Source: Halorussus limi (GTDB taxonomy: Archaea > Halobacteriota > Halobacteria > Halobacteriales > Haladaptataceae). From it: DNA of 64,000 bases. Location of the stretch: contig NZ_CP096659.1 of the NCBI RefSeq assembly GCF_023238205.1, positions 806,001 through 870,000 of the forward strand, read 5' to 3'. Both the position numbers and the translations under genes were made by a program. The notes beneath the pieces are model-generated. The model was not told where the DNA came from, searched no databases, and was given only the letters and a program-made list of their open reading frames with translations. This document shows, piece by piece, positions 1 through 64,000 of the stretch (the first letter of the stretch is position 1; each line of letters starts with the position of its first letter).

Positions 1-362
1 CGGCGAACGGCGACGCCAGCATCCTGCTCCTGATGATTCCGGCGTCGTGGCTCATCGTCGGTCCCGGCGAGGAGTTGCTCTACCGAAACATCATCCAGAA
101 GGACCTGTACGACACTTTCGGCGATTGGGGCGCGGTGCTGGTCGGGAGCGCGGTGTTCTCGCTGGCCCACATCCCGGCCTACGCGACCGGGGCGAGCGTC
201 GGTGCGCTCGTCAGCACGCTCGCGGTCATCTTCGGCCTGTCGCTGGTGCTGGGCGCGACGTACCTGCGGACCGACAATCTGACCGTCCCGGCGCTGATTC
301 ACGGCACGTTCGACGCGGTCATCTTCGGCGCGATGTACTTCCAACTGACCGGCGGGGCGTGA
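1..362 (+). CDS. CPBP-family intramembrane metalloprotease, C-terminal part
   Basis: The reading frame is open from the left edge, so the gene starts before the window. The visible 120 or so residues hold the three conserved patches of CPBP (Abi/Rce1-like) membrane proteases: EELLYR, a Phe-x-x-x-His patch (FSLAHIP) and HGTFD near the end. Hydrophobic segments between them fit membrane helices. In this family Glu and His residues bind the catalytic metal inside the bilayer. In archaea the substrates are mostly unknown. The family call is firm; the substrate is not predictable. Confidence 0.85.
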   Translation, partial: ANGDASILLLMIPASWLIVGPGEELLYRNIIQKDLYDTFGDWGAVLVGSAVFSLAHIPAYATGASVGALVSTLAVIFGLSLVLGATYLRTDNLTVPALIHGTFDAVIFGAMYFQLTGGA

Positions 363-472
363 CGGGACGCGAGGTTGTAGCTCCGAAAAGAGGAGCGTCC
401 GCCGGACGTCGGCCTCGCGTCCGCTCCTCGTCTGACGTAGATTTAACACCTCCAAACACTTTCGAAATTTGC

Positions 473-616
473 ATGAAGCATCGGTACTCGATCACCTGCG
501 AGCGTGAGCGCGCCAGACGCATCGAGACGCTGGCCCGCGAGTACGACCTCACGACGCAGGAGGTTCTTCAGCAACTCATCGAAGTCGGTCTCGAAGAGAT
601 AGAGACCGACGAGTGA
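473..616 (+). CDS. Small ribbon-helix-helix-like protein (47 aa)
   Basis: A 47-residue ORF starts at ATG 473, about 30 bases after an AT-rich box (gatttaac, 439-446), as expected for a leaderless haloarchaeal gene. The sequence begins with a basic beta-strand-like stretch (MKHRYSITC), then two predicted helices (ERARRIETLAREYDL and TTQEVLQQLIEVGLEEIE). That is the ribbon-helix-helix outline of CopG-type DNA-binding proteins. It could be a small regulator or an antitoxin-like protein, but no toxin gene lies next to it. Fold is inferred from pattern only. Confidence 0.6.
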   Translation: MKHRYSITCERERARRIETLAREYDLTTQEVLQQLIEVGLEEIETDE

Positions 617-696
617 CGACGGGAAAACGCCGCGCGTCGGGCGCGCCGCAGGCGAGGCAGTCGCGCCGTCGTCCGACAGTTACGCGAGAACGCCGG

Positions 697-1161
697 TCAG
701 GCGTTCGACGGGTTCTTGCGGGTGAGTTCGCTGCCGCAGATGGGGCACCGGTCCTTGTTCTCGTCGAACTCCCGGCCACAGCCCTGACACTGGAACCGCC
801 AGTCGCGCTGTTCGGTGATGCCGTCTTGGGCGATGACCTCGACGCTGACGTCCATGTGTTCGGCGACGTTCTGCATCGCGTAGTCGTCGGTGACGAGTCT
901 GGCGTCGAGTTCGAAGGCGGCCGCGATGAGCCGAACGTCGGTGGTCGATAGCTCCTCGAAGTCACCGGTCTCCTCGGCGGCCCGGCGGACGCGCTCTACC
1001 GCGCCGTCTTGGGGAATATGAATGTGCATCCCCGACCCTTCCATCGCGTCGAAGCGATAGGCGCTCTCGTCTTCGAGTTCCTCCCGGACCATCGGGATGG
1101 TCGCGATGTCTTCGGTCGTGTGATACTCGTTGATGAAGGCTGAGGAGTCTAGAACGTACAT
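697..1161 (-). CDS. nob1: rRNA maturation endonuclease Nob1 (PIN domain plus zinc ribbon)
   Basis: A 154-residue protein. An N-terminal PIN nuclease domain starts with the acidic patch LDSSAF (Asp5) and has further acidic positions in TTDVRL and VTDDYAM. A C-terminal zinc ribbon has two CxxC pairs (CQGC and CPIC). This order is that of archaeal Nob1, which cleaves the 3' end of 16S rRNA during small-subunit maturation. It lies directly behind the PRC-barrel gene (that gene's stop is adjacent to this start), so the two are probably co-transcribed on the minus strand. The C-terminal tail is short and basic. Confidence 0.93.
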   Translation of the reverse strand: MYVLDSSAFINEYHTTEDIATIPMVREELEDESAYRFDAMEGSGMHIHIPQDGAVERVRRAAEETGDFEELSTTDVRLIAAAFELDARLVTDDYAMQNVAEHMDVSVEVIAQDGITEQRDWRFQCQGCGREFDENKDRCPICGSELTRKNPSNA

Positions 1162-1407
1162 TTACCGCTGAACGACGATGTAGTCTTTTACCGCCTGCAC
1201 TCGTTGCACGGGGACCTGGAATCGACCCTGTTCGTCCGAGTCGAACGCCACCGAGGTACTGTCCAACTGTTCGTCCGGTTCGATGAGCAGGTCGGCGAGT
1301 TCGCCCGTCTTGAGGTCCATGGTGATGTTGTACAGCATACCGAGTTCTGTCCCGTCTGACCCCATGACGGCCTTCCCCGAGAGGTTTTCGGCGAGGATTT
1401 CCGACAT
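1162..1407 (-). CDS. PRC-barrel domain protein
   Basis: An 81-residue protein that is entirely one PRC-barrel: LSGKAVMGSDGTELGMLYNI, a central GELADLLIEP strand pair, and a closing VPVQRVQAVKDYIVV strand. The fold resembles the RimM ribosome-maturation barrel. Small PRC-barrel proteins are common in archaea and several interact with RNA-processing or cell-division proteins. Gene order with nob1 suggests a ribosome-linked role, which is inference. A strong TATA box (1429-1440) lies about 26 bases before the ATG, so the mRNA is probably leaderless. Confidence 0.8.
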   Translation of the reverse strand: MSEILAENLSGKAVMGSDGTELGMLYNITMDLKTGELADLLIEPDEQLDSTSVAFDSDEQGRFQVPVQRVQAVKDYIVVQR

Positions 1408-1428
1408 ACGGGGGGTTACTGAGCGCTT

Positions 1429-1440
1429 CTATATAAAGGA
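1429..1440 (-). promoter_or_regulatory. TATA box for the PRC-barrel/nob1 transcript
   Basis: On the minus strand the sequence reads CCTTTATATAGA, an almost ideal haloarchaeal TATA element. It is centred about 26 bases upstream of the ATG at 1407, which places the transcript start at or next to the start codon. Confidence 0.7.
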
Positions 1441-1463
1441 TACGGGGGAGCGCGGCGGGGCGG

Positions 1464-2258
1464 TCAGACGCCGGCACGCGAACGCCACCGCCGGTTGAGC
1501 CACGCGACGTAGCCCAGTCCGATCCCGAAGACGAGGACCCACGGCGAATCGAGCAGTACCGCGACGGCCGGACTCGAACCGAGCAATCGCTCCACGGCGA
1601 ACAGCACCGCGACCGTAGCGACGACCAGCGCGGTGACGACGAACCCGTGCTTGTAGCCGGTGCCCACGAAGCTCCCCTCGTGAGACCGCAGGCCGTAGTC
1701 GGCGTTCTCCCAATCGACGCCGCCGCCACTGCTGGCCTCCGCGAGGCGGAATCCCGGCGGGAAGTGGTCGTCCTCCCACGACTTGCCGTTCGCCATCGAC
1801 CCGAACCGGTAGCGATACCACGCGATGACGGCGAGGAGCGCCGCGCCGCCGGGAGCCGCGAGCGCCGCCGCCACGACGACGGTTCCCGACGCGAACAGCG
1901 GGTCTGGCGACCCGGCGAACAGCGCGTACACTCGTGCCGGAGCCAACACCGTGAACACCCACGGGAACAGCAGGTTCAACATCGGGCTACCGAGCGCCCG
2001 CGTGTAAGCGAACGCGAAGTACAGCCCGGTGACGATACCTGCGGCCGCCCCCGCGAACAGTCGCGCCCGACCGGCGGTCGCGCCGTCGGCGGCCACGAGG
2101 TCGGTCCAGCCAGCGACGGAGACGACCGCCAGATACGCCGCGAACCACAGCGCCGCGCCGACGACGAAGGCGGCGGTGTGAGCCGCTACCCCGCGAGAGC
2201 GGAACAGCTGACAGCCGCGAATCGGTCGTTGCGTAGCCTCGGGGGAGGATTCAGACAT
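1464..2258 (-). CDS. Six-helix membrane protein, function unknown
   Basis: A 264-residue integral membrane protein. I count about six hydrophobic segments: four in the first 160 residues and two at the C-terminus. A soluble stretch of about 50 residues between helices 4 and 5 is rich in Gly, Trp and charged residues (NGKSWEDDHFPPG). The start codon lies inside the end of the upstream small gene (ATGTCTGA overlap), so the pair is translationally coupled. I do not recognise a family; a haloarchaea-specific membrane protein is likely. Confidence 0.65.
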   Translation of the reverse strand: MSESSPEATQRPIRGCQLFRSRGVAAHTAAFVVGAALWFAAYLAVVSVAGWTDLVAADGATAGRARLFAGAAAGIVTGLYFAFAYTRALGSPMLNLLFPWVFTVLAPARVYALFAGSPDPLFASGTVVVAAALAAPGGAALLAVIAWYRYRFGSMANGKSWEDDHFPPGFRLAEASSGGGVDWENADYGLRSHEGSFVGTGYKHGFVVTALVVATVAVLFAVERLLGSSPAVAVLLDSPWVLVFGIGLGYVAWLNRRWRSRAGV

Positions 2259-2508
2259 CAGCGTTTCGTGCGTAGTCGAGGGTTGTAATAACTTCGCCCG
2301 TGTCGTGTTCCAACACGCCGCTGGTCTTCACTGTGATTCGACTCCCGCCGAGCGCGTCGAGTTGGTTGATGACCGCCCCGAACTGATTGATGACCGAGGT
2401 TATCTGGTCGTTCGGTGCGGTCTCGTTGGGCTTGCTGCGTTCGGCACGCTGGACGAGCAGCGTCACTCGCTTCGTGGACGTCAGGTCACTCTCCGACGGT
2501 CCCGGCAC
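2251..2508 (-). CDS. Small soluble protein coupled to the membrane protein gene
   Basis: An 85-residue ORF whose stop overlaps the start of the downstream membrane protein by eight bases, typical of a translationally coupled pair. It has a polar N-terminus (about 30 residues), a helix (NDQITSVINQFGAVINQLDAL), and a beta-like C-terminal half (RITVKTSGVLEHDTGEVITTLDYA). No family is recognised. An internal start would shorten it, because the first 12 residues look unstructured. Confidence 0.5.
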   Translation of the reverse strand: MPGPSESDLTSTKRVTLLVQRAERSKPNETAPNDQITSVINQFGAVINQLDALGGSRITVKTSGVLEHDTGEVITTLDYARNADV

Positions 2509-2579
2509 GACTGGCCCTCGACGGAACCTCCGCGACCGACCCGCGGTGGTTTATTACGGTGGTGTCCGCATCGGGGAGT

Positions 2580-2771
2580 ATGAACGAGCGACTCGCCAAT
2601 GGCCTCGAGTTGTTCGCACGACTGGTCGGCGTCGTCGCGGCGCTCGGCGGCGTCCTCCTCCTGCCGTCGGCCCCGATACTCGGCGTCCCCTTGCTCGTGG
2701 TCGGGATACTGTTCGCGTTGCGACCCGCGACCGCCGGCGAACTGCTCGACATCGCGGCGTCGCTGGTCTGA
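2580..2771 (+). CDS. Small two-helix membrane protein (63 aa)
   Basis: A 63-residue ORF starting at ATG 2580. Residues about 11-29 and 31-47 are hydrophobic and separated by a short Pro/Ser turn, giving a membrane hairpin with a short polar tail. A TATA-like TTTATTACGG sits near 2546-2555, the right distance for a leaderless transcript. No function can be assigned. Confidence 0.55.
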   Translation: MNERLANGLELFARLVGVVAALGGVLLLPSAPILGVPLLVVGILFALRPATAGELLDIAASLV

Positions 2772-3069
2772 CCGGGCGAGACTGAGAAGGGCGTCGAACG
2801 GACGCGAGACCGTCGCCGCGAGTGCGACCGCGGTACCGACGGCGACGACGCCCAGTGCGACGTTCGAGTCGCGGACTCGCCGGGCGCGCACGTAGCAGTT
2901 ACGCTTCACCGGCCGATGAACTCTCGCGGAGGCACGGTAAATCCAACCCCTCGACCGGTCCCCGAGACCACCTGCGTAGCGGTATCGAGCGACCGCGGAA
3001 ATGGCGATGGAGTTAAATGCCGCGCGCAGTACCTCTTGAGTAAGAACCTTCTCTCCCCGGTGGTAGCCT

Positions 3070-4872
3070 ATGCCTGACACTAATACACGCGAGAACGGTC
3101 ACGGTCTGCGCACCCCTATCGTCGCCGTACTGGGTCACGTGGACCACGGGAAGACCAGCCTTCTGGACAAAATCCGCGGTTCGACGGTCATCGAGGGTGA
3201 GGCGGGTGCTATCACCCAGCACATCGGCGCGACTGCGATTCCGCTCGACGTGGTGTCGAAAGTCGCGGGAAGCCTCATCGACCCCAGCGACTTCGACCTG
3301 CCCGGCCTGCTGTTTATCGACACGCCCGGCCACCACTCGTTCACGACGCTGCGGTCCCGCGGGGGCGCGCTCGCGGACATCGCCATCCTCGTCGTGGACG
3401 TGAACGACGGCTTCCAGCCCCAGACGCTCGAAGCCATCAACATCCTCAAGCAGTCCCAGACGCCGTTCGTCGTCGCGGCGAACAAGATAGACACCGTGCC
3501 GGGGTGGAAGCCCAACGAGGACGCTCCGGTCCAACAGACCAAGGAGGCCCAGAGCGACCGGGCGAGTTCGATGCTGGACGAGCAACTGTACGAAATTATC
3601 GGCGAACTCAGCGACGAAGGGTTCTCGGCCGACATGTACTGGCGCGTCCAGGACTTCCGGGGCAACATCGGCGTCGTCCCCGTCAGCGCCGAGACCGGCG
3701 AGGGGATTCCCGACCTGCTGACCGTCCTGATGGGACTGGCCCAGCGGTACATGAAAGAGGACATGGCCATCGACGTGACGGGACCGGGCGCGGGCACCGT
3801 CCTCGAAGTCAAAGAGGAGAAGGGCTTCGGGACGACCCTCGACGTGGTGCTGTACGACGGCACCATCCGCGAGGACGAGACCATCGTGGTCGGGGGTCTC
3901 GACGAACCCATCGTGACCGACGTGCGCGCCATCCTGAAGCCCCGACCGCTCGCCGAGATTCGGACCGAGGACCGGTTCGAGAAGGTCGAGGAAATCGCGG
4001 CGGCTTCCGGGGTCAAAATCGCCGCGCCGGGCCTCGACGACGCGATGGCGGGCGCGCCGGTTCGGGTCGTCCGGGACCGCGACATCGAGGAAGTCATCGC
4101 CGAGGTCCGGGCCGAACTCTCGGAAATCGAGGTCGAGACCCAAGAGCAGGGCGTCGTCGTGAAGGCCGACACCCTCGGCAGTCTGGAGGCCATCGCCAAC
4201 GCCATGGACGAGGCCGAGATTCCCATCATGCGCGCCGAAGTCGGCGACGTGGCCCCGCGCGACATCAGCGTCGCATCGACCGCGGGCGAGGACAAGCACA
4301 AGACCATCCTCGCGTTCAACGTGGACGTGCTGGCCGACGCCGAACAGCAGGCGGAGGACAGCGACGTGAAACTGTTCGAGAGCGGCGTCATCTACCGCCT
4401 CATCGAAGAGTACGAGGAGTACGTCGAGGAACTCGAACGCGCCCAGCAGGAGACGGTCCTCGACAACATCACTCGGCCCGCCCGGTTCCAGATTCTGCAG
4501 GACCACACCTTCCGCCAGAACGACCCCGCCGTGGTCGGCGTCGAGATTCTCTCGGGCACCGTCAAGAAGAACAGCAACGTGGTGAAGTTCGAGGGTAACG
4601 ACCCCACTCGTGTCGGGCAACTCAAAGGGATTCAGGAGCAGGGCGAGGACGTGGACGAGGCCCGAAGCGGAAACCGCGTCAGCGTCGCCATCGACGGGCC
4701 GACTGTCGGTCGCCAGATAGAGGAGGGCGACGAACTCTGGATAGAGGTCCCCGAGAAGCACGCCAAGATTCTCGAACAGGAACTCGGCGACGACATTCCG
4801 GTGGACGAACTGGAGGCGCTCAAGATGTACCTCGACAAGCAGCGCAAGCGCGACCCCTTCTGGGGCAAGTAG
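3070..4872 (+). CDS. infB: Translation initiation factor aIF5B (IF-2 family GTPase)
   Basis: A 600-residue translational GTPase. The G1 loop GHVDHGKT is at residues 22-29, the G3 motif DTPGH near 84, and the G4 motif NKID near 138, followed by the beta-barrel domains II-IV of the IF2/eIF5B family. The N-terminal extension of bacterial IF2 is missing and the length matches archaeal aIF5B. There is no intein at the usual P-loop sites. The factor promotes subunit joining and initiator tRNA positioning. A TATA-like element (near 3009-3018) leaves a leader of about 30 bases. The gene stands alone. Confidence 0.96.
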   Translation: MPDTNTRENGHGLRTPIVAVLGHVDHGKTSLLDKIRGSTVIEGEAGAITQHIGATAIPLDVVSKVAGSLIDPSDFDLPGLLFIDTPGHHSFTTLRSRGGALADIAILVVDVNDGFQPQTLEAINILKQSQTPFVVAANKIDTVPGWKPNEDAPVQQTKEAQSDRASSMLDEQLYEIIGELSDEGFSADMYWRVQDFRGNIGVVPVSAETGEGIPDLLTVLMGLAQRYMKEDMAIDVTGPGAGTVLEVKEEKGFGTTLDVVLYDGTIREDETIVVGGLDEPIVTDVRAILKPRPLAEIRTEDRFEKVEEIAAASGVKIAAPGLDDAMAGAPVRVVRDRDIEEVIAEVRAELSEIEVETQEQGVVVKADTLGSLEAIANAMDEAEIPIMRAEVGDVAPRDISVASTAGEDKHKTILAFNVDVLADAEQQAEDSDVKLFESGVIYRLIEEYEEYVEELERAQQETVLDNITRPARFQILQDHTFRQNDPAVVGVEILSGTVKKNSNVVKFEGNDPTRVGQLKGIQEQGEDVDEARSGNRVSVAIDGPTVGRQIEEGDELWIEVPEKHAKILEQELGDDIPVDELEALKMYLDKQRKRDPFWGK

Positions 4873-5123
4873 CCCCGCCCCAATCGGTGTCCGGGGCGAA
4901 CTGTCCCGAACCTCGGCCGCATCTCGCGTTAGTTTATAACTCTCCGGCTTTATTCTTCATTGTTTATCAAGCAATCAATTCAATCCTATTCCTATTAAAA
5001 TTACCACCCAGAACATCCTTTTTGTGGCTCGTGAGCGCCTCTGGTACGGTTTTAAACGGTTTGAAGACCAGAAACGGCTCCTCCCTTTGAAGTGTCAACG
5101 GTCGTTCACTGCCGAGCGGAGTC
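4873..5123. other. Intergenic AT-rich region, no gene seen
   Basis: This is the gap between aIF5B and the Tat-exported protein. From about 4930 to 5030 it is unusually AT-rich, with several T-runs, so it may terminate the aIF5B transcript. A TTTTAAAC box near 5050-5057 could belong to a promoter. I see no convincing ORF or structured RNA. Confidence 0.4.
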
Positions 5124-6080
5124 ATGACGGAACGAAATACGACGCGACGACGGTTCCTGCGAGCATCGGCCGCGACGGTCGTAACTGCCGCCCTCCCCGC
5201 GACTGCGACCGCCGCCGAAACCGGGTGGACGGTCGCCGAGACCCCCACCGGGAACACCCTCTACGACGTGGAGTACACCGACGACGGCGCGTACGCGGTC
5301 GGCGCTGGCGGCGTCGCCATCCGCCGGACGCCGGACGGCTGGCGGAAGGTCTTCGACGGCGGCGTCACCGGCAACGGAAACTCGCTGTACGGCGCGGACG
5401 TGACCGACGACGGCAAGCAAATCTGGATGGTCGGTTCGTCGGGTGCGGTCGGCGCGTACGACGTCGAGACGGGCACCCTCTACAACCACTCCAAGCCGAC
5501 CGGAAGCACGAACAACTTCAACGACGTGTCCGTGACGGGTCCCGCCGGCGAGGCGAACGTCTACGTCGCGGGCGACTCGGGCAAGATTTACTACAGCTTC
5601 GAGAACGGCGCGTCCCAGACGTGGAACTACGTCACGCCCGGAAGCGGGTCCGCGCTCTCGGCCATCGACTTCTACGACGTGAAGTCGGGCCACGTCGTGG
5701 ACACCAACCAGACGGTGTTCCAGACGACTGACGGCGTCTCCTACGATAACATCGGTATCGCCGACGCCAACGTCAACTTCTACGGCGTGGACAGCGACGC
5801 CCGCGACGACGTGTGGGTCTCGGGCGGCGGCGGCATGGTCTTCCACTGGGACGGCGCGAACTGGACGCCGACCGACCTCGGCGACGCCGGACTGCGCGAC
5901 ATCGAAGTCACCGACGACGACCGAGACGGCTTCACGGTCGGCGGCGGCGGCAAGGTCTTCGACCTGACCGACGCGAAGTGGACGCAGGACGCGACGCCGA
6001 CCGGCCAGAACCTGAAGGCGGTCGTCCGCGGCGACACGAACGTCGCCGTCGGCGCGGGCGGAGTCGTCGTCGAGAACTAA
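5124..6080 (+). CDS. Tat-exported beta-propeller protein (Ycf48/BNR-like)
   Basis: A 318-residue protein with a twin-arginine signal at residues 6-30 (TRRRFLRAS, then an alanine-rich core), so it is probably folded in the cytoplasm and exported by Tat. The mature part is made of repeats of about 40-45 residues with recurring 'GxGGxxxxxxDG..W' and 'AVGAGG' patterns, as in beta-propellers of the Ycf48/BNR type. Such repeats usually make ligand- or partner-binding surfaces. The specific role is unknown. It appears to be a single-gene unit. Confidence 0.75.
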   Translation: MTERNTTRRRFLRASAATVVTAALPATATAAETGWTVAETPTGNTLYDVEYTDDGAYAVGAGGVAIRRTPDGWRKVFDGGVTGNGNSLYGADVTDDGKQIWMVGSSGAVGAYDVETGTLYNHSKPTGSTNNFNDVSVTGPAGEANVYVAGDSGKIYYSFENGASQTWNYVTPGSGSALSAIDFYDVKSGHVVDTNQTVFQTTDGVSYDNIGIADANVNFYGVDSDARDDVWVSGGGGMVFHWDGANWTPTDLGDAGLRDIEVTDDDRDGFTVGGGGKVFDLTDAKWTQDATPTGQNLKAVVRGDTNVAVGAGGVVVEN

Positions 6081-6257
6081 AGGGGACGACTCGGTCGCCC
6101 GCTTCCGGACGTCCGAGTCGCTGACTCGGCGCTCGGTTTCCCTGCCGTTCTCGCCCTCCGCGACCTCCGGAGGTCGGAGTCCCCCGGCGTCGAGTTTACC
6201 ACCGACCAATAATTTTTAGTCGTACGCGACCGTAGTGCGGTACTGGAGAGTGATTTC

Positions 6258-6560
6258 ATGCTCGGGCGCGACCTACTACGCAGTGGTAACGCCGGAGTAC
6301 CGAACGTCTCTCACTACGACCTAGTCCTCGCCGTCGTCCCACTTCCGCTGTTGGTCGGCCTGTTCGCCGGAGCGGTGCTGCCGGTCACGACCCAGACCGG
6401 CGTGTCGGCGGGCGCGCTGTTGTCGGCGCTGACGGTCGGCCACCTCCTCTTCCGGGACCCGCCGACCCGGAGAGGGCCGGGCGGAGACGAGAGCGTCGGC
6501 GGCGACCGCGTCGGAACTACGAGCGTCGGGAGCGGAAGCGTCGGCGAATCGTCCGCCTGA
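6258..6560 (+). CDS. Small membrane protein, unknown
   Basis: A 100-residue ORF with two hydrophobic segments (about residues 22-43 and 48-63), followed by a polar tail rich in Gly, Ser and Asp (GGDESVGGDRVG). An AT-rich box (AATTTTTAG, near 6211-6219) lies upstream. No family is recognised. The low-complexity tail may be a flexible cytoplasmic or external extension. Confidence 0.5.
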   Translation: MLGRDLLRSGNAGVPNVSHYDLVLAVVPLPLLVGLFAGAVLPVTTQTGVSAGALLSALTVGHLLFRDPPTRRGPGGDESVGGDRVGTTSVGSGSVGESSA

Positions 6561-6706
6561 GGTGTGCCGGTCGGAACTGAGTCGGAAAGAAAACGGGGCG
6601 AATCGGGAGTCGAGTCGGAAGCCTCTCGACCCGAACGCGCAGTCGGTCGGTGCGCAGTCGGCCAGTTCGTAATCGGCCAGTGCGCAATTGGTCGAACGCA
6701 GTCTGC

Positions 6707-7099
6707 TTATCGCGCGGTCGGCGTGATGTTGTCGCCCATCATCTGCTTGACCTGCATGGCCGCGCTGGCCGCGAGGCCGCGGGCGACTTCGGCCTCCTCG
6801 TGGGTCACGAGGTCGTCGCCGTCGAAGTCGTCGAGGTCGGGTTGGAAGCCGGCGCTCACGGGGTGGCCGACCGGCGGTTGGACCGAGACCTGCGCCTGCG
6901 GTCCGCTCCCGTCGTCGCCGACCTTGGACCCGACGACGTACTCGTCGGGGAGGAACTCGCGGGTCTGACTGGCGATAGCGGCGATACTGTCGCGGAGCGA
7001 CTCCTTCTGCTCGGGGGAGAGGTCGGGGACGTCGGTCTCCGCGCGGTGACCTGCCTGCGTCTTCCCTGGAACGCCCGCGTAGGGGGTGTTTCCGTTCAT
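6707..7099 (-). CDS. Conserved haloarchaeal protein, DUF5811-like
   Basis: A 130-residue soluble protein that starts MNGNTPYAGVPGKTQAGHRA and ends in a helical segment (ARGLAASAAMQVKQMMGD). It has no membrane helix or catalytic motif I can name. The pattern fits a haloarchaea-only family that I recall as DUF5811, but the number is from memory. A TTTTAAACC box (7132-7141) precedes the gene. Confidence 0.6.
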   Translation of the reverse strand: MNGNTPYAGVPGKTQAGHRAETDVPDLSPEQKESLRDSIAAIASQTREFLPDEYVVGSKVGDDGSGPQAQVSVQPPVGHPVSAGFQPDLDDFDGDDLVTHEEAEVARGLAASAAMQVKQMMGDNITPTAR

Positions 7100-7226
7100 C
7101 GGTCTGACGAAGAGACGTTAGGACCCTACGGTTTAAAAGCTCTCGGCTTCGGCAGTCCGTGACACGGTCGGGGCGGGTCGGCGGAGAAAAGCCGCGAGAG
7201 GACGAAATATCGGTCGATGCGACGGC

Positions 7227-7739
7227 TCAGCAGATGGGTTCGCTCTCGCCGTAGACGGCCACGACGACCGCGGTGGCGAAGGTTCCCGACTCGGCGCGTA
7301 CGTCCGCGGTCTCGATTCGCTCGTCGGTGAACTCCCACTCTCGGAGTTCGCGGCCCGCCGCGAGACCGGTTCGGACGCGCTCGGCCACGTCTTCGGGGTC
7401 GGTCTCGTCCGCCGCCTCGTAGAACAGACCGGGGCCGTTCTCGTCGTCGGACCCGCCGTCGGTGGTCGGGTCGGCCTCGCTCGTGGACCACCCGAGCGCG
7501 GCCGAGACCCGGCCGGGACCGACGCCGGTCGCGCGCGCCTGCACGACCGTCAGGCGCTCGCCCGCCGGACCGAGGTCCGGGGCCGTGCCGACCGCTTCGA
7601 CCGTCGCGCCGGCGGGAATCACCGACGAGACCGCGACGAGGTTGTAGTTGTGGAGGTTGGCGTCCGCCAGCGCGGCGTCGTACGAGGACATCTCGGTGGG
7701 ACCGGTCCCGGTCCCCCACGCGACCCGAATCGTACTCAT
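7227..7739 (-). CDS. pdaD: Pyruvoyl-dependent arginine decarboxylase
   Basis: A 170-residue protein of the PvlArgDC family. The self-cleavage site is visible as the Ser-Ser pair in LVAVSSVIPAG (about residue 38). Cleavage there turns the second serine into the pyruvoyl cofactor. A GTGTGP start, a VGPGRVSAALGW strand and a C-terminal EWEFTDE segment also match. The enzyme makes agmatine from arginine; in archaea agmatine feeds polyamine synthesis and the agmatidine modification of tRNA-Ile. An acidic insertion (about residues 90-105) is typical halophilic adaptation. Confidence 0.9.
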   Translation of the reverse strand: MSTIRVAWGTGTGPTEMSSYDAALADANLHNYNLVAVSSVIPAGATVEAVGTAPDLGPAGERLTVVQARATGVGPGRVSAALGWSTSEADPTTDGGSDDENGPGLFYEAADETDPEDVAERVRTGLAAGRELREWEFTDERIETADVRAESGTFATAVVVAVYGESEPIC

Positions 7740-7829
7740 ATCAGGAGGGAGTCGCCCGTCGCGGTAAGGGGTTGCGATTTCCGGTCCGGTCGGGTACTCG
7801 TCGGTGAAGTCACTCGACTCCGAGTTCGG

Positions 7830-8525
7830 TCAGAGGTCCGGTTGTTCGACGGTCTCGGTCCAGAACTCGTCGCGGAGGTATCGCTCCTCGACCGGGCGGT
7901 AGCCGAGGGCCTTCGCGACGCGGCCGAGCGTGGCCCAGAGGAGTCGCTGGACTGTCGGGGGGCCGACCGCGACTCTCGTGCCGTCCCGGAGGTACTCGGT
8001 CATCACCAGTCCGTAGAGGAAGTTCGGTTCCCCGTAATCGCCGCCCGAACCGAACGCTCCCTCGTGGTCCAACCCGGAGACGGTGAGTTGCGTTTCGAGG
8101 GTCTTCGCCCACGGGAGGTCCACGTAGAAGGCGACGAAGTCGTCGGTGTCGTTCCAGAAGTAGTGTTCGCGCCCGGGCCGGACGGTGTGCTCGTCGTCGG
8201 GGTCGAGACGGCGAGGTTCGCCCTCTTCGACGACGGTCAGTTCGCCTTCGACCGCGCGGAAGTACTCCTCGCCAGTGGTGTGGACGTGCGCCGGGAACTC
8301 GGTCGCGTCGGGCGACAACCAGACCAACATGGCAGGCGACTCGTCGGCGTCGTCGGGCCACCGCAGGGGAGCCATCCACATCCCGGTTCCGGGACTGGAC
8401 GCGAGCGGATAGGGCGATTCCTCGAACAGGTCGGCGGCGGCCCCTTCGGGGTCGAGTTCGAGCGCAGGTCCGTCGGTCGGTGCGCCGTCCGCGTCGAGGG
8501 GTCGCCCGGTCGTGAGCGGGTCCAT
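7830..8525 (-). CDS. Cupin-domain protein
   Basis: A 231-residue protein starting at ATG 8525. The centre is a cupin barrel: FPAHVHTTGEEYFRAVEGELTVVEEGE matches cupin motif 1 (two His and one Glu, likely metal ligands), and the later HYFWNDTDDFVAF is motif 2-like. A C-terminal segment of about 70 residues (LRDGTRVAVGPPTVQRLLWATLGRVAKALGY) is helical. It could be a small-molecule enzyme or a binding protein; the substrate is unknown. It is divergent from the ITPase gene with a 117-base spacer. Confidence 0.75.
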   Translation of the reverse strand: MDPLTTGRPLDADGAPTDGPALELDPEGAAADLFEESPYPLASSPGTGMWMAPLRWPDDADESPAMLVWLSPDATEFPAHVHTTGEEYFRAVEGELTVVEEGEPRRLDPDDEHTVRPGREHYFWNDTDDFVAFYVDLPWAKTLETQLTVSGLDHEGAFGSGGDYGEPNFLYGLVMTEYLRDGTRVAVGPPTVQRLLWATLGRVAKALGYRPVEERYLRDEFWTETVEQPDL

Positions 8526-8642
8526 GCTCGAAACAGTCAGTCCGGCATCATAACTTCCGGGGGACGCTCGTCGGAGCACGCCCGACGAATCAACGACTAT
8601 AACCTGCGCGCACACTCACCCGGAACCAACGGAGACCCCTTC

Positions 8643-9182
8643 ATGACGATCAGATTCGTGACGAGCAACGCGGGCAAGGTCCGAGAGGCCCGCGAGTACC
8701 TCACCGACGACGTGGAGCAGATACAGTACGACTACACCGAGATTCAGAGCGACGACCTCGCGGACATCGCAGTCGCCGGAGCGAAGGAGGCCTTCGAGGA
8801 GACCGGCGGCGAAGACCCCGTGCTGGTCGACGACGCGGGCCTGTTCGTGGAGGCGCTCGGCGGGTTCCCCGGCCCCTACTCCGCGTACGTCGAGGACACC
8901 GTGGGCGTCGAGCGGGTCTGGAACCTCGCGGAGATGGAGGACAACCGCCGGGCGCGGTTCCGATGCGTCGTCGCCTACTACGACGGCGAGACGGCCGAGA
9001 CGTTCGACGGCGCGGTGCCGGGCCGCATCGTCGCGCCGCGGGGCGACGGCGGGTTCGGCTACGACCCCATCTTCGAACACGAGGGCGCGACTATGGCCGA
9101 GATGAGCACCGAGCGCAAGAACGCGATTTCTCACCGCGGACGGGCGCTGGCGAAGTTCGCGGACTGGTTGGCCGAGAACTGA
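8643..9182 (+). CDS. XTP/dITP diphosphatase (RdgB/HAM1)
   Basis: A 179-residue house-cleaning nucleotidase. It begins with the family signature FVTSNAGKVREA and continues with VDDAGLFVEALGGFPGPYSAYV, GYDPIFE and the terminal TERKNAISHRGRA, which contact the base and the phosphates. It hydrolyses deaminated purine triphosphates (ITP, XTP, dITP) and keeps them out of DNA and RNA. I chose ATG 8643 because it opens exactly on the conserved N-terminal strand; the longer frame upstream is not protein-like. A GACTATAACC box (8593-8602) is a plausible promoter. Confidence 0.93.
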   Translation: MTIRFVTSNAGKVREAREYLTDDVEQIQYDYTEIQSDDLADIAVAGAKEAFEETGGEDPVLVDDAGLFVEALGGFPGPYSAYVEDTVGVERVWNLAEMEDNRRARFRCVVAYYDGETAETFDGAVPGRIVAPRGDGGFGYDPIFEHEGATMAEMSTERKNAISHRGRALAKFADWLAEN

Positions 9183-9206
9183 GCGAACTACGTCTCTCGC
9201 GGTCGC

Positions 9207-10139
9207 TCAGTCCGAAATCGCCTGCGTCCCGTCGGAGGACGCCGACCGACAGGAGCGTTCCAGTTCGAGGACGTTCAAATCACCGTCGAGCGTCACCGAC
9301 AGCACCTCGCCGTCGAGCGGAATCTCGACCAGAATCTGCCACGGGTCCTCCGAGAGGATGGTCGTCTGCTCGTCGCTGACGCACCACGCGAGGTCCCAGT
9401 ACGGCGTCGTACAGAGGTCGACGCCGTGTTCGCGGTGGAACGTCACCACGTCCGACTGGTCGAGCAGCGAGAGACCCACCGCCGAGTACAGCTGGTGGCG
9501 ACACTGCTCGCACTCGTGGTCCACGCGGACCTCCAGTCCGAGGAAGTCCTCCGTGTCGCGGGTAACCGTCGTCGTCATCCGACCGTTGCACTCCGGGCAG
9601 ACGCCGTCCGCCGCGAGGCAGTGGAGGTGGCGCACGCGCTGGTTGAACGCGTCCATTATCTCCTCGCGCGACCGGTTGTTCAGTCCGCCGGGCGGGAACG
9701 GGTAACAGCCGTGGTTCTTCTCGCACTCCTCGCACTCGATGACCAGCATCTCGTCGTGGTAGTACGCCTGCAGGCCTCCGTCGCAGGTCGCGCACGTTCC
9801 TTCGACTTCGAACGGTCCCATCTCGGGATGCTCGTTGAACGACCCGGCCAGAATCGCGCGGACGACCTTCTTCCCGGCCTGCCGGAAGTCGTAGCCGTCG
9901 TCGGTCTGGACGACGAAGTGGTCTGTGAGTTGCTTGAGGTGGTAGTTGAACTGCGCGCTGTCGCGCATCCCCACGTCGCGTCGAAGCTCCGAGAAGCTCA
10001 CCGGTCGTTCGGGAGCCTTCCAGAGCGCCTCCAGAATCGACAGTCGCGTCTCGTTGGCGATGACCGAGAACGCCTCGGCCGGGGCCACGCAGTCCTCGCA
10101 GTCTCCGAGCGTCGCGTTCGGCCCGCTCGTCTCGCTCAT
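9207..10139 (-). CDS. ArsR-like winged-helix regulator with zinc-ribbon domains
   Basis: A 310-residue protein. Residues 20-100 form a winged helix of the ArsR type (SVIANETRLSILEALW, SFSELRRDVGMRDSAQFNYHLKQL). After it come CxxC pairs (CATC, CEEC, CPEC, CEQC), so two zinc ribbons probably follow, then a C-terminal beta-rich domain. This layout recurs in haloarchaeal DNA-binding regulators. I used the ATG at 10139 (MSETSG). An in-frame ATG at 10160 would add seven residues and is also compatible with the AT-rich box near 10188-10196. The regulon is unknown. Confidence 0.8.
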   Translation of the reverse strand: MSETSGPNATLGDCEDCVAPAEAFSVIANETRLSILEALWKAPERPVSFSELRRDVGMRDSAQFNYHLKQLTDHFVVQTDDGYDFRQAGKKVVRAILAGSFNEHPEMGPFEVEGTCATCDGGLQAYYHDEMLVIECEECEKNHGCYPFPPGGLNNRSREEIMDAFNQRVRHLHCLAADGVCPECNGRMTTTVTRDTEDFLGLEVRVDHECEQCRHQLYSAVGLSLLDQSDVVTFHREHGVDLCTTPYWDLAWCVSDEQTTILSEDPWQILVEIPLDGEVLSVTLDGDLNVLELERSCRSASSDGTQAISD

Positions 10140-10498
10140 ACGAAAGAGTTGCGGCGGCATACGGCTAAAGTGTTGCCTTGACTGCAGTTTTGTAGTTTTT
10201 CTAACCTTTGTCGTCCGGCCCGGAACCGGTAGCCCCGCCAGATACTACTTCCCACGCGCCGAGAACTCGACTACGGCAGAACGTTGAACCCTCTCGTACT
10301 CCCGACGAGACGCCGAAATCTTGAACGACGAGGCGGGAACGACTCGGCAACCGGACCGAGCGGAAGCGAATCGACCGACACGCGGCGACCGAACCGGCAC
10401 AGAGGGGTTCGCACCCGCGCTCGACCCCGACCGAGAACAGTAGGTTTATCACTCGCTCGGGGCGAATCTTCCAGTAGAATTACTTCAGGAGGTTAACT
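10140..10498. other. Intergenic region with the aIF2-gamma promoter
   Basis: The gap separates the divergent HTH regulator and aIF2-gamma. Its left end is AT-rich and serves the regulator. The right end holds a TATA-like GGTTTATC (10444-10451) and a strong Shine-Dalgarno sequence (10487-10493). The middle is GC-rich and I see no gene. Confidence 0.45.
10487..10493 (+). promoter_or_regulatory. Shine-Dalgarno AGGAGGT fixing a TTG start for aIF2-gamma
   Basis: AGGAGGT ends five bases before TTG 10499. No ATG or GTG in frame opens before the conserved G1 loop, so this site decides the rare TTG start. With the TATA-like GGTTTATC at 10444-10451, the mRNA would have a leader of about 25-30 bases, unlike the leaderless genes around it. 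Confidence 0.7.
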
Positions 10499-11731
10499 TT
10501 GACAGGAAATTACGCCCAACCGGAGGTGAACATCGGACTGGTCGGTCACGTAGACCACGGAAAGACGACGCTCGTGCAGGCGCTTTCCGGCGAATGGACG
10601 GACCAGCACTCCGAGGAGATGAAACGTGGCATCTCCATCCGGCTCGGGTACGCAGACGCCACGTTCCGGCAGTGTCCCGGCCTCGACGAACCGGAGCGGT
10701 ACACGGTCGACGAGACGTGTCCGGACGGTAGCGAGAGCGAACCGCTCCGGACGGTCTCGTTCGTGGACGCACCGGGTCACGAGACGCTGATGGCGACGAT
10801 GCTCTCGGGCGCGGCCATCATGGACGGCGCGGTGCTGGTCGTCTCGGCGACCGACCCCGTCCCGCAGGCACAGACCGAGGAACACCTGATGGCGCTCGAC
10901 ATCATCGGCATCGACAACATCGTCGTCGCCCAGAACAAGATAGACCTCGTCGACCGCGAGCAGGCCGAGCGCAACTACGAGGAGATTCAGGAGTTCGTGG
11001 AGGGAACCGTCGCCGAAGACGCGCCGGTCGTCCCCATCTCGGCCCAGCAGGAGGTCAACATCGACCTCCTGATTCAGGCGGTCGAAGAGGAGATTCCGAC
11101 GCCCGACCGCGACCCGGACGCCGACCCGCGGATGCACGTCGCACGTAGCTTCGACATCAACCGTCCCGGCACGGAGTGGGACGGACTCGTCGGCGGCGTC
11201 CTCGGCGGCAGTCTGGTCGAAGGGAAACTGACGAACGGCGCGGAGATAGAGCTTCGCCCCGGCCGCGAAGTCGACGAGGGCGGTCAGACCCGCTGGGAGT
11301 CCATCGAGACCGACGTGCGTTCGCTTCAGGCGGGCGGCGAGACGGTCGACGAAGTGACGCCCGGCGGTCTGCTCGGCGTCGGCACGGGTCTCGACCCGAG
11401 CCTGACGAAGGGCGACGCGCTGGCGGGACAGGTCGCCGGAACGCCCGGCACGCTCCCGCCGACGTGGGAGCAGTTCACGATGGAAGTGGACCTGCTCGAA
11501 CGCCTCGTCGGACTCGACGACCAGGACATCGACGACATCTCGACCGGCGAACCGCTGATGCTCACCATCGGTACCGCGACGACGGTCGGTTCCGTGACCA
11601 GCGCCCGCGAGGGCGAGTGCGAGGTCACGCTGAAGCGACCCGTCTGCGCGCCCGAGGGTGCCCAAATCGCCATCAACCGCCGCATCGGCGCTCGCTGGCG
11701 GCTCATCGGAGTCGGCACGCTCCGCGGATAG
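10499..11731 (+). CDS. eif2g: Translation initiation factor aIF2 subunit gamma
   Basis: A 410-residue GTPase that carries initiator Met-tRNA to the small subunit as part of the aIF2 alpha-beta-gamma complex. Motifs: G1 GHVDHGKTT near residues 16-24, switch I around [11 protein letters not shown]3 DAPGH near 90, G4 NKID near 145, then two beta-barrel domains. The Cys pair expected in the zinc knuckle is reduced here (single Cys in RQCPGLDE and in DETCPDG), as in some haloarchaeal versions. The gene starts at TTG with a strong Shine-Dalgarno. It is followed without a gap by the PIN protein and rpoE. Confidence 0.95.
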
Positions 11732-12112
11732 ATGGTCGCCACGGTCGCCATGGACACCAGCGCGCTCATGATGCCCGTCGAACGCGACGTGCGGGTCTTC
11801 GAGGAGCTAGAGCGCCTGCTGGGAGATTTCGAGTGCGCGGCCCCGCGAGCGGTCCGCGACGAACTCTCGAAACTCTCGGACGGCGCGAGCGCGGAAGCCG
11901 TCGCGGCCAGCGTCGGCGAGGACTTGGCGGCCGAGCGGTGTCGAATCGTCGAACACGAAGCATCGTACGCAGACGACGTACTGGTCGAACTCGCCCCCGA
12001 GTTCGACTACGTCGTCACGAACGACGGTCCCCTCAAGGAGCGCCTGCTCGACGCGGGCACACCGGTAATTCATATAAGGGGCCGGAACAAACTCGCAATC
12101 AGCAAACCTTAG
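11732..12112 (+). CDS. PIN-domain protein in the aIF2-gamma/rpoE cluster
   Basis: A 126-residue single PIN domain starting immediately after the aIF2-gamma stop (TAG then ATG). Acidic metal-binding positions are visible: MDTSALM at the start (Asp8), a central DEL, and VTNDGPLKERL toward the end. The basic tail is RGRNKLAI. The family resembles archaeal Fcf1/Utp23-like or VapC9-like proteins. Its constant place between aIF2-gamma and rpoE argues for rRNA processing rather than a toxin; there is no antitoxin gene beside it. Nuclease activity is inferred. Confidence 0.85.
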   Translation: MVATVAMDTSALMMPVERDVRVFEELERLLGDFECAAPRAVRDELSKLSDGASAEAVAASVGEDLAAERCRIVEHEASYADDVLVELAPEFDYVVTNDGPLKERLLDAGTPVIHIRGRNKLAISKP

Positions 12113-12113
12113 C

Positions 12114-12686
12114 ATGTACAAACGGGTCAGACTCAAGGATACGGTCGAGGTCCCCCCAGAGCACCTCGCGGACGTGACGCCGAACTTAGTGAAGAAGCTC
12201 CTGCAGGACAAGTTGGAGGGTCGAATGGACGAAGACGTCGGGAGCGTCGTCAGCGTCGTGAACGTTCACGACATCGGTGACGGCGCGGTACTCCCGAACC
12301 GACCGGGCGTCTACTACGAAGCGGAGTTCGACGCGGTCACCTTCGACCCCCAGATGCAGGAAGTCGTGGACGGGGAAATCGTGGAAGTGGTCAACTTCGG
12401 TGCCTTCGTCGGCATCGGGCCGGTCGACGGCCTGCTCCACGTCTCCCAGATTTCGGACGAGTACCTCGCCTACGACGAAGAGGGTCAGATGCTCGCCTCC
12501 CGCGAGTCGAACCGCACGCTCGGTGTCGGCGACTCGGTGCGGGCGCGCATCGTCACCAAGAGCATCGACGAACGGAATCCGCGCGAGAGCAAAATCGGGC
12601 TTACCGCCAAGCAGGTCGGTCTCGGCAAGCACGGTTGGCTCAAAGAGGAGCGCGAGAAGCGACAAGCGACCACTGAGAGTGAGTAA
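12114..12686 (+). CDS. rpoE: RNA polymerase subunit E' (Rpo7)
   Basis: A 190-residue homologue of eukaryotic Rpb7. The N-terminal domain (MYKRVRLKDTVEVPPEHL, KLLQDKLEGRMDEDVGSVVSV) binds the polymerase core, and an S1/OB domain from about residue 80 (GEIVEVVNFGAFVGIGPVDGLLHVSQI) binds emerging RNA. With Rpo4 it forms the stalk that helps open-complex formation and processivity. It begins one base after the PIN gene stop and is followed two bases later by spt4, so the cluster is one operon. Confidence 0.95.
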   Translation: MYKRVRLKDTVEVPPEHLADVTPNLVKKLLQDKLEGRMDEDVGSVVSVVNVHDIGDGAVLPNRPGVYYEAEFDAVTFDPQMQEVVDGEIVEVVNFGAFVGIGPVDGLLHVSQISDEYLAYDEEGQMLASRESNRTLGVGDSVRARIVTKSIDERNPRESKIGLTAKQVGLGKHGWLKEEREKRQATTESE

Positions 12687-12688
12687 CG

Positions 12689-12886
12689 ATGGCCGGTGAC
12701 CGCCTCGCCTGTCGCGAATGTCACGCCGTGGTCGAACCAGACGAGGACACCTGCCCCATCTGCGGGTCGACCAGTCTCACCGAGGACTGGGCAGGCTACG
12801 TCATCATCTCCCACCCCGACGAAAGCCAGATTGCCGAGGAGATGGAAGTGACCGAACCGGGCAAGTACGCGCTGAAGGTCCGGTAG
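12689..12886 (+). CDS. spt4: Transcription elongation factor Spt4 (RpoE'')
   Basis: A 65-residue zinc protein with CxxC pairs at the front (CREC and CPIC) and a C-terminal WAGYVIISHPDESQIAEEM strand-helix that docks the Spt5 NGN domain. Spt4-Spt5 closes the RNA polymerase clamp and raises processivity. Position directly after rpoE is the standard archaeal arrangement. Confidence 0.94.
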   Translation: MAGDRLACRECHAVVEPDEDTCPICGSTSLTEDWAGYVIISHPDESQIAEEMEVTEPGKYALKVR

Positions 12887-12892
12887 GCCACC

Positions 12893-13444
12893 GTGGGCGT
12901 TCTCGTCACGCTCCCCGCGGAGATGCGCGGGGAACTCAAGGAGCCGATGGGGCCCATTTTCACCGACGCCGAGCGCCTGCTGGCGGCGGCGGGCGACGGA
13001 CCGCTCGTCGCCGTCGGCGACGTCGTGACCTACCACCTCGAACGCGCCGGGGTCGCACCCGACGTGGCCGTGGTGGACGGCCTGACCAAGCGCGAGGAAG
13101 TCGAGGACCGAGTCGCCGAGGGCGTCGCGCGCCTCGGCGGCGAGAGTCGGGAGGTCCGCGTCGAGAACCCCGCGGGAGCCGTCTCCGGCGAGTTGGCCCG
13201 CGAACTGAAAGCGGCCATCGCGGACCCGGAACCGACCGTCCTCGTCGTGAGCGGCGAGGAGGACCTCGCGACGCTCCCGGCAATCGTGGCCGCGCCGCTG
13301 GGCGCGAGCGTCGTCTACGGCCAACCCGACGAGGGGATGGTCCTCGCCGACGTGACCGACGAAGCGAAGGCCGAGGTGCGCGACCTCCTGAGCCGAATGG
13401 ACGGCGATTCAGACGCCCTGTTCGAAATTCTGGACGCGGCGTAG
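12893..13444 (+). CDS. GTP-dependent dephospho-CoA kinase (DUF359 family)
   Basis: A 183-residue protein starting at GTG 12893, six bases after spt4. It shows the family's conserved patches: LPAEMRGELKEPMGPIF, VAVGDVVTYHLE (nucleotide site), VVDGLTKREE and VVSGEEDLATLPAI. This archaeal family, first shown in Thermococcus kodakarensis, phosphorylates dephospho-CoA with GTP and completes CoA synthesis. Position downstream of spt4 is conserved in archaea. GTG rather than ATG is the only in-frame start before the conserved block. Confidence 0.9.
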   Translation: MGVLVTLPAEMRGELKEPMGPIFTDAERLLAAAGDGPLVAVGDVVTYHLERAGVAPDVAVVDGLTKREEVEDRVAEGVARLGGESREVRVENPAGAVSGELARELKAAIADPEPTVLVVSGEEDLATLPAIVAAPLGASVVYGQPDEGMVLADVTDEAKAEVRDLLSRMDGDSDALFEILDAA

Positions 13445-13684
13445 CGTCGGACCGCGGTCGAACACCGATTACTCTCCCGCGAACGAACGTGAGCGAGCGG
13501 ACCGAGGAATCCCCGAAGGAGCGCCTCCGGCGCGACTGAGGGGGTGACGACGTGTTTTTGGTCGAGCTTTTGCGAGGGAGGAAATTCGCCGGGGCGGATT
13601 TCCGACCGCTGGAAAAGGTCGTAGCGTCGTTCGTAATCCTTTTACAGGCTACGTGGCCAAGTAGTGAGTAACTGAGCGATACAC

Positions 13685-14002
13685 ATGGAAGTCGAAATCC
13701 TCTCCGAGGAGCAGAATCCGATGCTCCACCGGTCCGAAGTGCGGTTCCAGATAGTTCACGACGAAGAAACGCCCTCGCGCCTGTCGGTCCGCGACAGCCT
13801 CGCGGCGAAACTCGACAAGGACTCCAGCGAGGTCGTCGTCCACGAGATGAACACCAAGTTCGGGATGCGCAAGACCGTCGGCTACGCGAAGGTCTACGAC
13901 AGCCCCGAACACGCCCGCGACGTCGAGCAGGAGTACATGCTCGAACGCAACAAAATCGCGGCTGACACCGACGCCGAAGCCGAGGCGGAGGAGGCCGAAT
14001 AA
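13685..14002 (+). CDS. rps24e: 30S ribosomal protein S24e
   Basis: A 105-residue ribosomal protein. The S24e pattern is clear: [21 protein letters not shown], then [33 protein letters not shown] very acidic tail ([10 protein letters not shown]) reflects halophilic adaptation. The stop overlaps the start of S27ae (TAATG), so the two are coupled. A CTTTTACAGG box near 13637-13646 is the likely promoter. Confidence 0.95.
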
Positions 14003-14136
14003 TGGCGCGCAACGAGTACTACAACGACGACGGCACGACCGACAAAGAGCAGTGTACCCGGTGTGGGGACGCCTTCCTCGCCGACCACGACGACCGCCTC
14101 CACTGCGGTCGCTGTGGCTACACCGAGTGGAAGTAG
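14002..14136 (+). CDS. rps27ae: 30S ribosomal protein S27ae
   Basis: A 44-residue zinc ribosomal protein that begins in the stop codon of S24e. It has two CxxC pairs, CTRC and CGRC, spaced as in S27ae, and ends GYTEWK. Archaeal S27ae lacks the ubiquitin part of the eukaryotic fusion, as here. Three bases separate it from kae1-bud32. Confidence 0.95.
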
Positions 14137-14139
14137 GCG

Positions 14140-15720
14140 ATGCGCGTCCTCGGAATCGAGGGCACCGCGTGGGCGGCCAGCGCGGCCGTGTACGACACGA
14201 ACGCCGACCCGGATTCGATTTTTATCGAGACCGACGCCTACCAACCGGACAGCGGCGGGATTCACCCGCGCGAGGCCGCAGAACACATGAGCGACGCTGT
14301 CCCCGAAGTCGTGGAGACGGCCTTGGAGGCGGCCGACGGTCCCGTGGACGCGGTGGCGTTCTCTCGCGGCCCGGGTCTCGGCCCCTGCCTGCGGACGGTC
14401 GGCACCGCGGCCCGGGCGCTGGCCCAGACGCTGGACGTGCCCCTCGTCGGCGTCAACCACATGGTCGCGCACCTCGAAATCGGCCGCCAGCACTCGGAGT
14501 TCGACTCGCCGGTCTGCCTGAACGCCTCGGGCGCGAACGCCCACGTGCTGGGCTATCGGAACGGCCGGTACCGCGTGCTCGGCGAGACGATGGACACCGG
14601 CGTCGGCAACGCCATCGACAAGTTCACCCGCCACGTCGGGTGGTCCCACCCCGGCGGGCCGAAGGTCGAGGAGGCGGCGAAGGACGGCGAGTACGTCGAA
14701 CTCCCCTACGTGGTCAAGGGGATGGACTTCTCGTTCTCGGGCATCATGAGCGCCGCGAAAGACGCCTACGACGCAGGCGTCCCCGTCGAGGACGTCTGTT
14801 ACTCCCTTCAGGAGAACGTCTTCGGCATGCTCACGGAGGTCGCCGAGCGCGCGCTCTCGCTGACCGGGAGCGACGAACTCGTCCTCGGCGGCGGCGTCGG
14901 ACAGAACGCCCGCCTCCGGGAGATGTTGCGGGAGATGTGCGACCAGCGCGGCGCGGACTTCTTCGCGCCCGACCCGCGATTCCTCCGGGACAACGCCGGG
15001 ATGATAGCGGTCCTCGGCGCGGAGATGGTTCGGGCGGGCGACACCATCGCGGTCGAGGAGTCGGCGGTGGACTCGAACTTCCGGCCGGACCAAGTGCCGG
15101 TCACGTGGCGCTCCGACGAGGAGTCTGTTGCCCGGTGGCGCGAGGAGGGGAGCGAAGTGAAAGGCGCGGAGGCCACCGTCGAAATCGGCGACGAGCGCGT
15201 CACCAAGCGCCGCTTGCCGAAAAGCTACCGACACCCCGAACTCGACGCGCGACTCCGGCGCGCCCGGACAGTTCTCGAAGCGCGCCTGACTAGCGAGGCC
15301 CGCAGGCAAGGCGTGCCGACGCCGGTCGTCTACGACGCCGACCCCGAGGAGGGCGTACTGGTGTTCGAGCGCGTGGGCGAGGCCGACCTCCGCGAGCGAC
15401 TGACGGCCGTCCGGGTGCGCGACGTTGCCCGCCACCTCGCGGCGATTCACGGCGCGGGGTTCGTCCACGGCGACCCGACGACGCGAAACGTCCGAGTGGA
15501 CGGCGAGCGCACCTACCTCATCGACTTCGGATTGGGATACAACACCGACGACGCCGAGGACTACGCGATGGACCTCCACGTCTTCGGCCAGAGCCTCGCC
15601 GGAACCGCGGACGACGCCGAGGCGCTCCGAGAGGCCTTCGAGGCGGCCTACGCCGAAGTCGGCGACGAGGCGACCCTCGACCGCCTCCGGGAAGTCGAGG
15701 GCCGCGGTCGGTACCAGTGA
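14140..15720 (+). CDS. kae1-bud32: Kae1-Bud32 fusion (tRNA t6A synthesis, KEOPS)
   Basis: A 526-residue fusion. Residues 1 to about 325 are Kae1/TsaD: the metal-binding HMVAH is at about 107-111, with GGGVGQNARL later in the domain. Residues from about 345 are the Bud32 small kinase, with HGDPTTRNV near 443 and the metal-binding IDFG near 461. The pair are KEOPS subunits that put threonylcarbamoyl on A37 of ANN-decoding tRNAs; Bud32 acts as an ATPase regulating Kae1. Fusion is common in euryarchaea. The gene is the last of the ribosomal cluster. Confidence 0.96.
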   Translation: MRVLGIEGTAWAASAAVYDTNADPDSIFIETDAYQPDSGGIHPREAAEHMSDAVPEVVETALEAADGPVDAVAFSRGPGLGPCLRTVGTAARALAQTLDVPLVGVNHMVAHLEIGRQHSEFDSPVCLNASGANAHVLGYRNGRYRVLGETMDTGVGNAIDKFTRHVGWSHPGGPKVEEAAKDGEYVELPYVVKGMDFSFSGIMSAAKDAYDAGVPVEDVCYSLQENVFGMLTEVAERALSLTGSDELVLGGGVGQNARLREMLREMCDQRGADFFAPDPRFLRDNAGMIAVLGAEMVRAGDTIAVEESAVDSNFRPDQVPVTWRSDEESVARWREEGSEVKGAEATVEIGDERVTKRRLPKSYRHPELDARLRRARTVLEARLTSEARRQGVPTPVVYDADPEEGVLVFERVGEADLRERLTAVRVRDVARHLAAIHGAGFVHGDPTTRNVRVDGERTYLIDFGLGYNTDDAEDYAMDLHVFGQSLAGTADDAEALREAFEAAYAEVGDEATLDRLREVEGRGRYQ

Positions 15721-15788
15721 CCCGCGCCCGGCGACGCTGATTCTCCGGGCGACGACGACTCTCCGGGCGCGCGGCGAGCGTCAGCGGG

Positions 15789-16745
15789 TCAAATCAGCAT
15801 CCCGGACTGCAACAGCGCGATGAGTCCCGTCAGCGTCACCACGCTGGCTATCGTACTCGCGAAAATCGCGGTACTCACGTACTCGGGGCCGGTCAGTCCG
15901 CCTTCGCCGCCCGAGTCGTATTCGATGGACAGAATTAGCGGCGTGACTGCGGCGGGCATCCCGCACTCCAGCACGAACACCCGTGCGACCGCCGGGTTCG
16001 CCCCGAGACCGAGCAGGAGGGCGACTCCGACACCGACCAGCGGCGCGACGAAGAGCTTCAACCCGTTCGAGACGCCGACGCGCGAGATGGCCGCGCCGTG
16101 CTTCGTGTTCGCCAACTGGATGCCGAGCATCAGCAGCATCACCGGGATGGAGGCGTCGCCGACGAGTCGCAGGGTCTCCATCGCCGCGGTGTCGCCGGCG
16201 GGCACGACGCCGAGCCATCGCGCGAGCCACGCCGCGGCGACGGCGTAGACCAGCGGCAGGCGAAACACTTCGGCCGCGGCCGAGCGGAGGTCGGTTTCCT
16301 CGCCGCGCGAGGCCAGATAGACGCCGACGGTGTACATCAGCAGCGACTGGCCCGCGATGTAGAGGACCGCGGTCGAGCGCCCGACCGCGCCGAACGCGAA
16401 CGCCGACAGCGGGATGCCGTAGTTGCCCGCGTTGGGGAACGACGACGAGAGGACGAGCGCGCCCAGCACGGGTTCGGACTCGCCGAGCAGGCGGCCGACG
16501 ATCTCCGCGAGGAGGACCATCGCCACGGTGAACAGCGCGACTCCGAAGATGAGTTTCGCGGCCAGTTCGCCCGAGATGTCGGAGGTGGCGAGGCTGTGGA
16601 AGATGAGCGCGGGCGTCAGAACGTAGATGGTGACGGTCCCCAGCGGGTCCACGTCGATGTCACGGGCCTTCCCGAGCAGGAAGCCGACCGCAGCGACCGA
16701 CAGGACCGGAAGGATAGCCGTCCCGAGCGCAGAGACGAGTGACAC
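15789..16745 (-). CDS. AEC-family permease (auxin efflux carrier type)
   Basis: A 318-residue membrane protein with about ten hydrophobic helices in two halves. It shows the AEC-type patch SSSFPNAGNYGIPLSAFAFG in the first half and VLECGMPAAVTPLILSIEYD in the second, which together make the broken-helix transport site. AEC proteins move organic acids or amphipathic anions out of the cell. The substrate cannot be deduced. No partner gene is adjacent. Confidence 0.88.
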   Translation of the reverse strand: MSLVSALGTAILPVLSVAAVGFLLGKARDIDVDPLGTVTIYVLTPALIFHSLATSDISGELAAKLIFGVALFTVAMVLLAEIVGRLLGESEPVLGALVLSSSFPNAGNYGIPLSAFAFGAVGRSTAVLYIAGQSLLMYTVGVYLASRGEETDLRSAAAEVFRLPLVYAVAAAWLARWLGVVPAGDTAAMETLRLVGDASIPVMLLMLGIQLANTKHGAAISRVGVSNGLKLFVAPLVGVGVALLLGLGANPAVARVFVLECGMPAAVTPLILSIEYDSGGEGGLTGPEYVSTAIFASTIASVVTLTGLIALLQSGMLI

Positions 16746-16836
16746 GTCTGAGAGGGTGGCGGTTCGTCGTTACAAAGGTGTCGAACCCGGTCAACCGTGC
16801 GGTCGGGCCGGAACCGGAGGGCCCGAGCGAATCGCC

Positions 16837-17757
16837 TCACTCCTCGCCCGGCGGGGTGAGGTCGCGCTGGAACTCGTCGAAGACCTCCAACTCGTCGGGA
16901 ATCTCGTACTCGATGCGGCGGCCCTCCTTGTCGGTCTCCGCGTCCGAGTCCACCGGTTCGGCCGCGTCCTCCCATCCGGGCTTGATTTTCACGCTCTTGG
17001 CGGGTTGGCCCACCGCGATGTGGTGGTCAGGTACGTCGCGCTGGACGACCGACTTCGCGCCGACGATGGCGTTCTCGCCGACGCGGACCCCCGCCCGGAT
17101 CATCGAGTCGTAGGTGACCCGCGCGTCGTCGGCGATGACGGTCCGGTAGTTCTTCACCTCGGTCTGGTCCACCACGTCGTGGTCGTGGGTGTAGACGTGG
17201 GCCGAGTCGGAGATGGAGACGCGGTCGCCGACGGTCAACTCGCCGCGGTCGTCCAGATGCACGTCGTCGTGGACGACGACGTTGTCCCCCATCGTGATGT
17301 TGTGGCCGTAGGTGAACGTGATGCCTTTGAAGAACCGACAGTTGTCGCCGCACTCGGCGAAGAGGTGGTCGGCGAGCATCGCGCGGAACCGGAGCGCGAA
17401 CTCCACGTTGTCGGCCATCGGCGTGGCGTCGAACTGCCGCCAGAGCCACTGGAGGTGCTTGGACCGCTTGAACTTCTCCTCGTCTTTCTCGGCGTAGTAC
17501 TCGCTTTCGAGCGTCGCGTTACACGGGTCGTAGCTCTGGAGGCGCACCGTTTCGGCCGGCGAGACGGTTTCGCCGTTCTGCCATCGGTCGTAGGCGTCCC
17601 GGTCGCCGTGGAGGTCCACCAGCACCTCCTCGACCACCTCGCACGTCCGCTCGGACCCATCCGGTCCGGCGTTCGAGAGTCGCTGGTCTACCTCCGCGAC
17701 GAATTCTTCGAGCGAGTCCTCCATCTCGTCGGGGAGGGTCACGTGGCGTTTAGTCAT
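16837..17757 (-). CDS. Left-handed beta-helix acyltransferase
   Basis: A 306-residue protein. Residues 1-130 are helical and acidic. From about 140 there are hexapeptide repeats of the left-handed beta-helix (ITFTYGHNITMGDNVVVHDD, LTVGDRVSISDSAHVYTHDHD, IRAGVRVGENAIVGAKSVVQ, then VAVGQPAKSVKIK-like closure). The His in YTHDHD sits where the catalytic histidine of such acetyltransferases lies. The acceptor is unknown; sugars or surface polymers are common for this family. The helical N-terminal part is longer than in maltose or serine acetyltransferases. Confidence 0.85.
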   Translation of the reverse strand: MTKRHVTLPDEMEDSLEEFVAEVDQRLSNAGPDGSERTCEVVEEVLVDLHGDRDAYDRWQNGETVSPAETVRLQSYDPCNATLESEYYAEKDEEKFKRSKHLQWLWRQFDATPMADNVEFALRFRAMLADHLFAECGDNCRFFKGITFTYGHNITMGDNVVVHDDVHLDDRGELTVGDRVSISDSAHVYTHDHDVVDQTEVKNYRTVIADDARVTYDSMIRAGVRVGENAIVGAKSVVQRDVPDHHIAVGQPAKSVKIKPGWEDAAEPVDSDAETDKEGRRIEYEIPDELEVFDEFQRDLTPPGEE

Positions 17758-17906
17758 ACAGGGTCCTCCGTGGTCACTTACGTCTACTTGTCATCCTGTC
17801 TTGATGGGGGTTTTGGTTGCGGCGCAGAGTGCAGAAACCGCCTCGCGTCGGGCGCGGAACGACCGATGGGTCCGACGCGAGCGAGAAATGCGACGACGCG
17901 GCGCTC

Positions 17907-19436
17907 TCAGGCGAGGAAGACGTGCCGCGGCCGGTCGGCCAGCACGTCCCGGCCCCAGTCGACGGTGTCCGAGAAGGCGTCGCTCCGGAAGAACGACATG
18001 GCGTCGTCCTTGGACTCCCACTGACTGGCGATGAACATGTCGTTCTCGTCCTCGCGGTTGGCCAGCAGGTCGGTTTCGAGGTGGCCGTCCATGTCCGCCA
18101 GCAGGCCGCCTACCGTCTCGAACTTCTCGACGAAGTCCTCGCGATGTTCGGGCTTTACGGTGTAGAACATTCCCATCGTTCCGAATCCGCTCTCCTCACC
18201 GGCACGGGCCACGATGCCCGGTAGGTCCGCGAGGAACCCGCCCGCGGTGTCGGCCGCGCTCTGGGTCTCCCAGATGCTCACGACCGCCGACCGGTCCCGG
18301 CCGCTGGCCTCGTAGACGGCGGTCTTGACGTGGGTGTCGTAGTGGTCGAAGTTGCCCCGGAGGCCGTCCACCTCCTCGAACAGTTCGTCGGGGTCGGCCT
18401 CCGAGTAGAGGACCATCGCGTACACGTCCTCGCCGTGTGGCTGACCCGCGTAGATGTCGAGGTCTTCGAGTTCGCCCCGGATGCTCCCGGCGTCGTCGTC
18501 CGAGTCGCGGTCCCCGCCGCTCTCACCGTGGTGGTGGCCGCCTTCGCCGCCGCCGTGGCCGTGGTGGCTCTCGGACTCCCCGTGATGGCCGCCCTCGCCG
18601 TGAGCGTGGTCGCCCTCACCGTGGGGGTGGCCGGACGCTCCGTCGTCCTCCTCGGCAGGGACCGCCTCCCCGGCCATAAACGCGGGCAGGTCCTCGGGCG
18701 GGAACTGCCGACCGAAGTAGAAGGGACCGAACTCGGCGTACTTCGAACTGCTCTCGTCGAACCGGAGTTCGTAGAGCAGGTCCTTGATGTTCGTCGCGTC
18801 GTTGCTGAACAGGTCGACGCCCCACTCGTAGTCGTCGAAGCCGATGGAACCGGTGATGACCTGCGAGACCTGTCCCGCGTAGGTCTTACCGATTTCGCCG
18901 TGGGTGTCCATCATGTCGGCGCGCTCGTCGAAGGGGAGGTCGTACCAGTTCTCGCCCGGCGCGCGGCGCTTGTCCATCGGGTAGAAGCAGACGAACTCGC
19001 TGTCGGGAATCTCGGGGTAGAGTTTGCTCTCGGCGTAGCGCGCCAGCCCCGTGTCCTCGATTTCCGACGGCTCCTTGGTCATCTCTTCGTTGGTGTAGCC
19101 GCCGACCTCCGTCACCGAGACGTAGGAGTTGGTCTGGTCGGTGTACTCGGCGAACGCGGTCTCCTCAAAGGCGCGTTCGGCGGTATCGAGGTCAGCCATC
19201 GTCGGCCGGAAGTGAATCACGAGCAGGTCGGCCTTGTGGCCGAGCATCGAGAACACCGCCGAGGAACCGTCCTCGGCGTCGGTCACGTCCACGCGGTCGC
19301 GCAGGAACGAGACGCCAGCGTCGAGGGCGGCCTCGCGCTCTCGCTCCGGGGCGTCTCGCCACGCGTCCCAGTCGATGGTTCGGAAGTCGTGAAGCGCGTA
19401 CCAACCCTCGTTCGTCGCCGGGGGTTCTCTGGTCAT
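17907..19436 (-). CDS. pitA: PitA: chlorite dismutase-like domain fused to a monooxygenase-like domain
   Basis: A 509-residue fusion known from haloarchaea. Residues 1 to about 255 are a chlorite-dismutase/HemQ-like ferredoxin fold (GWYALHDFRTID, VCFYPMDKRR, WGVDLFSNDATNIKDLLYELRFDESS). A very His-rich, acidic linker (about residues 262-305) follows. The rest is a Dabb/ABM-type monooxygenase-like barrel (MVLYSEADPDELFEEV, VVSIWETQSAADTAGGF). In related proteins the first domain binds heme; some archaeal members make heme b from coproheme. The linker may bind metal. Length and domain order match PitA. Confidence 0.9.
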   Translation of the reverse strand: MTREPPATNEGWYALHDFRTIDWDAWRDAPEREREAALDAGVSFLRDRVDVTDAEDGSSAVFSMLGHKADLLVIHFRPTMADLDTAERAFEETAFAEYTDQTNSYVSVTEVGGYTNEEMTKEPSEIEDTGLARYAESKLYPEIPDSEFVCFYPMDKRRAPGENWYDLPFDERADMMDTHGEIGKTYAGQVSQVITGSIGFDDYEWGVDLFSNDATNIKDLLYELRFDESSSKYAEFGPFYFGRQFPPEDLPAFMAGEAVPAEEDDGASGHPHGEGDHAHGEGGHHGESESHHGHGGGEGGHHHGESGGDRDSDDDAGSIRGELEDLDIYAGQPHGEDVYAMVLYSEADPDELFEEVDGLRGNFDHYDTHVKTAVYEASGRDRSAVVSIWETQSAADTAGGFLADLPGIVARAGEESGFGTMGMFYTVKPEHREDFVEKFETVGGLLADMDGHLETDLLANREDENDMFIASQWESKDDAMSFFRSDAFSDTVDWGRDVLADRPRHVFLA

Positions 19437-19641
19437 GTTTCCATCTCGGTTCCGGGGCGGTAATAGGTTTTTGAGTCGGACTCGTTCGCCGACGCGGCGC
19501 CGCGGACGCCCTCGCCCGGACGCCGTAGACGCCCGGCCGAACTCCGGGAGACCCGGCCGCGGCGTCCGCGACCGTATTCCCGCCGAACGCTGGTTTCCCC
19601 GACCGAAAGCCTTTCAAAAATAGGGTCGGAATCTTCCGGCA

Positions 19642-20163
19642 ATGCGGAAAAGCGGCCCGCCGAAAGGCCTCATCGCGTATCTCGTACTCGAACTGCTAGA
19701 CGAAAAGCCCCGGTACGGATACGAGATACTCAAGGAAATCCGATCCATCAGCGGCGGCCACTGGGAGCCCTCCTACGGCTCCGTCTACCCCATCCTCTAC
19801 AAGTTCGAGGAGAAGGGGTGGGCCGAGCGAATCGAGCGCGAGGACGAACCCGACCGCAAGTACTTCGAACTCACCGACGCGGGCCGCGAGGAACTCGCCG
19901 AGAAGCGCGAGGAGACCGGCGGCAAGGCCCGGGACTTCGCGGACGTGATTTTGGGCTTCTACCACGTCTTCGCGGCGTTCGCCACCGACGACCGCTTCGA
20001 GGTCGAGGACCGCGCCGACGAGTGGCGCTTCGACGAGGACTTCAACGGATGGATAGTCGAACAACTGATTCGCCACTACGAGCGGGACTTCGGCGACTTC
20101 GAGCGCATCCCCGACACGCCCGAGGAGTTCGCCGAGCGCATGGGACTGGACGACGAGGAGTAG
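19642..20163 (+). CDS. PadR-family transcriptional regulator
   Basis: A 173-residue DNA-binding protein. Residues 8-90 are a PadR winged helix (AYLVLELLDEKPRYGYEILKEI, YGSVYPILYKFEEKGWAE, RKYFELTDAGREELAE). The C-terminal half is an acidic helical dimerisation domain. An AT-rich box (near 19611-19622) lies about 25 bases before the start. PadR proteins commonly repress their own or nearby genes in response to small molecules; the target here is unknown. Confidence 0.88.
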   Translation: MRKSGPPKGLIAYLVLELLDEKPRYGYEILKEIRSISGGHWEPSYGSVYPILYKFEEKGWAERIEREDEPDRKYFELTDAGREELAEKREETGGKARDFADVILGFYHVFAAFATDDRFEVEDRADEWRFDEDFNGWIVEQLIRHYERDFGDFERIPDTPEEFAERMGLDDEE

Positions 20164-20207
20164 CGGCCTGTTTTACGCGATGTACGTGGGGAAGACGGCG
20201 AACGGCG

Positions 20208-22010
20208 CTATCCCGACAGCAACTGCGGCCCGAACACCATCAGCAGGAGGCTGACCAGCATCACTAGACCGATGGTCGTCGTGACCATCGTCGCCAACTG
20301 GCGGCGCTGGTCGGTCGGAAGCCGGGAGACGACCGCCTCGGTACTCATCCGAAGCATGTGGCCGCCGTCCAGCGGGAACGCCGGGATGCAGTTGAAGAAC
20401 CCGAGGTTCAGGTTCACCCACCCGGTCCAGAACAGCACGTTCGCCAGCACGAACAGGCCCCAATCGCCGAGGAACGAGAGCGGGCCGCCCGCGGCGGTGT
20501 AGAAGCCGCCGTTCCACGCGACGAAGCCCGCGAAGTTGTAGGCGTAGGGGAGCGAGACGCTCGCGAACGGGAGCACCAGAACTCCGAAGACGCCCGACAG
20601 GAACGAGAGTATCGGACCGCCGATTCCTCCGACGACGGTTCCGAGGTCACCGCCGAGCAGGCCCAGATACTCCTCGGCGGGGTAGAGTTGCACGCCGAAG
20701 CCGTTGACCGAGACGCCGCTGGTCCCCTGCGTGAGGAAGATGCCCAGCATGGCGTCGCCGTTCTCGCCGCCGAGCGTCACCTCGTAGGACTCGGCGGTTC
20801 CGTTGACGACGGCGTCGATAGTCACGGTGTCTTGCGGGGCGTACCGGTCGAGCGTCGCGCTGAGTTCCGAGGCGTTCCGGATTCGCTCGCCGTCGATGGC
20901 AGTGATGACGACCGTCCCCTCGGTCGGCATCCCGTCGTTCGCGGCGGGGCGGTCGGGGCGGACCGACACCAGCGCGCCGATCGGACCGGTGACGGTCTCG
21001 CCGCTCTGGGTCTCGAAGGTGGCCGTTCGCCGGTCGGCGACCGCGCGGTCGAACTCCGCCTCGGTGTGGACCGTGGTCCCGTTGACCGCGACGATGGTGT
21101 CGCCCTTCTGAATGCCGTCTTCCTCGTCGCTCGCCGCGAACGGCGAGTTAGTGTAGATGCCGTTGACGAGGAGCGAGCGCTCGATGGTGGTCGTCTCGCC
21201 GCTGGCGAGCGTCACCTCGACCGAGCGCCCCTCGACCTGCGAGAGGCTGGTAGCGAGGTCCTCGTTGCTCTCGACCCGATTGCCGTTCACCGCGACGATG
21301 CGGTCGCCCGCCGAGAGGCCCGCCTCGTCGGCGGCCGACCCCGGCAGCGCCCCGCCGATTGCCGCGCCGGGCGCGACAGCGATGGAGCCGACGACCGGCC
21401 CGAACAGGAGGAGGAAAGCGGCGATAGTGACCGCGAAGTTGTTGGTGACGCCGGCCGCGAACATCCGGCTCTGGCTCCCGCGGTCCGCGTTCCGACGGCT
21501 GTCCTCGTCGGGTTCCACGAACGCGCCGATGGGGAGGACCGCGAGCAGCGCGAGGCCCATCGAGCGAATCTCGATGTCCTCGACCCGGCACATGATGCCG
21601 TGACCGCCCTCGTGGACCACGAGACCGACGAGCAGTCCGAACAGGATTTCGGGTGCGACTGACAGCGGGAGGAACTGGTTGACCCCCGGAATCACGAGGA
21701 CGTTCTGCGGTTGGGTCGCCGCGCTTTCGGGCGGCGGATTCTGGACGACGGCGACCGCCTGCACGACGAGCAGGAGGAACGACCCGAGCATCACGACCAG
21801 CGCGATGCCGAGACCGAAGTTCCCCCACGCCTTCCAGAGTCGCTTCGGCGAGGCGATCCAATCGAGAAAGTCCTTCCCGCGCTGGGTGTGGAGAGTCAGA
21901 ATCGGGCCCTGGGTACCGACGTACGACGGCAGGAGCCCCTGGGAGTCGAGGACCAACACCCCGAGCCAGTATATCGCGATACCGAGGAGGACCCACACGA
22001 GCGTGTTCAT
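20208..22010 (-). CDS. Site-2 protease (M50) with two PDZ domains
   Basis: A 600-residue membrane metalloprotease. The zinc motif HEGGH is near residue 133 and the third ligand patch (FPLDGGHML) lies near the C-terminus. Between them are two PDZ domains (AGLSAGDRIVAVNGNRVES and GIQKGDTIVAVNGTTV). Multiple membrane helices flank these. The arrangement is that of RseP-like proteases, which cut regulators inside the membrane after a first cleavage. It is the first of two site-2 proteases in this window. Confidence 0.92.
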   Translation of the reverse strand: MNTLVWVLLGIAIYWLGVLVLDSQGLLPSYVGTQGPILTLHTQRGKDFLDWIASPKRLWKAWGNFGLGIALVVMLGSFLLLVVQAVAVVQNPPPESAATQPQNVLVIPGVNQFLPLSVAPEILFGLLVGLVVHEGGHGIMCRVEDIEIRSMGLALLAVLPIGAFVEPDEDSRRNADRGSQSRMFAAGVTNNFAVTIAAFLLLFGPVVGSIAVAPGAAIGGALPGSAADEAGLSAGDRIVAVNGNRVESNEDLATSLSQVEGRSVEVTLASGETTTIERSLLVNGIYTNSPFAASDEEDGIQKGDTIVAVNGTTVHTEAEFDRAVADRRTATFETQSGETVTGPIGALVSVRPDRPAANDGMPTEGTVVITAIDGERIRNASELSATLDRYAPQDTVTIDAVVNGTAESYEVTLGGENGDAMLGIFLTQGTSGVSVNGFGVQLYPAEEYLGLLGGDLGTVVGGIGGPILSFLSGVFGVLVLPFASVSLPYAYNFAGFVAWNGGFYTAAGGPLSFLGDWGLFVLANVLFWTGWVNLNLGFFNCIPAFPLDGGHMLRMSTEAVVSRLPTDQRRQLATMVTTTIGLVMLVSLLLMVFGPQLLSG

Positions 22011-22064
22011 CGGGCGAAAAAAGGGACGCGCCAGTCAAAGGCGTTTGGGAACGCTACGATACCG

Positions 22065-22406
22065 CTACTGCGAACCGGAGGAACTCGACGTGCTGTCGGC
22101 GGTCTGCCAGTCCTCTTCGAGTTCCTGCTGCTCGCCGCTCGACTTCCGGCGCTGGCGGAGTTTCCGGACCGCTGCCGCCCCGGCCGCGGTTCCGCCGAGG
22201 ATGGCGAGTCGGCGACCGTACTTCTTGACGCGGCTCTTGCCGCCCGATTTGGACTGCTGGTCGGGTTCGGCCTCGACCTCCATCACGTTGGCGACCTCCT
22301 CGGGGTCGACGTCGGCCTGTCGCTGCGTTCCTTCCATCTGTTCATCCTCGACCGATTCGACTCGCTTCAGTGCTGGTTTCTCGAGATTGAGTTCGATTAT
22401 CGCCAT
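22065..22406 (-). CDS. Small haloarchaeal protein with a basic, glycine-rich segment
   Basis: A 113-residue protein. The N-terminal half is acidic (DPEEVANVMEVEAEPDQQ). A basic, Gly-Ala-rich stretch follows (SRVKKYGRRLAILGGTAAGAAAVRKLRQRRKSS), which could be a short membrane helix or a nucleic-acid-binding region. The tail is Ser-rich. It lies between a site-2 protease and LysRS on the same strand. No family recognised. Confidence 0.55.
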   Translation of the reverse strand: MAIIELNLEKPALKRVESVEDEQMEGTQRQADVDPEEVANVMEVEAEPDQQSKSGGKSRVKKYGRRLAILGGTAAGAAAVRKLRQRRKSSGEQQELEEDWQTADSTSSSSGSQ

Positions 22407-22546
22407 AGTAATCTCCTTGGGTCGGTGCGGGCGTAACGGTGCCGCCCGACTCTCTGACGGAAGAAAGGGGGGCTAACCACTTTGTTATGGTGGCTCTACT
22501 TTTAACCGCTCGCCCGGAAACCGTCGGAGTCGGGTCGTGGACCGCC

Positions 22547-24370
22547 TCACGCCTCTCGGCGAAGTCGGGCCAGCACGAACGCCTCGTCGAGGTTGGCGAG
22601 GAACGGGCCGAGTTTCGGCCCCTCCTCGTCGTCGAAGAAGAGGCGATAGCCGACCGAGAAGAACTCGCCGATGTCGATGTCGTGGCGCTTGGCGGTCTCG
22701 TATATCTCGCCCTGAATCTCGTCGGGGTCGTCGTGGCTCGCCACGAAGTCCGCGAGTTCGTCCAGCGCCGCTTCGGTCTCCGCATCGAGGTCCACGTCGG
22801 GCATCTCGGCGCGCTTGAGTTCGTAGTCGAACTCGTTGCCGGTCCGGCGCGCCCACTCGCGGGCGCGGGCGACTCGCGAGAGCGCGAACTCCGTGACCCA
22901 CTCGGGCGCGTCGTCGGGGACGTGACCCTCCCGTCGGGCGATGTCTTCCCGGAGGTCCGGGTCGTCGGTCATCCCGAGGACCGCCGCGAAGGTGTACGGC
23001 AGGCGGACGCGCTCGCGGAACGTCTCGTCGGCGAGCGCGTCGAGTCGCTCGCGTCGGTCGTCGTCGGTGACGGGCACGCTCTTCTCGTCGGGGGACGCGA
23101 CGGGTTCGCCGTCGGCGTCGAACCGGGCCGCGAGCGTCGGCCGGATGGTCGGCGGGTAGGCGGCCGACGCGATTTCGGCGGCCTTCTCGTCGGCGTCGGA
23201 CTCCCCGTCGCGGTCGTCCTCGCCGTAGTAGGTGCGCTCGAACGCGTCGAAGTCGTCCACGAGGTGGTCGAAGTGTTCGACGCTGAAGTCGCGGGCCTTG
23301 CTCGGGTCCTTGGTGAAGAAGTACCGGAGGACCTCTGGTTCTATCATCTCCAGCACGTCCTGGACCATGACGACGTGGCCCGACGACGACGAGAACGCCT
23401 CGCCGTCGAGCGTGAACCACTCGTAGGCCATCGGGACCGGCGGTTCGATACCGAGGACGTTGCGGGCCACGTCGGACCCGCTGGGCCACGAGCCTTCGGC
23501 GTGGTCCTTGCCGAACGGTTCGTGGTCGACGCCCAGCACCTGCCACTGGCCGGGCCACTCGAAGCGCCACGGGAGTTTGCCCTCGCGGAAGGTGGCGGTG
23601 CCCTCGTGGCCACACCCCTCGATGGTCTGGTCGCCCGCCTCCATGTCGGTGCAGACGTACTCGACGGTTCTCCCGTCGACGTCCACCTCGGTGACGGTCT
23701 CGGTTATCTTGCCGCACTCCTCGCAGATGGGGTTGAACGGAACGTAGTCCTCGTCGACCTTGTCCTGATAGTGCGAGAGGACCTCGCGTGCGTTCTCCCG
23801 GTTGTCGAGTAGGTGTTCGGTCAGGTCCTCGAACTCGCCCTCCTCGTAGAGTTCGGTGTTCGAGACCATCTCGACCGGGATGCCCAGCAGTTCGGCGCTT
23901 CGCTCGATGAGGTTCGAGAAGTGTTCGCCGTAGGAGTCACAGCACTCGAACGGGTCGGGGATGTCGGTGTAGGGCTTGCCGAGATTCCGGCCCAAGGCGC
24001 CCGCGTTCACGTCGCCCAACTCCACGATGTTCCCGTCGAGGTCGGCCAGCTTTCGGGGAAGCTTTCGGAGCGGGTCGCGGTCGTCGGCGGTGAACACCTG
24101 CCGGACCTCGTAGCCCCGACTGCGGAGGGCTTCGGCGACGAAGTAGCCCCGGACGATTTCGTTCATGTTGCCGAGGTGCGGGACGCCGGAGGGCGAGATG
24201 CCGCCCTTGACGACGATGGGTTCCTCGGGGTCGCGGTCGAGAATCCGGTCGGCGACCGACTCGGCCCAGAAGGCGTGGGACTGTGGCCCCTGGAGGACGT
24301 AGGGGTCGTCGTCGGGGTGCATCTCGCGGGCGTCGTCCGCCGACTCGTCGGTGGCAGAGTCGTCGCTCAT
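22547..24370 (-). CDS. lysS: Lysyl-tRNA synthetase, class I
   Basis: A 607-residue class I enzyme. The HIGH-equivalent HLGN is at residues 65-68 and the KMSKS-equivalent region is the Ser-rich EAFSSSSGHVV. A zinc-like Cys cluster (CEEC...CTD..CGH) lies between. Class I LysRS replaces the class II enzyme in most archaea. The start overlaps the stop of pyrH (24367-24370), so the pair is translationally coupled. Confidence 0.95.
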   Translation of the reverse strand: MSDDSATDESADDAREMHPDDDPYVLQGPQSHAFWAESVADRILDRDPEEPIVVKGGISPSGVPHLGNMNEIVRGYFVAEALRSRGYEVRQVFTADDRDPLRKLPRKLADLDGNIVELGDVNAGALGRNLGKPYTDIPDPFECCDSYGEHFSNLIERSAELLGIPVEMVSNTELYEEGEFEDLTEHLLDNRENAREVLSHYQDKVDEDYVPFNPICEECGKITETVTEVDVDGRTVEYVCTDMEAGDQTIEGCGHEGTATFREGKLPWRFEWPGQWQVLGVDHEPFGKDHAEGSWPSGSDVARNVLGIEPPVPMAYEWFTLDGEAFSSSSGHVVMVQDVLEMIEPEVLRYFFTKDPSKARDFSVEHFDHLVDDFDAFERTYYGEDDRDGESDADEKAAEIASAAYPPTIRPTLAARFDADGEPVASPDEKSVPVTDDDRRERLDALADETFRERVRLPYTFAAVLGMTDDPDLREDIARREGHVPDDAPEWVTEFALSRVARAREWARRTGNEFDYELKRAEMPDVDLDAETEAALDELADFVASHDDPDEIQGEIYETAKRHDIDIGEFFSVGYRLFFDDEEGPKLGPFLANLDEAFVLARLRREA

Positions 24371-25092
24371 TGCTCGTCGCTCGCCCAGTAGGTCATCTGG
24401 TCGTCCGCGCCCTCGGGCACGATGTCGGTGCCCTCGTGTTCGCCGAACCGGACCGCGTCGGCGATTCGCTCGGGTTCGGTACCGTCGAGGACGATGGTCC
24501 GCACGCCCGACCGCTCGATGAGTTTCGCCGCGAGCAGGTCCACGGGCGCGGAACTCCCGGCGTTCATCTCCAGACCCGCGATGACGTCCACGAGTTCGCT
24601 CGCGGTGAGTTCGTCGAACTTCTGGGCGTCGTCGGTCTCGTTCGGGTCGTCGCTGAACACGCCGGGGACGCTGGTCGCGTAGACCAGCAGGTCGGCGTTG
24701 GTGTACTCCGCCAGCGCCGCGCTCACGGCATCGGTGGTCTGGCCCGGCGTGACTCCGCCCATCACGGCGATGTCTCCCCGATGCATCGCCGCGCCCGCCG
24801 ACTCGTAATCCTCGGGCGGACTCGGCGCGGCCTGCTCGGACAGCGCCGCGATGAGCAGACGGGCGTTAAGTCGCGTCACGTCGATGCCGATGTCGTCGAG
24901 TTCTATCTCGTTGGCCCCGAGTTCGCGCGCCGCGCCGATGTACTCTCGGGCGACGCCGCCGCCGCCGACGACGGTTCCGACGGTACAGCCTTCGGCGGCG
25001 AGGTCCTCGATTACGTCGGCGTGAGCGCGGACGCGTTCGGACCCGAGGTCCGGCGCGAGGACGCTCCCGCCGATGGAGACGACTACTTTCAT
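24367..25092 (-). CDS. pyrH: UMP kinase (archaeal PyrH)
   Basis: A 241-residue amino-acid-kinase-fold enzyme. It begins MKVVVSIGGSVLAPDLG and carries GTVVGGGGVAREYIGAARELG, the nucleotide and UMP sites of archaeal UMP kinase; ASELVDVIAGLEMNAGSSAPVDLLAAKLI is the effector-side helix. It makes UDP from UMP with ATP. The stop codon overlaps lysS by four bases. Confidence 0.94.
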   Translation of the reverse strand: MKVVVSIGGSVLAPDLGSERVRAHADVIEDLAAEGCTVGTVVGGGGVAREYIGAARELGANEIELDDIGIDVTRLNARLLIAALSEQAAPSPPEDYESAGAAMHRGDIAVMGGVTPGQTTDAVSAALAEYTNADLLVYATSVPGVFSDDPNETDDAQKFDELTASELVDVIAGLEMNAGSSAPVDLLAAKLIERSGVRTIVLDGTEPERIADAVRFGEHEGTDIVPEGADDQMTYWASDEQ

Positions 25093-25310
25093 TCTGTGGC
25101 GCTATTGTCCGGACGCGGCCTTAAGGATTGCCAACTGTCGGGAGCGACGCCCCGAGATTCGTCACCGACAGCGGTCCACGTGCGGGTCTCGCTCACGTTT
25201 CTCACGGGGTCCGGAACCGGCGAACCGACCCTTCGACGCGCACTCCCCGAAGGTAAGAGCGGATAGGGGCCACCGAAGGCTACAAGCGCGCCCCGGTCCA
25301 AAATCGCGGT

Positions 25311-26144
25311 ATGCACGTACTGAGCGTCGTCGGCCCGGACTCGGCGGCACGGGCGGTCGCCGACCGACTGGCGAACCGACTCGGTGAGGACGAACGGGTG
25401 GCGGCGATTCACCGGACCGACACCAACGTCGAGACCCACGAGGAACCCGCGGACGCGAAGTACGAACTCGACCCCGAGGGGTGGACGGCCTCCGGGCGCG
25501 ACCGGTCGCTGGCCGACCTGCTGGTCGACCTCACGCCGGACTACGACTACGCGCTCCTCGTCGGGTTCCCCGAGGCCGACGCGCCGCGAGTGGTCATCGG
25601 CAGCGACGGGACCGCCGCGGCCGGGAGTTCCGCCGAAGACGACTCCGAATCGCCGGGCGAACTCCTCGTGCGGGCCGACTCCCCGGCCGACGTGGATCCC
25701 GCCGAGGTCCGCGCGCGACTCGACGGTACCGAACCGTACGAGACCCTCGAATCGCTCGTGGCCGAGGTCAAGCGGTCGGACGACGCGCCCTACTCGGGGG
25801 CAATCGCCACCTTCACCGGACGAGTCCGAGCGAAGGAGGACCCCGACGACGACCCGACCGAGCGTCTGGAGTTCGAGAAGTACGAGGGCGTGGCCGACGA
25901 GCGGATGGCCGCCATCAGCGCCGAACTGGAGGAGCGCGAAGGCGTCTACGACGTAGTGATGCACCACCGGACCGGCGTCATCGAGTACGGCGAGGACATC
26001 GTGTTCGTCGTCGTGCTGGCGGGCCACCGCGAGGAGGCGTTCCGAACCGTCGAGGACGGCATCGACCGACTCAAAGACGAGGTGCCCATCTTCAAGAAGG
26101 AAGTCACGACCGACGAGCAGTTCTGGGTCCACGAGCAGTCCTGA
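25311..26144 (+). CDS. moaE: MobB-like/MoaE fusion, molybdopterin synthase large subunit
   Basis: A 277-residue protein. The C-terminal 140 residues are MoaE: GAIATFTGRVRAKEDPDDD, LEFEKYEGVADERM, MHHRTGVIEYGEDIVFVVVLAGHREEAF and the catalytic Lys in FKKEVTTDEQFW. MoaE with MoaD turns precursor Z into molybdopterin. The first 120 residues look like a reduced MobB-type nucleotide-binding domain (MHVLSVVGPDSAA), although the usual P-loop lysine is not obvious, so this part may be structural. No other molybdenum gene is adjacent. Confidence 0.88.
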   Translation: MHVLSVVGPDSAARAVADRLANRLGEDERVAAIHRTDTNVETHEEPADAKYELDPEGWTASGRDRSLADLLVDLTPDYDYALLVGFPEADAPRVVIGSDGTAAAGSSAEDDSESPGELLVRADSPADVDPAEVRARLDGTEPYETLESLVAEVKRSDDAPYSGAIATFTGRVRAKEDPDDDPTERLEFEKYEGVADERMAAISAELEEREGVYDVVMHHRTGVIEYGEDIVFVVVLAGHREEAFRTVEDGIDRLKDEVPIFKKEVTTDEQFWVHEQS

Positions 26145-26348
26145 GACGCGACGGCGCCAGACGTTTCTCCCGCGATCACCGTTCACTCGACACCGAGTAA
26201 CCCCGTCGCCACACCGGTCATCGCCGGGTTGACTTTTCCCGTTATAGTACGATGTCAGTCGCTCACACGCCCTTTCTACTATTACTCTGAATGAAGAAAC
26301 AAAGACTTAGAACCGCTTTTGAACGATAAGAAAGGAGGAGAAAACGTC

Positions 26349-26423
26349 GTGAAAAGTCTGTTTTACCCGATTTTCCGGCCTCGTGTGGATTTTGTGACCG
26401 AAATCGTCGGAAAACGACACTAA
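26349..26423 (+). CDS. Possible 24-residue leader ORF with a strong Shine-Dalgarno
   Basis: GTG 26349 opens a 24-codon frame ending at TAA 26421-26423. It is preceded by AAAGGAGGAG (26331-26340), ten bases before the GTG. The predicted peptide is basic and aromatic (MKSLFYPIFRPRVDF and nine more residues), unlike the acidic proteins around it. It may be a leader peptide or chance; conservation is the test. Confidence 0.25.
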   Translation: MKSLFYPIFRPRVDFVTEIVGKRH

Positions 26424-26432
26424 TCGTCTGGC

Positions 26433-26440
26433 CTTTATAT
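26433..26440 (+). promoter_or_regulatory. TATA box for the DUF7123-like gene
   Basis: The sequence CTTTATAT is centred about 27 bases before ATG 26464, the expected spacing for a leaderless mRNA. This spacing supports 26464 over the in-frame GTG at 26458 or ATG at 26470. Confidence 0.65.
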
Positions 26441-26463
26441 CATCCCCTGTCCCCTACGTGGAA

Positions 26464-26721
26464 ATGACGATGAGCGCAACTACCCAGCCCTCCGACGCCC
26501 CCGAACCGCAGTCCAAGGAACAGCGCCTCAAGCAGTTCCTCCGGAGCAAGGCGGACGACGGGGAGATGTACTTCAAGAGCAAGTTCATCGCGGACGAAGT
26601 CGACCTCTCGGCCAAGGAGATCGGCGCGCTGATGGTCAAGCTCAAAGACTCCGCGACCGACCTCGAAATCGAGAAGTGGTCGTACACGAGCGCGACCACG
26701 TGGCGCGTCTGCCCCGCGTAA
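26464..26721 (+). CDS. Small winged-helix-like haloarchaeal protein (DUF7123-like)
   Basis: An 85-residue protein. The core KEQRLKQFLRSKADDGEMYFKSKFIADEVDLSAKEIGALMVKLKDSATDLEIEKW has the three-helix and wing outline of a winged-helix domain, and the end is WSYTSATTWRVCPA. This is a common small haloarchaeal family that I recall as DUF7123. It is probably a nucleic-acid-binding or regulatory protein. Start chosen from TATA spacing. Confidence 0.75.
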   Translation: MTMSATTQPSDAPEPQSKEQRLKQFLRSKADDGEMYFKSKFIADEVDLSAKEIGALMVKLKDSATDLEIEKWSYTSATTWRVCPA

Positions 26722-26970
26722 GTTCGCGCCGTCCCGCTCGCGGTCGAATCGTTGCGTGCGCCGTCCGACTGGTCCCTACTCGGACGCGAACTCCCTTCTT
26801 CCGTGCGGTATCTCCGCACGAGTTCCTGCTTCCCGCATCGCCGATAGCTGCCGGAACGGCAGTCGTCTCCGGCCGGTAGCCAGACTCTATTCGGCCGTCG
26901 CTGGCCGTCGCCGTGTCACCGCGACCCGCGAACCACGCCGTTTTTCTCCCGTGGCCTCCTTGACACGCGC

Positions 26971-28062
26971 ATGAAGCGGCGCGCGTACCTGCGGTCGCTG
27001 GCGGCGGCAGGCACGGTCGGGGCGGCTGGCTGTCTGCGGACCGCCGGGAGCCAGCAGACCACCACTTCCGAGGAGCCGCGGTTCCGCATCGAGACGGTGA
27101 CGATGGAGTTGGAGGTCCCGTGGGGCGTCGGCGTCGCGCCCGACGGCGACCTCCTCGTCACCGAGCGCCCCGGCCGCATCCAGCGCGTCGCCCGCGAGAG
27201 CGACCGCAAAGAGCAGGTCGCAGACCTCACCGACGCGGTGGCCGCCCGCGGGGAGGGCGGCCTGCTCGGGTTCGCGCTCCACCCCGACGACCCCGACCTC
27301 GCGTACACCTACCAGACCTACGACGGCGAGGACGGTCTCGCCAACCGCGTGGTGCGCCACCGAGTCTCCGAAGACTTCGCGCGCGAGTCGGTCGTCCTCG
27401 ACGGGATTCCGGCCTCGACCGTCCACGACGGCGGTCGCATCGCGTTCGGTCCCGAGGGGAGCCTCTTCGTCACGACCGGCGACGCCGGTCGGGGGAGCCG
27501 CGCGCAGGACCGCGACTCGCTGGCCGGGAAGGTTCTCAGGCTGACTCCCGACGGCGAACCTCACCCGGACAACCCCTTCGGCAACGCCGCGTTCACCTAC
27601 GGCCACCGGAACCCGCAGGGCCTCGCGTGGCGAGAGGGAACACTCTACGCCACGGAACACGGTCCCTCGTCCGGCGACGAAATCAACGTCCTCCGGGCCG
27701 GGAACAACTACGGGTGGCCCGACGTCACGGGACCGAGCGACGGCGACCGATTCACCGACCCCATCGCGGCCTACACCCCGACCATCGCGCCCGGAAGCGC
27801 GGCCTTCTACGAGGGTCCGGTCGAGGACTGGCGGGGCGACTTCTTCTTCGGCACGCTCGCGGGAACACATCTCCACCGCGTACGAATCGACGACCGGAAC
27901 GAAGTGGTCGAGCAAGAGCGCCTGCTCGACGGGAAGTACGGCCGCCTCCGGACGGTGTTCACCGGCCCGGACGACCACCTCTACGTCACGACCAGCAACA
28001 GGGACGGTCGGGGGACGCCCGCTCCGCAGGACGACCGCATCCTCCGGATTCAGCCCGTTTGA
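26971..28062 (+). CDS. PQQ-dependent sugar dehydrogenase-like lipoprotein
   Basis: A 363-residue secreted protein. The N-terminus has paired basic residues, a hydrophobic core and a lipobox ending GAAGC (Cys at about 21), so it is probably a lipid-anchored Tat-type substrate. The rest is the six-bladed propeller of soluble aldose-sugar/sorbosone dehydrogenases: VPWGVGVAPDGDLLVTERPGRI, HDGGRIAFGPEGSLFVTTGDAG, YGHRNPQGLAW, ATEHGPSSGDEINVL. Family members oxidise sugars with PQQ. Cofactor use here is inferred. Confidence 0.9.
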   Translation: MKRRAYLRSLAAAGTVGAAGCLRTAGSQQTTTSEEPRFRIETVTMELEVPWGVGVAPDGDLLVTERPGRIQRVARESDRKEQVADLTDAVAARGEGGLLGFALHPDDPDLAYTYQTYDGEDGLANRVVRHRVSEDFARESVVLDGIPASTVHDGGRIAFGPEGSLFVTTGDAGRGSRAQDRDSLAGKVLRLTPDGEPHPDNPFGNAAFTYGHRNPQGLAWREGTLYATEHGPSSGDEINVLRAGNNYGWPDVTGPSDGDRFTDPIAAYTPTIAPGSAAFYEGPVEDWRGDFFFGTLAGTHLHRVRIDDRNEVVEQERLLDGKYGRLRTVFTGPDDHLYVTTSNRDGRGTPAPQDDRILRIQPV

Positions 28063-28089
28063 GGGTTCGGAGCGGTTCGCTCGACTCCG

Positions 28090-29358
28090 CTACTCACCGC
28101 GGACAGCCGCGACACCGAGGTCGAGGACGAAGAGGAGTGCGCAGACCGCTATCCCCGCGAGCGTCAGGAGTTCGGGGAGCTTCATCCACGCGGGGAAGAC
28201 GAACGCGGCGTAGGCCTCGGCCTGCTCCAGCGTGCTCTGGAGCGAGTTGACGCCGCTGTAGCGACTCCGGAGTTCGGTTCCGGGGACCGTCTCGTGGTCC
28301 TCTTCGGGGACTGAGAGTCGGTCGGCGGTGTAGGGCATCTGGACGCCCTCGTACTTCCAGACCACCTCGCCGCGCGGGCTTATCTCCACGACGCGGTTGT
28401 TGAACGTGTCCACGATGAGCGTGTTACCGTTCGGGAGGCGGTCGGCGTCGCGGGGCCAGTGGAGGAGACCCCGGCCGCCGTACTGCCAGACCACCTCGTC
28501 GGTCGTCGCGTTCAGTTCGACGACGCGGTCGTTCTCGCTGTCGGCGACCAGCACGGTCCCGTTTCGTAGCTTGTAGGGGTTGTGCTGGTGGTCGAGGACC
28601 TCGGTTTTTCCGGGTGCGCCGACTACGTTCGTGATGTTCTTCGTCTCGGGGTCGACCTCGATTACCACGTCGAAGTTCCGAATCGAGAGCTGGAAGTTGC
28701 CGTTCTCCAACTTGTCGATGTCGTTCACGTGGGTCCAGTCCGTCTCGCCGCCGTGGTTCGGCGGGCCGCCGTACCGCTCGCGGAAGGCGGTGCCCTCGCC
28801 GAGGTGGTTCTCGGCCTGCCACTCCCAGACGATGCCGCCCGACTCGTTCACGACGAACGCTCGGTCGTTGCCCATGTCCACGACGGCGGTGTTGCCGTTT
28901 TCGAGTCGGTCCACGTCGTGGACCTCGTGGTGAGTGATTTTCTCGTCGTACCACGAGTAGTTCCAGACGACGTTCTTGGTCTCGTAGTCGAGTTCGAGGA
29001 CCTTCGCCTCGATGCACTGGTCCGACTCGACGACGAGTTGGTCGGCCGGGCACTTCGCGGGCGGAAGCTTGGTCGTCACCGCCACGAGGAAGTTGCCGTT
29101 GTCCAACTGCTCGGCGTCGAACACCCGCGAGTTCGGCGGGTCGTACCGCCAGACGACCTCGTCGTTTTCGTTCAGTTCGAGGAGTTTCCCGTCGAGGCCG
29201 TAGCTCTGGACGCTGATGAGCGTGTGGCCGTCGTACTTCCCCTCGTCGGCCGAGGTCGCCGACACGCCCTGATTCGCGGCCAAGCCCTGCGCGCCGAGCG
29301 CCAGTCCCAACAGAAGTGCGACCCACGCGAGATACCGCATCCGCCGTCGTCGCTCCAT
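28090..29358 (-). CDS. Arylsulfotransferase-like (ASST) membrane-anchored propeller protein
   Basis: A 422-residue protein with an N-terminal hydrophobic segment (residues about 8-27), a large beta-propeller region and a C-terminal membrane helix (LPELLTLAGIAVCALLFVLDLG). The propeller repeats carry D.LENGN and NE..VVW patterns (RLENGNTAVVDMGN, KLENGNFQLSI, RLPNGNTLIVDTFNNRVVEI), as in the ArylSulfT family. Some bacterial members transfer sulfate between phenols. Whether this one is catalytic is uncertain, because the active-site histidines are not obvious. Confidence 0.75.
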   Translation of the reverse strand: MERRRRMRYLAWVALLLGLALGAQGLAANQGVSATSADEGKYDGHTLISVQSYGLDGKLLELNENDEVVWRYDPPNSRVFDAEQLDNGNFLVAVTTKLPPAKCPADQLVVESDQCIEAKVLELDYETKNVVWNYSWYDEKITHHEVHDVDRLENGNTAVVDMGNDRAFVVNESGGIVWEWQAENHLGEGTAFRERYGGPPNHGGETDWTHVNDIDKLENGNFQLSIRNFDVVIEVDPETKNITNVVGAPGKTEVLDHQHNPYKLRNGTVLVADSENDRVVELNATTDEVVWQYGGRGLLHWPRDADRLPNGNTLIVDTFNNRVVEISPRGEVVWKYEGVQMPYTADRLSVPEEDHETVPGTELRSRYSGVNSLQSTLEQAEAYAAFVFPAWMKLPELLTLAGIAVCALLFVLDLGVAAVRGE

Positions 29359-29470
29359 GAGTTTCCCTGCCGACTCGTCGGATTAATGGTTGCCGGTTCG
29401 GCCCGCCGACTCCACCGAACCCGCCGACGCCGACAGAAGAGCAAAGTACCATGACACCGTATGGCACGAT

Positions 29471-29761
29471 ATGGGCGTTTGGGGTTGGATCGTCCTCTAC
29501 GTACTCCTCTTCTCGCTCCTCCAGTTGCTCATCTACCGATACCTCCGGAGCGACGAGGACGCGCCGCTGTTCCGTTCGACGCCGCCGAACCGGGAGACGT
29601 CTCCCGTCGAGGAGGTCCGAGAACTCGACGACCGACAGCGAAGCGACGACCGGCAGCGAAACGACGACCCGTCGGTCGTCGTCTGCCCGCGGTGCGGTAC
29701 GGAGAACGACACCGGGTACACCTACTGCCGGAACTGCGTGAATCCGATGTCGGCGCGGTAG
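29471..29761 (+). CDS. Small membrane-anchored zinc-ribbon protein (DUF7577-like)
   Basis: A 96-residue protein starting at ATG 29471. Residues 2-19 form one membrane helix (GVWGWIVLYVLLFSLLQLLI). A polar Asp/Arg-rich linker follows, then a zinc ribbon CPRC...CRNC near the C-terminus. The start was chosen because the preceding residues in the longer frame are not membrane-like. I recall this haloarchaeal zinc-ribbon as DUF7577; function unknown. Confidence 0.65.
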   Translation: MGVWGWIVLYVLLFSLLQLLIYRYLRSDEDAPLFRSTPPNRETSPVEEVRELDDRQRSDDRQRNDDPSVVVCPRCGTENDTGYTYCRNCVNPMSAR

Positions 29762-29811
29762 CGCTCTCGGAACGACAGTCCTTTCTCGATAGCACGCCTC
29801 CACACGTCCGA

Positions 29812-30519
29812 ATGCCCCGCGCCGTCGCCATCAACGTCGGAGCCAACACGAACGCACCGGGCGTCCGCGGTCCCATCTACCCCGACGGGCGCTTCGAGTT
29901 CGTACCCATCCCGGAGACGTCGCCGACCAGCGACCCGGTGCCGACCTACGCCGACCTCGACTTAGACACCGAACTGCCCGAGGAAAGCGCCGACGCGCCG
30001 GTCCACCTCGACCCCGAGTTCGCCGAGTATCCCGAGTGCGAGGCTTACACCTACGGCGACCCGTACGGGGTGAAGGCACGGCCCCTGCTCGACCTGCAGG
30101 AGGGCGACTACGTACTCTTCTACGCGACGCTGACGACCAGCGGGTCCCCGGCGCGCGAGTGGATTGCACCCGACTGGGGCGCGTACCTCGTCGGCCAGTT
30201 TCGTCTCGCGCGCGACCCCGTGTCCGGCGAGGAGTACGCCGACCTCCCCGAGGCGGAACGCCGGCGGTTCCGGAACAACGCCCACGTCAAGCGCGAGGAG
30301 TTCGACGCCGCGGTCCTGCTCACGGGCGAGGCGGACGAGTCCGGCCTCTACGAGACGGCGGTCCCGCTGAGCTCGCCCGAGCAGGGGGCGACGGCCAACC
30401 GCCTCGTCACTGACCTATCGAGTGATTCCGGGAAAGGACCGTGGTGGCGGCGACCGATGCGGTTCGGTGAGAGCGAAACTGACGAGGTGCTGGACCTCGT
30501 CGCGAACGGCTACGAGTAG
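29812..30519 (+). CDS. Nmad3-like protein (nucleotide modification-associated domain 3)
   Basis: A 235-residue protein starting at ATG 29812. The N-terminus MPRAVAINVGANTNAPGVRG, then PIYPDGRFEFVPIPE, and DYVLFYATLTT fit the Nmad3 family, named for its association with genes of modified-nucleotide pathways in phages and bacteria. A conserved HVKR block lies around residues 160-165. No modification enzyme is adjacent on the chromosome. Biochemical function is not known to me. Confidence 0.75.
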   Translation: MPRAVAINVGANTNAPGVRGPIYPDGRFEFVPIPETSPTSDPVPTYADLDLDTELPEESADAPVHLDPEFAEYPECEAYTYGDPYGVKARPLLDLQEGDYVLFYATLTTSGSPAREWIAPDWGAYLVGQFRLARDPVSGEEYADLPEAERRRFRNNAHVKREEFDAAVLLTGEADESGLYETAVPLSSPEQGATANRLVTDLSSDSGKGPWWRRPMRFGESETDEVLDLVANGYE

Positions 30520-30667
30520 TGGATTGGCGGAAGTGATGGACGTCAGGAATAGTAAGCGAGCGGAAGTGGCGGACGAGCGGAAATACTGGAAAGGCAGAGT
30601 GAGACCCCGTCACGCTGAGGTCGGCGACCCCACAAGGCATTTGCTCGCGGACGCGAAGGTACGGTCG

Positions 30668-31231
30668 ATGTCGAGGCGCTGGATTGGGGCGGTCATCGTG
30701 TGCGTCCTCCTCGCTGGCTGTGGCGGACCGGCGACCGACGGCGACGGAACTGACGACGCGACGACTGCGACGACGAGCGCCGAGCGCGTCGTCGCTCCGC
30801 CGCCGGGGAACGCGACGGCCGAGAGCGCGCCGAACGGAACCGAGACGGTCGGAGCCGAGACGAACGTGACGACGGCAAACGCGACGGCTGCAAACGCGAC
30901 GACCCGAGAACAGGTGGCGACGTACGACAAGAACGTGGATTACGAACTCCGCGTCTCGAACGCCGGGCCGACCGCTCGGACCGTCGCCGTCCGCGTCGTC
31001 GCCGCGAACGATTCGACCGTGGCGTTCGAGGTGTCGCTCGACCTCTCGGCCAACGAGTCGGCGGAGCGTGACTTCGACTTCCCGGCTCCCGGAACCTACG
31101 AGGTGTCGGTCGAAGTCGGCGACGCGAGGGCGACCGAAGAGTGGGAGGTCGCCGCGCGGGACCCGGAAGACGCGCTCTCGGTCCACGTCTCCGAAGACGG
31201 CGAGGTGTATCTCGGCTACGTAACTATCTGA
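30668..31231 (+). CDS. Secreted lipoprotein with a Thr/Asn-rich linker
   Basis: A 187-residue protein. The signal peptide ends in a lipobox (VLLAGC, Cys at residue 18). A low-complexity Thr/Ala/Asn region with several N-glycosylation sequons (NAT, NVT) spans about residues 27-80. The C-terminal 100 residues are a beta-sandwich-like domain (YELRVSNAGPTARTVAVRVVA, GTYEVSVEVGDARATEEW). It is probably surface anchored; no enzymatic motif. Confidence 0.8.
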   Translation: MSRRWIGAVIVCVLLAGCGGPATDGDGTDDATTATTSAERVVAPPPGNATAESAPNGTETVGAETNVTTANATAANATTREQVATYDKNVDYELRVSNAGPTARTVAVRVVAANDSTVAFEVSLDLSANESAERDFDFPAPGTYEVSVEVGDARATEEWEVAARDPEDALSVHVSEDGEVYLGYVTI

Positions 31232-31245
31232 CGCTCGAAAGGGAG

Positions 31246-31330
31246 TGCGCCGGCCGGGAATTGAACCGGAGCCAGACGTTCCGACTCGCTTCGCTCGCGG
31301 GCTGCGTCTGGCAGGGTTCAGATTCCCTGC
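31246..31330. other. tRNA-derived remnant left of the element
   Basis: 31246-31269 is, on the minus strand, the 3' end of a tRNA (a T-arm and a CCGGCGCA acceptor end) almost identical to the last part of the neighbouring tRNA-Gly, but with no 5' part. 31270-31311 form a CCAGACG/CGTCTGG inverted pair, and 31311-31330 is another T-arm-like perfect hairpin (GCAGGG/CCCTGC around TTCAGATT). This looks like a decayed attachment site. Confidence 0.5.
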
Positions 31331-31359
31331 GCGTTTCGTCTCACTTCGTTCGACAGAAA

Positions 31360-31430
31360 TGCGCCGACCGGGAATTGAACCCGGGCTATGAGCTTGGGAA
31401 GCTCATGTCCTACCACTAGACCACCGGCGC
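31360..31430 (-). tRNA. tRNA-Gly (CCC), left copy
   Basis: A full cloverleaf reads on the minus strand. The acceptor GCGCCGG pairs with the UCGGCGC end, the anticodon stem AUGAGC/GCUCAU holds the loop UUCCCAA (anticodon CCC), and the T-arm is CCGGGUUCAAUUCCCGG. Discriminator base is A; CCA is not encoded. It has a near-identical copy at 47051-47121, differing at one T-loop base. This copy's 5' side faces the element. Confidence 0.93.
31360..31430. repeat. Left attachment repeat of the integrated element
   Basis: These 71 bases are repeated directly at 47051-47121 with one difference (A at 31374 against G at 47065). Similarity ends sharply on both sides. The repeat is a whole tRNA-Gly gene and marks one boundary of the element. 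Confidence 0.85.
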
Positions 31431-31515
31431 GTCTATACCTAAATTCGCCCCTGTCGTGCGATTTTCTGGTATCCGCATCAAGACTCAATGAGCCTGTTCT
31501 ATATAAAAACCCGGA

Positions 31516-31536
31516 CCATAAGCTCCCGGCTTATGG
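31516..31536. repeat. Hairpin near the left end of the element
   Basis: CCATAAGC and GCTTATGG form an eight-base-pair stem with a five-base loop. It lies about 90 bases inside the left attachment repeat, downstream of a TATA-like tctatataaa. It could be a terminator or a recombination-protein site. Confidence 0.35.
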
Positions 31537-31583
31537 TGACTCGTTGAGATATTTATACTCGGTAGTATCTTCCACCTCTGTCG

Positions 31584-31817
31584 CTACTCAAATGGGTTTG
31601 CTACCCCACAATCCGTACAGAACCTAAGTTCTGACTCACTACCAACTTCGTTCGAGTCGGCTGGAATGTGCGCCACCGGAAAGTCTTCTAGGTCCCGTGG
31701 TCGGTTCTGAAGATGGTGACACGTCTGGCTTGCGTGGAATAGTGGGTCCTCGCGGTATACACAAAACCAGAACCGTTTCATGTCTACCTGAGCTTCGTCG
31801 TTCGCGTTCGCCGCCAT
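31584..31817 (-). CDS. Small Cys/His-rich protein of the element
   Basis: A 77-residue protein with a central TCHHLQ and a C-terminal CTDCG, so a CHH...CxxC zinc site is plausible. A near-perfect TATA box (31839-31846) lies 26 bases before the ATG, indicating a leaderless transcript and supporting that the gene is real. The remaining sequence is acidic and polar. Function unknown; small zinc proteins of this size are common on haloarchaeal mobile elements. Confidence 0.6.
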   Translation of the reverse strand: MAANANDEAQVDMKRFWFCVYREDPLFHASQTCHHLQNRPRDLEDFPVAHIPADSNEVGSESELRFCTDCGVANPFE

Positions 31818-31838
31818 ATCGCTTGCACAACGCCCTCC

Positions 31839-31846
31839 TATATAAA
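31839..31846 (-). promoter_or_regulatory. TATA box for the small zinc protein
   Basis: The minus strand reads TTTATATAG centred 26 bases before ATG 31817. No other start fits as well. Confidence 0.65.
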
Positions 31847-32090
31847 GGTCGGATTAGATACTATTCACCGTGTTTAAACAAGAACTACTAGACCAACAGA
31901 ATTTCCGTCGTCTTCGTTCATTGGAGTATACATTCCCACTTTGTACGGGCCTCTATCGCGCCTACAGGCGAGAGAGTAGGGGTAGGCTCGGGAAGGAGGG
32001 ATGTATAGTTAGAACCGCGTAGCATCCATCTCTCGTCCATATTCAGAGCTCGTAGAGGCCATAAATATACTCGGTTCGCGGATTCCTCTT

Positions 32091-33797
32091 TTACAAGAAA
32101 TCTGAGAGCGAAGAAGGCTTGTGCTGGTCTGGGATTTTTGGCTCCTCTTTTCTAGAACTAGTGATTATGTTTTTCTTCCGCAACCACGGAACAAGATGCT
32201 CAAATCCCCATGCGACACTGGGACGTGAGACATCATTTGATTGGCCTTTCGTCTGGTCAGTAAGTTTCCGAAGTCGGTCCTCTGAAGGATTAGATGCTGC
32301 GATACGGAGAACGATGTTCATCGGTTGGTCACGTCCTTGCTTTCTGTATTTTATCCTGTTCTGTGCCAATTTCACTGGATGGAAGTTAAATCGATAGTTT
32401 ATGTCCTCTACGATAAATTGGAGCGCATATATCCATAGCAGAGCTAAGCGCCCGTATTCCATGTCCTGTGCGTTCGAGTTTGGCGGAAGCTCATCATGTA
32501 ATCTCTGCAGTTGTGATGGAAGTTTATCTATTTCCCAAGTGGCCTCCCAGATATCATAGATTGCATCTAAGAAGGCTCTTCCACTTTCTTCACAGGCTAA
32601 AGCACGTTGTGTATCACGGAATACGGAGAAGAGCTCTGGTTCCTCATTACCTATTGCCCACATGAAGTCATCTGAATCTTTACCACGGCCACCCTCACCA
32701 CTTGTTCGCTTGACGACAACCTGACGGCTATTAACCGTAATTAGACAGTGTTCCCGTGGACCTGATTCAAATGTAGAGATTTTTTTATACCCTGGCACTT
32801 CATCTCGTGCCCATTCCGTTTGTGCAAGTTTACGCCGCTCTCGGGAAGCTTTATAATGTGGTTTTGGATTATCTTTATGAAGTGGGTGAAGCTTCAATAG
32901 AAAATAGATGGATGAGCCACTACTATGCTCGGTAGCGATACTCAGCCCAAGTGTGCTACAACGTCGTAGTAGCTCATTGATTTCCGATTCCTGAATACTA
33001 TCCTCAATTGCTAAAACAAGACTACCTGGTGACACAGCACCGGAGTTGAACGTAAGAGTATTCCCACTAATACTATACTTTGGCCCCTGAGTGACCTCAT
33101 AAGTAGGTTTTAACCGAGTATGGCTCTCTACACTCATATTACTACCTGTAGGTAGTCGGCTACAGAGTGACCAAATTTTCTTAAAACTACTATCGACCGA
33201 TGTGTTGGAATCTGCATTTATAGGGAAATATATGGAGTAAATCGGTCCACTGGGGTCCATAGTCTGCCATCCATCCCGGTGAATTTCATATCTGTCATTG
33301 CTGTCACCGTCAAGGAAGGGGCCGTGCTCAAAGGGATGGGAAATATTAAAAACCCCTCGTCTTTCAGGGGGTGCATCTTGAAATACGTCCGGTGCGGTAG
33401 TTGCTTGCTCGTCCCAGAACGCCCCGACGTTATCACAATATCTTACATCCGGATTAGTAATATCGGAAATCTCTCCGACAGCCTCTATAGTAGCGGCTCG
33501 CTGTGCTACTATCTCGATATTAATCTCCTCGCCCAATGGAACAATAAAACACGGGTTCTCTTTACGGAAACAATTAATGACTGTCTCTACATCTCCGATG
33601 TTCCCCTTTGAGAGGTTTGAGAGCATTGAGTCTCTACCAGAAACGGGATAGCGGTTAACTTGACCGTGAGAAAACGACCATCCAAGTTGGTTAGTGTCAT
33701 AGAGTTGGTTCTTTATTAACCACGCAAATTCCCGGCGAACGAGAGATTCCGATACCTCTTTTCGAGGGCGAGCAAGGTAAAGGACAGGAGCAGGCAT
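32091..33797 (-). CDS. Uncharacterised 568-residue protein beside the restriction-modification genes
   Basis: A 568-residue soluble protein with no signal peptide or membrane helix. I cannot assign a domain. Residues 1-100 are mixed alpha/beta (MPAPVLYLARPRKEVSESL). Residues about 185-350 are beta-rich (YSIYFPINADSN, LVLAIEDSIQESE). Residues about 400-500 are helical (FRDTQRALACEESGRAFLDAIYDIW, YGRLALLWIYALQFIVEDINYRF). The C-terminus is basic and ends PSSLSDFL. It is on the same strand as the methyltransferase (166 bases apart). It might be a nuclease or an accessory of the system, but this is a guess from position. Confidence 0.7.
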   Translation of the reverse strand: MPAPVLYLARPRKEVSESLVRREFAWLIKNQLYDTNQLGWSFSHGQVNRYPVSGRDSMLSNLSKGNIGDVETVINCFRKENPCFIVPLGEEINIEIVAQRAATIEAVGEISDITNPDVRYCDNVGAFWDEQATTAPDVFQDAPPERRGVFNISHPFEHGPFLDGDSNDRYEIHRDGWQTMDPSGPIYSIYFPINADSNTSVDSSFKKIWSLCSRLPTGSNMSVESHTRLKPTYEVTQGPKYSISGNTLTFNSGAVSPGSLVLAIEDSIQESEINELLRRCSTLGLSIATEHSSGSSIYFLLKLHPLHKDNPKPHYKASRERRKLAQTEWARDEVPGYKKISTFESGPREHCLITVNSRQVVVKRTSGEGGRGKDSDDFMWAIGNEEPELFSVFRDTQRALACEESGRAFLDAIYDIWEATWEIDKLPSQLQRLHDELPPNSNAQDMEYGRLALLWIYALQFIVEDINYRFNFHPVKLAQNRIKYRKQGRDQPMNIVLRIAASNPSEDRLRKLTDQTKGQSNDVSRPSVAWGFEHLVPWLRKKNIITSSRKEEPKIPDQHKPSSLSDFL

Positions 33798-33963
33798 GAT
33801 TGATGTCTAGGAGTATCACTAAGTACTCTTGGGTTCCTCAAATACCTACTGAAAGAATGTTCCCCTGATGGTGTTCTGGTAGGTGATGGTACAATCTACT
33901 ACACATCCATTAGAACTCGGTTTCATGGCGAATATTTTATTGGTTGTTTGGGATTCGCGGTAG

Positions 33964-36246
33964 CTAGAAAAATGATGTGGAATAACCTTCGTCATCAGAA
34001 TCAATGGTGGCGTTACCGTAATTGTTTATACGCCGTATGGTGTATCGTGGTTGGTCTGGCTCCGCCTCCTCAATGATGAGCCGGAGAGGATTAATTACCG
34101 TTGGTCGAGTCCGGGTACAATATTTCTCTGACCACCTACTTGGATTTGACGTACACATCTCCCACAGTTGGCTATTGAAGTCAAACTGCCGTGTGTACTG
34201 TTCTGGTCGACCTTCCGTATAGAGATAGAAAGCATCAGTCGGCCATGCAAGCTCATCATTTTCGATGCACTCATCGAAAGACGTAACAGAAAGCCACTCT
34301 CTCTCAGCGTCAAGTCCGTGCTTTCGGAGCTTCTTTGCGTTACTCGATGGGGTCTCTGCATGAAGATACTTAACAGCGGCTTCGAGTACATCTGCACCAT
34401 CAGAAGCTGCCTCCTGTGAAGCGAAAAGGAACGACTGCTTGACCGGCGCGCGGTCCTCGTCTTCAGGGGGCATTCCATCCTCAGTCTTCGGTTGAAGAAC
34501 GACTGTGTGAATCCCAAACCGGTCTCCATGCGTCCGCTGAAGGTCAATGAGCGGTTCAATAACACTTGGCCGTGTTTCCGTTTCGAGGGTGATGGATTGC
34601 CTGATAGCAACGATTAACGCACCAAATAATACTGCGTCTCGGTCTGGGCCGTCCGTTTCTTTTGCTGTACCCCACTCACCTAGCGTTGCTTGTGTGGGGG
34701 TATCGAGGTCACTAACACATTCTGTTAGGGTACTAGCTGTGACTCTTTCACTGAGACGAGTGAATAATTCCACTGGTGATAGTTCATCAAGTAGTTCCTC
34801 TGCTATCGCTTCAAATTCACCACTGGCGATGTCTGCCTCGGTATTTATAGACGTTCCTTGACCTAATCCTTGTATCACATTCGGCTCGTCGAGTGTCTCT
34901 AATAGCGCAGCTACTATCGCGGCCGGTGAACTTGAAGCTGCATCTATCAAGCTATCTAACTGCGATTCACTCCCTGAAATAACATCTTCGCAAGAGATAT
35001 CCAGGTTCTCAAGAAGTACTTTAATTGGTAGGGTAGAACGCAGTGCTGCTATTAACGGGTCGGCATTTGTTGTTTTATTATTGCTACACCATCTCTCAAC
35101 CACACTCTCTGTATCAGCTTCCGCGAGCGCCGACCATAGGTCATGAATGTCCTTAACGTCCCGAGCTTGACTTCGTAACGTAGTGAAGAGCCAGTTTACA
35201 TAGCCGTGATGCCGTAAGGCCCATGTCGCCTGTGCATATCGTTGTTTCCGGTCTTCTAAGGAGAGGTGTTCTGATTCACCGCCGAACCATGCTTGCTCAA
35301 TTGATTCATGGCGGCTTCCATGAAGCGAAATATAGTCTGGGTTAAGTTCAAAGCCGATAGTACGGCGGTCCATAAGGTCGCCAACTGCTAGCGTTGTCCC
35401 TGTACCAGCGAATGGGTCTAAAACAGTATCTCCTGGTTTAGTGGACATCTCAATCATTCGCTCAACAAGCGCAGCAGGAAAGACGGCATCATGATTTAGG
35501 TCGTCATCACCCCATCCACCGGTCATCTCGGCAGGAATGTCCCATACGTTCGGGTAGGTCGCACCGTCCGGTGAATAGTTGTATGTGTCGCTTATCCACC
35601 ATTGCTTCAACTGCGTTGGGTCGTAGATTCGAGCGTCTTCGTTGACCTCGAACTCCTCCGATTTTTTGAATATTAGCACATACTCGAAGACATTACGAAC
35701 ACCGTCACGCTCGTCATTCGACTTCTGTTTGTCCCAGATAACCTCATTATGGCAAATCCAAGAATCATCAGTTGGGTCGTAGCGCCATTCATCGCCGTCT
35801 TCATGGTCTTCAATATTTGTGCAGTAGAGTTCTCCAGTCTCACCGTTTCGACGTGCACGGTCCCCGCATTTCTCGCAGTGCCGCTTGTTTTCAAGATTTT
35901 CCAGTGCCTCAATAATATGGGACTTTATATCGACGATTCGGCCATTAAACTGCCTATTATTAATGTTCAACCATAATGACCCATCTTCGGCAGTTACCTC
36001 GTAAACGTTTTTGAAGACCTTACGAAGGTCATCGAGATACTGGTCATAACTATCCCCTGAGCCAATCTGTTCATCATATCCGTAATCTTTAATATCCGCA
36101 TAAGGGGGAGACGTGACAGTTGCGTCAACTAAAGAGCTAATTTCATCATCGTCAAAATAGTCCGCCAGAGTCTTAGCTAGTTTTCGGGAATCCGCTTGAT
36201 AAACCCCATAGCGGTCATCCGACACAAGAGAATCATTGGAGGACAT
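33964..36246 (-). CDS. Beta-class DNA methyltransferase (TSPPY) with a large C-terminal extension
   Basis: A 760-residue protein. The catalytic TSPPY is at residues 45-49, a zinc-like CEKC...C cluster near 128-146, and the cofactor motif DPFAGTGTT near 283. Motif IV before motif I is the beta-class order; TSPPY favours N4-cytosine, although N6-adenine is not excluded. After about residue 330 come over 400 residues of acidic, mostly helical sequence I cannot assign. I chose ATG 36246 (MSSNDSL) because a TATA box lies about 32 bases upstream; the frame extends further but is not protein-like. It is divergent from the nuclease gene. Confidence 0.88.
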   Translation of the reverse strand: MSSNDSLVSDDRYGVYQADSRKLAKTLADYFDDDEISSLVDATVTSPPYADIKDYGYDEQIGSGDSYDQYLDDLRKVFKNVYEVTAEDGSLWLNINNRQFNGRIVDIKSHIIEALENLENKRHCEKCGDRARRNGETGELYCTNIEDHEDGDEWRYDPTDDSWICHNEVIWDKQKSNDERDGVRNVFEYVLIFKKSEEFEVNEDARIYDPTQLKQWWISDTYNYSPDGATYPNVWDIPAEMTGGWGDDDLNHDAVFPAALVERMIEMSTKPGDTVLDPFAGTGTTLAVGDLMDRRTIGFELNPDYISLHGSRHESIEQAWFGGESEHLSLEDRKQRYAQATWALRHHGYVNWLFTTLRSQARDVKDIHDLWSALAEADTESVVERWCSNNKTTNADPLIAALRSTLPIKVLLENLDISCEDVISGSESQLDSLIDAASSSPAAIVAALLETLDEPNVIQGLGQGTSINTEADIASGEFEAIAEELLDELSPVELFTRLSERVTASTLTECVSDLDTPTQATLGEWGTAKETDGPDRDAVLFGALIVAIRQSITLETETRPSVIEPLIDLQRTHGDRFGIHTVVLQPKTEDGMPPEDEDRAPVKQSFLFASQEAASDGADVLEAAVKYLHAETPSSNAKKLRKHGLDAEREWLSVTSFDECIENDELAWPTDAFYLYTEGRPEQYTRQFDFNSQLWEMCTSNPSRWSEKYCTRTRPTVINPLRLIIEEAEPDQPRYTIRRINNYGNATIDSDDEGYSTSFF

Positions 36247-36273
36247 GTGTTTCCCTACGCTTTCTCGGCAGAC

Positions 36274-36282
36274 ATTATTTAT
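36274..36282 (-). promoter_or_regulatory. TATA box for the methyltransferase gene
   Basis: The minus strand reads ATAAATAAT about 32 bases before ATG 36246. The nuclease gene on the other strand has only a weak AT-rich box (near 36348-36356). A stronger methyltransferase promoter would let protection precede cutting. Confidence 0.5.
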
Positions 36283-36378
36283 GCTACGGTCTGTTGCCCT
36301 CTTAGTGTACACTACTGTTAGGAAAGCGATGGTAACGAAGAAGCAGGATTGATAACCCCGGATGTTTCTGAATAGAGT

Positions 36379-37227
36379 ATGACCGGCCTTACAAACGGGG
36401 TGACGGCTTCCCGTGAGGAGATTCTCCAAGCTACAAACAGACTTTTAGGGAAGACGTTTGGTGATATCGACGCAGAAATCAACGGAATGGCCGATGATGA
36501 GCGTGCACGGTCGAAGCACGGTGTCGCAAATGTTATCGAAGAGGGGTATTTCGATATTGCTATTAATAACGATGCACGACCGGATTTTACAGACGAGGGT
36601 ATTGAACTTAAAGTAACACCCCTTCGACGGACAGGAGGAAATGAACTTCTCCGGCCTAAAGAGCGCCTTGTTCTTTGTATGTGTGACTATACCGAAATCG
36701 CAGAAGCAGACCACTGGACAGAGGTACCTGCGCTCCAGAAAAAGCTCTCTTCCGTTCTCATAATCTGGTATATTCACATTGTTGGTCAGGACCGTGCCAC
36801 GTACCCTATCGTGTGGTGGGATTTATGGGAGCCAATGGACGACCCACGATGGCGAGAACAATTACAGGAAGACTTCGAAATATGCAAAGAAAAAGTCATG
36901 AACGGCGAGACACCAAGTGAAAAGCACACAACCTTGCTCGGCACGTGCCCGAAGCACAGTGGCGGGTATGACCATGAAGACCCTGCCTCGTCACCCCGCC
37001 ATGCCCGTGTCTCCTCAGACGCACACCCTATACTCGACTATGCCGAAAAACGGGGCTGGTCGATTGGAATGGGTGGTGCAATGGAGATTTTCCAAGAGGC
37101 AACTGGCCTACAAAAGGCGTCTCGGGGTAGGGCGAGTGGGATTGAAATCGAAGAGCTCTGGGGAGAAGCTCAAAAGAAGGCCCCGCATGATGTCCGCAGG
37201 TTCTCAGAGTCGTTCCCAGAACTGTAG
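36379..37227 (+). CDS. Sau3AI/MutH-like type II restriction endonuclease
   Basis: A 282-residue nuclease. The MutH/Sau3AI fold signature is clear: KHGVANVIEEGYFDI (helix with an acidic residue), then PDFTDEGIELKVTPL with the catalytic D-E-x-K (Asp about 69, Glu76, Lys78), then RPKERLVLCMCDY. Both MutH and Sau3AI recognise GATC, so a GATC specificity is likely but not proven. The protein is near the length of MutH rather than of the duplicated Sau3AI. It is convergent with the Dam-like gene and divergent from the beta-class methyltransferase. Confidence 0.85.
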   Translation: MTGLTNGVTASREEILQATNRLLGKTFGDIDAEINGMADDERARSKHGVANVIEEGYFDIAINNDARPDFTDEGIELKVTPLRRTGGNELLRPKERLVLCMCDYTEIAEADHWTEVPALQKKLSSVLIIWYIHIVGQDRATYPIVWWDLWEPMDDPRWREQLQEDFEICKEKVMNGETPSEKHTTLLGTCPKHSGGYDHEDPASSPRHARVSSDAHPILDYAEKRGWSIGMGGAMEIFQEATGLQKASRGRASGIEIEELWGEAQKKAPHDVRRFSESFPEL

Positions 37228-37265
37228 AGAACGGCAATAGTCAATTGTATTATCTCTATTTGGGA

Positions 37266-38090
37266 TTATTCACAGACCTCATCTGGGTCGTAATTCGTAT
37301 AGCAAACTTCTTGCCGTGAACCAGTTCCCTTACCAGCAAGCGTCTTTTCCTCATCCGAATGCAGCCACCATCCTTCATAGAGATTGTCAAATAGTTCACA
37401 TTCATAACCGGATACTGCACAATAACCCTCCACGTCTTGCAATGTCTCTGCTAGCTCTCGGTGGTCCTCGGTATTCATTTCGTAGTGATATTGACCGGTG
37501 CTGGTACGTGCTTGAGGGGGATAAGGTGGGTCAAGGTAGAACAGAGTCTCACTATCGTCATAATCACTTATAATCTCTAAAGCTGGGCGATTTTCGATTT
37601 GGACTCTTGACCGCAATCTACTGTCAGTCATTCGGTCGTGAGTTTGGCGAATTTGGTCAATTCGGTGTTCCCATGATGAGAGGACTGCTGCTTTCCCACG
37701 ACGAATATTCGAGATGTCACGTCGCCATGACCCACCTTCTACCGCATTGAAGGCTTGAGCGTTTCGGACAAGAAAGTAGAATGCTCGCAAGACATTATCC
37801 TCGGGACAGCGTTTGTGAGCCTCTTCGAACAGCTGTCGTGAGTAGAAGGATTTGTCGGTTAGAAGTGTTAGAAGTTCGTCCTCCTTTCTGAGGACCACAT
37901 CAAGGAAATTATAAAGCTCACTATCAATGTCGTTCCAAACTTCGATGGGTGAAGGTTCTCTACTCCAGAGGGTGACACCACTCCCACCATAAGGAAGGAC
38001 AAATCTCTTGACATTCGGTAGGAGTGAGTGGAGAAAATTTAGATGATTATACTTGCTGCCATAACGTTGGATGGGCTGAATCCGTGCCAT
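37266..38090 (-). CDS. Dam-like (D12 class) N6-adenine DNA methyltransferase
   Basis: A 274-residue protein of the D12 family. The start IQRYGSKYNHLNFL matches the family N-terminus. The cofactor loop reads FVLPYGGSG where FxEPFxGSG is usual, and the catalytic motif YLDPPY lies near 190. The closing segment (SGYECELFDNLYEGW) also fits. Dam and DpnM of this class methylate adenine in GATC. It lies 38 bases from the convergent nuclease gene. With the beta-class enzyme it makes a two-methyltransferase set like that of the DpnII locus. Confidence 0.88.
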   Translation of the reverse strand: MARIQPIQRYGSKYNHLNFLHSLLPNVKRFVLPYGGSGVTLWSREPSPIEVWNDIDSELYNFLDVVLRKEDELLTLLTDKSFYSRQLFEEAHKRCPEDNVLRAFYFLVRNAQAFNAVEGGSWRRDISNIRRGKAAVLSSWEHRIDQIRQTHDRMTDSRLRSRVQIENRPALEIISDYDDSETLFYLDPPYPPQARTSTGQYHYEMNTEDHRELAETLQDVEGYCAVSGYECELFDNLYEGWWLHSDEEKTLAGKGTGSRQEVCYTNYDPDEVCE

Positions 38091-38974
38091 AATTCGTTTT
38101 AAGGATGATAACTTTCTTTAACGGATTCTATATAGTTCTCCCGCTCTCGGTTCTTCCGAGTCTATGGTTACTAACTAGAGTGCGAGAATAATGAAAGTTC
38201 CGCTAGTTTCTGAATAAAATGTTCTCTTCTGCCAGCTCAGTTTACCTATTCTTCATTGAAGTAGATTGTTATTCAGAATTAAATCTCAGAGCAGAATGAG
38301 AGTTCGTTCTGGTGAATACGAGAGGTGCTCGCTCTTTTACTCTCCTGTATCCCTGTGCTCTCATCACCGACCATGAACGTATATATTTTAATACGAGTAG
38401 AAGAGGGTAGAGCCACAGTCGGTGAGGAGAATTGAAGATTTGCGCTGATATGACAGAGGGATGGAGTTCGCATAGGCTGTCCCTAAACAAGTTAGCATTC
38501 TCACCGAGGAACCGAGCTGTAACGAACGGTGAGATGGCCTGTGGGATTGCGGCCTTCCATCACTGAAAATTGAAACCGAATGGTCGCTCGCCGGAGATAC
38601 TCCACGTCTCGCTCACCCGTTCAAACCACCAGAGCCGAAGAGACAGACGAACGAGACCGTGTTTCTAATATAGCGAGGGAGAGCATGACCTTGACAGAGA
38701 AGATACTTCTGACGTTCCTCAGTGAGATTACCACCTCTCGGTTTCATCGAGCTTCGAGACGTGAGACTCCCAATCTATACGTGACCGAAGCGTCCGAGCG
38801 TTCAACCGCTTCTCTCGGCGCTGCACCTACCGAAACATCAGACACTCGTATCAGTGGGCCAGCGCGGAGTTGAACCACGCACGCATCGGAGGCCACCATG
38901 TCAGATGAAGCAGGAACGGACGGACCTCCCATGACCTACCCGGATGGCCCGCGAGTCGCATCACGGCTCCGCTG
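38091..38974. other. Gene-poor region of the element, holding a tRNA-like sequence
   Basis: About 880 bases between the Dam-like gene and the glycosylase-like gene. Several short frames occur, for example 38580-38873, but none has a promoter or a convincing protein pattern. 38855-38950 contains a degenerate tRNA-like sequence. The rest looks like decayed or regulatory DNA. Confidence 0.4.
38855..38950 (-). other. tRNA-like sequence, possibly a degenerate or intron-bearing tRNA
   Basis: On the minus strand the two ends pair as GGGCCA with TGGCCC followed by A, with 96 bases between outer ends. A normal T-arm (CGTGG, TTCAACT, CCGCG) precedes the acceptor end. The D-arm and anticodon arm do not fold convincingly, even if an intron is allowed. 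It may be a decayed tRNA, an old attachment site, or a tRNA with an unusual intron. Confidence 0.45.
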
Positions 38975-39628
38975 TTACCGTGAGGATTCTACGAGGTCTA
39001 CTATCGCCTCTTGCACGACCGGCACCCATTCGCGTTCGGCGACCGTCCGCTGTGCCCAGTGAAGCGAGATAACCACGGGCGGTGTCGTTTTGAACCCCGA
39101 ATGCCCGTACTCTTCTGAGACCTGGACTCGGCGTGCTTTATCTTCCGTGACCCCGAGCACCTGTAGGGTTCGTCTCGTCGCCTGCATTCCGAGCGTGACG
39201 ACACCGACCGGGTTTACGGCCTCTATCTCTGCATCGAGGTAGGCGCGGCAGTGCTCAAAACTCTCCTCTGTCTCCGCCGCCGGAATCCCACGACTAGTAT
39301 CCTTCTGCGTCGGACACTTGATGGAGTCGGTTATCCAGACGTCGTCGATACTGAGTTCCATAGGGTCGAGCAACTTCTCGATGAGTTGCCCGCCCTGCGC
39401 ATTATTGAATCGCGGCAGCCATTCGTCGTTGTACTCCGCCCAGTCGTCGTGCTGATTCCACTCAACGGGATGCCGAGGTTCGTCAGTGACGAAGAGTAAA
39501 TCGCCCCCGGGGTTCGACAGGCCCGGATTCACGAACGACCCCCCGGAGCATTCGTGAGCACTACAGCCCTCGCAGTGCCCCTCCCCCCGTCGTGCATTCT
39601 CAACGGTTCTCTGTAGTCGGCTGTGCAT
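38975..39628 (-). CDS. Uracil-DNA glycosylase-family protein (family 4-like)
   Basis: A 217-residue protein. Four cysteines match the iron-sulfur pattern of family 4 enzymes: Cys19 and Cys22 (HCEGC), a Cys in IKCPTQKDTS and one in ESFEHCRAYLDAEI. The fold motif VGVVTLGMQATR is also present. The catalytic loops are divergent: VTDEPRHPVEW replaces GEAPG, and SLHWAQR replaces the HPS loop. It could act on a different base or be inactive. A TATA box (39651-39657) lies 27 bases before the ATG. Being on the element suggests DNA repair or modified-base removal. Confidence 0.8.
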   Translation of the reverse strand: MHSRLQRTVENARRGEGHCEGCSAHECSGGSFVNPGLSNPGGDLLFVTDEPRHPVEWNQHDDWAEYNDEWLPRFNNAQGGQLIEKLLDPMELSIDDVWITDSIKCPTQKDTSRGIPAAETEESFEHCRAYLDAEIEAVNPVGVVTLGMQATRRTLQVLGVTEDKARRVQVSEEYGHSGFKTTPPVVISLHWAQRTVAEREWVPVVQEAIVDLVESSR

Positions 39629-39891
39629 CGAGCATCGCTACAATCGTTCCGAATAAAGATGTAACTCTGGTGTTAGATACGGATACTCCCGATATTAAGG
39701 AAGACGACCGTTTTCTCTTCGATACCGAATATCACGTCAGAATACTAGAAATAGAGTGATGACACTCAACCGAGGGTAGGCGGGTGGAAAAATCCGCTAC
39801 TAGTATACTAGTAGTAGAAATTTCCGGACCCCCGGCTGCTTATCAACCGTTCGGTCGATTATCGAAAATGGGGTAGGCTCGGCACTTCGGA
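39629..39891. other. Intergenic region with an 18-base palindrome
   Basis: The gap between the glycosylase-like and helicase-like genes holds the glycosylase promoter (39651-39657) and a perfect palindrome (39797-39814). A plus-strand frame (39592-39759) ending DTEYHVRILEIE looks weakly protein-like but has no good start. Confidence 0.35.
39797..39814. repeat. Perfect 18-base palindrome CTACTAGTATACTAGTAG
   Basis: This is a complete self-complementary sequence, AT-rich and flanked by G/A- and C-runs (gtggaaaaatccg and agaaatttccggacccccgg). It lies downstream of the replication-like protein gene and upstream of the glycosylase-like gene. It is a candidate operator or part of a replication origin. 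Confidence 0.5.
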
Positions 39892-42231
39892 TTATATGAG
39901 GCTGCGTAGCTCATCCGTGTTCATAGAGTAGATTTTGCTATTATTCGGAGTATTTCCGATATGGTCGACGATACTCGCTTCGGCGAGCTCGTCCATCCAA
40001 TTTCGCACCGTCCGGTCCGTACAGTCGTCTCCGACGAGCTCGTAAAGCTCAGATGTCGTAATTTCGATTTCCTCCTCGGGATACCGCTCCACAAGGGGCT
40101 TTACGAGGGTGTCAATGGCATTCTCCGGGACCGGCGGGTCGATAAACTCCTCCCAGGAGACGAACTCGTCAATAGGGAGCTCGGTCGGCACGTTCGAGAG
40201 GAGATAGATATGCACGGGGTCGTCCGAAAGAATCGGTCGTGGACGGTGAACGGCTTGTACGAATTCGTTTTCTCGGACCTCTCGAAACAACGTCCCCGTC
40301 AACCCGGTGAACGCTTTCGTCTGGACTGTCCATCCGTGCGATTTTCCCGGAGGCCGAATGATATCTCGTTGAATCGGAGGATAGGGCGACTCCTCCCAAC
40401 TACTCCGTTCTTCGCCACCTACCTCGATGTCGGGATGAGTTTCCGCTAAGAGTTCGGCCTCTCGTCGGAGGTCGTCTATCCGAGGGTGAAGTGCGCCGAT
40501 GCACATTACGGCATCGCAGTCCATCATCGAGTTTAGCCCTCGTAACGCGCCCCAGTTCTCGACGACCCCGTTATCGGGGAAATCAAAATGATATTCAAGA
40601 GACTGTTTAATGACGAAGAGCGGTTTGCTATGTTTCCGTCCGGCCATGTCGATGGAGCGTTGAATCCGTCGTGCGAGCCTTCTATCCTCTTGAGCTGCCT
40701 TTTTGATGATTCCTGCGTGATACTGCCCATTCGAAATCTGCGTCACACGGGCATTCATCTCAATCGGCTCATCGCCGGTCACAATTATCTCGTCTTCCGA
40801 GACCCCGTAGGCAGCGGCGAGTTTCTCGACTTCGCCGGTAGCATCAAGAACGAGGATATCCTTCGGCATCTCGTCGTAGCCGGTCATCGACATAAACTTC
40901 AGTCGATAGTCTACGGAGGTAGAACGAGTGGCCGCATCGAAAGCGAATGAACTCGTTCGATGGCGCGAGCGCCTACCTGGGGGGCGGAGAATGGAATTAG
41001 AGTCCCTCTCCCAGTCACAGTCCTCTGATTCACATCTACCGCCAGCAGTAACTACACCACATCTCGGACAATAATGTAGGGTAGCCGGTCCCGCAATTGC
41101 CTCTTTGCATGCGGTCGGTGCGAACCCGGTTTCCGCTATCGCTGCAAGAATAGCATCAAAGCAGGGCTGGGTTCCATTCCAGTTGTCTCGGACCTGTGAG
41201 TCGAGGGCTTCATTATATGCAACTTTGAGTTCGGTTAGTGTCTCGGCAGTATCGTTCTCTATCTCGACCTTCGGCTGCGCACACGCTGATAGATTTCCGC
41301 TGTCAATTCCATTTTTCAACTCGGTTTCTATCCAGTCCGCAATCGGGTTTGCGAGAGGGTCCGAAAGTCCATTGAGGAGGTCCGCCGCCTTCTGGAGGTC
41401 GGCGGTCGTCCATACGGCGATATCCCGTTTGAAACGTGGTGTCTCGTCAATGATAATGTCTCGCTCGTCCTCAAACCGCTCCTGATACTCGTGAACGCCC
41501 ACAATCCACCGATTCTCGTCCACACGGTCGAACTGGTGTGACCATTGACACTCCCACCCTATCCCCGGCGTCATCAGGTGGGCATACTCATGGTCAACGA
41601 GCGCTGCAAGAATTTCGAACCGCTCGCGGATATCGTCATCCGAGTCGCGCTCGTATACCGGACACATCAATTCTTTCTCATCCCCATGCTGTTCACAGGG
41701 TTCATTACCGGCGTCCATGCAACACGTATGCACGGGCTGGTTCATCCCTTTAAGATGGAAGTAGGCGTCTTCATCGATATTATCATCCGTAAGGAAATCC
41801 CGTACCTTCCGGTGCGTATTGAATAGGAAGGCGTGTGGCCGGTCGAGATTCGCAGCGGCGAGTCCGAAGCTTACCGTCTTCCCTATCCCCGGACTATACT
41901 TACAAAGCATCGGCCTCTCTGCTTGGATGAATTGAGGATAGAACTCCGATTCAATCTGGTCACGGCGTTCTTGAATATTCGGAGGCTGAAAATCTCGCGT
42001 TTTCGGGTAGGTCGGTCGAATTGTTTCCGGTTTCCATGTAATCCCTTTCTCCTTCAGTTGCTCTTGCGTACGAACCTGTATATCGAGGGCCATCGGTTCG
42101 CCGCGTTCGCGAAGCCCGAGTTCAATCGATGCTAGTCGGAGAGGCCAAGGAAAGGCGTCGTGACTAAGAGTGCTCACGTTCCCTTCTGCCTCCTTAGAGG
42201 ACCACAGTCGGTGTTTCGAGGATGAAACCAT
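39892..42231 (-). CDS. SF2 helicase-like replication protein of the element
   Basis: A protein of up to 779 residues. Walker A-like SPGIGKTVSFGLAAANL is near residue 115. A Walker B-like IIIDETPRF is near 258. A zinc cluster CPRC...CESEDC lies near 393-410, and GLTGTLFREVRENEFVQAVHRPRP resembles SF2 motifs V-VI. The C-terminus is a winged-helix-like domain (TDRTVRNWMDELAEASIVDHIG). The start is uncertain: ATG 42231, GTG 42177 (preceded by AAGGAGG, overlapping a small ORF stop) and ATG 42093 are all possible. Such proteins replicate haloarchaeal plasmids and viruses; this role is inferred. Confidence 0.75.
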   Translation of the reverse strand: MVSSSKHRLWSSKEAEGNVSTLSHDAFPWPLRLASIELGLRERGEPMALDIQVRTQEQLKEKGITWKPETIRPTYPKTRDFQPPNIQERRDQIESEFYPQFIQAERPMLCKYSPGIGKTVSFGLAAANLDRPHAFLFNTHRKVRDFLTDDNIDEDAYFHLKGMNQPVHTCCMDAGNEPCEQHGDEKELMCPVYERDSDDDIRERFEILAALVDHEYAHLMTPGIGWECQWSHQFDRVDENRWIVGVHEYQERFEDERDIIIDETPRFKRDIAVWTTADLQKAADLLNGLSDPLANPIADWIETELKNGIDSGNLSACAQPKVEIENDTAETLTELKVAYNEALDSQVRDNWNGTQPCFDAILAAIAETGFAPTACKEAIAGPATLHYCPRCGVVTAGGRCESEDCDWERDSNSILRPPGRRSRHRTSSFAFDAATRSTSVDYRLKFMSMTGYDEMPKDILVLDATGEVEKLAAAYGVSEDEIIVTGDEPIEMNARVTQISNGQYHAGIIKKAAQEDRRLARRIQRSIDMAGRKHSKPLFVIKQSLEYHFDFPDNGVVENWGALRGLNSMMDCDAVMCIGALHPRIDDLRREAELLAETHPDIEVGGEERSSWEESPYPPIQRDIIRPPGKSHGWTVQTKAFTGLTGTLFREVRENEFVQAVHRPRPILSDDPVHIYLLSNVPTELPIDEFVSWEEFIDPPVPENAIDTLVKPLVERYPEEEIEITTSELYELVGDDCTDRTVRNWMDELAEASIVDHIGNTPNNSKIYSMNTDELRSLI

Positions 42232-42320
42232 TCATCCGACCGACCGCCTACCTCCCTCAGCGTGTCAATTCTTTGGGTCTGCTTCTGACGTGATGTGTTC
42301 TTTCGGTTGGTTTCGTTCAT
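42174..42320 (-). CDS. Possible 48-residue ORF overlapping the helicase start
   Basis: ATG 42320 opens a 48-codon frame whose TGA overlaps GTG 42177 (GTGA) in the helicase frame. AAGGAGG (42189-42195) lies inside it, 11 bases before that GTG, as in translational coupling. The peptide is polar and basic (MNETNRKNTSRQKQTQRI...). A TATA-like box is at 42385-42394. Could be real or chance. Confidence 0.3.
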   Translation of the reverse strand: MNETNRKNTSRQKQTQRIDTLREVGGRSDEWFHPRNTDCGPLRRQKGT

Positions 42321-42529
42321 GGCTGCCAGCAGATGTCGCTGACGAGACGGCCATGAATCGGAAGACGAGAGCCCGAACCGGATACCTTCTTATACCCGGG
42401 ACCTTTACTAGTGGTAGAGGCTATCGCCTTACGGGCATGGCCTACCCGCGTTTCAGATACTTTGTCGGTCGAGGCGATTGGGACCCGCACGACCGACCGC
42501 TTTCTCCGAACTACTTCCAGATAGTGTCG
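42232..42529. other. Upstream region of the helicase-like gene
   Basis: This stretch holds a TATA-like box on the minus strand (TATAAGAAGG, 42385-42394) and the possible small ORF. A plus-strand frame (42170-42565) looks like a shadow. No other gene seen. Confidence 0.35.
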
Positions 42530-42658
42530 TTAGCTGTCTTCGCCATATCTCTCAGCCCACATTGAGATTAGCTCGTCAAAGGTTCGGTCCCCTTTCTTCT
42601 CTTTGACGTTTTGATAGGTGTCGGCGTACACCGGGATGGGCGATTGTCGTTTTCCCAT
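42530..42658 (-). CDS. 42-residue RHH-antitoxin-like protein
   Basis: ATG 42658 begins a 42-codon frame ending at TAA. The protein starts with a beta-like stretch (MGKRQSPIPVYADTYQNV) and ends with a helix (RTFDELISMWAERYG), resembling small ribbon-helix-helix or antitoxin-like proteins. A TATA box (42682-42689) lies 24-31 bases upstream, so the gene is probably real and leaderless. No toxin gene is adjacent. Confidence 0.55.
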   Translation of the reverse strand: MGKRQSPIPVYADTYQNVKEKKGDRTFDELISMWAERYGEDS

Positions 42659-42681
42659 ATGTGGAACTAATACGATAGCGG

Positions 42682-42689
42682 ATATAAAT
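42682..42689 (-). promoter_or_regulatory. TATA box for the 42-residue protein
   Basis: The minus strand reads ATTTATAT about 27 bases before ATG 42658, the spacing of a leaderless haloarchaeal gene. Confidence 0.6.
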
Positions 42690-42894
42690 CTAACTTTGTT
42701 CGATTATTGTTCGGAATTACTTTTCATGTTCAAGAATTCCTCCGGGGTAGGGGCGAGAATCTACGATATGGGGTTTCTCTACAATGGGGGACACTATTTA
42801 AAACGAAACTGCCGACTCAGAATAGTTATTTCCCTGTCAGAAGTAGCCCTACCACCCGAAAATCTCTTTGCCCATATTTCCGTCATTAACACTA

Positions 42895-43893
42895 ATGGCC
42901 GATACTAGCGGATGGATGGTTCGCGCAGGAAATGATAACGAGTTGGTTGACGAGTTTACGGAAGAGTCAATCGCTGCAATCGGATGGGAGGAAGTAGGCG
43001 ACCTTTCTAGTGCTACGACTCGCGAAGAAGTGAAAGCCCGATATCGGGATGCAAACCCGAATCACTCTAACTACCGGGTAGCCGTGAATGCAGGCCAACT
43101 TTTTCGGTTTGCGCATGTCATGGAGGAAGGCGACCTCGTTTTGACATATGATAAGTCTACCCGCGTATATCACGTTGGGACCGTTGAAGGGTCCTATTTA
43201 TGGAAACCGAATGGCTATCCGGAAAGCTATCCCCATGTTCGTAGAGTAAATTGGTCGCAGACCGTTTCACGAGATGAATTTAGCACTCCTGTTAAGAACA
43301 CCCTCGGCAGTGTTCTCACGGTCTTCTCGCTTGATGACCGGCTCGATAAAATTGAGACCGTTCTTTCCGGAGAGCAGGACGACGATGTAGACGAAGAAGA
43401 TGATGAAGAGACACCACCTTACTTCCAAGAGGTACAGGCGACCGCAGAAGAGCTAATTTCAGATATTATCGCGAGCATCGACCCCTTCGATTTCGAGGAA
43501 CTCGTTGCGGCCCTTCTACGGGCAATGGGGTACGACGCGACGACGACTACCAGTGGCCCCGACCAGGGTGTAGATGTCGTCGCTCATCCAGACGCTCTCG
43601 GGTTTGAAGCGCCGTATATTAAGGTACAGGTGAAGCATCGACGAAGTTCAACTGGCGGTCCGGATATGCGGGAATTTAACGGTACCCTCGGGTCGGGTGA
43701 GAAAGGGCTCTATATCTCTACTGGCGGCTTCACAAGCGACGCTGAACAGGCCGCCGAAAATACCTCTCAGCGCGTCACACTCCTCGATAGGGACGATTTC
43801 ATTGACCTTCTCCTCCAACACTACGAAGACCTCGAACCGGAATATCAGTCGATGGTTCCGCTCAAGCGAGTGTACATCCCAACTGAACAGTAA
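42895..43893 (+). CDS. Mrr-type restriction endonuclease with an EVE/PUA-like N-terminal domain
   Basis: A 332-residue protein from ATG 42895. The C-terminal part is an Mrr-type nuclease: FEELVAALLRAMGYDATTTT, then the catalytic set DQGVDVVA (Asp about 226) and KVQVKHR (Lys about 247). The first 140 residues (WMVRAGNDNELVDEF, RFAHVMEEGDLVLTYDKSTRVYHVGTVEG) resemble EVE/PUA-like readers of modified bases. Mrr enzymes cut modified DNA (type IV restriction). An acidic linker joins the halves. A TATA-like catattt lies near 42869-42875. Confidence 0.85.
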   Translation: MADTSGWMVRAGNDNELVDEFTEESIAAIGWEEVGDLSSATTREEVKARYRDANPNHSNYRVAVNAGQLFRFAHVMEEGDLVLTYDKSTRVYHVGTVEGSYLWKPNGYPESYPHVRRVNWSQTVSRDEFSTPVKNTLGSVLTVFSLDDRLDKIETVLSGEQDDDVDEEDDEETPPYFQEVQATAEELISDIIASIDPFDFEELVAALLRAMGYDATTTTSGPDQGVDVVAHPDALGFEAPYIKVQVKHRRSSTGGPDMREFNGTLGSGEKGLYISTGGFTSDAEQAAENTSQRVTLLDRDDFIDLLLQHYEDLEPEYQSMVPLKRVYIPTEQ

Positions 43894-43934
43894 AAGGGAT
43901 AGTGCTGAACAGATGGCGCGCATTCCGTGAAGAC

Positions 43935-43943
43935 AATATAAGG
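43935..43943 (+). promoter_or_regulatory. TATA box for the nucleotidyltransferase-fold gene
   Basis: AATATAAGG is centred about 29 bases before ATG 43968. It supports that start over the longer frame beginning at 43902. Confidence 0.55.
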
Positions 43944-43967
43944 GTTGAGAGTTCCTCTAGTGCCATA

Positions 43968-44345
43968 ATGAGGCTGAGTGAAACCAATCTACGGAGGCTT
44001 CGCGACCTTTGTTTGGAACATTACAGGGAGGAAGAGTCGAATATTCGGTCTATCATCCTGTATGGCGGAGCCGCAAAGAACTTTGTAGGCGATGAACACG
44101 AACCGGGAGATTTCGATTTAAACGTGTTCTTCTCAGACCAGGCCAGTATCAGTTCCACACATGGACGGCCGGAAATCATCGGGGAATACGATGACTTGGA
44201 GGTAGAGGTCATGCGGAATAGAGTACCGGATGGAATGAGTGTAAGGCAGTATGTCGAAGCTCAAGATTCTAAACGCTGGCGTAGGATTAGAGAAGAACCA
44301 ATTGTCTGCATCTACCCCGGCATTAAACGAGAAACATGGGAGTGA
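43968..44345 (+). CDS. Nucleotidyltransferase-fold protein (MNT-like)
   Basis: A 125-residue protein. The start LYGGAAKNFVGDEHEPGDFDLNVFF is the G-G/S...DFD pattern of the minimal nucleotidyltransferase fold, with acidic metal ligands in DFDL. The rest is mixed alpha/beta. MNT proteins often pair with HEPN toxins; none is adjacent, but the element has other defence genes. It could be a tRNA- or protein-modifying enzyme. A start with a TATA box was chosen. Confidence 0.65.
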   Translation: MRLSETNLRRLRDLCLEHYREEESNIRSIILYGGAAKNFVGDEHEPGDFDLNVFFSDQASISSTHGRPEIIGEYDDLEVEVMRNRVPDGMSVRQYVEAQDSKRWRRIREEPIVCIYPGIKRETWE

Positions 44346-44528
44346 AGGTATCGTTTACCTTACCTCGTTGTTGGATTGCTGGTTGACTGGAGGACTAGCA
44401 GTCCCTTCACCTCATTCGGTCGAGCGCATCCCGGCCACCGCCCCTACAAAAGCGAAGAGAGTCCGGATTCGTTGCAAAGAGGTGGTCCCTACTGGTCGAG
44501 AGGATGTCCTTTAATCGGATTAGGGTCG

Positions 44529-45686
44529 TCAGAATAAATCATCCAGTGTTGCTGCGTTTTTTAACTTTCCTAAATCCGTATATCTATGCGAGGTAAGCCT
44601 GGTGTTGCCCCGTCCAATTGTAGGCTTTAACAGACGGAACGAATTTTCTACCAAATTTAAAACCTTTCCGCCGTTCTCGGGTGAACCATATCCATCTAAT
44701 GTGTACTCTAAGTCCACCTCTGATGGGTTCAAGATATCTTTTATTTTTCCGAAATGCTGCACCCTTTGTGTATCCCGGCTATATAGTGCCAGGTATTGCG
44801 GGTTCTCTGCTACTCGTGGATATCCAAATGCGTTGTTAATCTGGATGAAGGATAAGCTACAGCCTCCTTTAGGAGTAATAACTACACTATCCGATTCCCT
44901 ACCCTGTAGAGTTGCACGAATGGCTGGGCTTGTTGGCTGAATGTTTGGACTAGAATTAACCCACTCGGAGCGAGCGTGGAAATAAAACCCCACTATTACC
45001 GAAACACCAATAGCATAAAGAGAGACGCTTGATGCGATAAATCCCGCAATGATAAAATATATACCGACAGCCAAGATAAGGGCAATAGAGAGATATTCCC
45101 ATATTGGAATTCGACCACCGTCATATTGGAATGTATCGTCCCCTAATTCCCATTCAATATACCCTCTTCTTATGTTTTCTAATAGGGAAGAATAGATAGT
45201 TAGGATTTCAGCAAGAGTAAATTCGCCCGTCGGAATGGATTCTGATTGCAGGAGCCCTACCCTGATAAGGTCTAAGAAGTTCCTAAATCCCTGTTCACCA
45301 AACTCAGAAAAGGAGACGTTGTCTCTTACACGGCTTTGAAGACCCTCAAACTTTTCACCAGACCAAATAACCTCTTCATTTATTTCGTCATTCACCTCAT
45401 ATTCTCCCATAACTAACTCTATATCCTCTATATGGGCTTCTAACGCTTCGACTACCCTTGTAAACTGCTTTGAAGAATACTTCGTCCGTCGATAAAGATG
45501 ACGTACTAAGGGACTTGGTGATTCAAGACTATCTTCGAATTCTGTAAAAACCCCATACAGTTCTGAAAGATATTCTATATGGGCAGAAGTATCAGTTAAT
45601 AATTGTGGCAGGTTGACCGTTCTTCCAAAATTTTCTAAAGTAACAACGGGAGGAATTTCCTCAATCTCATCCTCGAAATTCGCCAT
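44529..45686 (-). CDS. Two-helix membrane protein with a possible PUA-like C-terminal domain
   Basis: A 385-residue protein. Residues 1-190 are polar and helical. Two membrane helices (197-217 and 219-237) follow. Residues 297-385 (YLALYSRDTQRVQHFGKIKDI, then HRYTDLGKLKNAATLDDLF) resemble a PUA/ASCH-like module seen at the end of some restriction-associated proteins; I make this link from pattern only. If right, it would place a nucleic-acid reader at the membrane. It is the gene beside the integrase and convergent with the nucleotidyltransferase gene. Confidence 0.65.
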   Translation of the reverse strand: MANFEDEIEEIPPVVTLENFGRTVNLPQLLTDTSAHIEYLSELYGVFTEFEDSLESPSPLVRHLYRRTKYSSKQFTRVVEALEAHIEDIELVMGEYEVNDEINEEVIWSGEKFEGLQSRVRDNVSFSEFGEQGFRNFLDLIRVGLLQSESIPTGEFTLAEILTIYSSLLENIRRGYIEWELGDDTFQYDGGRIPIWEYLSIALILAVGIYFIIAGFIASSVSLYAIGVSVIVGFYFHARSEWVNSSPNIQPTSPAIRATLQGRESDSVVITPKGGCSLSFIQINNAFGYPRVAENPQYLALYSRDTQRVQHFGKIKDILNPSEVDLEYTLDGYGSPENGGKVLNLVENSFRLLKPTIGRGNTRLTSHRYTDLGKLKNAATLDDLF

Positions 45687-45754
45687 GAGAGTTCTGAACT
45701 GTTAAAATGCAATAATACTTTCTCTATCCTCCACGAAAACAGTAGAAGTCAGCC

Positions 45755-46876
45755 CTACCCCATTCTATTCAGTGCGTCTTTCCGGTCTTCTACTGGCGTT
45801 TGGTCGTAGCGCATCGTCGTCTCCGGGCTTTTATGCCGAAGTTGTGCTTGTGCCGCCGCCAGGTCTTCTTCACGAGTCATATAGGTGCCAACCGAGTGGC
45901 GAATCGCATACCAGCTCATCTTTCGATTCTCGGTCGGAATCCCTGCGATGTCACAGAGGCGGTGGAGCACGTAGATGAGTGACTGCGACGAGTATGGATT
46001 CCCCTCCCGAGTGAGCCATAATGCATCGGTCGTCTCGTAGGTGTCGTGGAGGTCACGCTCGTTCAACCATCGGTCGAGTGCCGTCGCTGTTCGGTCGGTG
46101 ACACCAACAATCCAGTTCTCCCGATTCTTCGTCGATTCGTCCTTTGGAATCCGAAGGACTGCGTTCTCCGTATCCACCCACTGCGTCGTGGCCCGGCCTA
46201 CCTCGATTGGTCGAAGTCCTGCATCGAGACTCGTCCAGACCATACTTGGGATTTTCCAGCCGTTCGCACGGTCCCACTCGGCCTTCGTCACTTCCGATTT
46301 CGGCTTCTCAAACCGTTGCGCGAGATGGACTTTCCACTCATCACGCTCCGTCGGCGTTAACCCATTGTAGGTCGGAATTGACCCGTATTCTAAGGCAGCT
46401 TCACGGATTTGCTTCCGTTCCTCGATAGTGAGGTAGTCGCGGGCTTGAGTGGCGGACTGCGAGAATGTATGCGTCGGCTCCCACTCGATTTCGTCGCCGA
46501 GTTCGTGTCGTCGCCACTTGAAGAGTCGCTGGAGGCATTTCTGTGTACTCGCCATATGCCCGTTACTATACTCGCTCTCGGCGTAGATGAGGCTCGTGAC
46601 GTAGCGCTCGGCGTCGTCGGAGCCTACCTCCGTCGTATACCCCTCGCGGTCGTCCCATACCCATCTGTAGAATTTGTCGGCCTTCTGCGCGACCTGTCGT
46701 ACCGTCGTCCGAGCGTAGCCCTCGGCTTTTTCCGGCTCCTTGCCGAAGTGACGAAGCCACTTGATGAGGCTCGTTTTGTGCTCCTCGTAGTCAACGAGTT
46801 GTCGGTCGTTGAGGCGTGCGCGAGTTGGTCGATTCACGACGGGAATGCCGTCAATCGTCGGTGATTTTTCGGCCAT
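45755..46876 (-). CDS. Tyrosine integrase of the element
   Basis: A 373-residue tyrosine recombinase. An N-terminal SAM-like core-binding domain (to about 140) precedes the catalytic domain with Arg222 (GLRPIE), a Lys near 250, Arg326 in YAIRHS (Tyr in place of the usual His of HxxR), His348 (LRHKS) and the nucleophile Tyr357 (TMRYDQ). It lies 175 bases from the right tRNA-Gly repeat, the usual place for an integrase that targets a tRNA gene. It would catalyse integration and excision. Confidence 0.93.
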   Translation of the reverse strand: MAEKSPTIDGIPVVNRPTRARLNDRQLVDYEEHKTSLIKWLRHFGKEPEKAEGYARTTVRQVAQKADKFYRWVWDDREGYTTEVGSDDAERYVTSLIYAESEYSNGHMASTQKCLQRLFKWRRHELGDEIEWEPTHTFSQSATQARDYLTIEERKQIREAALEYGSIPTYNGLTPTERDEWKVHLAQRFEKPKSEVTKAEWDRANGWKIPSMVWTSLDAGLRPIEVGRATTQWVDTENAVLRIPKDESTKNRENWIVGVTDRTATALDRWLNERDLHDTYETTDALWLTREGNPYSSQSLIYVLHRLCDIAGIPTENRKMSWYAIRHSVGTYMTREEDLAAAQAQLRHKSPETTMRYDQTPVEDRKDALNRMG

Positions 46877-46953
46877 CCCTACGCCCTCTGTCGATTCGGC
46901 CGACGCCGGATTTGATATGAGCCTAACAATTCTCCGAATCGCTGTACGGCGGA

Positions 46954-47018
46954 GGGTTCGAAATTTGAACCCGGTGTATAAGCTTCGATTGGCATGTTCC
47001 GTTCACGTCCTACGGAAC
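46954..47018. repeat. Two hairpins between the integrase gene and the right repeat
   Basis: GGGTTC/GAACCC (46954-46972, seven-base loop) and GTTCCGT/ACGGAAC (46996-47018, nine-base loop) form stems next to each other. The sequence between them (cggtgtataagctt) is tRNA-Gly-like. Such paired sites near attachment regions are candidate integrase arm-binding sites. Confidence 0.4.
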
Positions 47019-47050
47019 CAGAAAACTACGGGACGGGGATTAGTTACAGA

Positions 47051-47121
47051 TGCGCCGACCGGGAGTTGAACCCGGGCTATGAGCTTGGGAAGCTCATGTC
47101 CTACCACTAGACCACCGGCGC
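47051..47121 (-). tRNA. tRNA-Gly (CCC), right copy
   Basis: A complete tRNA-Gly with the same stems and anticodon CCC as the left copy, differing by one base in the T-loop (C instead of U). Its 5' side is chromosomal, so it is probably the original gene whose 3' end was replaced by the element. Both copies look functional. Confidence 0.93.
47051..47121. repeat. Right attachment repeat of the integrated element
   Basis: Direct repeat of 31360-31430 with one mismatch (47065 against 31374). It lies next to the integrase gene and marks the right boundary. Confidence 0.85.
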
Positions 47122-47320
47122 TCACTCGTTCGCACCGAGCATCGACGGACTTCGCCCGTCTCAACACCGGCGCGCGCTGCGTTCGCGTTCCAACGTATCG
47201 TTCCCCGCCACTTCAACGTAGCGCTTCAACCCAACCCTGTACCCCGCGCAGGTCTGCCCATTCGTCCAGAAATCTCGGCCTGACACACGTCTTTTAATCG
47301 TCGCTCGCGTAGTCAGTCAC

Positions 47321-48118
47321 ATGATAGACCTGCGACTCTCGGAGTCCGAACTCGAAGCACGCCGGAACCACCTCGTCGAGTTCATCCGCGACCGGGCCGA
47401 CGCCGCGGGCACCGACCGGGCGGTCCTCGGACTCTCGGGGGGAATCGACAGCACGCTCACGGCCTACCTCGCGGTCGAGGCGCTCGGCGAGGAGAACCTC
47501 CACGGACTCGTGATGCCGGGCGAGGTCAGCCGCGAGGACAACATGAGCGACGCCGAGTGGGTCGCACAGGAGTTGGGCATCCCCTACGACGTGTTCGAGA
47601 TAAACCCCATCGTGGACCAGTTCCTCGACGCCTACACCGAGGCCGAGGGAGACCAGTTGGCGGTCGGCAACGCCCGCGCTCGGACTCGCGGCGTCCTGAA
47701 CTACCTCGTCGCCAACCACGAGAACGCGCTGGTGCTAGGCACCGGCAACCGGAGCGAGGCGCTGGTGGGCTACTTCACGAAGTACGGCGACGGCGCGGTC
47801 GACTGCCACCCCATCGGGAACCTCTACAAACAGCAGGTCCGCCAACTCGCGGCGCACGTCGGCGTTCCCGAGGAACTGGTCGAGAAGCCCCCGACCGCCG
47901 GACTCTGGGCGGGCCAGACCGACGAGGAGGAGTTGGGCATCGACTACGACAGCCTCGACGCCGTCCTCGCGCTCAACGTCGACGGTCCGCTCTCCGTCGC
48001 CGCCACCGCCCGCGAACTCGGCGACGTGACCGAGGAACAGGTCAGGTCGATACGAGAGATGTACGAGCGCAGCGAACACAAGCGCCGCGTCCCGCCCGCG
48101 CCCGAACCGCTCGACTGA
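47321..48118 (+). CDS. nadE: NAD+ synthetase (NH3-dependent)
   Basis: A 265-residue PP-loop enzyme. LGLSGGIDSTLTAYLAVEAL is the ATP pyrophosphatase motif. VLGTGNRSEALVGYFTKYGDGAVD and KPPTAGLWAGQTDEEELG bind deamido-NAD. The protein lacks the nitrilase domain of the glutamine-dependent form, so it uses ammonia. A TTTTAATC box (47291-47298) lies about 27 bases before the ATG. It is the first chromosomal gene right of the element. Confidence 0.95.
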   Translation: MIDLRLSESELEARRNHLVEFIRDRADAAGTDRAVLGLSGGIDSTLTAYLAVEALGEENLHGLVMPGEVSREDNMSDAEWVAQELGIPYDVFEINPIVDQFLDAYTEAEGDQLAVGNARARTRGVLNYLVANHENALVLGTGNRSEALVGYFTKYGDGAVDCHPIGNLYKQQVRQLAAHVGVPEELVEKPPTAGLWAGQTDEEELGIDYDSLDAVLALNVDGPLSVAATARELGDVTEEQVRSIREMYERSEHKRRVPPAPEPLD

Positions 48119-48147
48119 CGGGCCCACCATCGAAACCGACCGCCGAA

Positions 48148-48807
48148 CTACCCGGACGCGTTCGCCACGATTCGAATCCGGTCGCCCTTCTTCAGAACGT
48201 ACTCGGTGGGTCGCACCGACTCGCCGTTCACCGTCACTCTCGCCGTCTCGTCCGACTCGTCGCCGTAGGTCGTCCCCCGAAAGGTGACGGTCCCGTTCGT
48301 CACGTCGATGCCGAGCGTCTGCATCGCCCACGCGAGCGTCACTCGTTCGGCGTGGACGTGCCAGCGCTCGCCCTCGCCGTTCTCGAAGTGGAAGGCGTCG
48401 GCCTGCAACTGGAACCGCTGGCGACCGAAGTCGAGTTCCTGCCCGCCGATGGTCGCGTTGATGGTCCCGTGGTAGTGGACCGACCCCACCGCTCGCGGCT
48501 GGGTGAGACCGCTCGCATCGGTCGTGCCCGCCGTATCGGCCGCGCTACCGGCGCCGCCCGCACCGCCGCCCGAGAAGAACAGCAGGTACGCCAGCAGGAC
48601 GCCGATGGCGAGCGCGCCGACAGCGCCGCCGTACATCGCGACGGTCGGAGCGTCGTCGTCGGAGTCCAGTTCCGTCACGCGGCGCTGTTCTATCGGTCCG
48701 AGGTCGTCGCCGTGGTCGTCCCGGAGGTGGCGCAGATAGGTCTCCTCGTCGTCGAAGGTCGCTCCGCAGTAGTCACACCGCTCCCCCGTGTCGGACTCCC
48801 CCTCCAT
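48148..48807 (-). CDS. C2H2 zinc-finger membrane protein
   Basis: A 219-residue protein. Residues 11-32 form a C2H2 finger (CDYCGATFDDEETYLRHLRDDH). One membrane helix follows (about 58-80, VAMYGGAVGALAIGVLLAYLLFF), then a low-complexity Gly/Ala stretch and a beta-rich domain of about 110 residues. A longer frame exists (to 49884) but its upstream part is antisense of the protease gene, so ATG 48807 is chosen. Function unknown; zinc fingers on single-helix proteins recur in haloarchaea. Confidence 0.7.
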   Translation of the reverse strand: MEGESDTGERCDYCGATFDDEETYLRHLRDDHGDDLGPIEQRRVTELDSDDDAPTVAMYGGAVGALAIGVLLAYLLFFSGGGAGGAGSAADTAGTTDASGLTQPRAVGSVHYHGTINATIGGQELDFGRQRFQLQADAFHFENGEGERWHVHAERVTLAWAMQTLGIDVTNGTVTFRGTTYGDESDETARVTVNGESVRPTEYVLKKGDRIRIVANASG

Positions 48808-49020
48808 GGCATCCGCGTACGCGCCAGAACCATTCAGTCTTTGCGCCAACTCGGCGGGTCGGGCCCTCGGCCTCCGTGCGCCGGGCGACCGACCTCGAAG
48901 CGAGTCCAGACCGTCACGTCGAGCGGACTCGCGGCCGACAGCCGACTCGGCTCCGGCCGAGGTTGGATTCCCGCGTTCCGTCACGGGGTTTATCACCACC
49001 CGAACCGTAGCGAACCCTGA

Positions 49021-50139
49021 ATGGGTTCGACCGACCCGCCCGCCGACGGTCCATCGCTGGAGCGACTCAGTGCCGTATTTCGCGTCTACGAGGCCCGCCG
49101 CGACGGCGACCGGCTGGTGTACTACGGCGAACCGCTGGTCTCCCGCGAGCGACTGCTGGAAGCCGCGTGGCCTCTCTTCCGCGAACACGGCTACGAGGTG
49201 CAACTGACCACCGAGACCGGCGAGTACGTCCTCGTCGCCGAACCCGCCGACAACAGCATCGACGGGATTCCGTGGACGAACGTCGCGCTGTTCGTGCTGA
49301 CGATACTCTCGACGCTGTACGCCGGGCGAGCGTGGTACCACATCGACAACCTCGGGCAGGACCCGCTGGCGATTCTCCAAGCGTGGCCGTTCACCGCAGC
49401 GGTCCTCGGCGTCCTGCTGACCCACGAACTCGGCCACTACGTCATGACGCGCTATCACGGCGTGGACGCGAGTCTGCCCTACTTCATTCCGATGCCCAGC
49501 CTCATCGGGACCATGGGCGCGGTCATCCGGATGAAGGGCCAGATGCCCGACCGCGAGGCGCTGTTCGACATCGGCGTCGCCGGACCGCTCGCGGGACTGG
49601 CGGCCACCGTCGTCGTGACCGCCATCGGTCTCTCGCTCCCGCCCGAGACGGTCCCACAGAGCGTGATGACCGGTCCGAACACGATTCAGATAGAGTTCGG
49701 CTACCCGCCGCTGCTCGAGTTCATCGCCGCGGTTCTGGGCGAACCGACGACCTACCCGCCGGGCCAGTCGGTCAATCCGGTCGTCATCGGCGGCTGGGTC
49801 GGGATGTTCATCACCTTCCTCAACCTCATCCCGGTCGGCCAACTCGACGGCGGCCACATCGTCCGCGCGATTCTCGGCGAGCAACAGGAGCGCCTCGCCG
49901 CGCTCGTCCCGGTGGCGCTCTTCGGACTGGCGGCCTACGTCTTCTACATCGAGGAGGTCAGCAACGCCTCGGTGCTGTGGGTGTTCTGGGGGCTACTGGC
50001 GACCTACGTGGCCTACGTCGGCCCGGCCAACCCCATCGACGAGGAGGGACTGGACCCCAAGCGCAAGGCCGTGGGCATCCTGACGTTCGTTCTCGGCATC
50101 CTCTGCTTCACGCCGGTTCCCATAGAGATAATCGCGTAG
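49021..50139 (+). CDS. Site-2 protease (M50), second copy in the window
   Basis: A 372-residue membrane protease. The zinc motif HELGH is at residues 135-139 and the third ligand segment PVGQLDGGHIV lies near the C-terminus. A cytosolic N-terminal domain of about 80 residues replaces the PDZ domains of the other copy. Several membrane helices are visible. The different architecture suggests a different substrate from the 20208-22010 protein. Confidence 0.92.
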   Translation: MGSTDPPADGPSLERLSAVFRVYEARRDGDRLVYYGEPLVSRERLLEAAWPLFREHGYEVQLTTETGEYVLVAEPADNSIDGIPWTNVALFVLTILSTLYAGRAWYHIDNLGQDPLAILQAWPFTAAVLGVLLTHELGHYVMTRYHGVDASLPYFIPMPSLIGTMGAVIRMKGQMPDREALFDIGVAGPLAGLAATVVVTAIGLSLPPETVPQSVMTGPNTIQIEFGYPPLLEFIAAVLGEPTTYPPGQSVNPVVIGGWVGMFITFLNLIPVGQLDGGHIVRAILGEQQERLAALVPVALFGLAAYVFYIEEVSNASVLWVFWGLLATYVAYVGPANPIDEEGLDPKRKAVGILTFVLGILCFTPVPIEIIA

Positions 50140-50243
50140 CGCGGGCGTGACCGCTCGGGGAACTGCGCGCCGTCACCGACGACGGACCGAACTTGTCGTC
50201 ACCGACGACTGAGAAACTTCCGAGTCGCCGGAACGCCGCCCGT

Positions 50244-51152
50244 CTACTCTCCGCCGTGCGTGTACCCGCGGTCGGCCAGCGGCTCGCCGTCCATCTCGAC
50301 GCCCGACTCCGTCACCTCGCCGACGACCGAAATCGGCGTCGGCGACGACTCCCGGACCGCCGCGAGGTCGCGCTCGGGGACGGTGAACACCAACTCGAAG
50401 TCCTCGCCGAAGAAGACCGACAGCTCCCGGCGCTCGGTCTCGTCGTCGGCCACCTCGCGGACCGACTCGTCCACCGGGAGCGCGTCCGCGTCGACCGCGA
50501 AGCCGCAGTCGCTCGCCTCGGCGAGTTGGTGGAGCGACCGCGCGAGGCCGTCGCTGGAGTCCATCATCGCGGTGGCGTGCGGGGCGACGGCGCGGCCCGC
50601 CTCGACTCTCGGCTCGAATCGGAACAGGTCGTTGGCGCGCTCGACGGCCTCGGGTTCCGCGCCACCGTCTCCGGTCGCATCGCGCTCGAACAGTCGGAGC
50701 GCCGCGCCGGTGCGCCCGAGCGTGCCCGTCACGCAGACGCGCTCGCCCGGACTCGCGCCCGACCGGCGCACCGGGTCGTCGGTCCGGCCGAGCGCGGTGG
50801 TCGCGGCGGTGAACTCCCGGCTCTCGTCCAAGTCGCCGCCGACGTACTCCGCGCCGACCGCCTCGCAGACGTCGCTCGCGCCCGCGACGAACTCCCCGAG
50901 GTCGGCCTCCGAGAACTCCGGCGCGGCGTAAACTGCCACCGCGGCGGTGGCCTCGGCGCCCATCGCGGCCACGTCCGACAGCGACGCGCCGACCGACCGC
51001 CAGCCGGCGGTGTACCGGGTGGTCCCGGCCGGGAAGTCGGTCGTCTCGTGGAGCATGTCGGTGGTCAGGACTTGCCCGTCCACGACCGCCGCGTCGTCGC
51101 CCGCGTGAGAGAGTCTGTCGCCGAGAAACGACAGTGCGGCCCGCTCGTCCAT
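50244..51152 (-). CDS. thiL: Thiamine-monophosphate kinase
   Basis: A 302-residue AIR-synthase-fold kinase. SHAGDDAAVVDGQVLTTDMLHETTDFPAGT and the Gly-rich VCVTGTLGRTGAALRLF are ThiL motifs; MDSSDGLARSLHQLAEASDCGF binds the substrate. It makes thiamine diphosphate, the active cofactor. No other thiamine gene is adjacent. Confidence 0.94.
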   Translation of the reverse strand: MDERAALSFLGDRLSHAGDDAAVVDGQVLTTDMLHETTDFPAGTTRYTAGWRSVGASLSDVAAMGAEATAAVAVYAAPEFSEADLGEFVAGASDVCEAVGAEYVGGDLDESREFTAATTALGRTDDPVRRSGASPGERVCVTGTLGRTGAALRLFERDATGDGGAEPEAVERANDLFRFEPRVEAGRAVAPHATAMMDSSDGLARSLHQLAEASDCGFAVDADALPVDESVREVADDETERRELSVFFGEDFELVFTVPERDLAAVRESSPTPISVVGEVTESGVEMDGEPLADRGYTHGGE

Positions 51153-51310
51153 GTCCGGTAGTTGTCGGGTGGACGTGAAAGGTCTGCGGTCTCGACGTCG
51201 GACGCGGACTGTCCGCGTGTCGCCCGTCGCCGACGCCGTGTGAACCTCTCGCTAATGCTGGCGGCCGTCTCCGGTGGCTTCAAGCCGCGGCCGGTCGTCG
51301 GTCGGAGTCG

Positions 51311-52354
51311 ATGGACGTAGACCTCGGGGACGCGCGCTCGATACTCGTCGGGTTCGGCGCCGGCGTCGTCGTCCTGCTGGCGCTGTACTCGGTCGTCGGA
51401 CTGGAGGACGTGCTGTCGGCGCTCTCGCAGGCCGACCCCGGCATCTTCGCGATGGTCTGCGTGGTATCGGTCTGCTGGCTGTTCGCGTGGGGACTCGCGC
51501 TTCGGACCGTCCTCGGAGTCGTGGCGGTCGAGGTGACGGTCTGGCGCTCGTTCCTCCTGCTCGCGGGCGCGACGTTCGCCAACAACGTCACGCCGTTCGG
51601 GCAGGCCGGCGGCGAACCGTTCAGCGCCCTGCTGGTCTCGCGCTCGACCGGCATCAAGTACGAGAACGGGCTGGCGGTGGTCGCCAGCGTCGACACGCTC
51701 AACTTCGTGCCCTCCATCTCGTTCGCGCTGTTGGGCGTCGGCTACTACGCCACGCGGTTCACAGTGGGCGACCGGGTGGGGTTCGCGGCCGTCGCGCTCC
51801 TCGCGCTGGCGCTCGCGGTCCCGGCGGTCGCCTACCTCGGGTGGCGCAATCGCCACCGCGTCGCGGACCTCGTGATTCGGGCGGCGGTGCCGGCGGCCCG
51901 GCTAATCGGCCGGTTCGTCCCGCGGTTCGAACCGCCACAGGAGTCGCAGGTCCGGGACCGCATCGGGGGCTTCTTCGCCGCGCTGGAGCGAGTCGGGGGC
52001 GACCACCACAAGTTGGCGCTCGCGCTGTCGTTCTCGGCGCTCGGGTGGCTCCTGCTCTCGGTGTCGCTGTGGCTCTCGCTCGGCGCGCTCGGGTACTGGG
52101 TCCCGTTCGCGGCCGCGCTGTTCATCGTCCCGCTCGGGAGCGTCGCCAGCATCACGCCGCTCCCGGGCGGACTCGGCGGAGTCGAGGCCGCGCTGGTCCT
52201 GCTCATCGTTCCCATCACCGGCGTCGACGCCGGGACCGCGGCGGCCGCGGCGGTCCTCCACCGCGGGGCGACCTACGTGCTCCCGGTCCTGCTCGGCGGG
52301 AGCGCCACCGCGATGCTGGAGGCCGACAACGCCCACGGGTCGGCCAGCGACTGA
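51311..52354 (+). CDS. Flippase-like integral membrane protein (UPF0104/AglD-like)
   Basis: A 347-residue protein with about eight hydrophobic segments. The pattern FANNVTPFGQAGGEPFSALLVSR and PLPGGLGGVEAALVLLIVPITGV matches the lysylphosphatidylglycerol-synthetase transmembrane/YbhN superfamily, which in haloarchaea includes proteins acting in lipid-linked glycan handling. I infer a flippase-like role. The gene stands alone, about 150 bases from thiL (divergent). Confidence 0.8.
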   Translation: MDVDLGDARSILVGFGAGVVVLLALYSVVGLEDVLSALSQADPGIFAMVCVVSVCWLFAWGLALRTVLGVVAVEVTVWRSFLLLAGATFANNVTPFGQAGGEPFSALLVSRSTGIKYENGLAVVASVDTLNFVPSISFALLGVGYYATRFTVGDRVGFAAVALLALALAVPAVAYLGWRNRHRVADLVIRAAVPAARLIGRFVPRFEPPQESQVRDRIGGFFAALERVGGDHHKLALALSFSALGWLLLSVSLWLSLGALGYWVPFAAALFIVPLGSVASITPLPGGLGGVEAALVLLIVPITGVDAGTAAAAAVLHRGATYVLPVLLGGSATAMLEADNAHGSASD

Positions 52355-52468
52355 CGGTCGAGAGACGGACGACCGGACGACCAACGGCCGGGCGCGCGAC
52401 GCCTCGCTCACCGACCCGCCACGTTCCGTAACGATGCCTTTAAACGCCGCGGAAAGGAATTCGTGGGT

Positions 52469-52924
52469 ATGACGACGCTCTACGACGTTCCCGCGGACGA
52501 CCTCATCGACGCGGTCGCCGCGAAACTGGAGGACCGAATCGAAGAACCCGACTGGGCAGAGTACGCCACGACCGGCGAGAGCAAGGAACTGCCGCCCGAA
52601 CAGGAGGACTTCTGGTTCCGCCGCGCCGCCAGCCTGCTCCGGAAGGTCGCGACCGACGGCCCGGTCGGCGTCGAGCGCCTCTCGACCGAGTACGGCGACA
52701 AGAAGGGCGGCTCGAACCGCTATCAGGTCGCGCCCGAACACCGCTCGGACGGAAGTCGGAACATCATCCGCACCATCCTTCAGCAACTCGAAGACGAGGA
52801 CCTCGTGGACACCGAGGGAAGCGCTGGCCGCATCGTGACCAGCGACGGTCGCAGTCTGCTCGACGACACCGCGGGCGAGGTCATGGAGGACCTCGACCGG
52901 CCGGAACTCGAACGCTACGCCTGA
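52469..52924 (+). CDS. rps19e: 30S ribosomal protein S19e
   Basis: A 151-residue ribosomal protein from ATG 52469. TTLYDVPADDLIDAVAAKL, then FWFRRAASLLRKVATDGPVGVERLSTEYG and RNIIRTILQQLEDEDLV are S19e blocks. In archaea this protein helps small-subunit maturation. It is followed by the PDCD5-like gene, the common archaeal order. A CTTTAAACG box (52437-52445) lies about 28 bases upstream. Confidence 0.95.
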   Translation: MTTLYDVPADDLIDAVAAKLEDRIEEPDWAEYATTGESKELPPEQEDFWFRRAASLLRKVATDGPVGVERLSTEYGDKKGGSNRYQVAPEHRSDGSRNIIRTILQQLEDEDLVDTEGSAGRIVTSDGRSLLDDTAGEVMEDLDRPELERYA

Positions 52925-53017
52925 GCGACGGGCGCGAACCCATTCTCGGTAACCCACTGACCAGCGTCGCCGCTCCGTAATCATTTTTGGCCGCGGGCGT
53001 TAACTACGAGACAACAC

Positions 53018-53359
53018 ATGAGCGACCAGCCCGACGACGAGCGACTCGAAGAACTCCGCAAGAAGAAGATGCAAGAGATGCAGGAGCAGTCCGACCAGGG
53101 CGAGGCCCAAGAGCAGGCCCAGCAGCAGGCCGACGCCCAGAAGCAGGCGATGCTCCGCAAGCACCTCACCGACGGCGCGCGCAAGCGCCTCAACTCCGTC
53201 CGCATGAGCAAGCCCGACTTCGCGGACCAAGTGGAGCGACAGGTCCTCGCGCTCGCCCAGAGCGGCCGCGTCAGCGGCAAGATAGACGAGGACAAGATGA
53301 AGGAACTCCTCCGAGAACTCAAGCCCGATTCGAAGAGCTTCAACATCCGGCGTCGCTGA
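53018..53359 (+). CDS. PDCD5-like DNA-binding protein
   Basis: A 113-residue protein. A helical, Gln/Lys-rich start ([15 protein letters not shown]) leads into the conserved core [40 protein letters not shown], then [12 protein letters not shown] and the basic tail RRR. The family binds double-stranded DNA in archaea. Pairing with S19e is conserved. One base separates its stop from the next gene. Confidence 0.92.
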
Positions 53360-53360
53360 G

Positions 53361-53951
53361 ATGGACCTCGGGTTACTCTACAGCGGCGGGAAAGACTCGA
53401 CGCTCGCCGCCCTCCTGCTCGAAGACTTCTACGACGTGACGCTCGTCACGGCCACGTTCGGCGTCGGAGACGCGTGGGACCACGCGCGCCGGACCGCCGA
53501 GGAACTACGCTTCGACTTCGAGACCGTCGAGTTGGACGATAGCGTGGCCGCGGAAGCCGTCGAACGGATGGTCGAAGACGGCTACCCTCGAAACGGCATC
53601 CAGCAGGTCCACCTCCACGCGCTGGAGCGAGTCGCCGAGATGGACTTCGAGGCGGTGGCCGACGGGACCCGACGCGACGACCGGGTGCCCTCCGTCTCGC
53701 GGGCGCAGGCCCAGAGCCTCGAAGACCGCCACGGCATCGACTACATCGTCCCGCTGGCGGGGTTCGGCCGCGGGGCGGTCGATTCGCTCGTCGAGGAGAC
53801 CCTCGACGTGACGACCGGGCCGAGCGAGGAGATTCCGAAGGCCGACTACGAGGACGAACTCCGCGACCTGCTGGCCGACGAACACGGTGAGGAGGCCGTC
53901 GCCGAAGTGTTCCCCGAACACACCCAGACCTACGTGACGAGCTTGAGTTGA
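53361..53951 (+). CDS. PP-loop ATPase (alpha hydrolase-like)
   Basis: A 196-residue protein. It starts LGLLYSGGKDSTLAALLL, the PP-loop motif SGGKDS, which binds ATP for AMP transfer. The family includes tRNA-modifying and diphthamide-ligase-like enzymes, but the substrate cannot be fixed. GTRRDDRVPSVSRAQAQSLE is a conserved middle block. The gene follows S19e and PDCD5 closely, so a translation link is likely. Confidence 0.85.
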   Translation: MDLGLLYSGGKDSTLAALLLEDFYDVTLVTATFGVGDAWDHARRTAEELRFDFETVELDDSVAAEAVERMVEDGYPRNGIQQVHLHALERVAEMDFEAVADGTRRDDRVPSVSRAQAQSLEDRHGIDYIVPLAGFGRGAVDSLVEETLDVTTGPSEEIPKADYEDELRDLLADEHGEEAVAEVFPEHTQTYVTSLS

Positions 53952-53991
53952 AAGACAGACAGTTTTTACAGTCGCGTTCGACGCTCGTCGC

Positions 53992-55209
53992 ATGAACCGT
54001 TTCGCCCTCGCACTCGCGGCGTTACTCGTCGTCGCCGGATGCTCGGCTCCGACGACGCAGGGGCCGACCCCGAACGACCGCGCGCTCGAAACCCGGACGC
54101 CGACCTCCGGACCGAACGCCCTTCCGGTGAACGAGAGCCGGATTTTCGACCGCGTGACCGGTCTGATGGAGACCGACGCCGCGCGGCCGTCGCTTCGGAC
54201 CGTTCCGGCTACCGAAGTCGGTGTGGACTACGTCGGACAGCTCGACCCCTCCTACCGACTCCTGCTCGGCGCCGAGGGAAGCGAGAATCGCACGCCCCAA
54301 GCGTATTACGACCGCGAGGCGAACCGCGTGACGGTCGTCCTCCACGACGGCGTGCCCGCCGGGGAGACCACCGAGACCGGACTGGCAGTCGTCCTCGCTC
54401 ACGAGTACGGCCATGCGGTCCAGTTCAGCGACCCGTCCCTCCGGGAGAGTCTCACCGGTCCGTCGGACCACTCGACGGACGGACGCCGGACGTACAGGGC
54501 GCTGGTCGAGGGCGGCGCGGTGTTCGTCGCCGACGAGTACGCCGACCGATACCGACCGAGCGCCGACGCGACCGGAGAGATGGCTCGGGAATACCGGAAC
54601 GAGTCGGCGACCGGTCGGTTCGTCCGCGGGCCGTACTGGTTCGGCGGCCGGTACTTCGACCGGCGACTCGACTCGCCCGCCAACCTGAGCCGCGTCTACC
54701 GGACCCCGCCGAACACGACCGAGCAGGTGATTCACGGCTACGCGCCGAGGGCCGAACCGCCCGCGAGGCTCCGCGTCTCGGTCGAGAAGAGCGACGACTT
54801 CGGCGTCGGCAACGAGGACACGGCGGGCGAGTTGTTCGTCCGCGACCTGCTGGGCGCACGTCTCACCGAGTCGCGGGCGGCCGCCGCCGCGGCCGGATGG
54901 GGCAACGACCGTCTCGTCACGCTCTGGAACTACGACGCGAACGAGTCGGGCCAACGCAACTTCGTCTGGGCGCTCCGGTGGGACGACGAACGAAACGCCA
55001 CCCAGTTCTCCCGGGCGTTCGCCGACTACGCAGACGCTCGCGGCGAACGCCTCGGCGACCGGCGGTGGCGGATGGCCGACGAACAGTTCCGCCTCGTCCG
55101 CGCCAGCGACCGGTCGGTGGTCCTAGTCGTCGGCGCCCCCGAGACGGTCCGGAAGGTCCGCGCGACCGCAGACGGCGGAAACGTCTCGGTTTCGGTCGCG
55201 TCGGAGTGA
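53992..55209 (+). CDS. Surface lipoprotein with zinc-protease motif (Hvo_1808-like)
   Basis: A 405-residue protein. The signal peptide ends in a lipobox (VVAGC, Cys at about 17), so the protein is probably lipid anchored. HEYGH (about residue 138) with a later Glu-rich VEGGAVFVADEY fits a gluzincin-like zinc protease. It resembles the haloarchaeal surface family I recall as Hvo_1808. Its protease activity is inferred from the motif only. Confidence 0.8.
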   Translation: MNRFALALAALLVVAGCSAPTTQGPTPNDRALETRTPTSGPNALPVNESRIFDRVTGLMETDAARPSLRTVPATEVGVDYVGQLDPSYRLLLGAEGSENRTPQAYYDREANRVTVVLHDGVPAGETTETGLAVVLAHEYGHAVQFSDPSLRESLTGPSDHSTDGRRTYRALVEGGAVFVADEYADRYRPSADATGEMAREYRNESATGRFVRGPYWFGGRYFDRRLDSPANLSRVYRTPPNTTEQVIHGYAPRAEPPARLRVSVEKSDDFGVGNEDTAGELFVRDLLGARLTESRAAAAAAGWGNDRLVTLWNYDANESGQRNFVWALRWDDERNATQFSRAFADYADARGERLGDRRWRMADEQFRLVRASDRSVVLVVGAPETVRKVRATADGGNVSVSVASE

Positions 55210-55313
55210 ACGGTCGCATCGGAGTGAGCGACCGCAGACGCCGCCTCGGTCGGCGGTCGGCAAGCGCGACGCGAAGTAAAAGTTTCAAGCGCGCGCTCGC
55301 CCAACGCTTCCCC

Positions 55314-56621
55314 ATGTACGACCGCATCAAGGGCTTCCGCGACTTCTACCCCGGCGAGATGGGCGCGCGCCGCGAGATGTTCGACACCGTCGAAGCGACC
55401 GCGCGCCAGTACGGCTTCCGGGAGGTCGGGACGCCCGCGCTCGAACGGACCCAGATGTACGTCGACAAGAGCGGCGAGGAAATCGTCGAAGAACTGTACA
55501 GCTTCGAGGACCAAGGCGGCCGGGACGTGGCGCTGACGCCGGAACTCACGCCGACGGTCGCTCGCATGGTCGTGGCGAAACAGCAGGAGCTCAGTAAGCC
55601 AATCAAGTGGTTCTCGTCCCGACCGTTCTGGCGCTACGAGGAGCCCCAGAGCGGCCGCAAGCGGGAGTTCTACCAGACCAACGTGGACATCTTCGGGTCG
55701 TCAGCGCCCGAGTCGGACGCCGAACTACTGGCGTGCGCGGCCGACGCGCTGACCGGCCTCGGCCTCACGAGCGACGACTTCGAGTTCCGGGTCAGCCACC
55801 GCGACATCCTCGGCGGCCTGCTCGAGGCCTTCGACGCGGACGTGGACACCGAGGCCGCGATTCGCGCGGTGGACAAAAACGAGAAGGTCGGCGACGACGA
55901 GTTCTACGGCCTGCTGAACGACGCCGGACTCTCCTACGAGCAGGCCCGGGAGTTCGACGACCTGCTGGACACTCCCGAGGACGAACTCGACGACCTCGTG
56001 GCGTTCGCCGGGACCGACCGGGTCGAGACTGCGGTCGAGAACCTGACCGAGGTTCTGGACGCCGCCGCGGACTTCGGCGCGCGCGACTACTGCACGCTCT
56101 CGCTGGACACCGCCCGCGGACTCGACTACTACACCGGCGTGGTGTTCGAGTGCTTCGACTCGACCGGCGACGTGAACCGGTCTATCTTCGGCGGCGGACG
56201 CTACGACGACCTCATCGAGGGCTTCGGCGGTCAGCCGACCCCCGCGGTCGGGTTCGCGGTCGGTGACGCGACGCTGACGCTCCTCCTGCAGCGCGCGGGC
56301 GTCTGGCCAGACGAGGAGCTTTCGACCGACTACTACGTCCTGCAGGTCGGCGACACCCGCGACGTGGCGGCCGAGGTGACGCGAGAACTCCGCGACGAGG
56401 GCCACGTGGTCGAGACCGACGTGTCGGGCCGGAGTTTCGGCGCGCAACTCGACTACGCCGACTCCATCGGCGCGGAGACGGTCGTCATCGTCGGCGAACA
56501 GGACCTCGCGGACGGGAACGTGACGGTCAAGGACATGGATTCGGGCGAGCAGACGCAGGTCCCGGTCGAGGAGTTCCCGCCGGAAGGCGAGTCGCGGCCG
56601 ACCTACGAGGACTTCGAGTAG
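55314..56621 (+). CDS. hisS: Histidyl-tRNA synthetase
   Basis: A 435-residue class II enzyme starting at ATG 55314. Motif 2 RPFWRYEEPQSGRKREFYQ, the His-specific LDTARGLDYYTG, and motif 3 GGGRYDDLIEGFGG are present, followed by the anticodon-binding domain from about 325. The preceding AAAAGTTTCAAG (55278-55289) may be its promoter. The gene stands alone. Confidence 0.96.
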   Translation: MYDRIKGFRDFYPGEMGARREMFDTVEATARQYGFREVGTPALERTQMYVDKSGEEIVEELYSFEDQGGRDVALTPELTPTVARMVVAKQQELSKPIKWFSSRPFWRYEEPQSGRKREFYQTNVDIFGSSAPESDAELLACAADALTGLGLTSDDFEFRVSHRDILGGLLEAFDADVDTEAAIRAVDKNEKVGDDEFYGLLNDAGLSYEQAREFDDLLDTPEDELDDLVAFAGTDRVETAVENLTEVLDAAADFGARDYCTLSLDTARGLDYYTGVVFECFDSTGDVNRSIFGGGRYDDLIEGFGGQPTPAVGFAVGDATLTLLLQRAGVWPDEELSTDYYVLQVGDTRDVAAEVTRELRDEGHVVETDVSGRSFGAQLDYADSIGAETVVIVGEQDLADGNVTVKDMDSGEQTQVPVEEFPPEGESRPTYEDFE

Positions 56622-56666
56622 GTCGCGGGTTCAACCTTTTTGTCGGCATCCCGCATACTCCGGGGT

Positions 56667-57044
56667 ATGAACGAGCGTTCGGTCCGGTTCGAGAAGAAGA
56701 CGCTCCTCGCGGCGCTGTCGATACTCACGTTCGGTCTGACGGCGTTGTTCGCGGTCGTCGGACTGGAGTTCCTCGTGCCGACCACGTTCGTCCTCGGATT
56801 CTTCATCGTGGTCCCGCTGGTCGCGCTGCTCGGCGACTCGCTGCCGATGGTGGAGACCGCGGTCGACGGCGTCGAGGTCGAGCGGTCCGACGACTTCGGG
56901 GAGGGTCCGATAGACGAACTCCGAGCGCGCTACGCGCGCGGCGAACTCACCGACGAGGAGTTCGAGCGCCGACTCGAACGACTGCTGGAGACCGAGGACG
57001 CCGCGGCGAGTCGGACGACCGAGCGAGTGTTCGACCGGGAGTGA
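56667..57044 (+). CDS. Small membrane protein with SHOCT domain
   Basis: A 125-residue protein from ATG 56667. Two membrane helices (about 12-33 and 37-57) are followed by a linker and a SHOCT motif (PIDELRARYARGELTDEEFERRLERLLE). SHOCT helices often occur at the end of small membrane proteins and may mediate oligomerisation. Function unknown. Confidence 0.8.
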   Translation: MNERSVRFEKKTLLAALSILTFGLTALFAVVGLEFLVPTTFVLGFFIVVPLVALLGDSLPMVETAVDGVEVERSDDFGEGPIDELRARYARGELTDEEFERRLERLLETEDAAASRTTERVFDRE

Positions 57045-57452
57045 GCGACGGCCGGAGAAGACTCGCAAGCGACCGTTCGGGGCTCGCAGTCACGGCTGGC
57101 GGTGGGGCGAACAGACGGCACGAGCGACACGCGGAGAGGAGCGCCGTACTCCCGCTGGCCTCCCCGCGGCGGTGTTCAGGTCACGGACCGACTTCGCCCC
57201 GTCTTCGGATTTAAATCCTCGCGCGGACGGCGGCGGACCCGTCCGCTCTCCGAATAGCGTTCTTCGTCCCGATTGCGTTGGCGTGACACATTAGCCGGCG
57301 CGAGCGTGCGTTCGTTTATTGGGGAAATATATACACTCATAAGAATTGTATATAGGATTGTTTAGGACATATAAATATTGTTCTGGCCACGGACGCCGTC
57401 GTCCGGCGACCGTTCCGCCGATTTAAATACGTCGGCCACCGACGACGAACCG
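57045..57452. other. Intergenic region with an AT-rich block
   Basis: The left part is GC-rich. From about 57312 to 57382 the sequence turns strongly AT-rich with several TATA-like words (aaatatatac, tgtatatagg, catataaata). I see no ORF. It may hold promoters or an unannotated small RNA. The TruA promoter (57421-57428) follows. Confidence 0.4.
57421..57428 (+). promoter_or_regulatory. TATA box for truA
   Basis: ATTTAAAT is centred about 28 bases before ATG 57453, indicating a leaderless transcript. This supports 57453 over the in-frame TTG at 57378. Confidence 0.65.
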
Positions 57453-58244
57453 ATGCGCGCGTTTCGAGTCGCCTACGACGGTCGTCCGTTCCGGGGCTTC
57501 CAGCGCCAACCCGACGTTCCGACCGTCGAGGACGCCATCTTCGACGCGGCGAACGCGCTCGGCGCCGCCGACGGGAAACCGGAGGGCTACGCCGCGGCGG
57601 GGCGGACCGACGCCGGGGTGTCGGCGGTGGCCCAGACCGTCGCGTTCGAGTGCCCCGAGTGGCTGACGCCCGCCGCGCTGAACAGCGAACTCCCCGCCAG
57701 CGTCCGGGCGTGGGCGAGCGCCGACGCGCCCGCCGACTTCCACGCGACCCACGACGCCGAGTCGCGGACGTACGTCTACCACTGCTACGCGCCCGACGCC
57801 GACCGCTCGCGGGCCGAGGACGCCCTCGCGCGACTCTCCGGCCGGAACGACTTCTACAACCTCACGCCGGACGACGAGAACACGGTGCGGGAGTTGCACG
57901 CCGAGGTGCGGCGGGACGCCGACTATCTGGTGTTCACCCTGCGAGCGGGCGGGTTCGTCCGCGAGATGGTCCGGCGCGTGGTCTCGCTCGTCCGGGCGGT
58001 GGCGACCGGCGACGCCCCGCTGGCGAAGGTAGAGCGCGTCCTCGGCCCGGAGCGAATCGACGGTCCCGAAGGCGTCGCGCCCGCTCCGGCCTACCCGCTG
58101 GTGCTGGTCGACGCGCGGTATCCGATGCTCGAGTTCGCAGTGGACGAGGACGCCGCCGCGAGTACTCGCGAGATTTTCGAGGGGCTGCGCGAGGAACGCG
58201 CCACGGGCGCTCGCGTGGCCGAGGAAATCGCCCGACGAACGTAG
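57453..58244 (+). CDS. truA: tRNA pseudouridine synthase TruA
   Basis: A 263-residue protein from ATG 57453. The catalytic Asp is in AAAGRTDAGVSAVAQ (about residue 53). The start FRVAYDGRPFRGFQRQP and the later FVREMVRRVVSLVRAVATG are TruA blocks. It makes pseudouridine at positions 38-40 of tRNAs. It is somewhat shorter than bacterial TruA between the two halves. Confidence 0.93.
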   Translation: MRAFRVAYDGRPFRGFQRQPDVPTVEDAIFDAANALGAADGKPEGYAAAGRTDAGVSAVAQTVAFECPEWLTPAALNSELPASVRAWASADAPADFHATHDAESRTYVYHCYAPDADRSRAEDALARLSGRNDFYNLTPDDENTVRELHAEVRRDADYLVFTLRAGGFVREMVRRVVSLVRAVATGDAPLAKVERVLGPERIDGPEGVAPAPAYPLVLVDARYPMLEFAVDEDAAASTREIFEGLREERATGARVAEEIARRT

Positions 58245-58329
58245 TTCCGCGCGCCGGTCGCGGGGACGACGGCCGGTCCCGAACTGGTTGGGCAGTGAAA
58301 CTATTGACGCTCGCGCCGAACCGGCGACG

Positions 58330-58506
58330 ATGGTCGACTGCGAGATGGACCGGGAGTGCGACCGACTGGCGACCCGCCGACTCCGCATCGAGTACCCCCG
58401 CGGGGAGACCTGCGACGAGTACTACTGCGACGGCCACGCGCGGACGGTCACCGAGGAGTTCGACCTGAACGAGGTCGAAATCGTCGAGACCGAGTCGCTG
58501 CTGTGA
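58330..58506 (+). CDS. Small Cys-rich protein (58 aa)
   Basis: ATG 58330 opens a 58-codon frame. Four cysteines and a histidine (C4, C10, C28, C33, H35) suggest a zinc site: MVDCEMDRECDRLATRRLRI, TCDEYYCDGHA. The rest is acidic. No family recognised; zinc binding is inferred from Cys spacing. Confidence 0.6.
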   Translation: MVDCEMDRECDRLATRRLRIEYPRGETCDEYYCDGHARTVTEEFDLNEVEIVETESLL

Positions 58507-58518
58507 CGCCCGCGCTCG

Positions 58519-59874
58519 CTACTCCCACCCCTCGGGCCAGATACCCGCCGCCTTCATCCCCTCCTCGTAGTCCCCCGAGCGCAGGTTCCCTGCGACCGCC
58601 GACGGACTCGGCCGGGGAATCTCGTCGGTCCGGGCCAACTCCCTGACCAACAGCGCGGTCAGCATCGCGTGTTCCCGGAGGTTTCGGTCGTCGACCTTGT
58701 CGCGCGTGTCGGCGTGGGTGTGACCCCACCCGCGGCCGCGCGCGCCGTTCCCGCCCGCACCCGCCGCGGCGGGTTGGGACGCGCGCTCGCTGTGGAGTTG
58801 GAGCGCGGGCACGCCGCGCTTCAGGAACGGCCAGTGGTCGCTGAACGGGTGGACCTGCTCGCGGACCGAAATCGGCTGGTTCGCCTCGTCGGCGACCGAC
58901 GCGACGAGTTCCTCCATCGTCTCCGAGCCGTGGGTGTGGGCGCGCAGGTCGCGGAACCGGCCCGCACCGTCCACGTTCACGACCGCGCGCACGTCGTCGA
59001 GGGCCATTCTCTCGGCGAGCGCGTCCGCCCCGAGCAGGCCGGTCTCCTCACAGCCGACCCCCGCGACCCGGACTTTCACGTCGAGGTCCATCTCGGCGAG
59101 GAGGTGGGCCGCCGCCACGACCACGGTGATGCCGCAACCGTTGTCGAGTGCACCCTCCGCGATGTCGTGAGCGTCGTGGTGGCCGACGACGAGAATCTCC
59201 TCGTCGGTGTCGGGACCGAGCGTCCCGTGGGCGTTGTGACTCGTGCCGGGCGTCGTCTCGGCGTCCACCCGGAGCGCGGCCCGCGCACCGCGCTCGGCGT
59301 AGTCGGTCAGCCACTCGCCGGTTTCGAGGCTGACGCCGACCGCCGGAATCGCGGCCTCGCGGTCGAACCGGAGCGACCCCGTCGGCGGTAACTGGCCGGG
59401 CGTGTGGTTCCGGAAGACGAACGCCTCCGCGCCCGCCGCGGCGGCGTGGCCGAACTTCTCCATGCGGTGGATGAACCGCGACCCCTCGGGCGTCGTCGTG
59501 GACGCGACCACGATTTTCCCCTCCACGTCCACCGCGTCGAGTTCGTCGGGCGTGCCGTAGCCGGCGTCGACGAGTTCGCCGCGGACTTCGCCCGCCGGCG
59601 AGTAGGGGAGCGCGATGGTCTCGAACGACCGCTCGACCGGGTCGGTGACGGCGAGTTCGGCGTCGCCGCGCGACCAGCGGTTCATCTCGAACGACTCGAC
59701 TTCGACCGCCCGCGCGCCGGCGCGCTCGAACCCCTCGGCAACGAGGTCGGCGGCCCGGCGCTCGCCGGGCGAGCCGCCCATGCGGTCGCCGATTTCGGTT
59801 AGCCGCGTCAGGAACGCCCACGGGTAGTCGTCGCACCACGCCTCGCCCAGCGCGGCGGCAGTGTCCGGGTCCAT
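58519..59874 (-). CDS. M28-family zinc aminopeptidase/carboxypeptidase
   Basis: A 451-residue peptidase. EILVVGHHDAHDIAEGALDNGCGITVVVAAAHLL has the His and Asp zinc ligands, GVGCEETGLLGADAL the catalytic Glu pair, and PFSDHWPFLKRGVPALQLHSE the last His ligand. A PA-like insert of about 100 residues (RGELVDAGYGTPDELDAV) precedes them. No signal peptide, so it is probably cytosolic. It is a likely partner of other peptidases in peptide recycling. Confidence 0.9.
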   Translation of the reverse strand: MDPDTAAALGEAWCDDYPWAFLTRLTEIGDRMGGSPGERRAADLVAEGFERAGARAVEVESFEMNRWSRGDAELAVTDPVERSFETIALPYSPAGEVRGELVDAGYGTPDELDAVDVEGKIVVASTTTPEGSRFIHRMEKFGHAAAAGAEAFVFRNHTPGQLPPTGSLRFDREAAIPAVGVSLETGEWLTDYAERGARAALRVDAETTPGTSHNAHGTLGPDTDEEILVVGHHDAHDIAEGALDNGCGITVVVAAAHLLAEMDLDVKVRVAGVGCEETGLLGADALAERMALDDVRAVVNVDGAGRFRDLRAHTHGSETMEELVASVADEANQPISVREQVHPFSDHWPFLKRGVPALQLHSERASQPAAAGAGGNGARGRGWGHTHADTRDKVDDRNLREHAMLTALLVRELARTDEIPRPSPSAVAGNLRSGDYEEGMKAAGIWPEGWE

Positions 59875-59987
59875 GGACGGGGAGTGCGGTCCGGACGGTG
59901 AAAAGTCCCGGGCCGCGCTACGGCGACTGTCGGAACACGCATTCCGAATGACAAAGGCTTACATCCGGGGTTTCCTAATCAGACGGT

Positions 59988-61778
59988 ATGAGTTCGGTTC
60001 CCGAACGGTCGGAGATAGACACCGAGTACAAGTGGGATCTGGAGAGCATCTACGCGACCGACGACGAGTGGGAGGCGGCCTACGAGGAGGTGGAGGAGCG
60101 CCTCGACGAACTGGCCGACTACGAGGGTCGAGTCACCGAGGACGGCGAGACCCTGCTGTCGGTCCTCGAACTCCGGGAGGACGTCTCCCGACGCGTCGAG
60201 AAAATCGCCAACTACGCCCGCATGCGGAAGGACGAGAACACCGCCGACCAGCACTATCAGGCGCTGGCCTCGCGCGGGATGTCGCTGGCCTCGGAGGCCA
60301 ACAGCGCGAGCAGTTTCGTCGAACCCGAGATTCAGAGCCTCGACGGCGACGAACTCGACCGGATGATAGAGGAGACCGCCGGACTCGAGACCTACGACCA
60401 CTACCTCCACGACGTGCTTCGGACCGCCGAACACACCCGGTCGGCCGAAGTCGAGAACGTGCTGGCCGAACTCGGCGAAGTCACCGGCGCGTCGGGCGAC
60501 ATCTACAGCATGCTGATGAACTCCGACTTGGAGTTCCCGACCGTCGAGAAACCCGACGGCGACGCGGTCGAAATCACCCAGAGCAACCTCACGAAACTCC
60601 TGAAGAACCCCGACCGCGAGTTCCGCCGGACCGTCTACGAGTCGTTCTTCGACAGACTCGGCGAGTTCCACAACACCATCGGCACCTCCTACAAGAACAG
60701 CGTGAAGGCCGACGTGCGCCTCGCGCAGATTCGGGACTACGAGACCGCCCGCGAGGCCGCGATGGACGGTCCGAACGTCCCGGCCGAGGTGTACGACAAC
60801 CTCGTGGACACGGTCCGGGACAACCTCGACAAACTCCACCGCCACGCCGAACTCAAGCGCGAGAGTCTGGGCGTGGACGAACTCCGGATGTGGGACCTCT
60901 ACATGCCCATGACCGAGACCGAGACCCCCGACGTGGAGTACGAGCAGGCCCGCCAGTACGTCGTGGAGGCGCTGGGAGCGCTCGGCGACGACTACCAGAA
61001 CCGGGTCGAGGAAGGATTCGAGTCCCGGTGGGTGGACGTGTACGAGACCGAGAACAAGCGCTCGGGCGCGTACAGCAGCGGCACCTACGACACCCAGCCG
61101 TTCATCCTGATGAACTATCAGGACGACATCTCCTCGATGTTCACGCTGGCCCACGAACTCGGCCACTCGCTCCACAGCCAACTCACGAGCGAGAATCAGC
61201 CGTACGTCTACGGCGACTACGAAATCTTCGTCGCGGAGGTCGCCAGCACCGTCAACGAGGCGCTGTTGACCCGCCACCTGCTCGACACCGTCGAGGACCC
61301 CACCTTCCGGCGCCACGTCCTCAACGAGTATCTGGAGCGGTTCCGCTCGACGCTCTACCGCCAGACCATGTTCGCGGACTTCGAGCATCGCGCCCACCAG
61401 CTGGTCGAGGACGGCGAGGCGCTCACGGCCGGCAAGGCCGACGAAATCTACGGCGAACTCAAAGAGGAGTTCTACGAACCCGCGGTCGTGGACGACCGCA
61501 TCGCCCGCGAGTGGGCGCGGATTCCCCACTTCTACCGACCCTACTACGTCTACCAGTACAGCACCGGCATCAGCGCGGCCGTCGCGCTCGCCGACGGGAT
61601 TCTGAACGAGGGCGACGACGCGGCGGACCGCTACCTCGAGTTCCTCCAGAGCGGGTCCCGAGACTACCCCCTCGAACTGCTCCGGACCGCGGGCGTCGAC
61701 ATGTCCTCGCCCGAACCCATCCAGCGCGCGCTCGACGTGTACGACGACCACCTCGACGAGATGGAATCGCTCATCTGA
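59988..61778 (+). CDS. pepF: Oligoendopeptidase F
   Basis: A 596-residue M3 metallopeptidase. The zinc motif TLAHELGHSLHSQ is near residue 389, with the later Glu ligand in FVAEVASTVNEALL. The helical N-terminal half forms the lid of the substrate channel. It cuts short oligopeptides, and it lies between the M28 peptidase and the PAN proteasomal ATPase genes. Confidence 0.95.
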   Translation: MSSVPERSEIDTEYKWDLESIYATDDEWEAAYEEVEERLDELADYEGRVTEDGETLLSVLELREDVSRRVEKIANYARMRKDENTADQHYQALASRGMSLASEANSASSFVEPEIQSLDGDELDRMIEETAGLETYDHYLHDVLRTAEHTRSAEVENVLAELGEVTGASGDIYSMLMNSDLEFPTVEKPDGDAVEITQSNLTKLLKNPDREFRRTVYESFFDRLGEFHNTIGTSYKNSVKADVRLAQIRDYETAREAAMDGPNVPAEVYDNLVDTVRDNLDKLHRHAELKRESLGVDELRMWDLYMPMTETETPDVEYEQARQYVVEALGALGDDYQNRVEEGFESRWVDVYETENKRSGAYSSGTYDTQPFILMNYQDDISSMFTLAHELGHSLHSQLTSENQPYVYGDYEIFVAEVASTVNEALLTRHLLDTVEDPTFRRHVLNEYLERFRSTLYRQTMFADFEHRAHQLVEDGEALTAGKADEIYGELKEEFYEPAVVDDRIAREWARIPHFYRPYYVYQYSTGISAAVALADGILNEGDDAADRYLEFLQSGSRDYPLELLRTAGVDMSSPEPIQRALDVYDDHLDEMESLI

Positions 61779-61988
61779 GGCGGTCGCGCGGAGTCGATAG
61801 CTCCCGGCGGTACACCGTTCGCCTCGACGCTCTTCCGGACGAATTCCGACCTCTCGATACCGCTGGCCGGAGCGGGGGAGAACGGCGACCGACGCGGGCA
61901 GAGTGACAGCGACGAAAGGCTTTTTTGCGGTGAAACGTCCGCGACCCAAAGGCACTTTTAAGCTGGTAGCCTAAGAACAGGTACCAAG

Positions 61989-63224
61989 ATGTCGCGTAGC
62001 CCACCTCTCCCCGACCAACCGACACTCGAAATCGACCCCGACATGACAGACCGGGAGCGACTGGCGGCGCTCCGGGAACACTTCGCCGATATCGTGGAAG
62101 TCAACGCCACGCTCGAAGAGCGACTCGACGACGCCCGCGAGCGACGCGAGAACCTCCGCGAGGAGGTCGACAAACTCGAACGCGAGAACGAGACGCTGAA
62201 GACCACCTCGCTGTACGTCGCCACCGCCGAGGAACTCACCGACGAGGGCATCGTCATCAAACAGCACGGCAACAATCAGGAGGTGCTGACCGAGGTCTCG
62301 CCCAAACTCCGCGAACAGATAGAGTCGGGCGACCGCGTGGCGGTCAACGACTCCTTCACGGTCCAGACCGTGCTGGAGGCCGAGAAGGACGCTCGGGCCC
62401 AAGCGATGGAAATCGACGAGTCGCCCGACGTGACCTACGACGAAATCGGCGGTCTCGAAGAGCAGACCCGCGAGGTCCGCGAGGCGGTCGAGCAACCGCT
62501 CGAGAACCCCGAGCAGTTCGAGACGGTCGGTATCGAACCGCCGAGCGGCGTCCTGCTCCACGGCCCGCCGGGCACCGGCAAGACGATGCTGGCGAAGGCC
62601 GTCGCCAACCAGACCGACGCCACCTTCATCAAGATGGCCGGGTCCGAACTCGTCCAGAAGTTCATCGGCGAGGGCGCGAAGTTAGTCCGGGACCTCTTCG
62701 AGTTGGCGAGCCAGCGCGAACCCGCCATCGTCTTCATCGACGAAATCGACGCGGTCGGCTCGAAGCGCACCGACTCGAAGACCTCGGGCGACGCCGAGGT
62801 CCAGCGGACGATGATGCAACTGCTCAGCGAGATGGACGGCTTCGAGGACCGCGGTGAGATTCGCATCATCGCCGCGACCAACCGCTTCGACATGCTCGAC
62901 CGCGCCATCCTCCGGCCCGGCCGCTTCGACCGCCTCATCGAAGTGCCCGAACCCGACGAGGAGGCCCGGCGCAGAATCCTCGACATCCACACCCGCGACA
63001 TGACCATCGCCGACGACGTGGAGTTCGACGAACTCGCCAAGGCGACCGAGGGCAAGAGCGGCGCGGACATCGAGAGTCTGGCGACCGAGGCGGGCATGTT
63101 CGCCATCCGCGACGAGCGCACCGAGGTCCGTCAGTCTGACTTCGAGGACGCGCTCGAGAAGATGGACGAGAGCGACGAGACCGGCATCGTCACCGACGGG
63201 TCGCTTCCGAGCTACGCCTACTGA
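61989..63224 (+). CDS. pan1: Proteasome-activating nucleotidase (PAN)
   Basis: A 411-residue AAA ATPase. An N-terminal coiled coil (about 18-65) leads into an OB ring domain, then Walker A GPPGTGKT near 195, Walker B IVFIDEID near 246, and a sensor region [23 protein letters not shown] unfolds proteins for the archaeal 20S proteasome. The C-terminus ends SYAY; the HbYX proteasome-docking signal needs Tyr at the penultimate position, and here Ala is there. A TTTTTAAGCT-like box (61953-61962) precedes it. Confidence 0.94.
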
Positions 63225-63446
63225 GCGTCGGGTTTCGGGGACTTCGACGCTTCTCCGGTTCCGTCGAGTCGCTTCGCTGTGTTCTGGCTACGCGGCGCTC
63301 GGTGGCCCGCGCCACCGTTCGCTCGACGGGACGCTCTCTGTCTGCGGTACGCTTTTCGAAGACCCTCAGCGACGCGTCTCGCGAGAAGGGCTACACTCGG
63401 CGATGCGGAAACGATAAAGCGGCGAGAACGAGGTTTCGGCGAGGTC

Positions 63447-63722
63447 TCAGTCGTCGTCCACGACCACTTCGACCGGGGCCTCCTCGGCGGTCATCTGGCC
63501 CTGCTCGCCCTTGCGCTCGTGCCAGAGGAGCGCGCCCGCGACCGCCAGTACGATCCACGAGCGCCAGTTGGCGAGGTTGAGCGTGTAGCCGATGCCGAAG
63601 GGCTTCTCGACCAGCATGCCCTCGTCGGGTTTCCAGTACGACGAGAGCATGCGTCCGATGCTCGGTCGCTCGAAGTTGTACGGCACGCCGAATAGCTCGC
63701 CGGTGCTGGGCTTGTCTGCCAT
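63447..63722 (-). CDS. Small membrane protein, DUF5808-like
   Basis: A 91-residue protein. A polar start (GELFGVPYNFERPSIGRMLSSYWKP) leads to FGIGYTLNLANWRSWIVLAVAGALLWHER, with one membrane helix near residues 52-68. The pattern matches a haloarchaeal family I recall as DUF5808. The tail is acidic. Function unknown. Confidence 0.75.
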   Translation of the reverse strand: MADKPSTGELFGVPYNFERPSIGRMLSSYWKPDEGMLVEKPFGIGYTLNLANWRSWIVLAVAGALLWHERKGEQGQMTAEEAPVEVVVDDD

Positions 63723-63911
63723 GCGAGAAGCGTACGTCGGAAAGGAATAAAGTGCTTTGGCTACGGCCTCGGACGCTCGCGCCGCGGACGATTCCCTAGC
63801 GGGTCGAGAACAGTGAGCGATTGCCGACGCCGCGGTGAGTCGGCCGTGAAGCCGAACGCGAGAAGTTTCGAGACGGGGTGGGCGAGGACCCGACTCCGAG
63901 GTTCACGGGGT

Positions 63912-64000
63912 TCACGACTCCCGCCGGTCGGCGATGGCGTCCGCGTGGCGTTCGACGAGGCGGCCGAAGACCTCGGCCTCCCGGCGCTCGCGGCGGTTCG
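63912..64000 (-). CDS. Partial CDS at the right edge
   Basis: A minus-strand frame is open from the right edge to a TGA at 63912-63914. The visible end reads AEVFGRLVERHADAIADRRES, a charged helix. The rest lies outside the window, so no function can be given. Confidence 0.35.
   Translation of the reverse strand, partial: NRRERREAEVFGRLVERHADAIADRRES

What the first reader, a model, noticed from the sequence alone, without database searches (positions are those of the whole stretch)
33964..38090. Two-methyltransferase, one-nuclease system resembling DpnII but with different parts
DpnII-type loci pair a Dam-like methyltransferase with a second one and a GATC nuclease. Here the Dam-like D12 enzyme is joined by a beta-class TSPPY enzyme (perhaps N4-cytosine) and a Sau3AI/MutH-fold nuclease. 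Sau3AI itself is blocked by cytosine, not adenine, methylation, so the beta-class enzyme may be the true protector.
Basis: partly seen in the sequence, partly recalled or inferred. Interest (0 to 1): 0.65.

Follow-up and report, generated by a model that had tools for sequence, protein, structure and literature searches.

The report
Haloarchaeal GATC restriction cassette, swapped methylase
A mobile piece of DNA in a salt-loving archaeon carries what looks like a relative of the DNA-cutting enzyme Sau3AI, guarded by an unusual type of DNA-marking enzyme, and this mobile DNA contains not one copy of the four-letter site (GATC) that such enzymes cut.

Summary
The three genes are real and correctly classed, but they do not form a DpnII-like unit. 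The nuclease (36379-37227) has an intact MutH/Sau3AI catalytic site; its model matches the MutH-DNA complex (Z 20.9) and Sau3AI (Z 18.8). It is single-domain (282 aa), whereas Sau3AI has two domains. Of 76 other Sau3AI-family loci with a called nuclease gene, 71 have a C5-cytosine methyltransferase beside it and none has a D12 or beta-class one. Here, and in the two closest haloarchaeal loci, a beta-class TSPPY enzyme (probably N4-cytosine) takes that place. An uncharacterised 568-aa protein follows it here and in one of those loci. The D12 gene looks like a passenger: absent from one related locus, beside its own DpnII-type nuclease in the other, paired with SacI-type nucleases in its closest relatives, and lacking the Dam signature. 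All lie in a 15.7-kb tRNA-Gly-bounded element with 0 GATC sites (64 expected); other low-GC regions of the genome keep about 0.71 of expectation. That supports a GATC target without proving it, since core chromosomes of this genus and haloviruses also avoid GATC. Best reading: a Sau3AI-like GATC cassette with its methylase exchanged. No activity has been shown.

The parts
31360..31430 (-). tRNA-Gly(CCC), left copy; left boundary of the element
   Evidence: direct repeat of 72 nt, 99% identical to 47050-47121
31431..47050 (.). integrated element; 0 GATC sites in 15,620 bases against 64.3 expected
32091..33797 (-). uncharacterised 568-aa protein (unk568), downstream of the beta-class methyltransferase; relatives in G099 (35%) and G352 (40%)
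   Evidence: no Pfam, NCBIfam, PADLOC or PDB match
33964..36246 (-). beta-class (permuted) TSPPY DNA methyltransferase, 760 aa, probable N4-cytosine type, with a C-terminal region of unknown function
   Evidence: PF01555, PDB matches to N4-cytosine and other beta-class enzymes, alignment A3
36247..36378 (.). 132-bp divergent intergenic region between the methyltransferase and the nuclease; AT-rich TATA-like ATAAATAA upstream of the methyltransferase start
36379..37227 (+). single-domain MutH/Sau3AI-type nuclease, 282 aa; catalytic residues D69, E76, K78
37266..38090 (-). D12-class adenine methyltransferase without the Dam GATC signature; probably a passenger
   Evidence: PF02086, alignment, neighbourhoods of relatives
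45755..46876 (-). tyrosine recombinase (integrase) of the element
   Evidence: PF00589
47051..47121 (-). tRNA-Gly(CCC), right copy; right boundary of the element

Best explanation
This is a mobile type II restriction-modification cassette of Sau3AI-like logic. A single-domain MutH/Sau3AI-fold nuclease cuts unprotected GATC in incoming DNA. Host GATC sites are protected by a beta-class (permuted, TSPPY) methyltransferase that most likely puts a methyl group on N4 of the cytosine, in place of the C5-cytosine methyltransferase found with nearly all other members of this nuclease family. The two genes are divergent, and an uncharacterised protein (unk568) follows the methyltransferase. The neighbouring D12 adenine methyltransferase is most likely a passenger or the remnant of another system. 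The element itself has been purged of GATC, so it could enter cells that cut GATC and would survive exposure to its own nuclease before protection is established. Shown here: gene content, conserved catalytic site, fold match, gene-order conservation, pairing statistics, GATC absence. Inferred: GATC cleavage, N4-cytosine methylation, matching specificity, the role of unk568.
For: Catalytic DF...GIELK is conserved from E. coli MutH through Sau3AI relatives to this protein. The model matches MutH-DNA complexes and Sau3AI at Z 18.8-20.9, well above BcnI/MvaI at about 9. 71 of 76 family loci with a nuclease ORF carry a C5 methyltransferase within 5 kb, and none carries D12 or beta-class genes. Nuclease and beta gene are adjacent in the window, G099 and G352; unk568 follows in the window and G099 in the same order. 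MutH Tyr212, which matters for reading methylation status (PMC3848065), is Ser here and Ser, Thr or Arg in the other haloarchaeal copies. GATC is the only one of 256 tetramers missing from the element, 0 against 64.3; the next lowest ratio is 0.52. Other low-GC regions of the same genome have about 0.71. No other Dam-like gene was found in this genome.
Against: GATC avoidance is also strong on the flanking chromosome (14/172.7) and in most same-genus genomes without the nuclease, and haloviruses lack GATC too (PMC7230728, PMC2194725), so the absence does not single out this nuclease. In the nuclease sub-clade at about 55% identity the beta gene is absent; those copies sit beside DndFGH or in a BREX-5 locus. 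N4 versus N6 chemistry rests on the TSPPY motif and family comparison only. The nuclease lacks Sau3AI's second domain, and one near-invariant Lys of the C-terminal motif is Gly.
Confidence: 0.6

Rival explanations
1. DpnII-like logic: both the D12 and the beta-class enzyme methylate GATC and jointly protect against the Sau3AI-like nuclease.
For: All three genes are adjacent here, and all three families also occur within about 5 kb in G352. The D12 gene in G352 is beside a DpnII-family nuclease, which in known members cuts GATC.
Against: The D12 gene is absent from the G099 locus and sits beside its own nuclease in G352. The six D12 relatives at about 40% identity pair with SacI-type nucleases. 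The D12 protein lacks FNVPFG, which E. coli Dam and the D12 enzymes of Pbe loci have. MutH Tyr212 is lost.
Confidence: 0.15
2. The nuclease is a plug-in restriction component that works with several self-marking systems (N4-methyl, C5-methyl, phosphorothioate, BREX), or cuts modified GATC, rather than belonging to one RM pair.
For: Close relatives (about 55%) sit beside DndFGH in Halorubellus salinus GX3 and inside a BREX-5 locus of Haladaptatus QDMS2; the G352 copy is beside PbeA/PbeC. Phosphorothioation in haloarchaea occurs at GATC (PMC6459918). Dnd neighbourhoods are known to recruit other nucleases and cytosine methylases (PMC10853773).
Against: C5-methyltransferase genes lie about 10 and 19 kb away in those two genomes. 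Defence genes cluster in islands anyway. In the three closest loci the beta gene is the direct neighbour.
Confidence: 0.15
3. The nuclease and beta enzyme act on a sequence other than GATC; the element's lack of GATC reflects a virus-like history in hosts with other GATC restriction.
For: Haloviruses of several kinds lack GATC (PMC7230728, PMC2194725). An unrelated G241 locus with a MvaI/BcnI-type nuclease also has 0 of 110 expected GATC. A near-invariant Lys of the Sau3AI C-terminal motif is Gly here.
Against: The structurally characterised relatives MutH and Sau3AI both recognise GATC (established knowledge; PMC3848065 for MutH), and the fold and catalytic match is close.
Confidence: 0.1

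Closest known systems
Sau3AI type II restriction-modification system (nuclease family NF040973 / PF02976 with a C5-cytosine methyltransferase)
   Same: MutH-fold nuclease with the same catalytic residues; no Tyr at the MutH Tyr212 position; an adjacent, probably cytosine-modifying methyltransferase, often divergent
   Different: Single-domain nuclease of 282 aa instead of about 460-490 aa with a C-terminal MutH-like domain; protector is beta-class TSPPY rather than C5-class; an extra 568-aa protein
DpnII / MboI type system (D12 Dam-like enzyme, second methyltransferase, PF04556 nuclease)
   Same: A D12 and a beta-class methyltransferase gene near one nuclease gene; probably the same GATC target for the nuclease
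   Different: The nuclease is MutH-fold, not PF04556; the D12 enzyme lacks the Dam signature and is not conserved with the others
CxC-DndE (PbeABCD) systems with permuted N4-cytosine methylases (PMC10853773)
   Same: The beta-class methyltransferase has about 40%-identical relatives beside PbeA/PbeC-type genes in several haloarchaea
   Different: No PbeA or PbeC match in this window; a Sau3AI-like nuclease and unk568 instead
MutH mismatch-repair endonuclease
   Same: Best structural match; same single-domain size class and catalytic site
   Different: Adenine-methylation-sensing Tyr212 replaced by Ser; methyltransferase neighbour; on a mobile element

Membership tests
Sau3AI-type RM system | MutH-fold catalytic domain with D...ExK site | tested here: met
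Sau3AI-type RM system | Second, C-terminal MutH-like regulatory/DNA-binding domain | tested here: not met
   protein ends at 282 aa; NF040973 score 121.9 against a cut-off of 300; best PDB alignment ends near Sau3AI residue 220
Sau3AI-type RM system | Adjacent C5-cytosine methyltransferase | tested here: not met
   beta-class PF01555 neighbour instead; 71 of 76 other loci have C5
Sau3AI-type RM system | Cleaves GATC, blocked by cytosine but not adenine methylation | not testable with these tools
   only indirect: GATC absence and loss of Tyr212
DpnII-type RM system | DpnII-family (PF04556) nuclease | tested here: not met
   nuclease is PF02976; the DpnII-family protein of G352 finds no significant match in the window, best E 0.14
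DpnII-type RM system | D12 methyltransferase with the Dam GATC signature FNVPFG | tested here: not met
   but the DpnII-paired D12 of G352 also lacks it, so this does not by itself exclude GATC
DpnII-type RM system | Second methyltransferase conserved with the nuclease and first methyltransferase | tested here: not met
   nuclease and beta co-occur in 3 of 3 closest loci; D12 is absent in G099 and sits beside its own nuclease in G352
CxC-DndE (PbeABCD) system | PbeA and PbeC genes in the locus | tested here: not met
   tblastn of G352 PbeA and PbeC against the window finds nothing at E 1
N4-cytosine methyltransferase (beta class) | TSPPY motif IV and permuted motif order | tested here: met
   TSPPY near residue 45, FAGTGTT near residue 280; PDB matches include N4-cytosine enzymes
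N4-cytosine methyltransferase (beta class) | Product is N4-methylcytosine | not testable with these tools
   needs SMRT sequencing or mass spectrometry

The most novel reading that the evidence does not exclude
Haloarchaeal MutH-like nucleases are a modification-agnostic GATC effector: the same single-domain enzyme family is paired with N4-cytosine methylation, C5-cytosine methylation, Dnd phosphorothioation or BREX in different genomes, with unk568 replacing the lost second domain in the N4-cytosine version.
Probability: 0.15. Interest if true: 0.75.

Novelty: new variant of a known kind. Interest (0 to 1): 0.5.

Why it matters
If true, a restriction nuclease family normally tied to C5-cytosine methylation has been re-paired with a different class of methyltransferase while keeping its target, showing that the protecting chemistry can be swapped as long as the same base is shielded. 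It would also supply a concrete GATC nuclease to help explain why haloviruses and many haloarchaeal genomes avoid GATC, which is so far attributed to restriction in general.

Tried and rejected
(1) D12 as Dam: rejected as unsupported, since the FNVPFG signature is missing while E. coli Dam and Pbe-linked D12 proteins have it. (2) A decayed partner nuclease for the D12 gene in the window: tblastn with SacI-type, DpnII-type and other partner proteins found nothing. (3) GATC avoidance as a direct footprint of this nuclease on the host: not tenable, because same-genus chromosomes without it avoid GATC as well. (4) Fold of unk568: a single-sequence model failed (mean pLDDT 35); relatives from whole-genome searches are not on that tool's list of allowed inputs, so no alignment was used; a profile search of the PDB gave nothing significant. 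(5) Relatives in viral contigs: none for the nuclease or unk568. (6) Relatives outside the haloarchaea by a phylum-wide search: none in 294 other sampled genomes; the wide pattern scan found mostly bacterial two-domain Sau3AI relatives.
Full report
What is there. The window is haloarchaeal chromosome (G000 C1:806001-870000). A low-GC stretch (about 0.50 against 0.66-0.68 in the flanks) lies between two nearly identical tRNA-Gly(CCC) genes at 31360-31430 and 47051-47121, with a tyrosine recombinase at its right end (45755-46876). The neighbouring NAD synthase was found in all 12 other same-genus genomes sampled; in the 11 whose locus was fetched the tRNA-Gly stands just upstream of it, and in G394 (L224) the left-flank gene, the tRNA and the NAD synthase are contiguous, which is an empty site. 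So the finding sits in an integrated element.

The three genes are confirmed: a beta-class N6/N4 methyltransferase, a MutH/Sau3AI-type nuclease and a D12 methyltransferase. The methyltransferase start should be ATG 36246; the listed TTG start at 36429 would overlap the nuclease, and the alignment with seven relatives begins at the ATG.

The nuclease. phmmer finds Sau3AI (E 5e-10) and MutH (6e-5) in the PDB. In an alignment with E. coli MutH and Sau3AI-family proteins the catalytic DF...G[IV]ELK is invariant. An AlphaFold model built on 31 sequences (mean pLDDT 80) matches the MutH-hemimethylated-DNA complex (Z 20.9, 2.9 A over 212 residues) and Sau3AI (Z 18.8, 2.4 A over 189); the next family, BcnI/MvaI, is at 8-9.5. 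Sau3AI and its bacterial relatives have a second C-terminal domain (about 460 aa in all); this protein ends at 282 aa. At the position of MutH Tyr212, reported as important for reading DNA methylation status (PMC3848065), the window protein has Ser, other haloarchaeal copies Ser, Thr or Arg, and most Sau3AI-family proteins Ser or Cys. That agrees with the known insensitivity of Sau3AI to Dam methylation (established knowledge).

Which methyltransferase belongs to it. A wide scan recovered 80 loci of the family, mostly bacterial. In 76 with a called nuclease gene, 71 have a C5-cytosine methyltransferase within 5 kb and none has a D12 or beta-class gene; three of the remaining five are near a contig end. 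A second haloarchaeal nuclease clade (about 35% identical) is likewise flanked by C5 methyltransferases. In contrast the three closest loci, the window, G099 (71% nuclease identity) and G352 (69%), have the beta-class gene next to the nuclease, and in the window and G099 the order nuclease(+), beta(-), unk568(-) is identical. In G352 an unk568 relative lies about 15 kb away, in a group with an AAA_5 ATPase and a GHKL ATPase, near a broken second nuclease copy. The nuclease is far more conserved (about 70%) than the beta domain (40%) or unk568 (35%) between the window and G099.

The D12 gene does not follow this pattern. It is absent from the G099 locus. In G352 it is adjacent to a DpnII-family nuclease (PF04556, E 1e-38), so it has a likely partner of its own there. 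Its six relatives at about 40% identity in L087-L092 each stand at the head of a two-gene pair whose second protein is a SacI-family nuclease: the one scanned matches PF09566 at E 2e-48, and the other five are 48-79% identical to it. The FNVPFG segment present in E. coli Dam and in the D12 enzymes of Pbe loci is missing. I therefore treat the D12 gene as a passenger. A caution: the DpnII-paired D12 of G352 lacks the segment too, so its absence does not prove a different target.

GATC. The element has 0 GATC in 15,620 bases where a second-order Markov estimate gives 64.3; no other tetramer is absent, and the next lowest is CTAG at 0.52. Other low-GC samples of the same genome keep about 0.71 of expectation (C1 at 3.0 Mb 88/124, C3 80/131, C4 543/723, C5 148/230); at that rate the chance of none is about 1e-20. 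But high-GC chromosome samples are also depleted (0.03-0.33; local flanks 14/172.7, with no GATC until 60036 on the right), which gives a chance of 0.005 against the local flanks and 8e-5 against the chromosome samples. Most same-genus genomes without this nuclease show the same chromosomal depletion (0.06-0.34; G162 0.62, G024 0.98). Haloviruses are known to lack GATC (PMC7230728, PMC2194725). So GATC absence in the element is real and specific, and fits a GATC nuclease, but it is shared with virus-like elements and is supporting evidence only. Extrapolating the samples, the genome still holds several thousand GATC sites, on the main chromosome too, and no other Dam-like gene was found; if the nuclease is active on GATC, one of the two island methyltransferases must protect them. 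The assembly is rated 4.55% contaminated, so C4 and C5 might not belong to it; the chromosomal sites do not depend on that.

Wider setting. Relatives of the beta enzyme (about 40%) lie beside PbeA/PbeC-type genes (identified by profile in G352, by similar N-termini elsewhere); published analysis of such CxC-DndE systems already describes permuted N4-cytosine methylases there (PMC10853773). Two nuclease copies at about 55% identity sit next to DndFGH (Halorubellus salinus GX3) and inside a BREX-5 locus (Haladaptatus QDMS2). Haloarchaeal phosphorothioation occurs at GATC (PMC6459918). This leaves room for the reading that the nuclease works with several marking systems; C5 genes 10-19 kb away and general clustering of defence genes are simpler explanations.

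Conclusion. What is unusual is the exchange of methyltransferase class, the single-domain nuclease and the unknown third protein. Everything about activity is inferred.

Noticed in passing
L099, L101-L106, L025, L026, L023, L093, L098 (C-terminal ends): C-terminal PIP-box-like tails (Q..h..a in the last 20 residues) are enriched in haloarchaeal methyltransferases and nucleases: 19 of 57 against 9 of 595 other ORFs (Fisher p 1e-15, not corrected for relatedness). One of the 9 is the DpnII-type nuclease of L021. This suggests tethering of RM enzymes to the PCNA clamp. Window proteins have only degenerate forms (unk568 SSLSDFL, beta YSTSFF).
   Followed up: partly
L096 (G241:C3:49000-65000): A locus with a MvaI/BcnI-type nuclease, a weak beta-class and a D12 methyltransferase plus an MCM-like gene has 0 of 110 expected GATC while its host chromosome sample has 0.92: another GATC-purged element with one nuclease and two methyltransferase genes.
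   Followed up: partly
31246-31272: A third, partial 27-nt copy of the tRNA-Gly 3' end lies outside the left boundary, perhaps a scar of an earlier integration.
   Followed up: no
42868-43893 (+): Mrr-type restriction endonuclease matching the PADLOC candidate defence family PDC-S02 (E 6e-114), followed by a nucleotidyltransferase-like gene: a second defence candidate in the same element.
   Followed up: no
38975-39628 (-): Uracil-DNA glycosylase (family 4-like) gene inside the element, next to a 779-aa protein without family match that has a Walker-A-like GIGKT.
   Followed up: no
L112:6514-15327 (G352): Relative of unk568 in a group with an AAA_5 ATPase, a GHKL ATPase and a 488-aa unknown, close to a broken second copy of the nuclease: unk568 may serve other systems too.
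   Followed up: partly
31431-47050: CTCGAG is absent from the element (0 against 8.3 expected); a possible second avoided site, untested.
   Followed up: no
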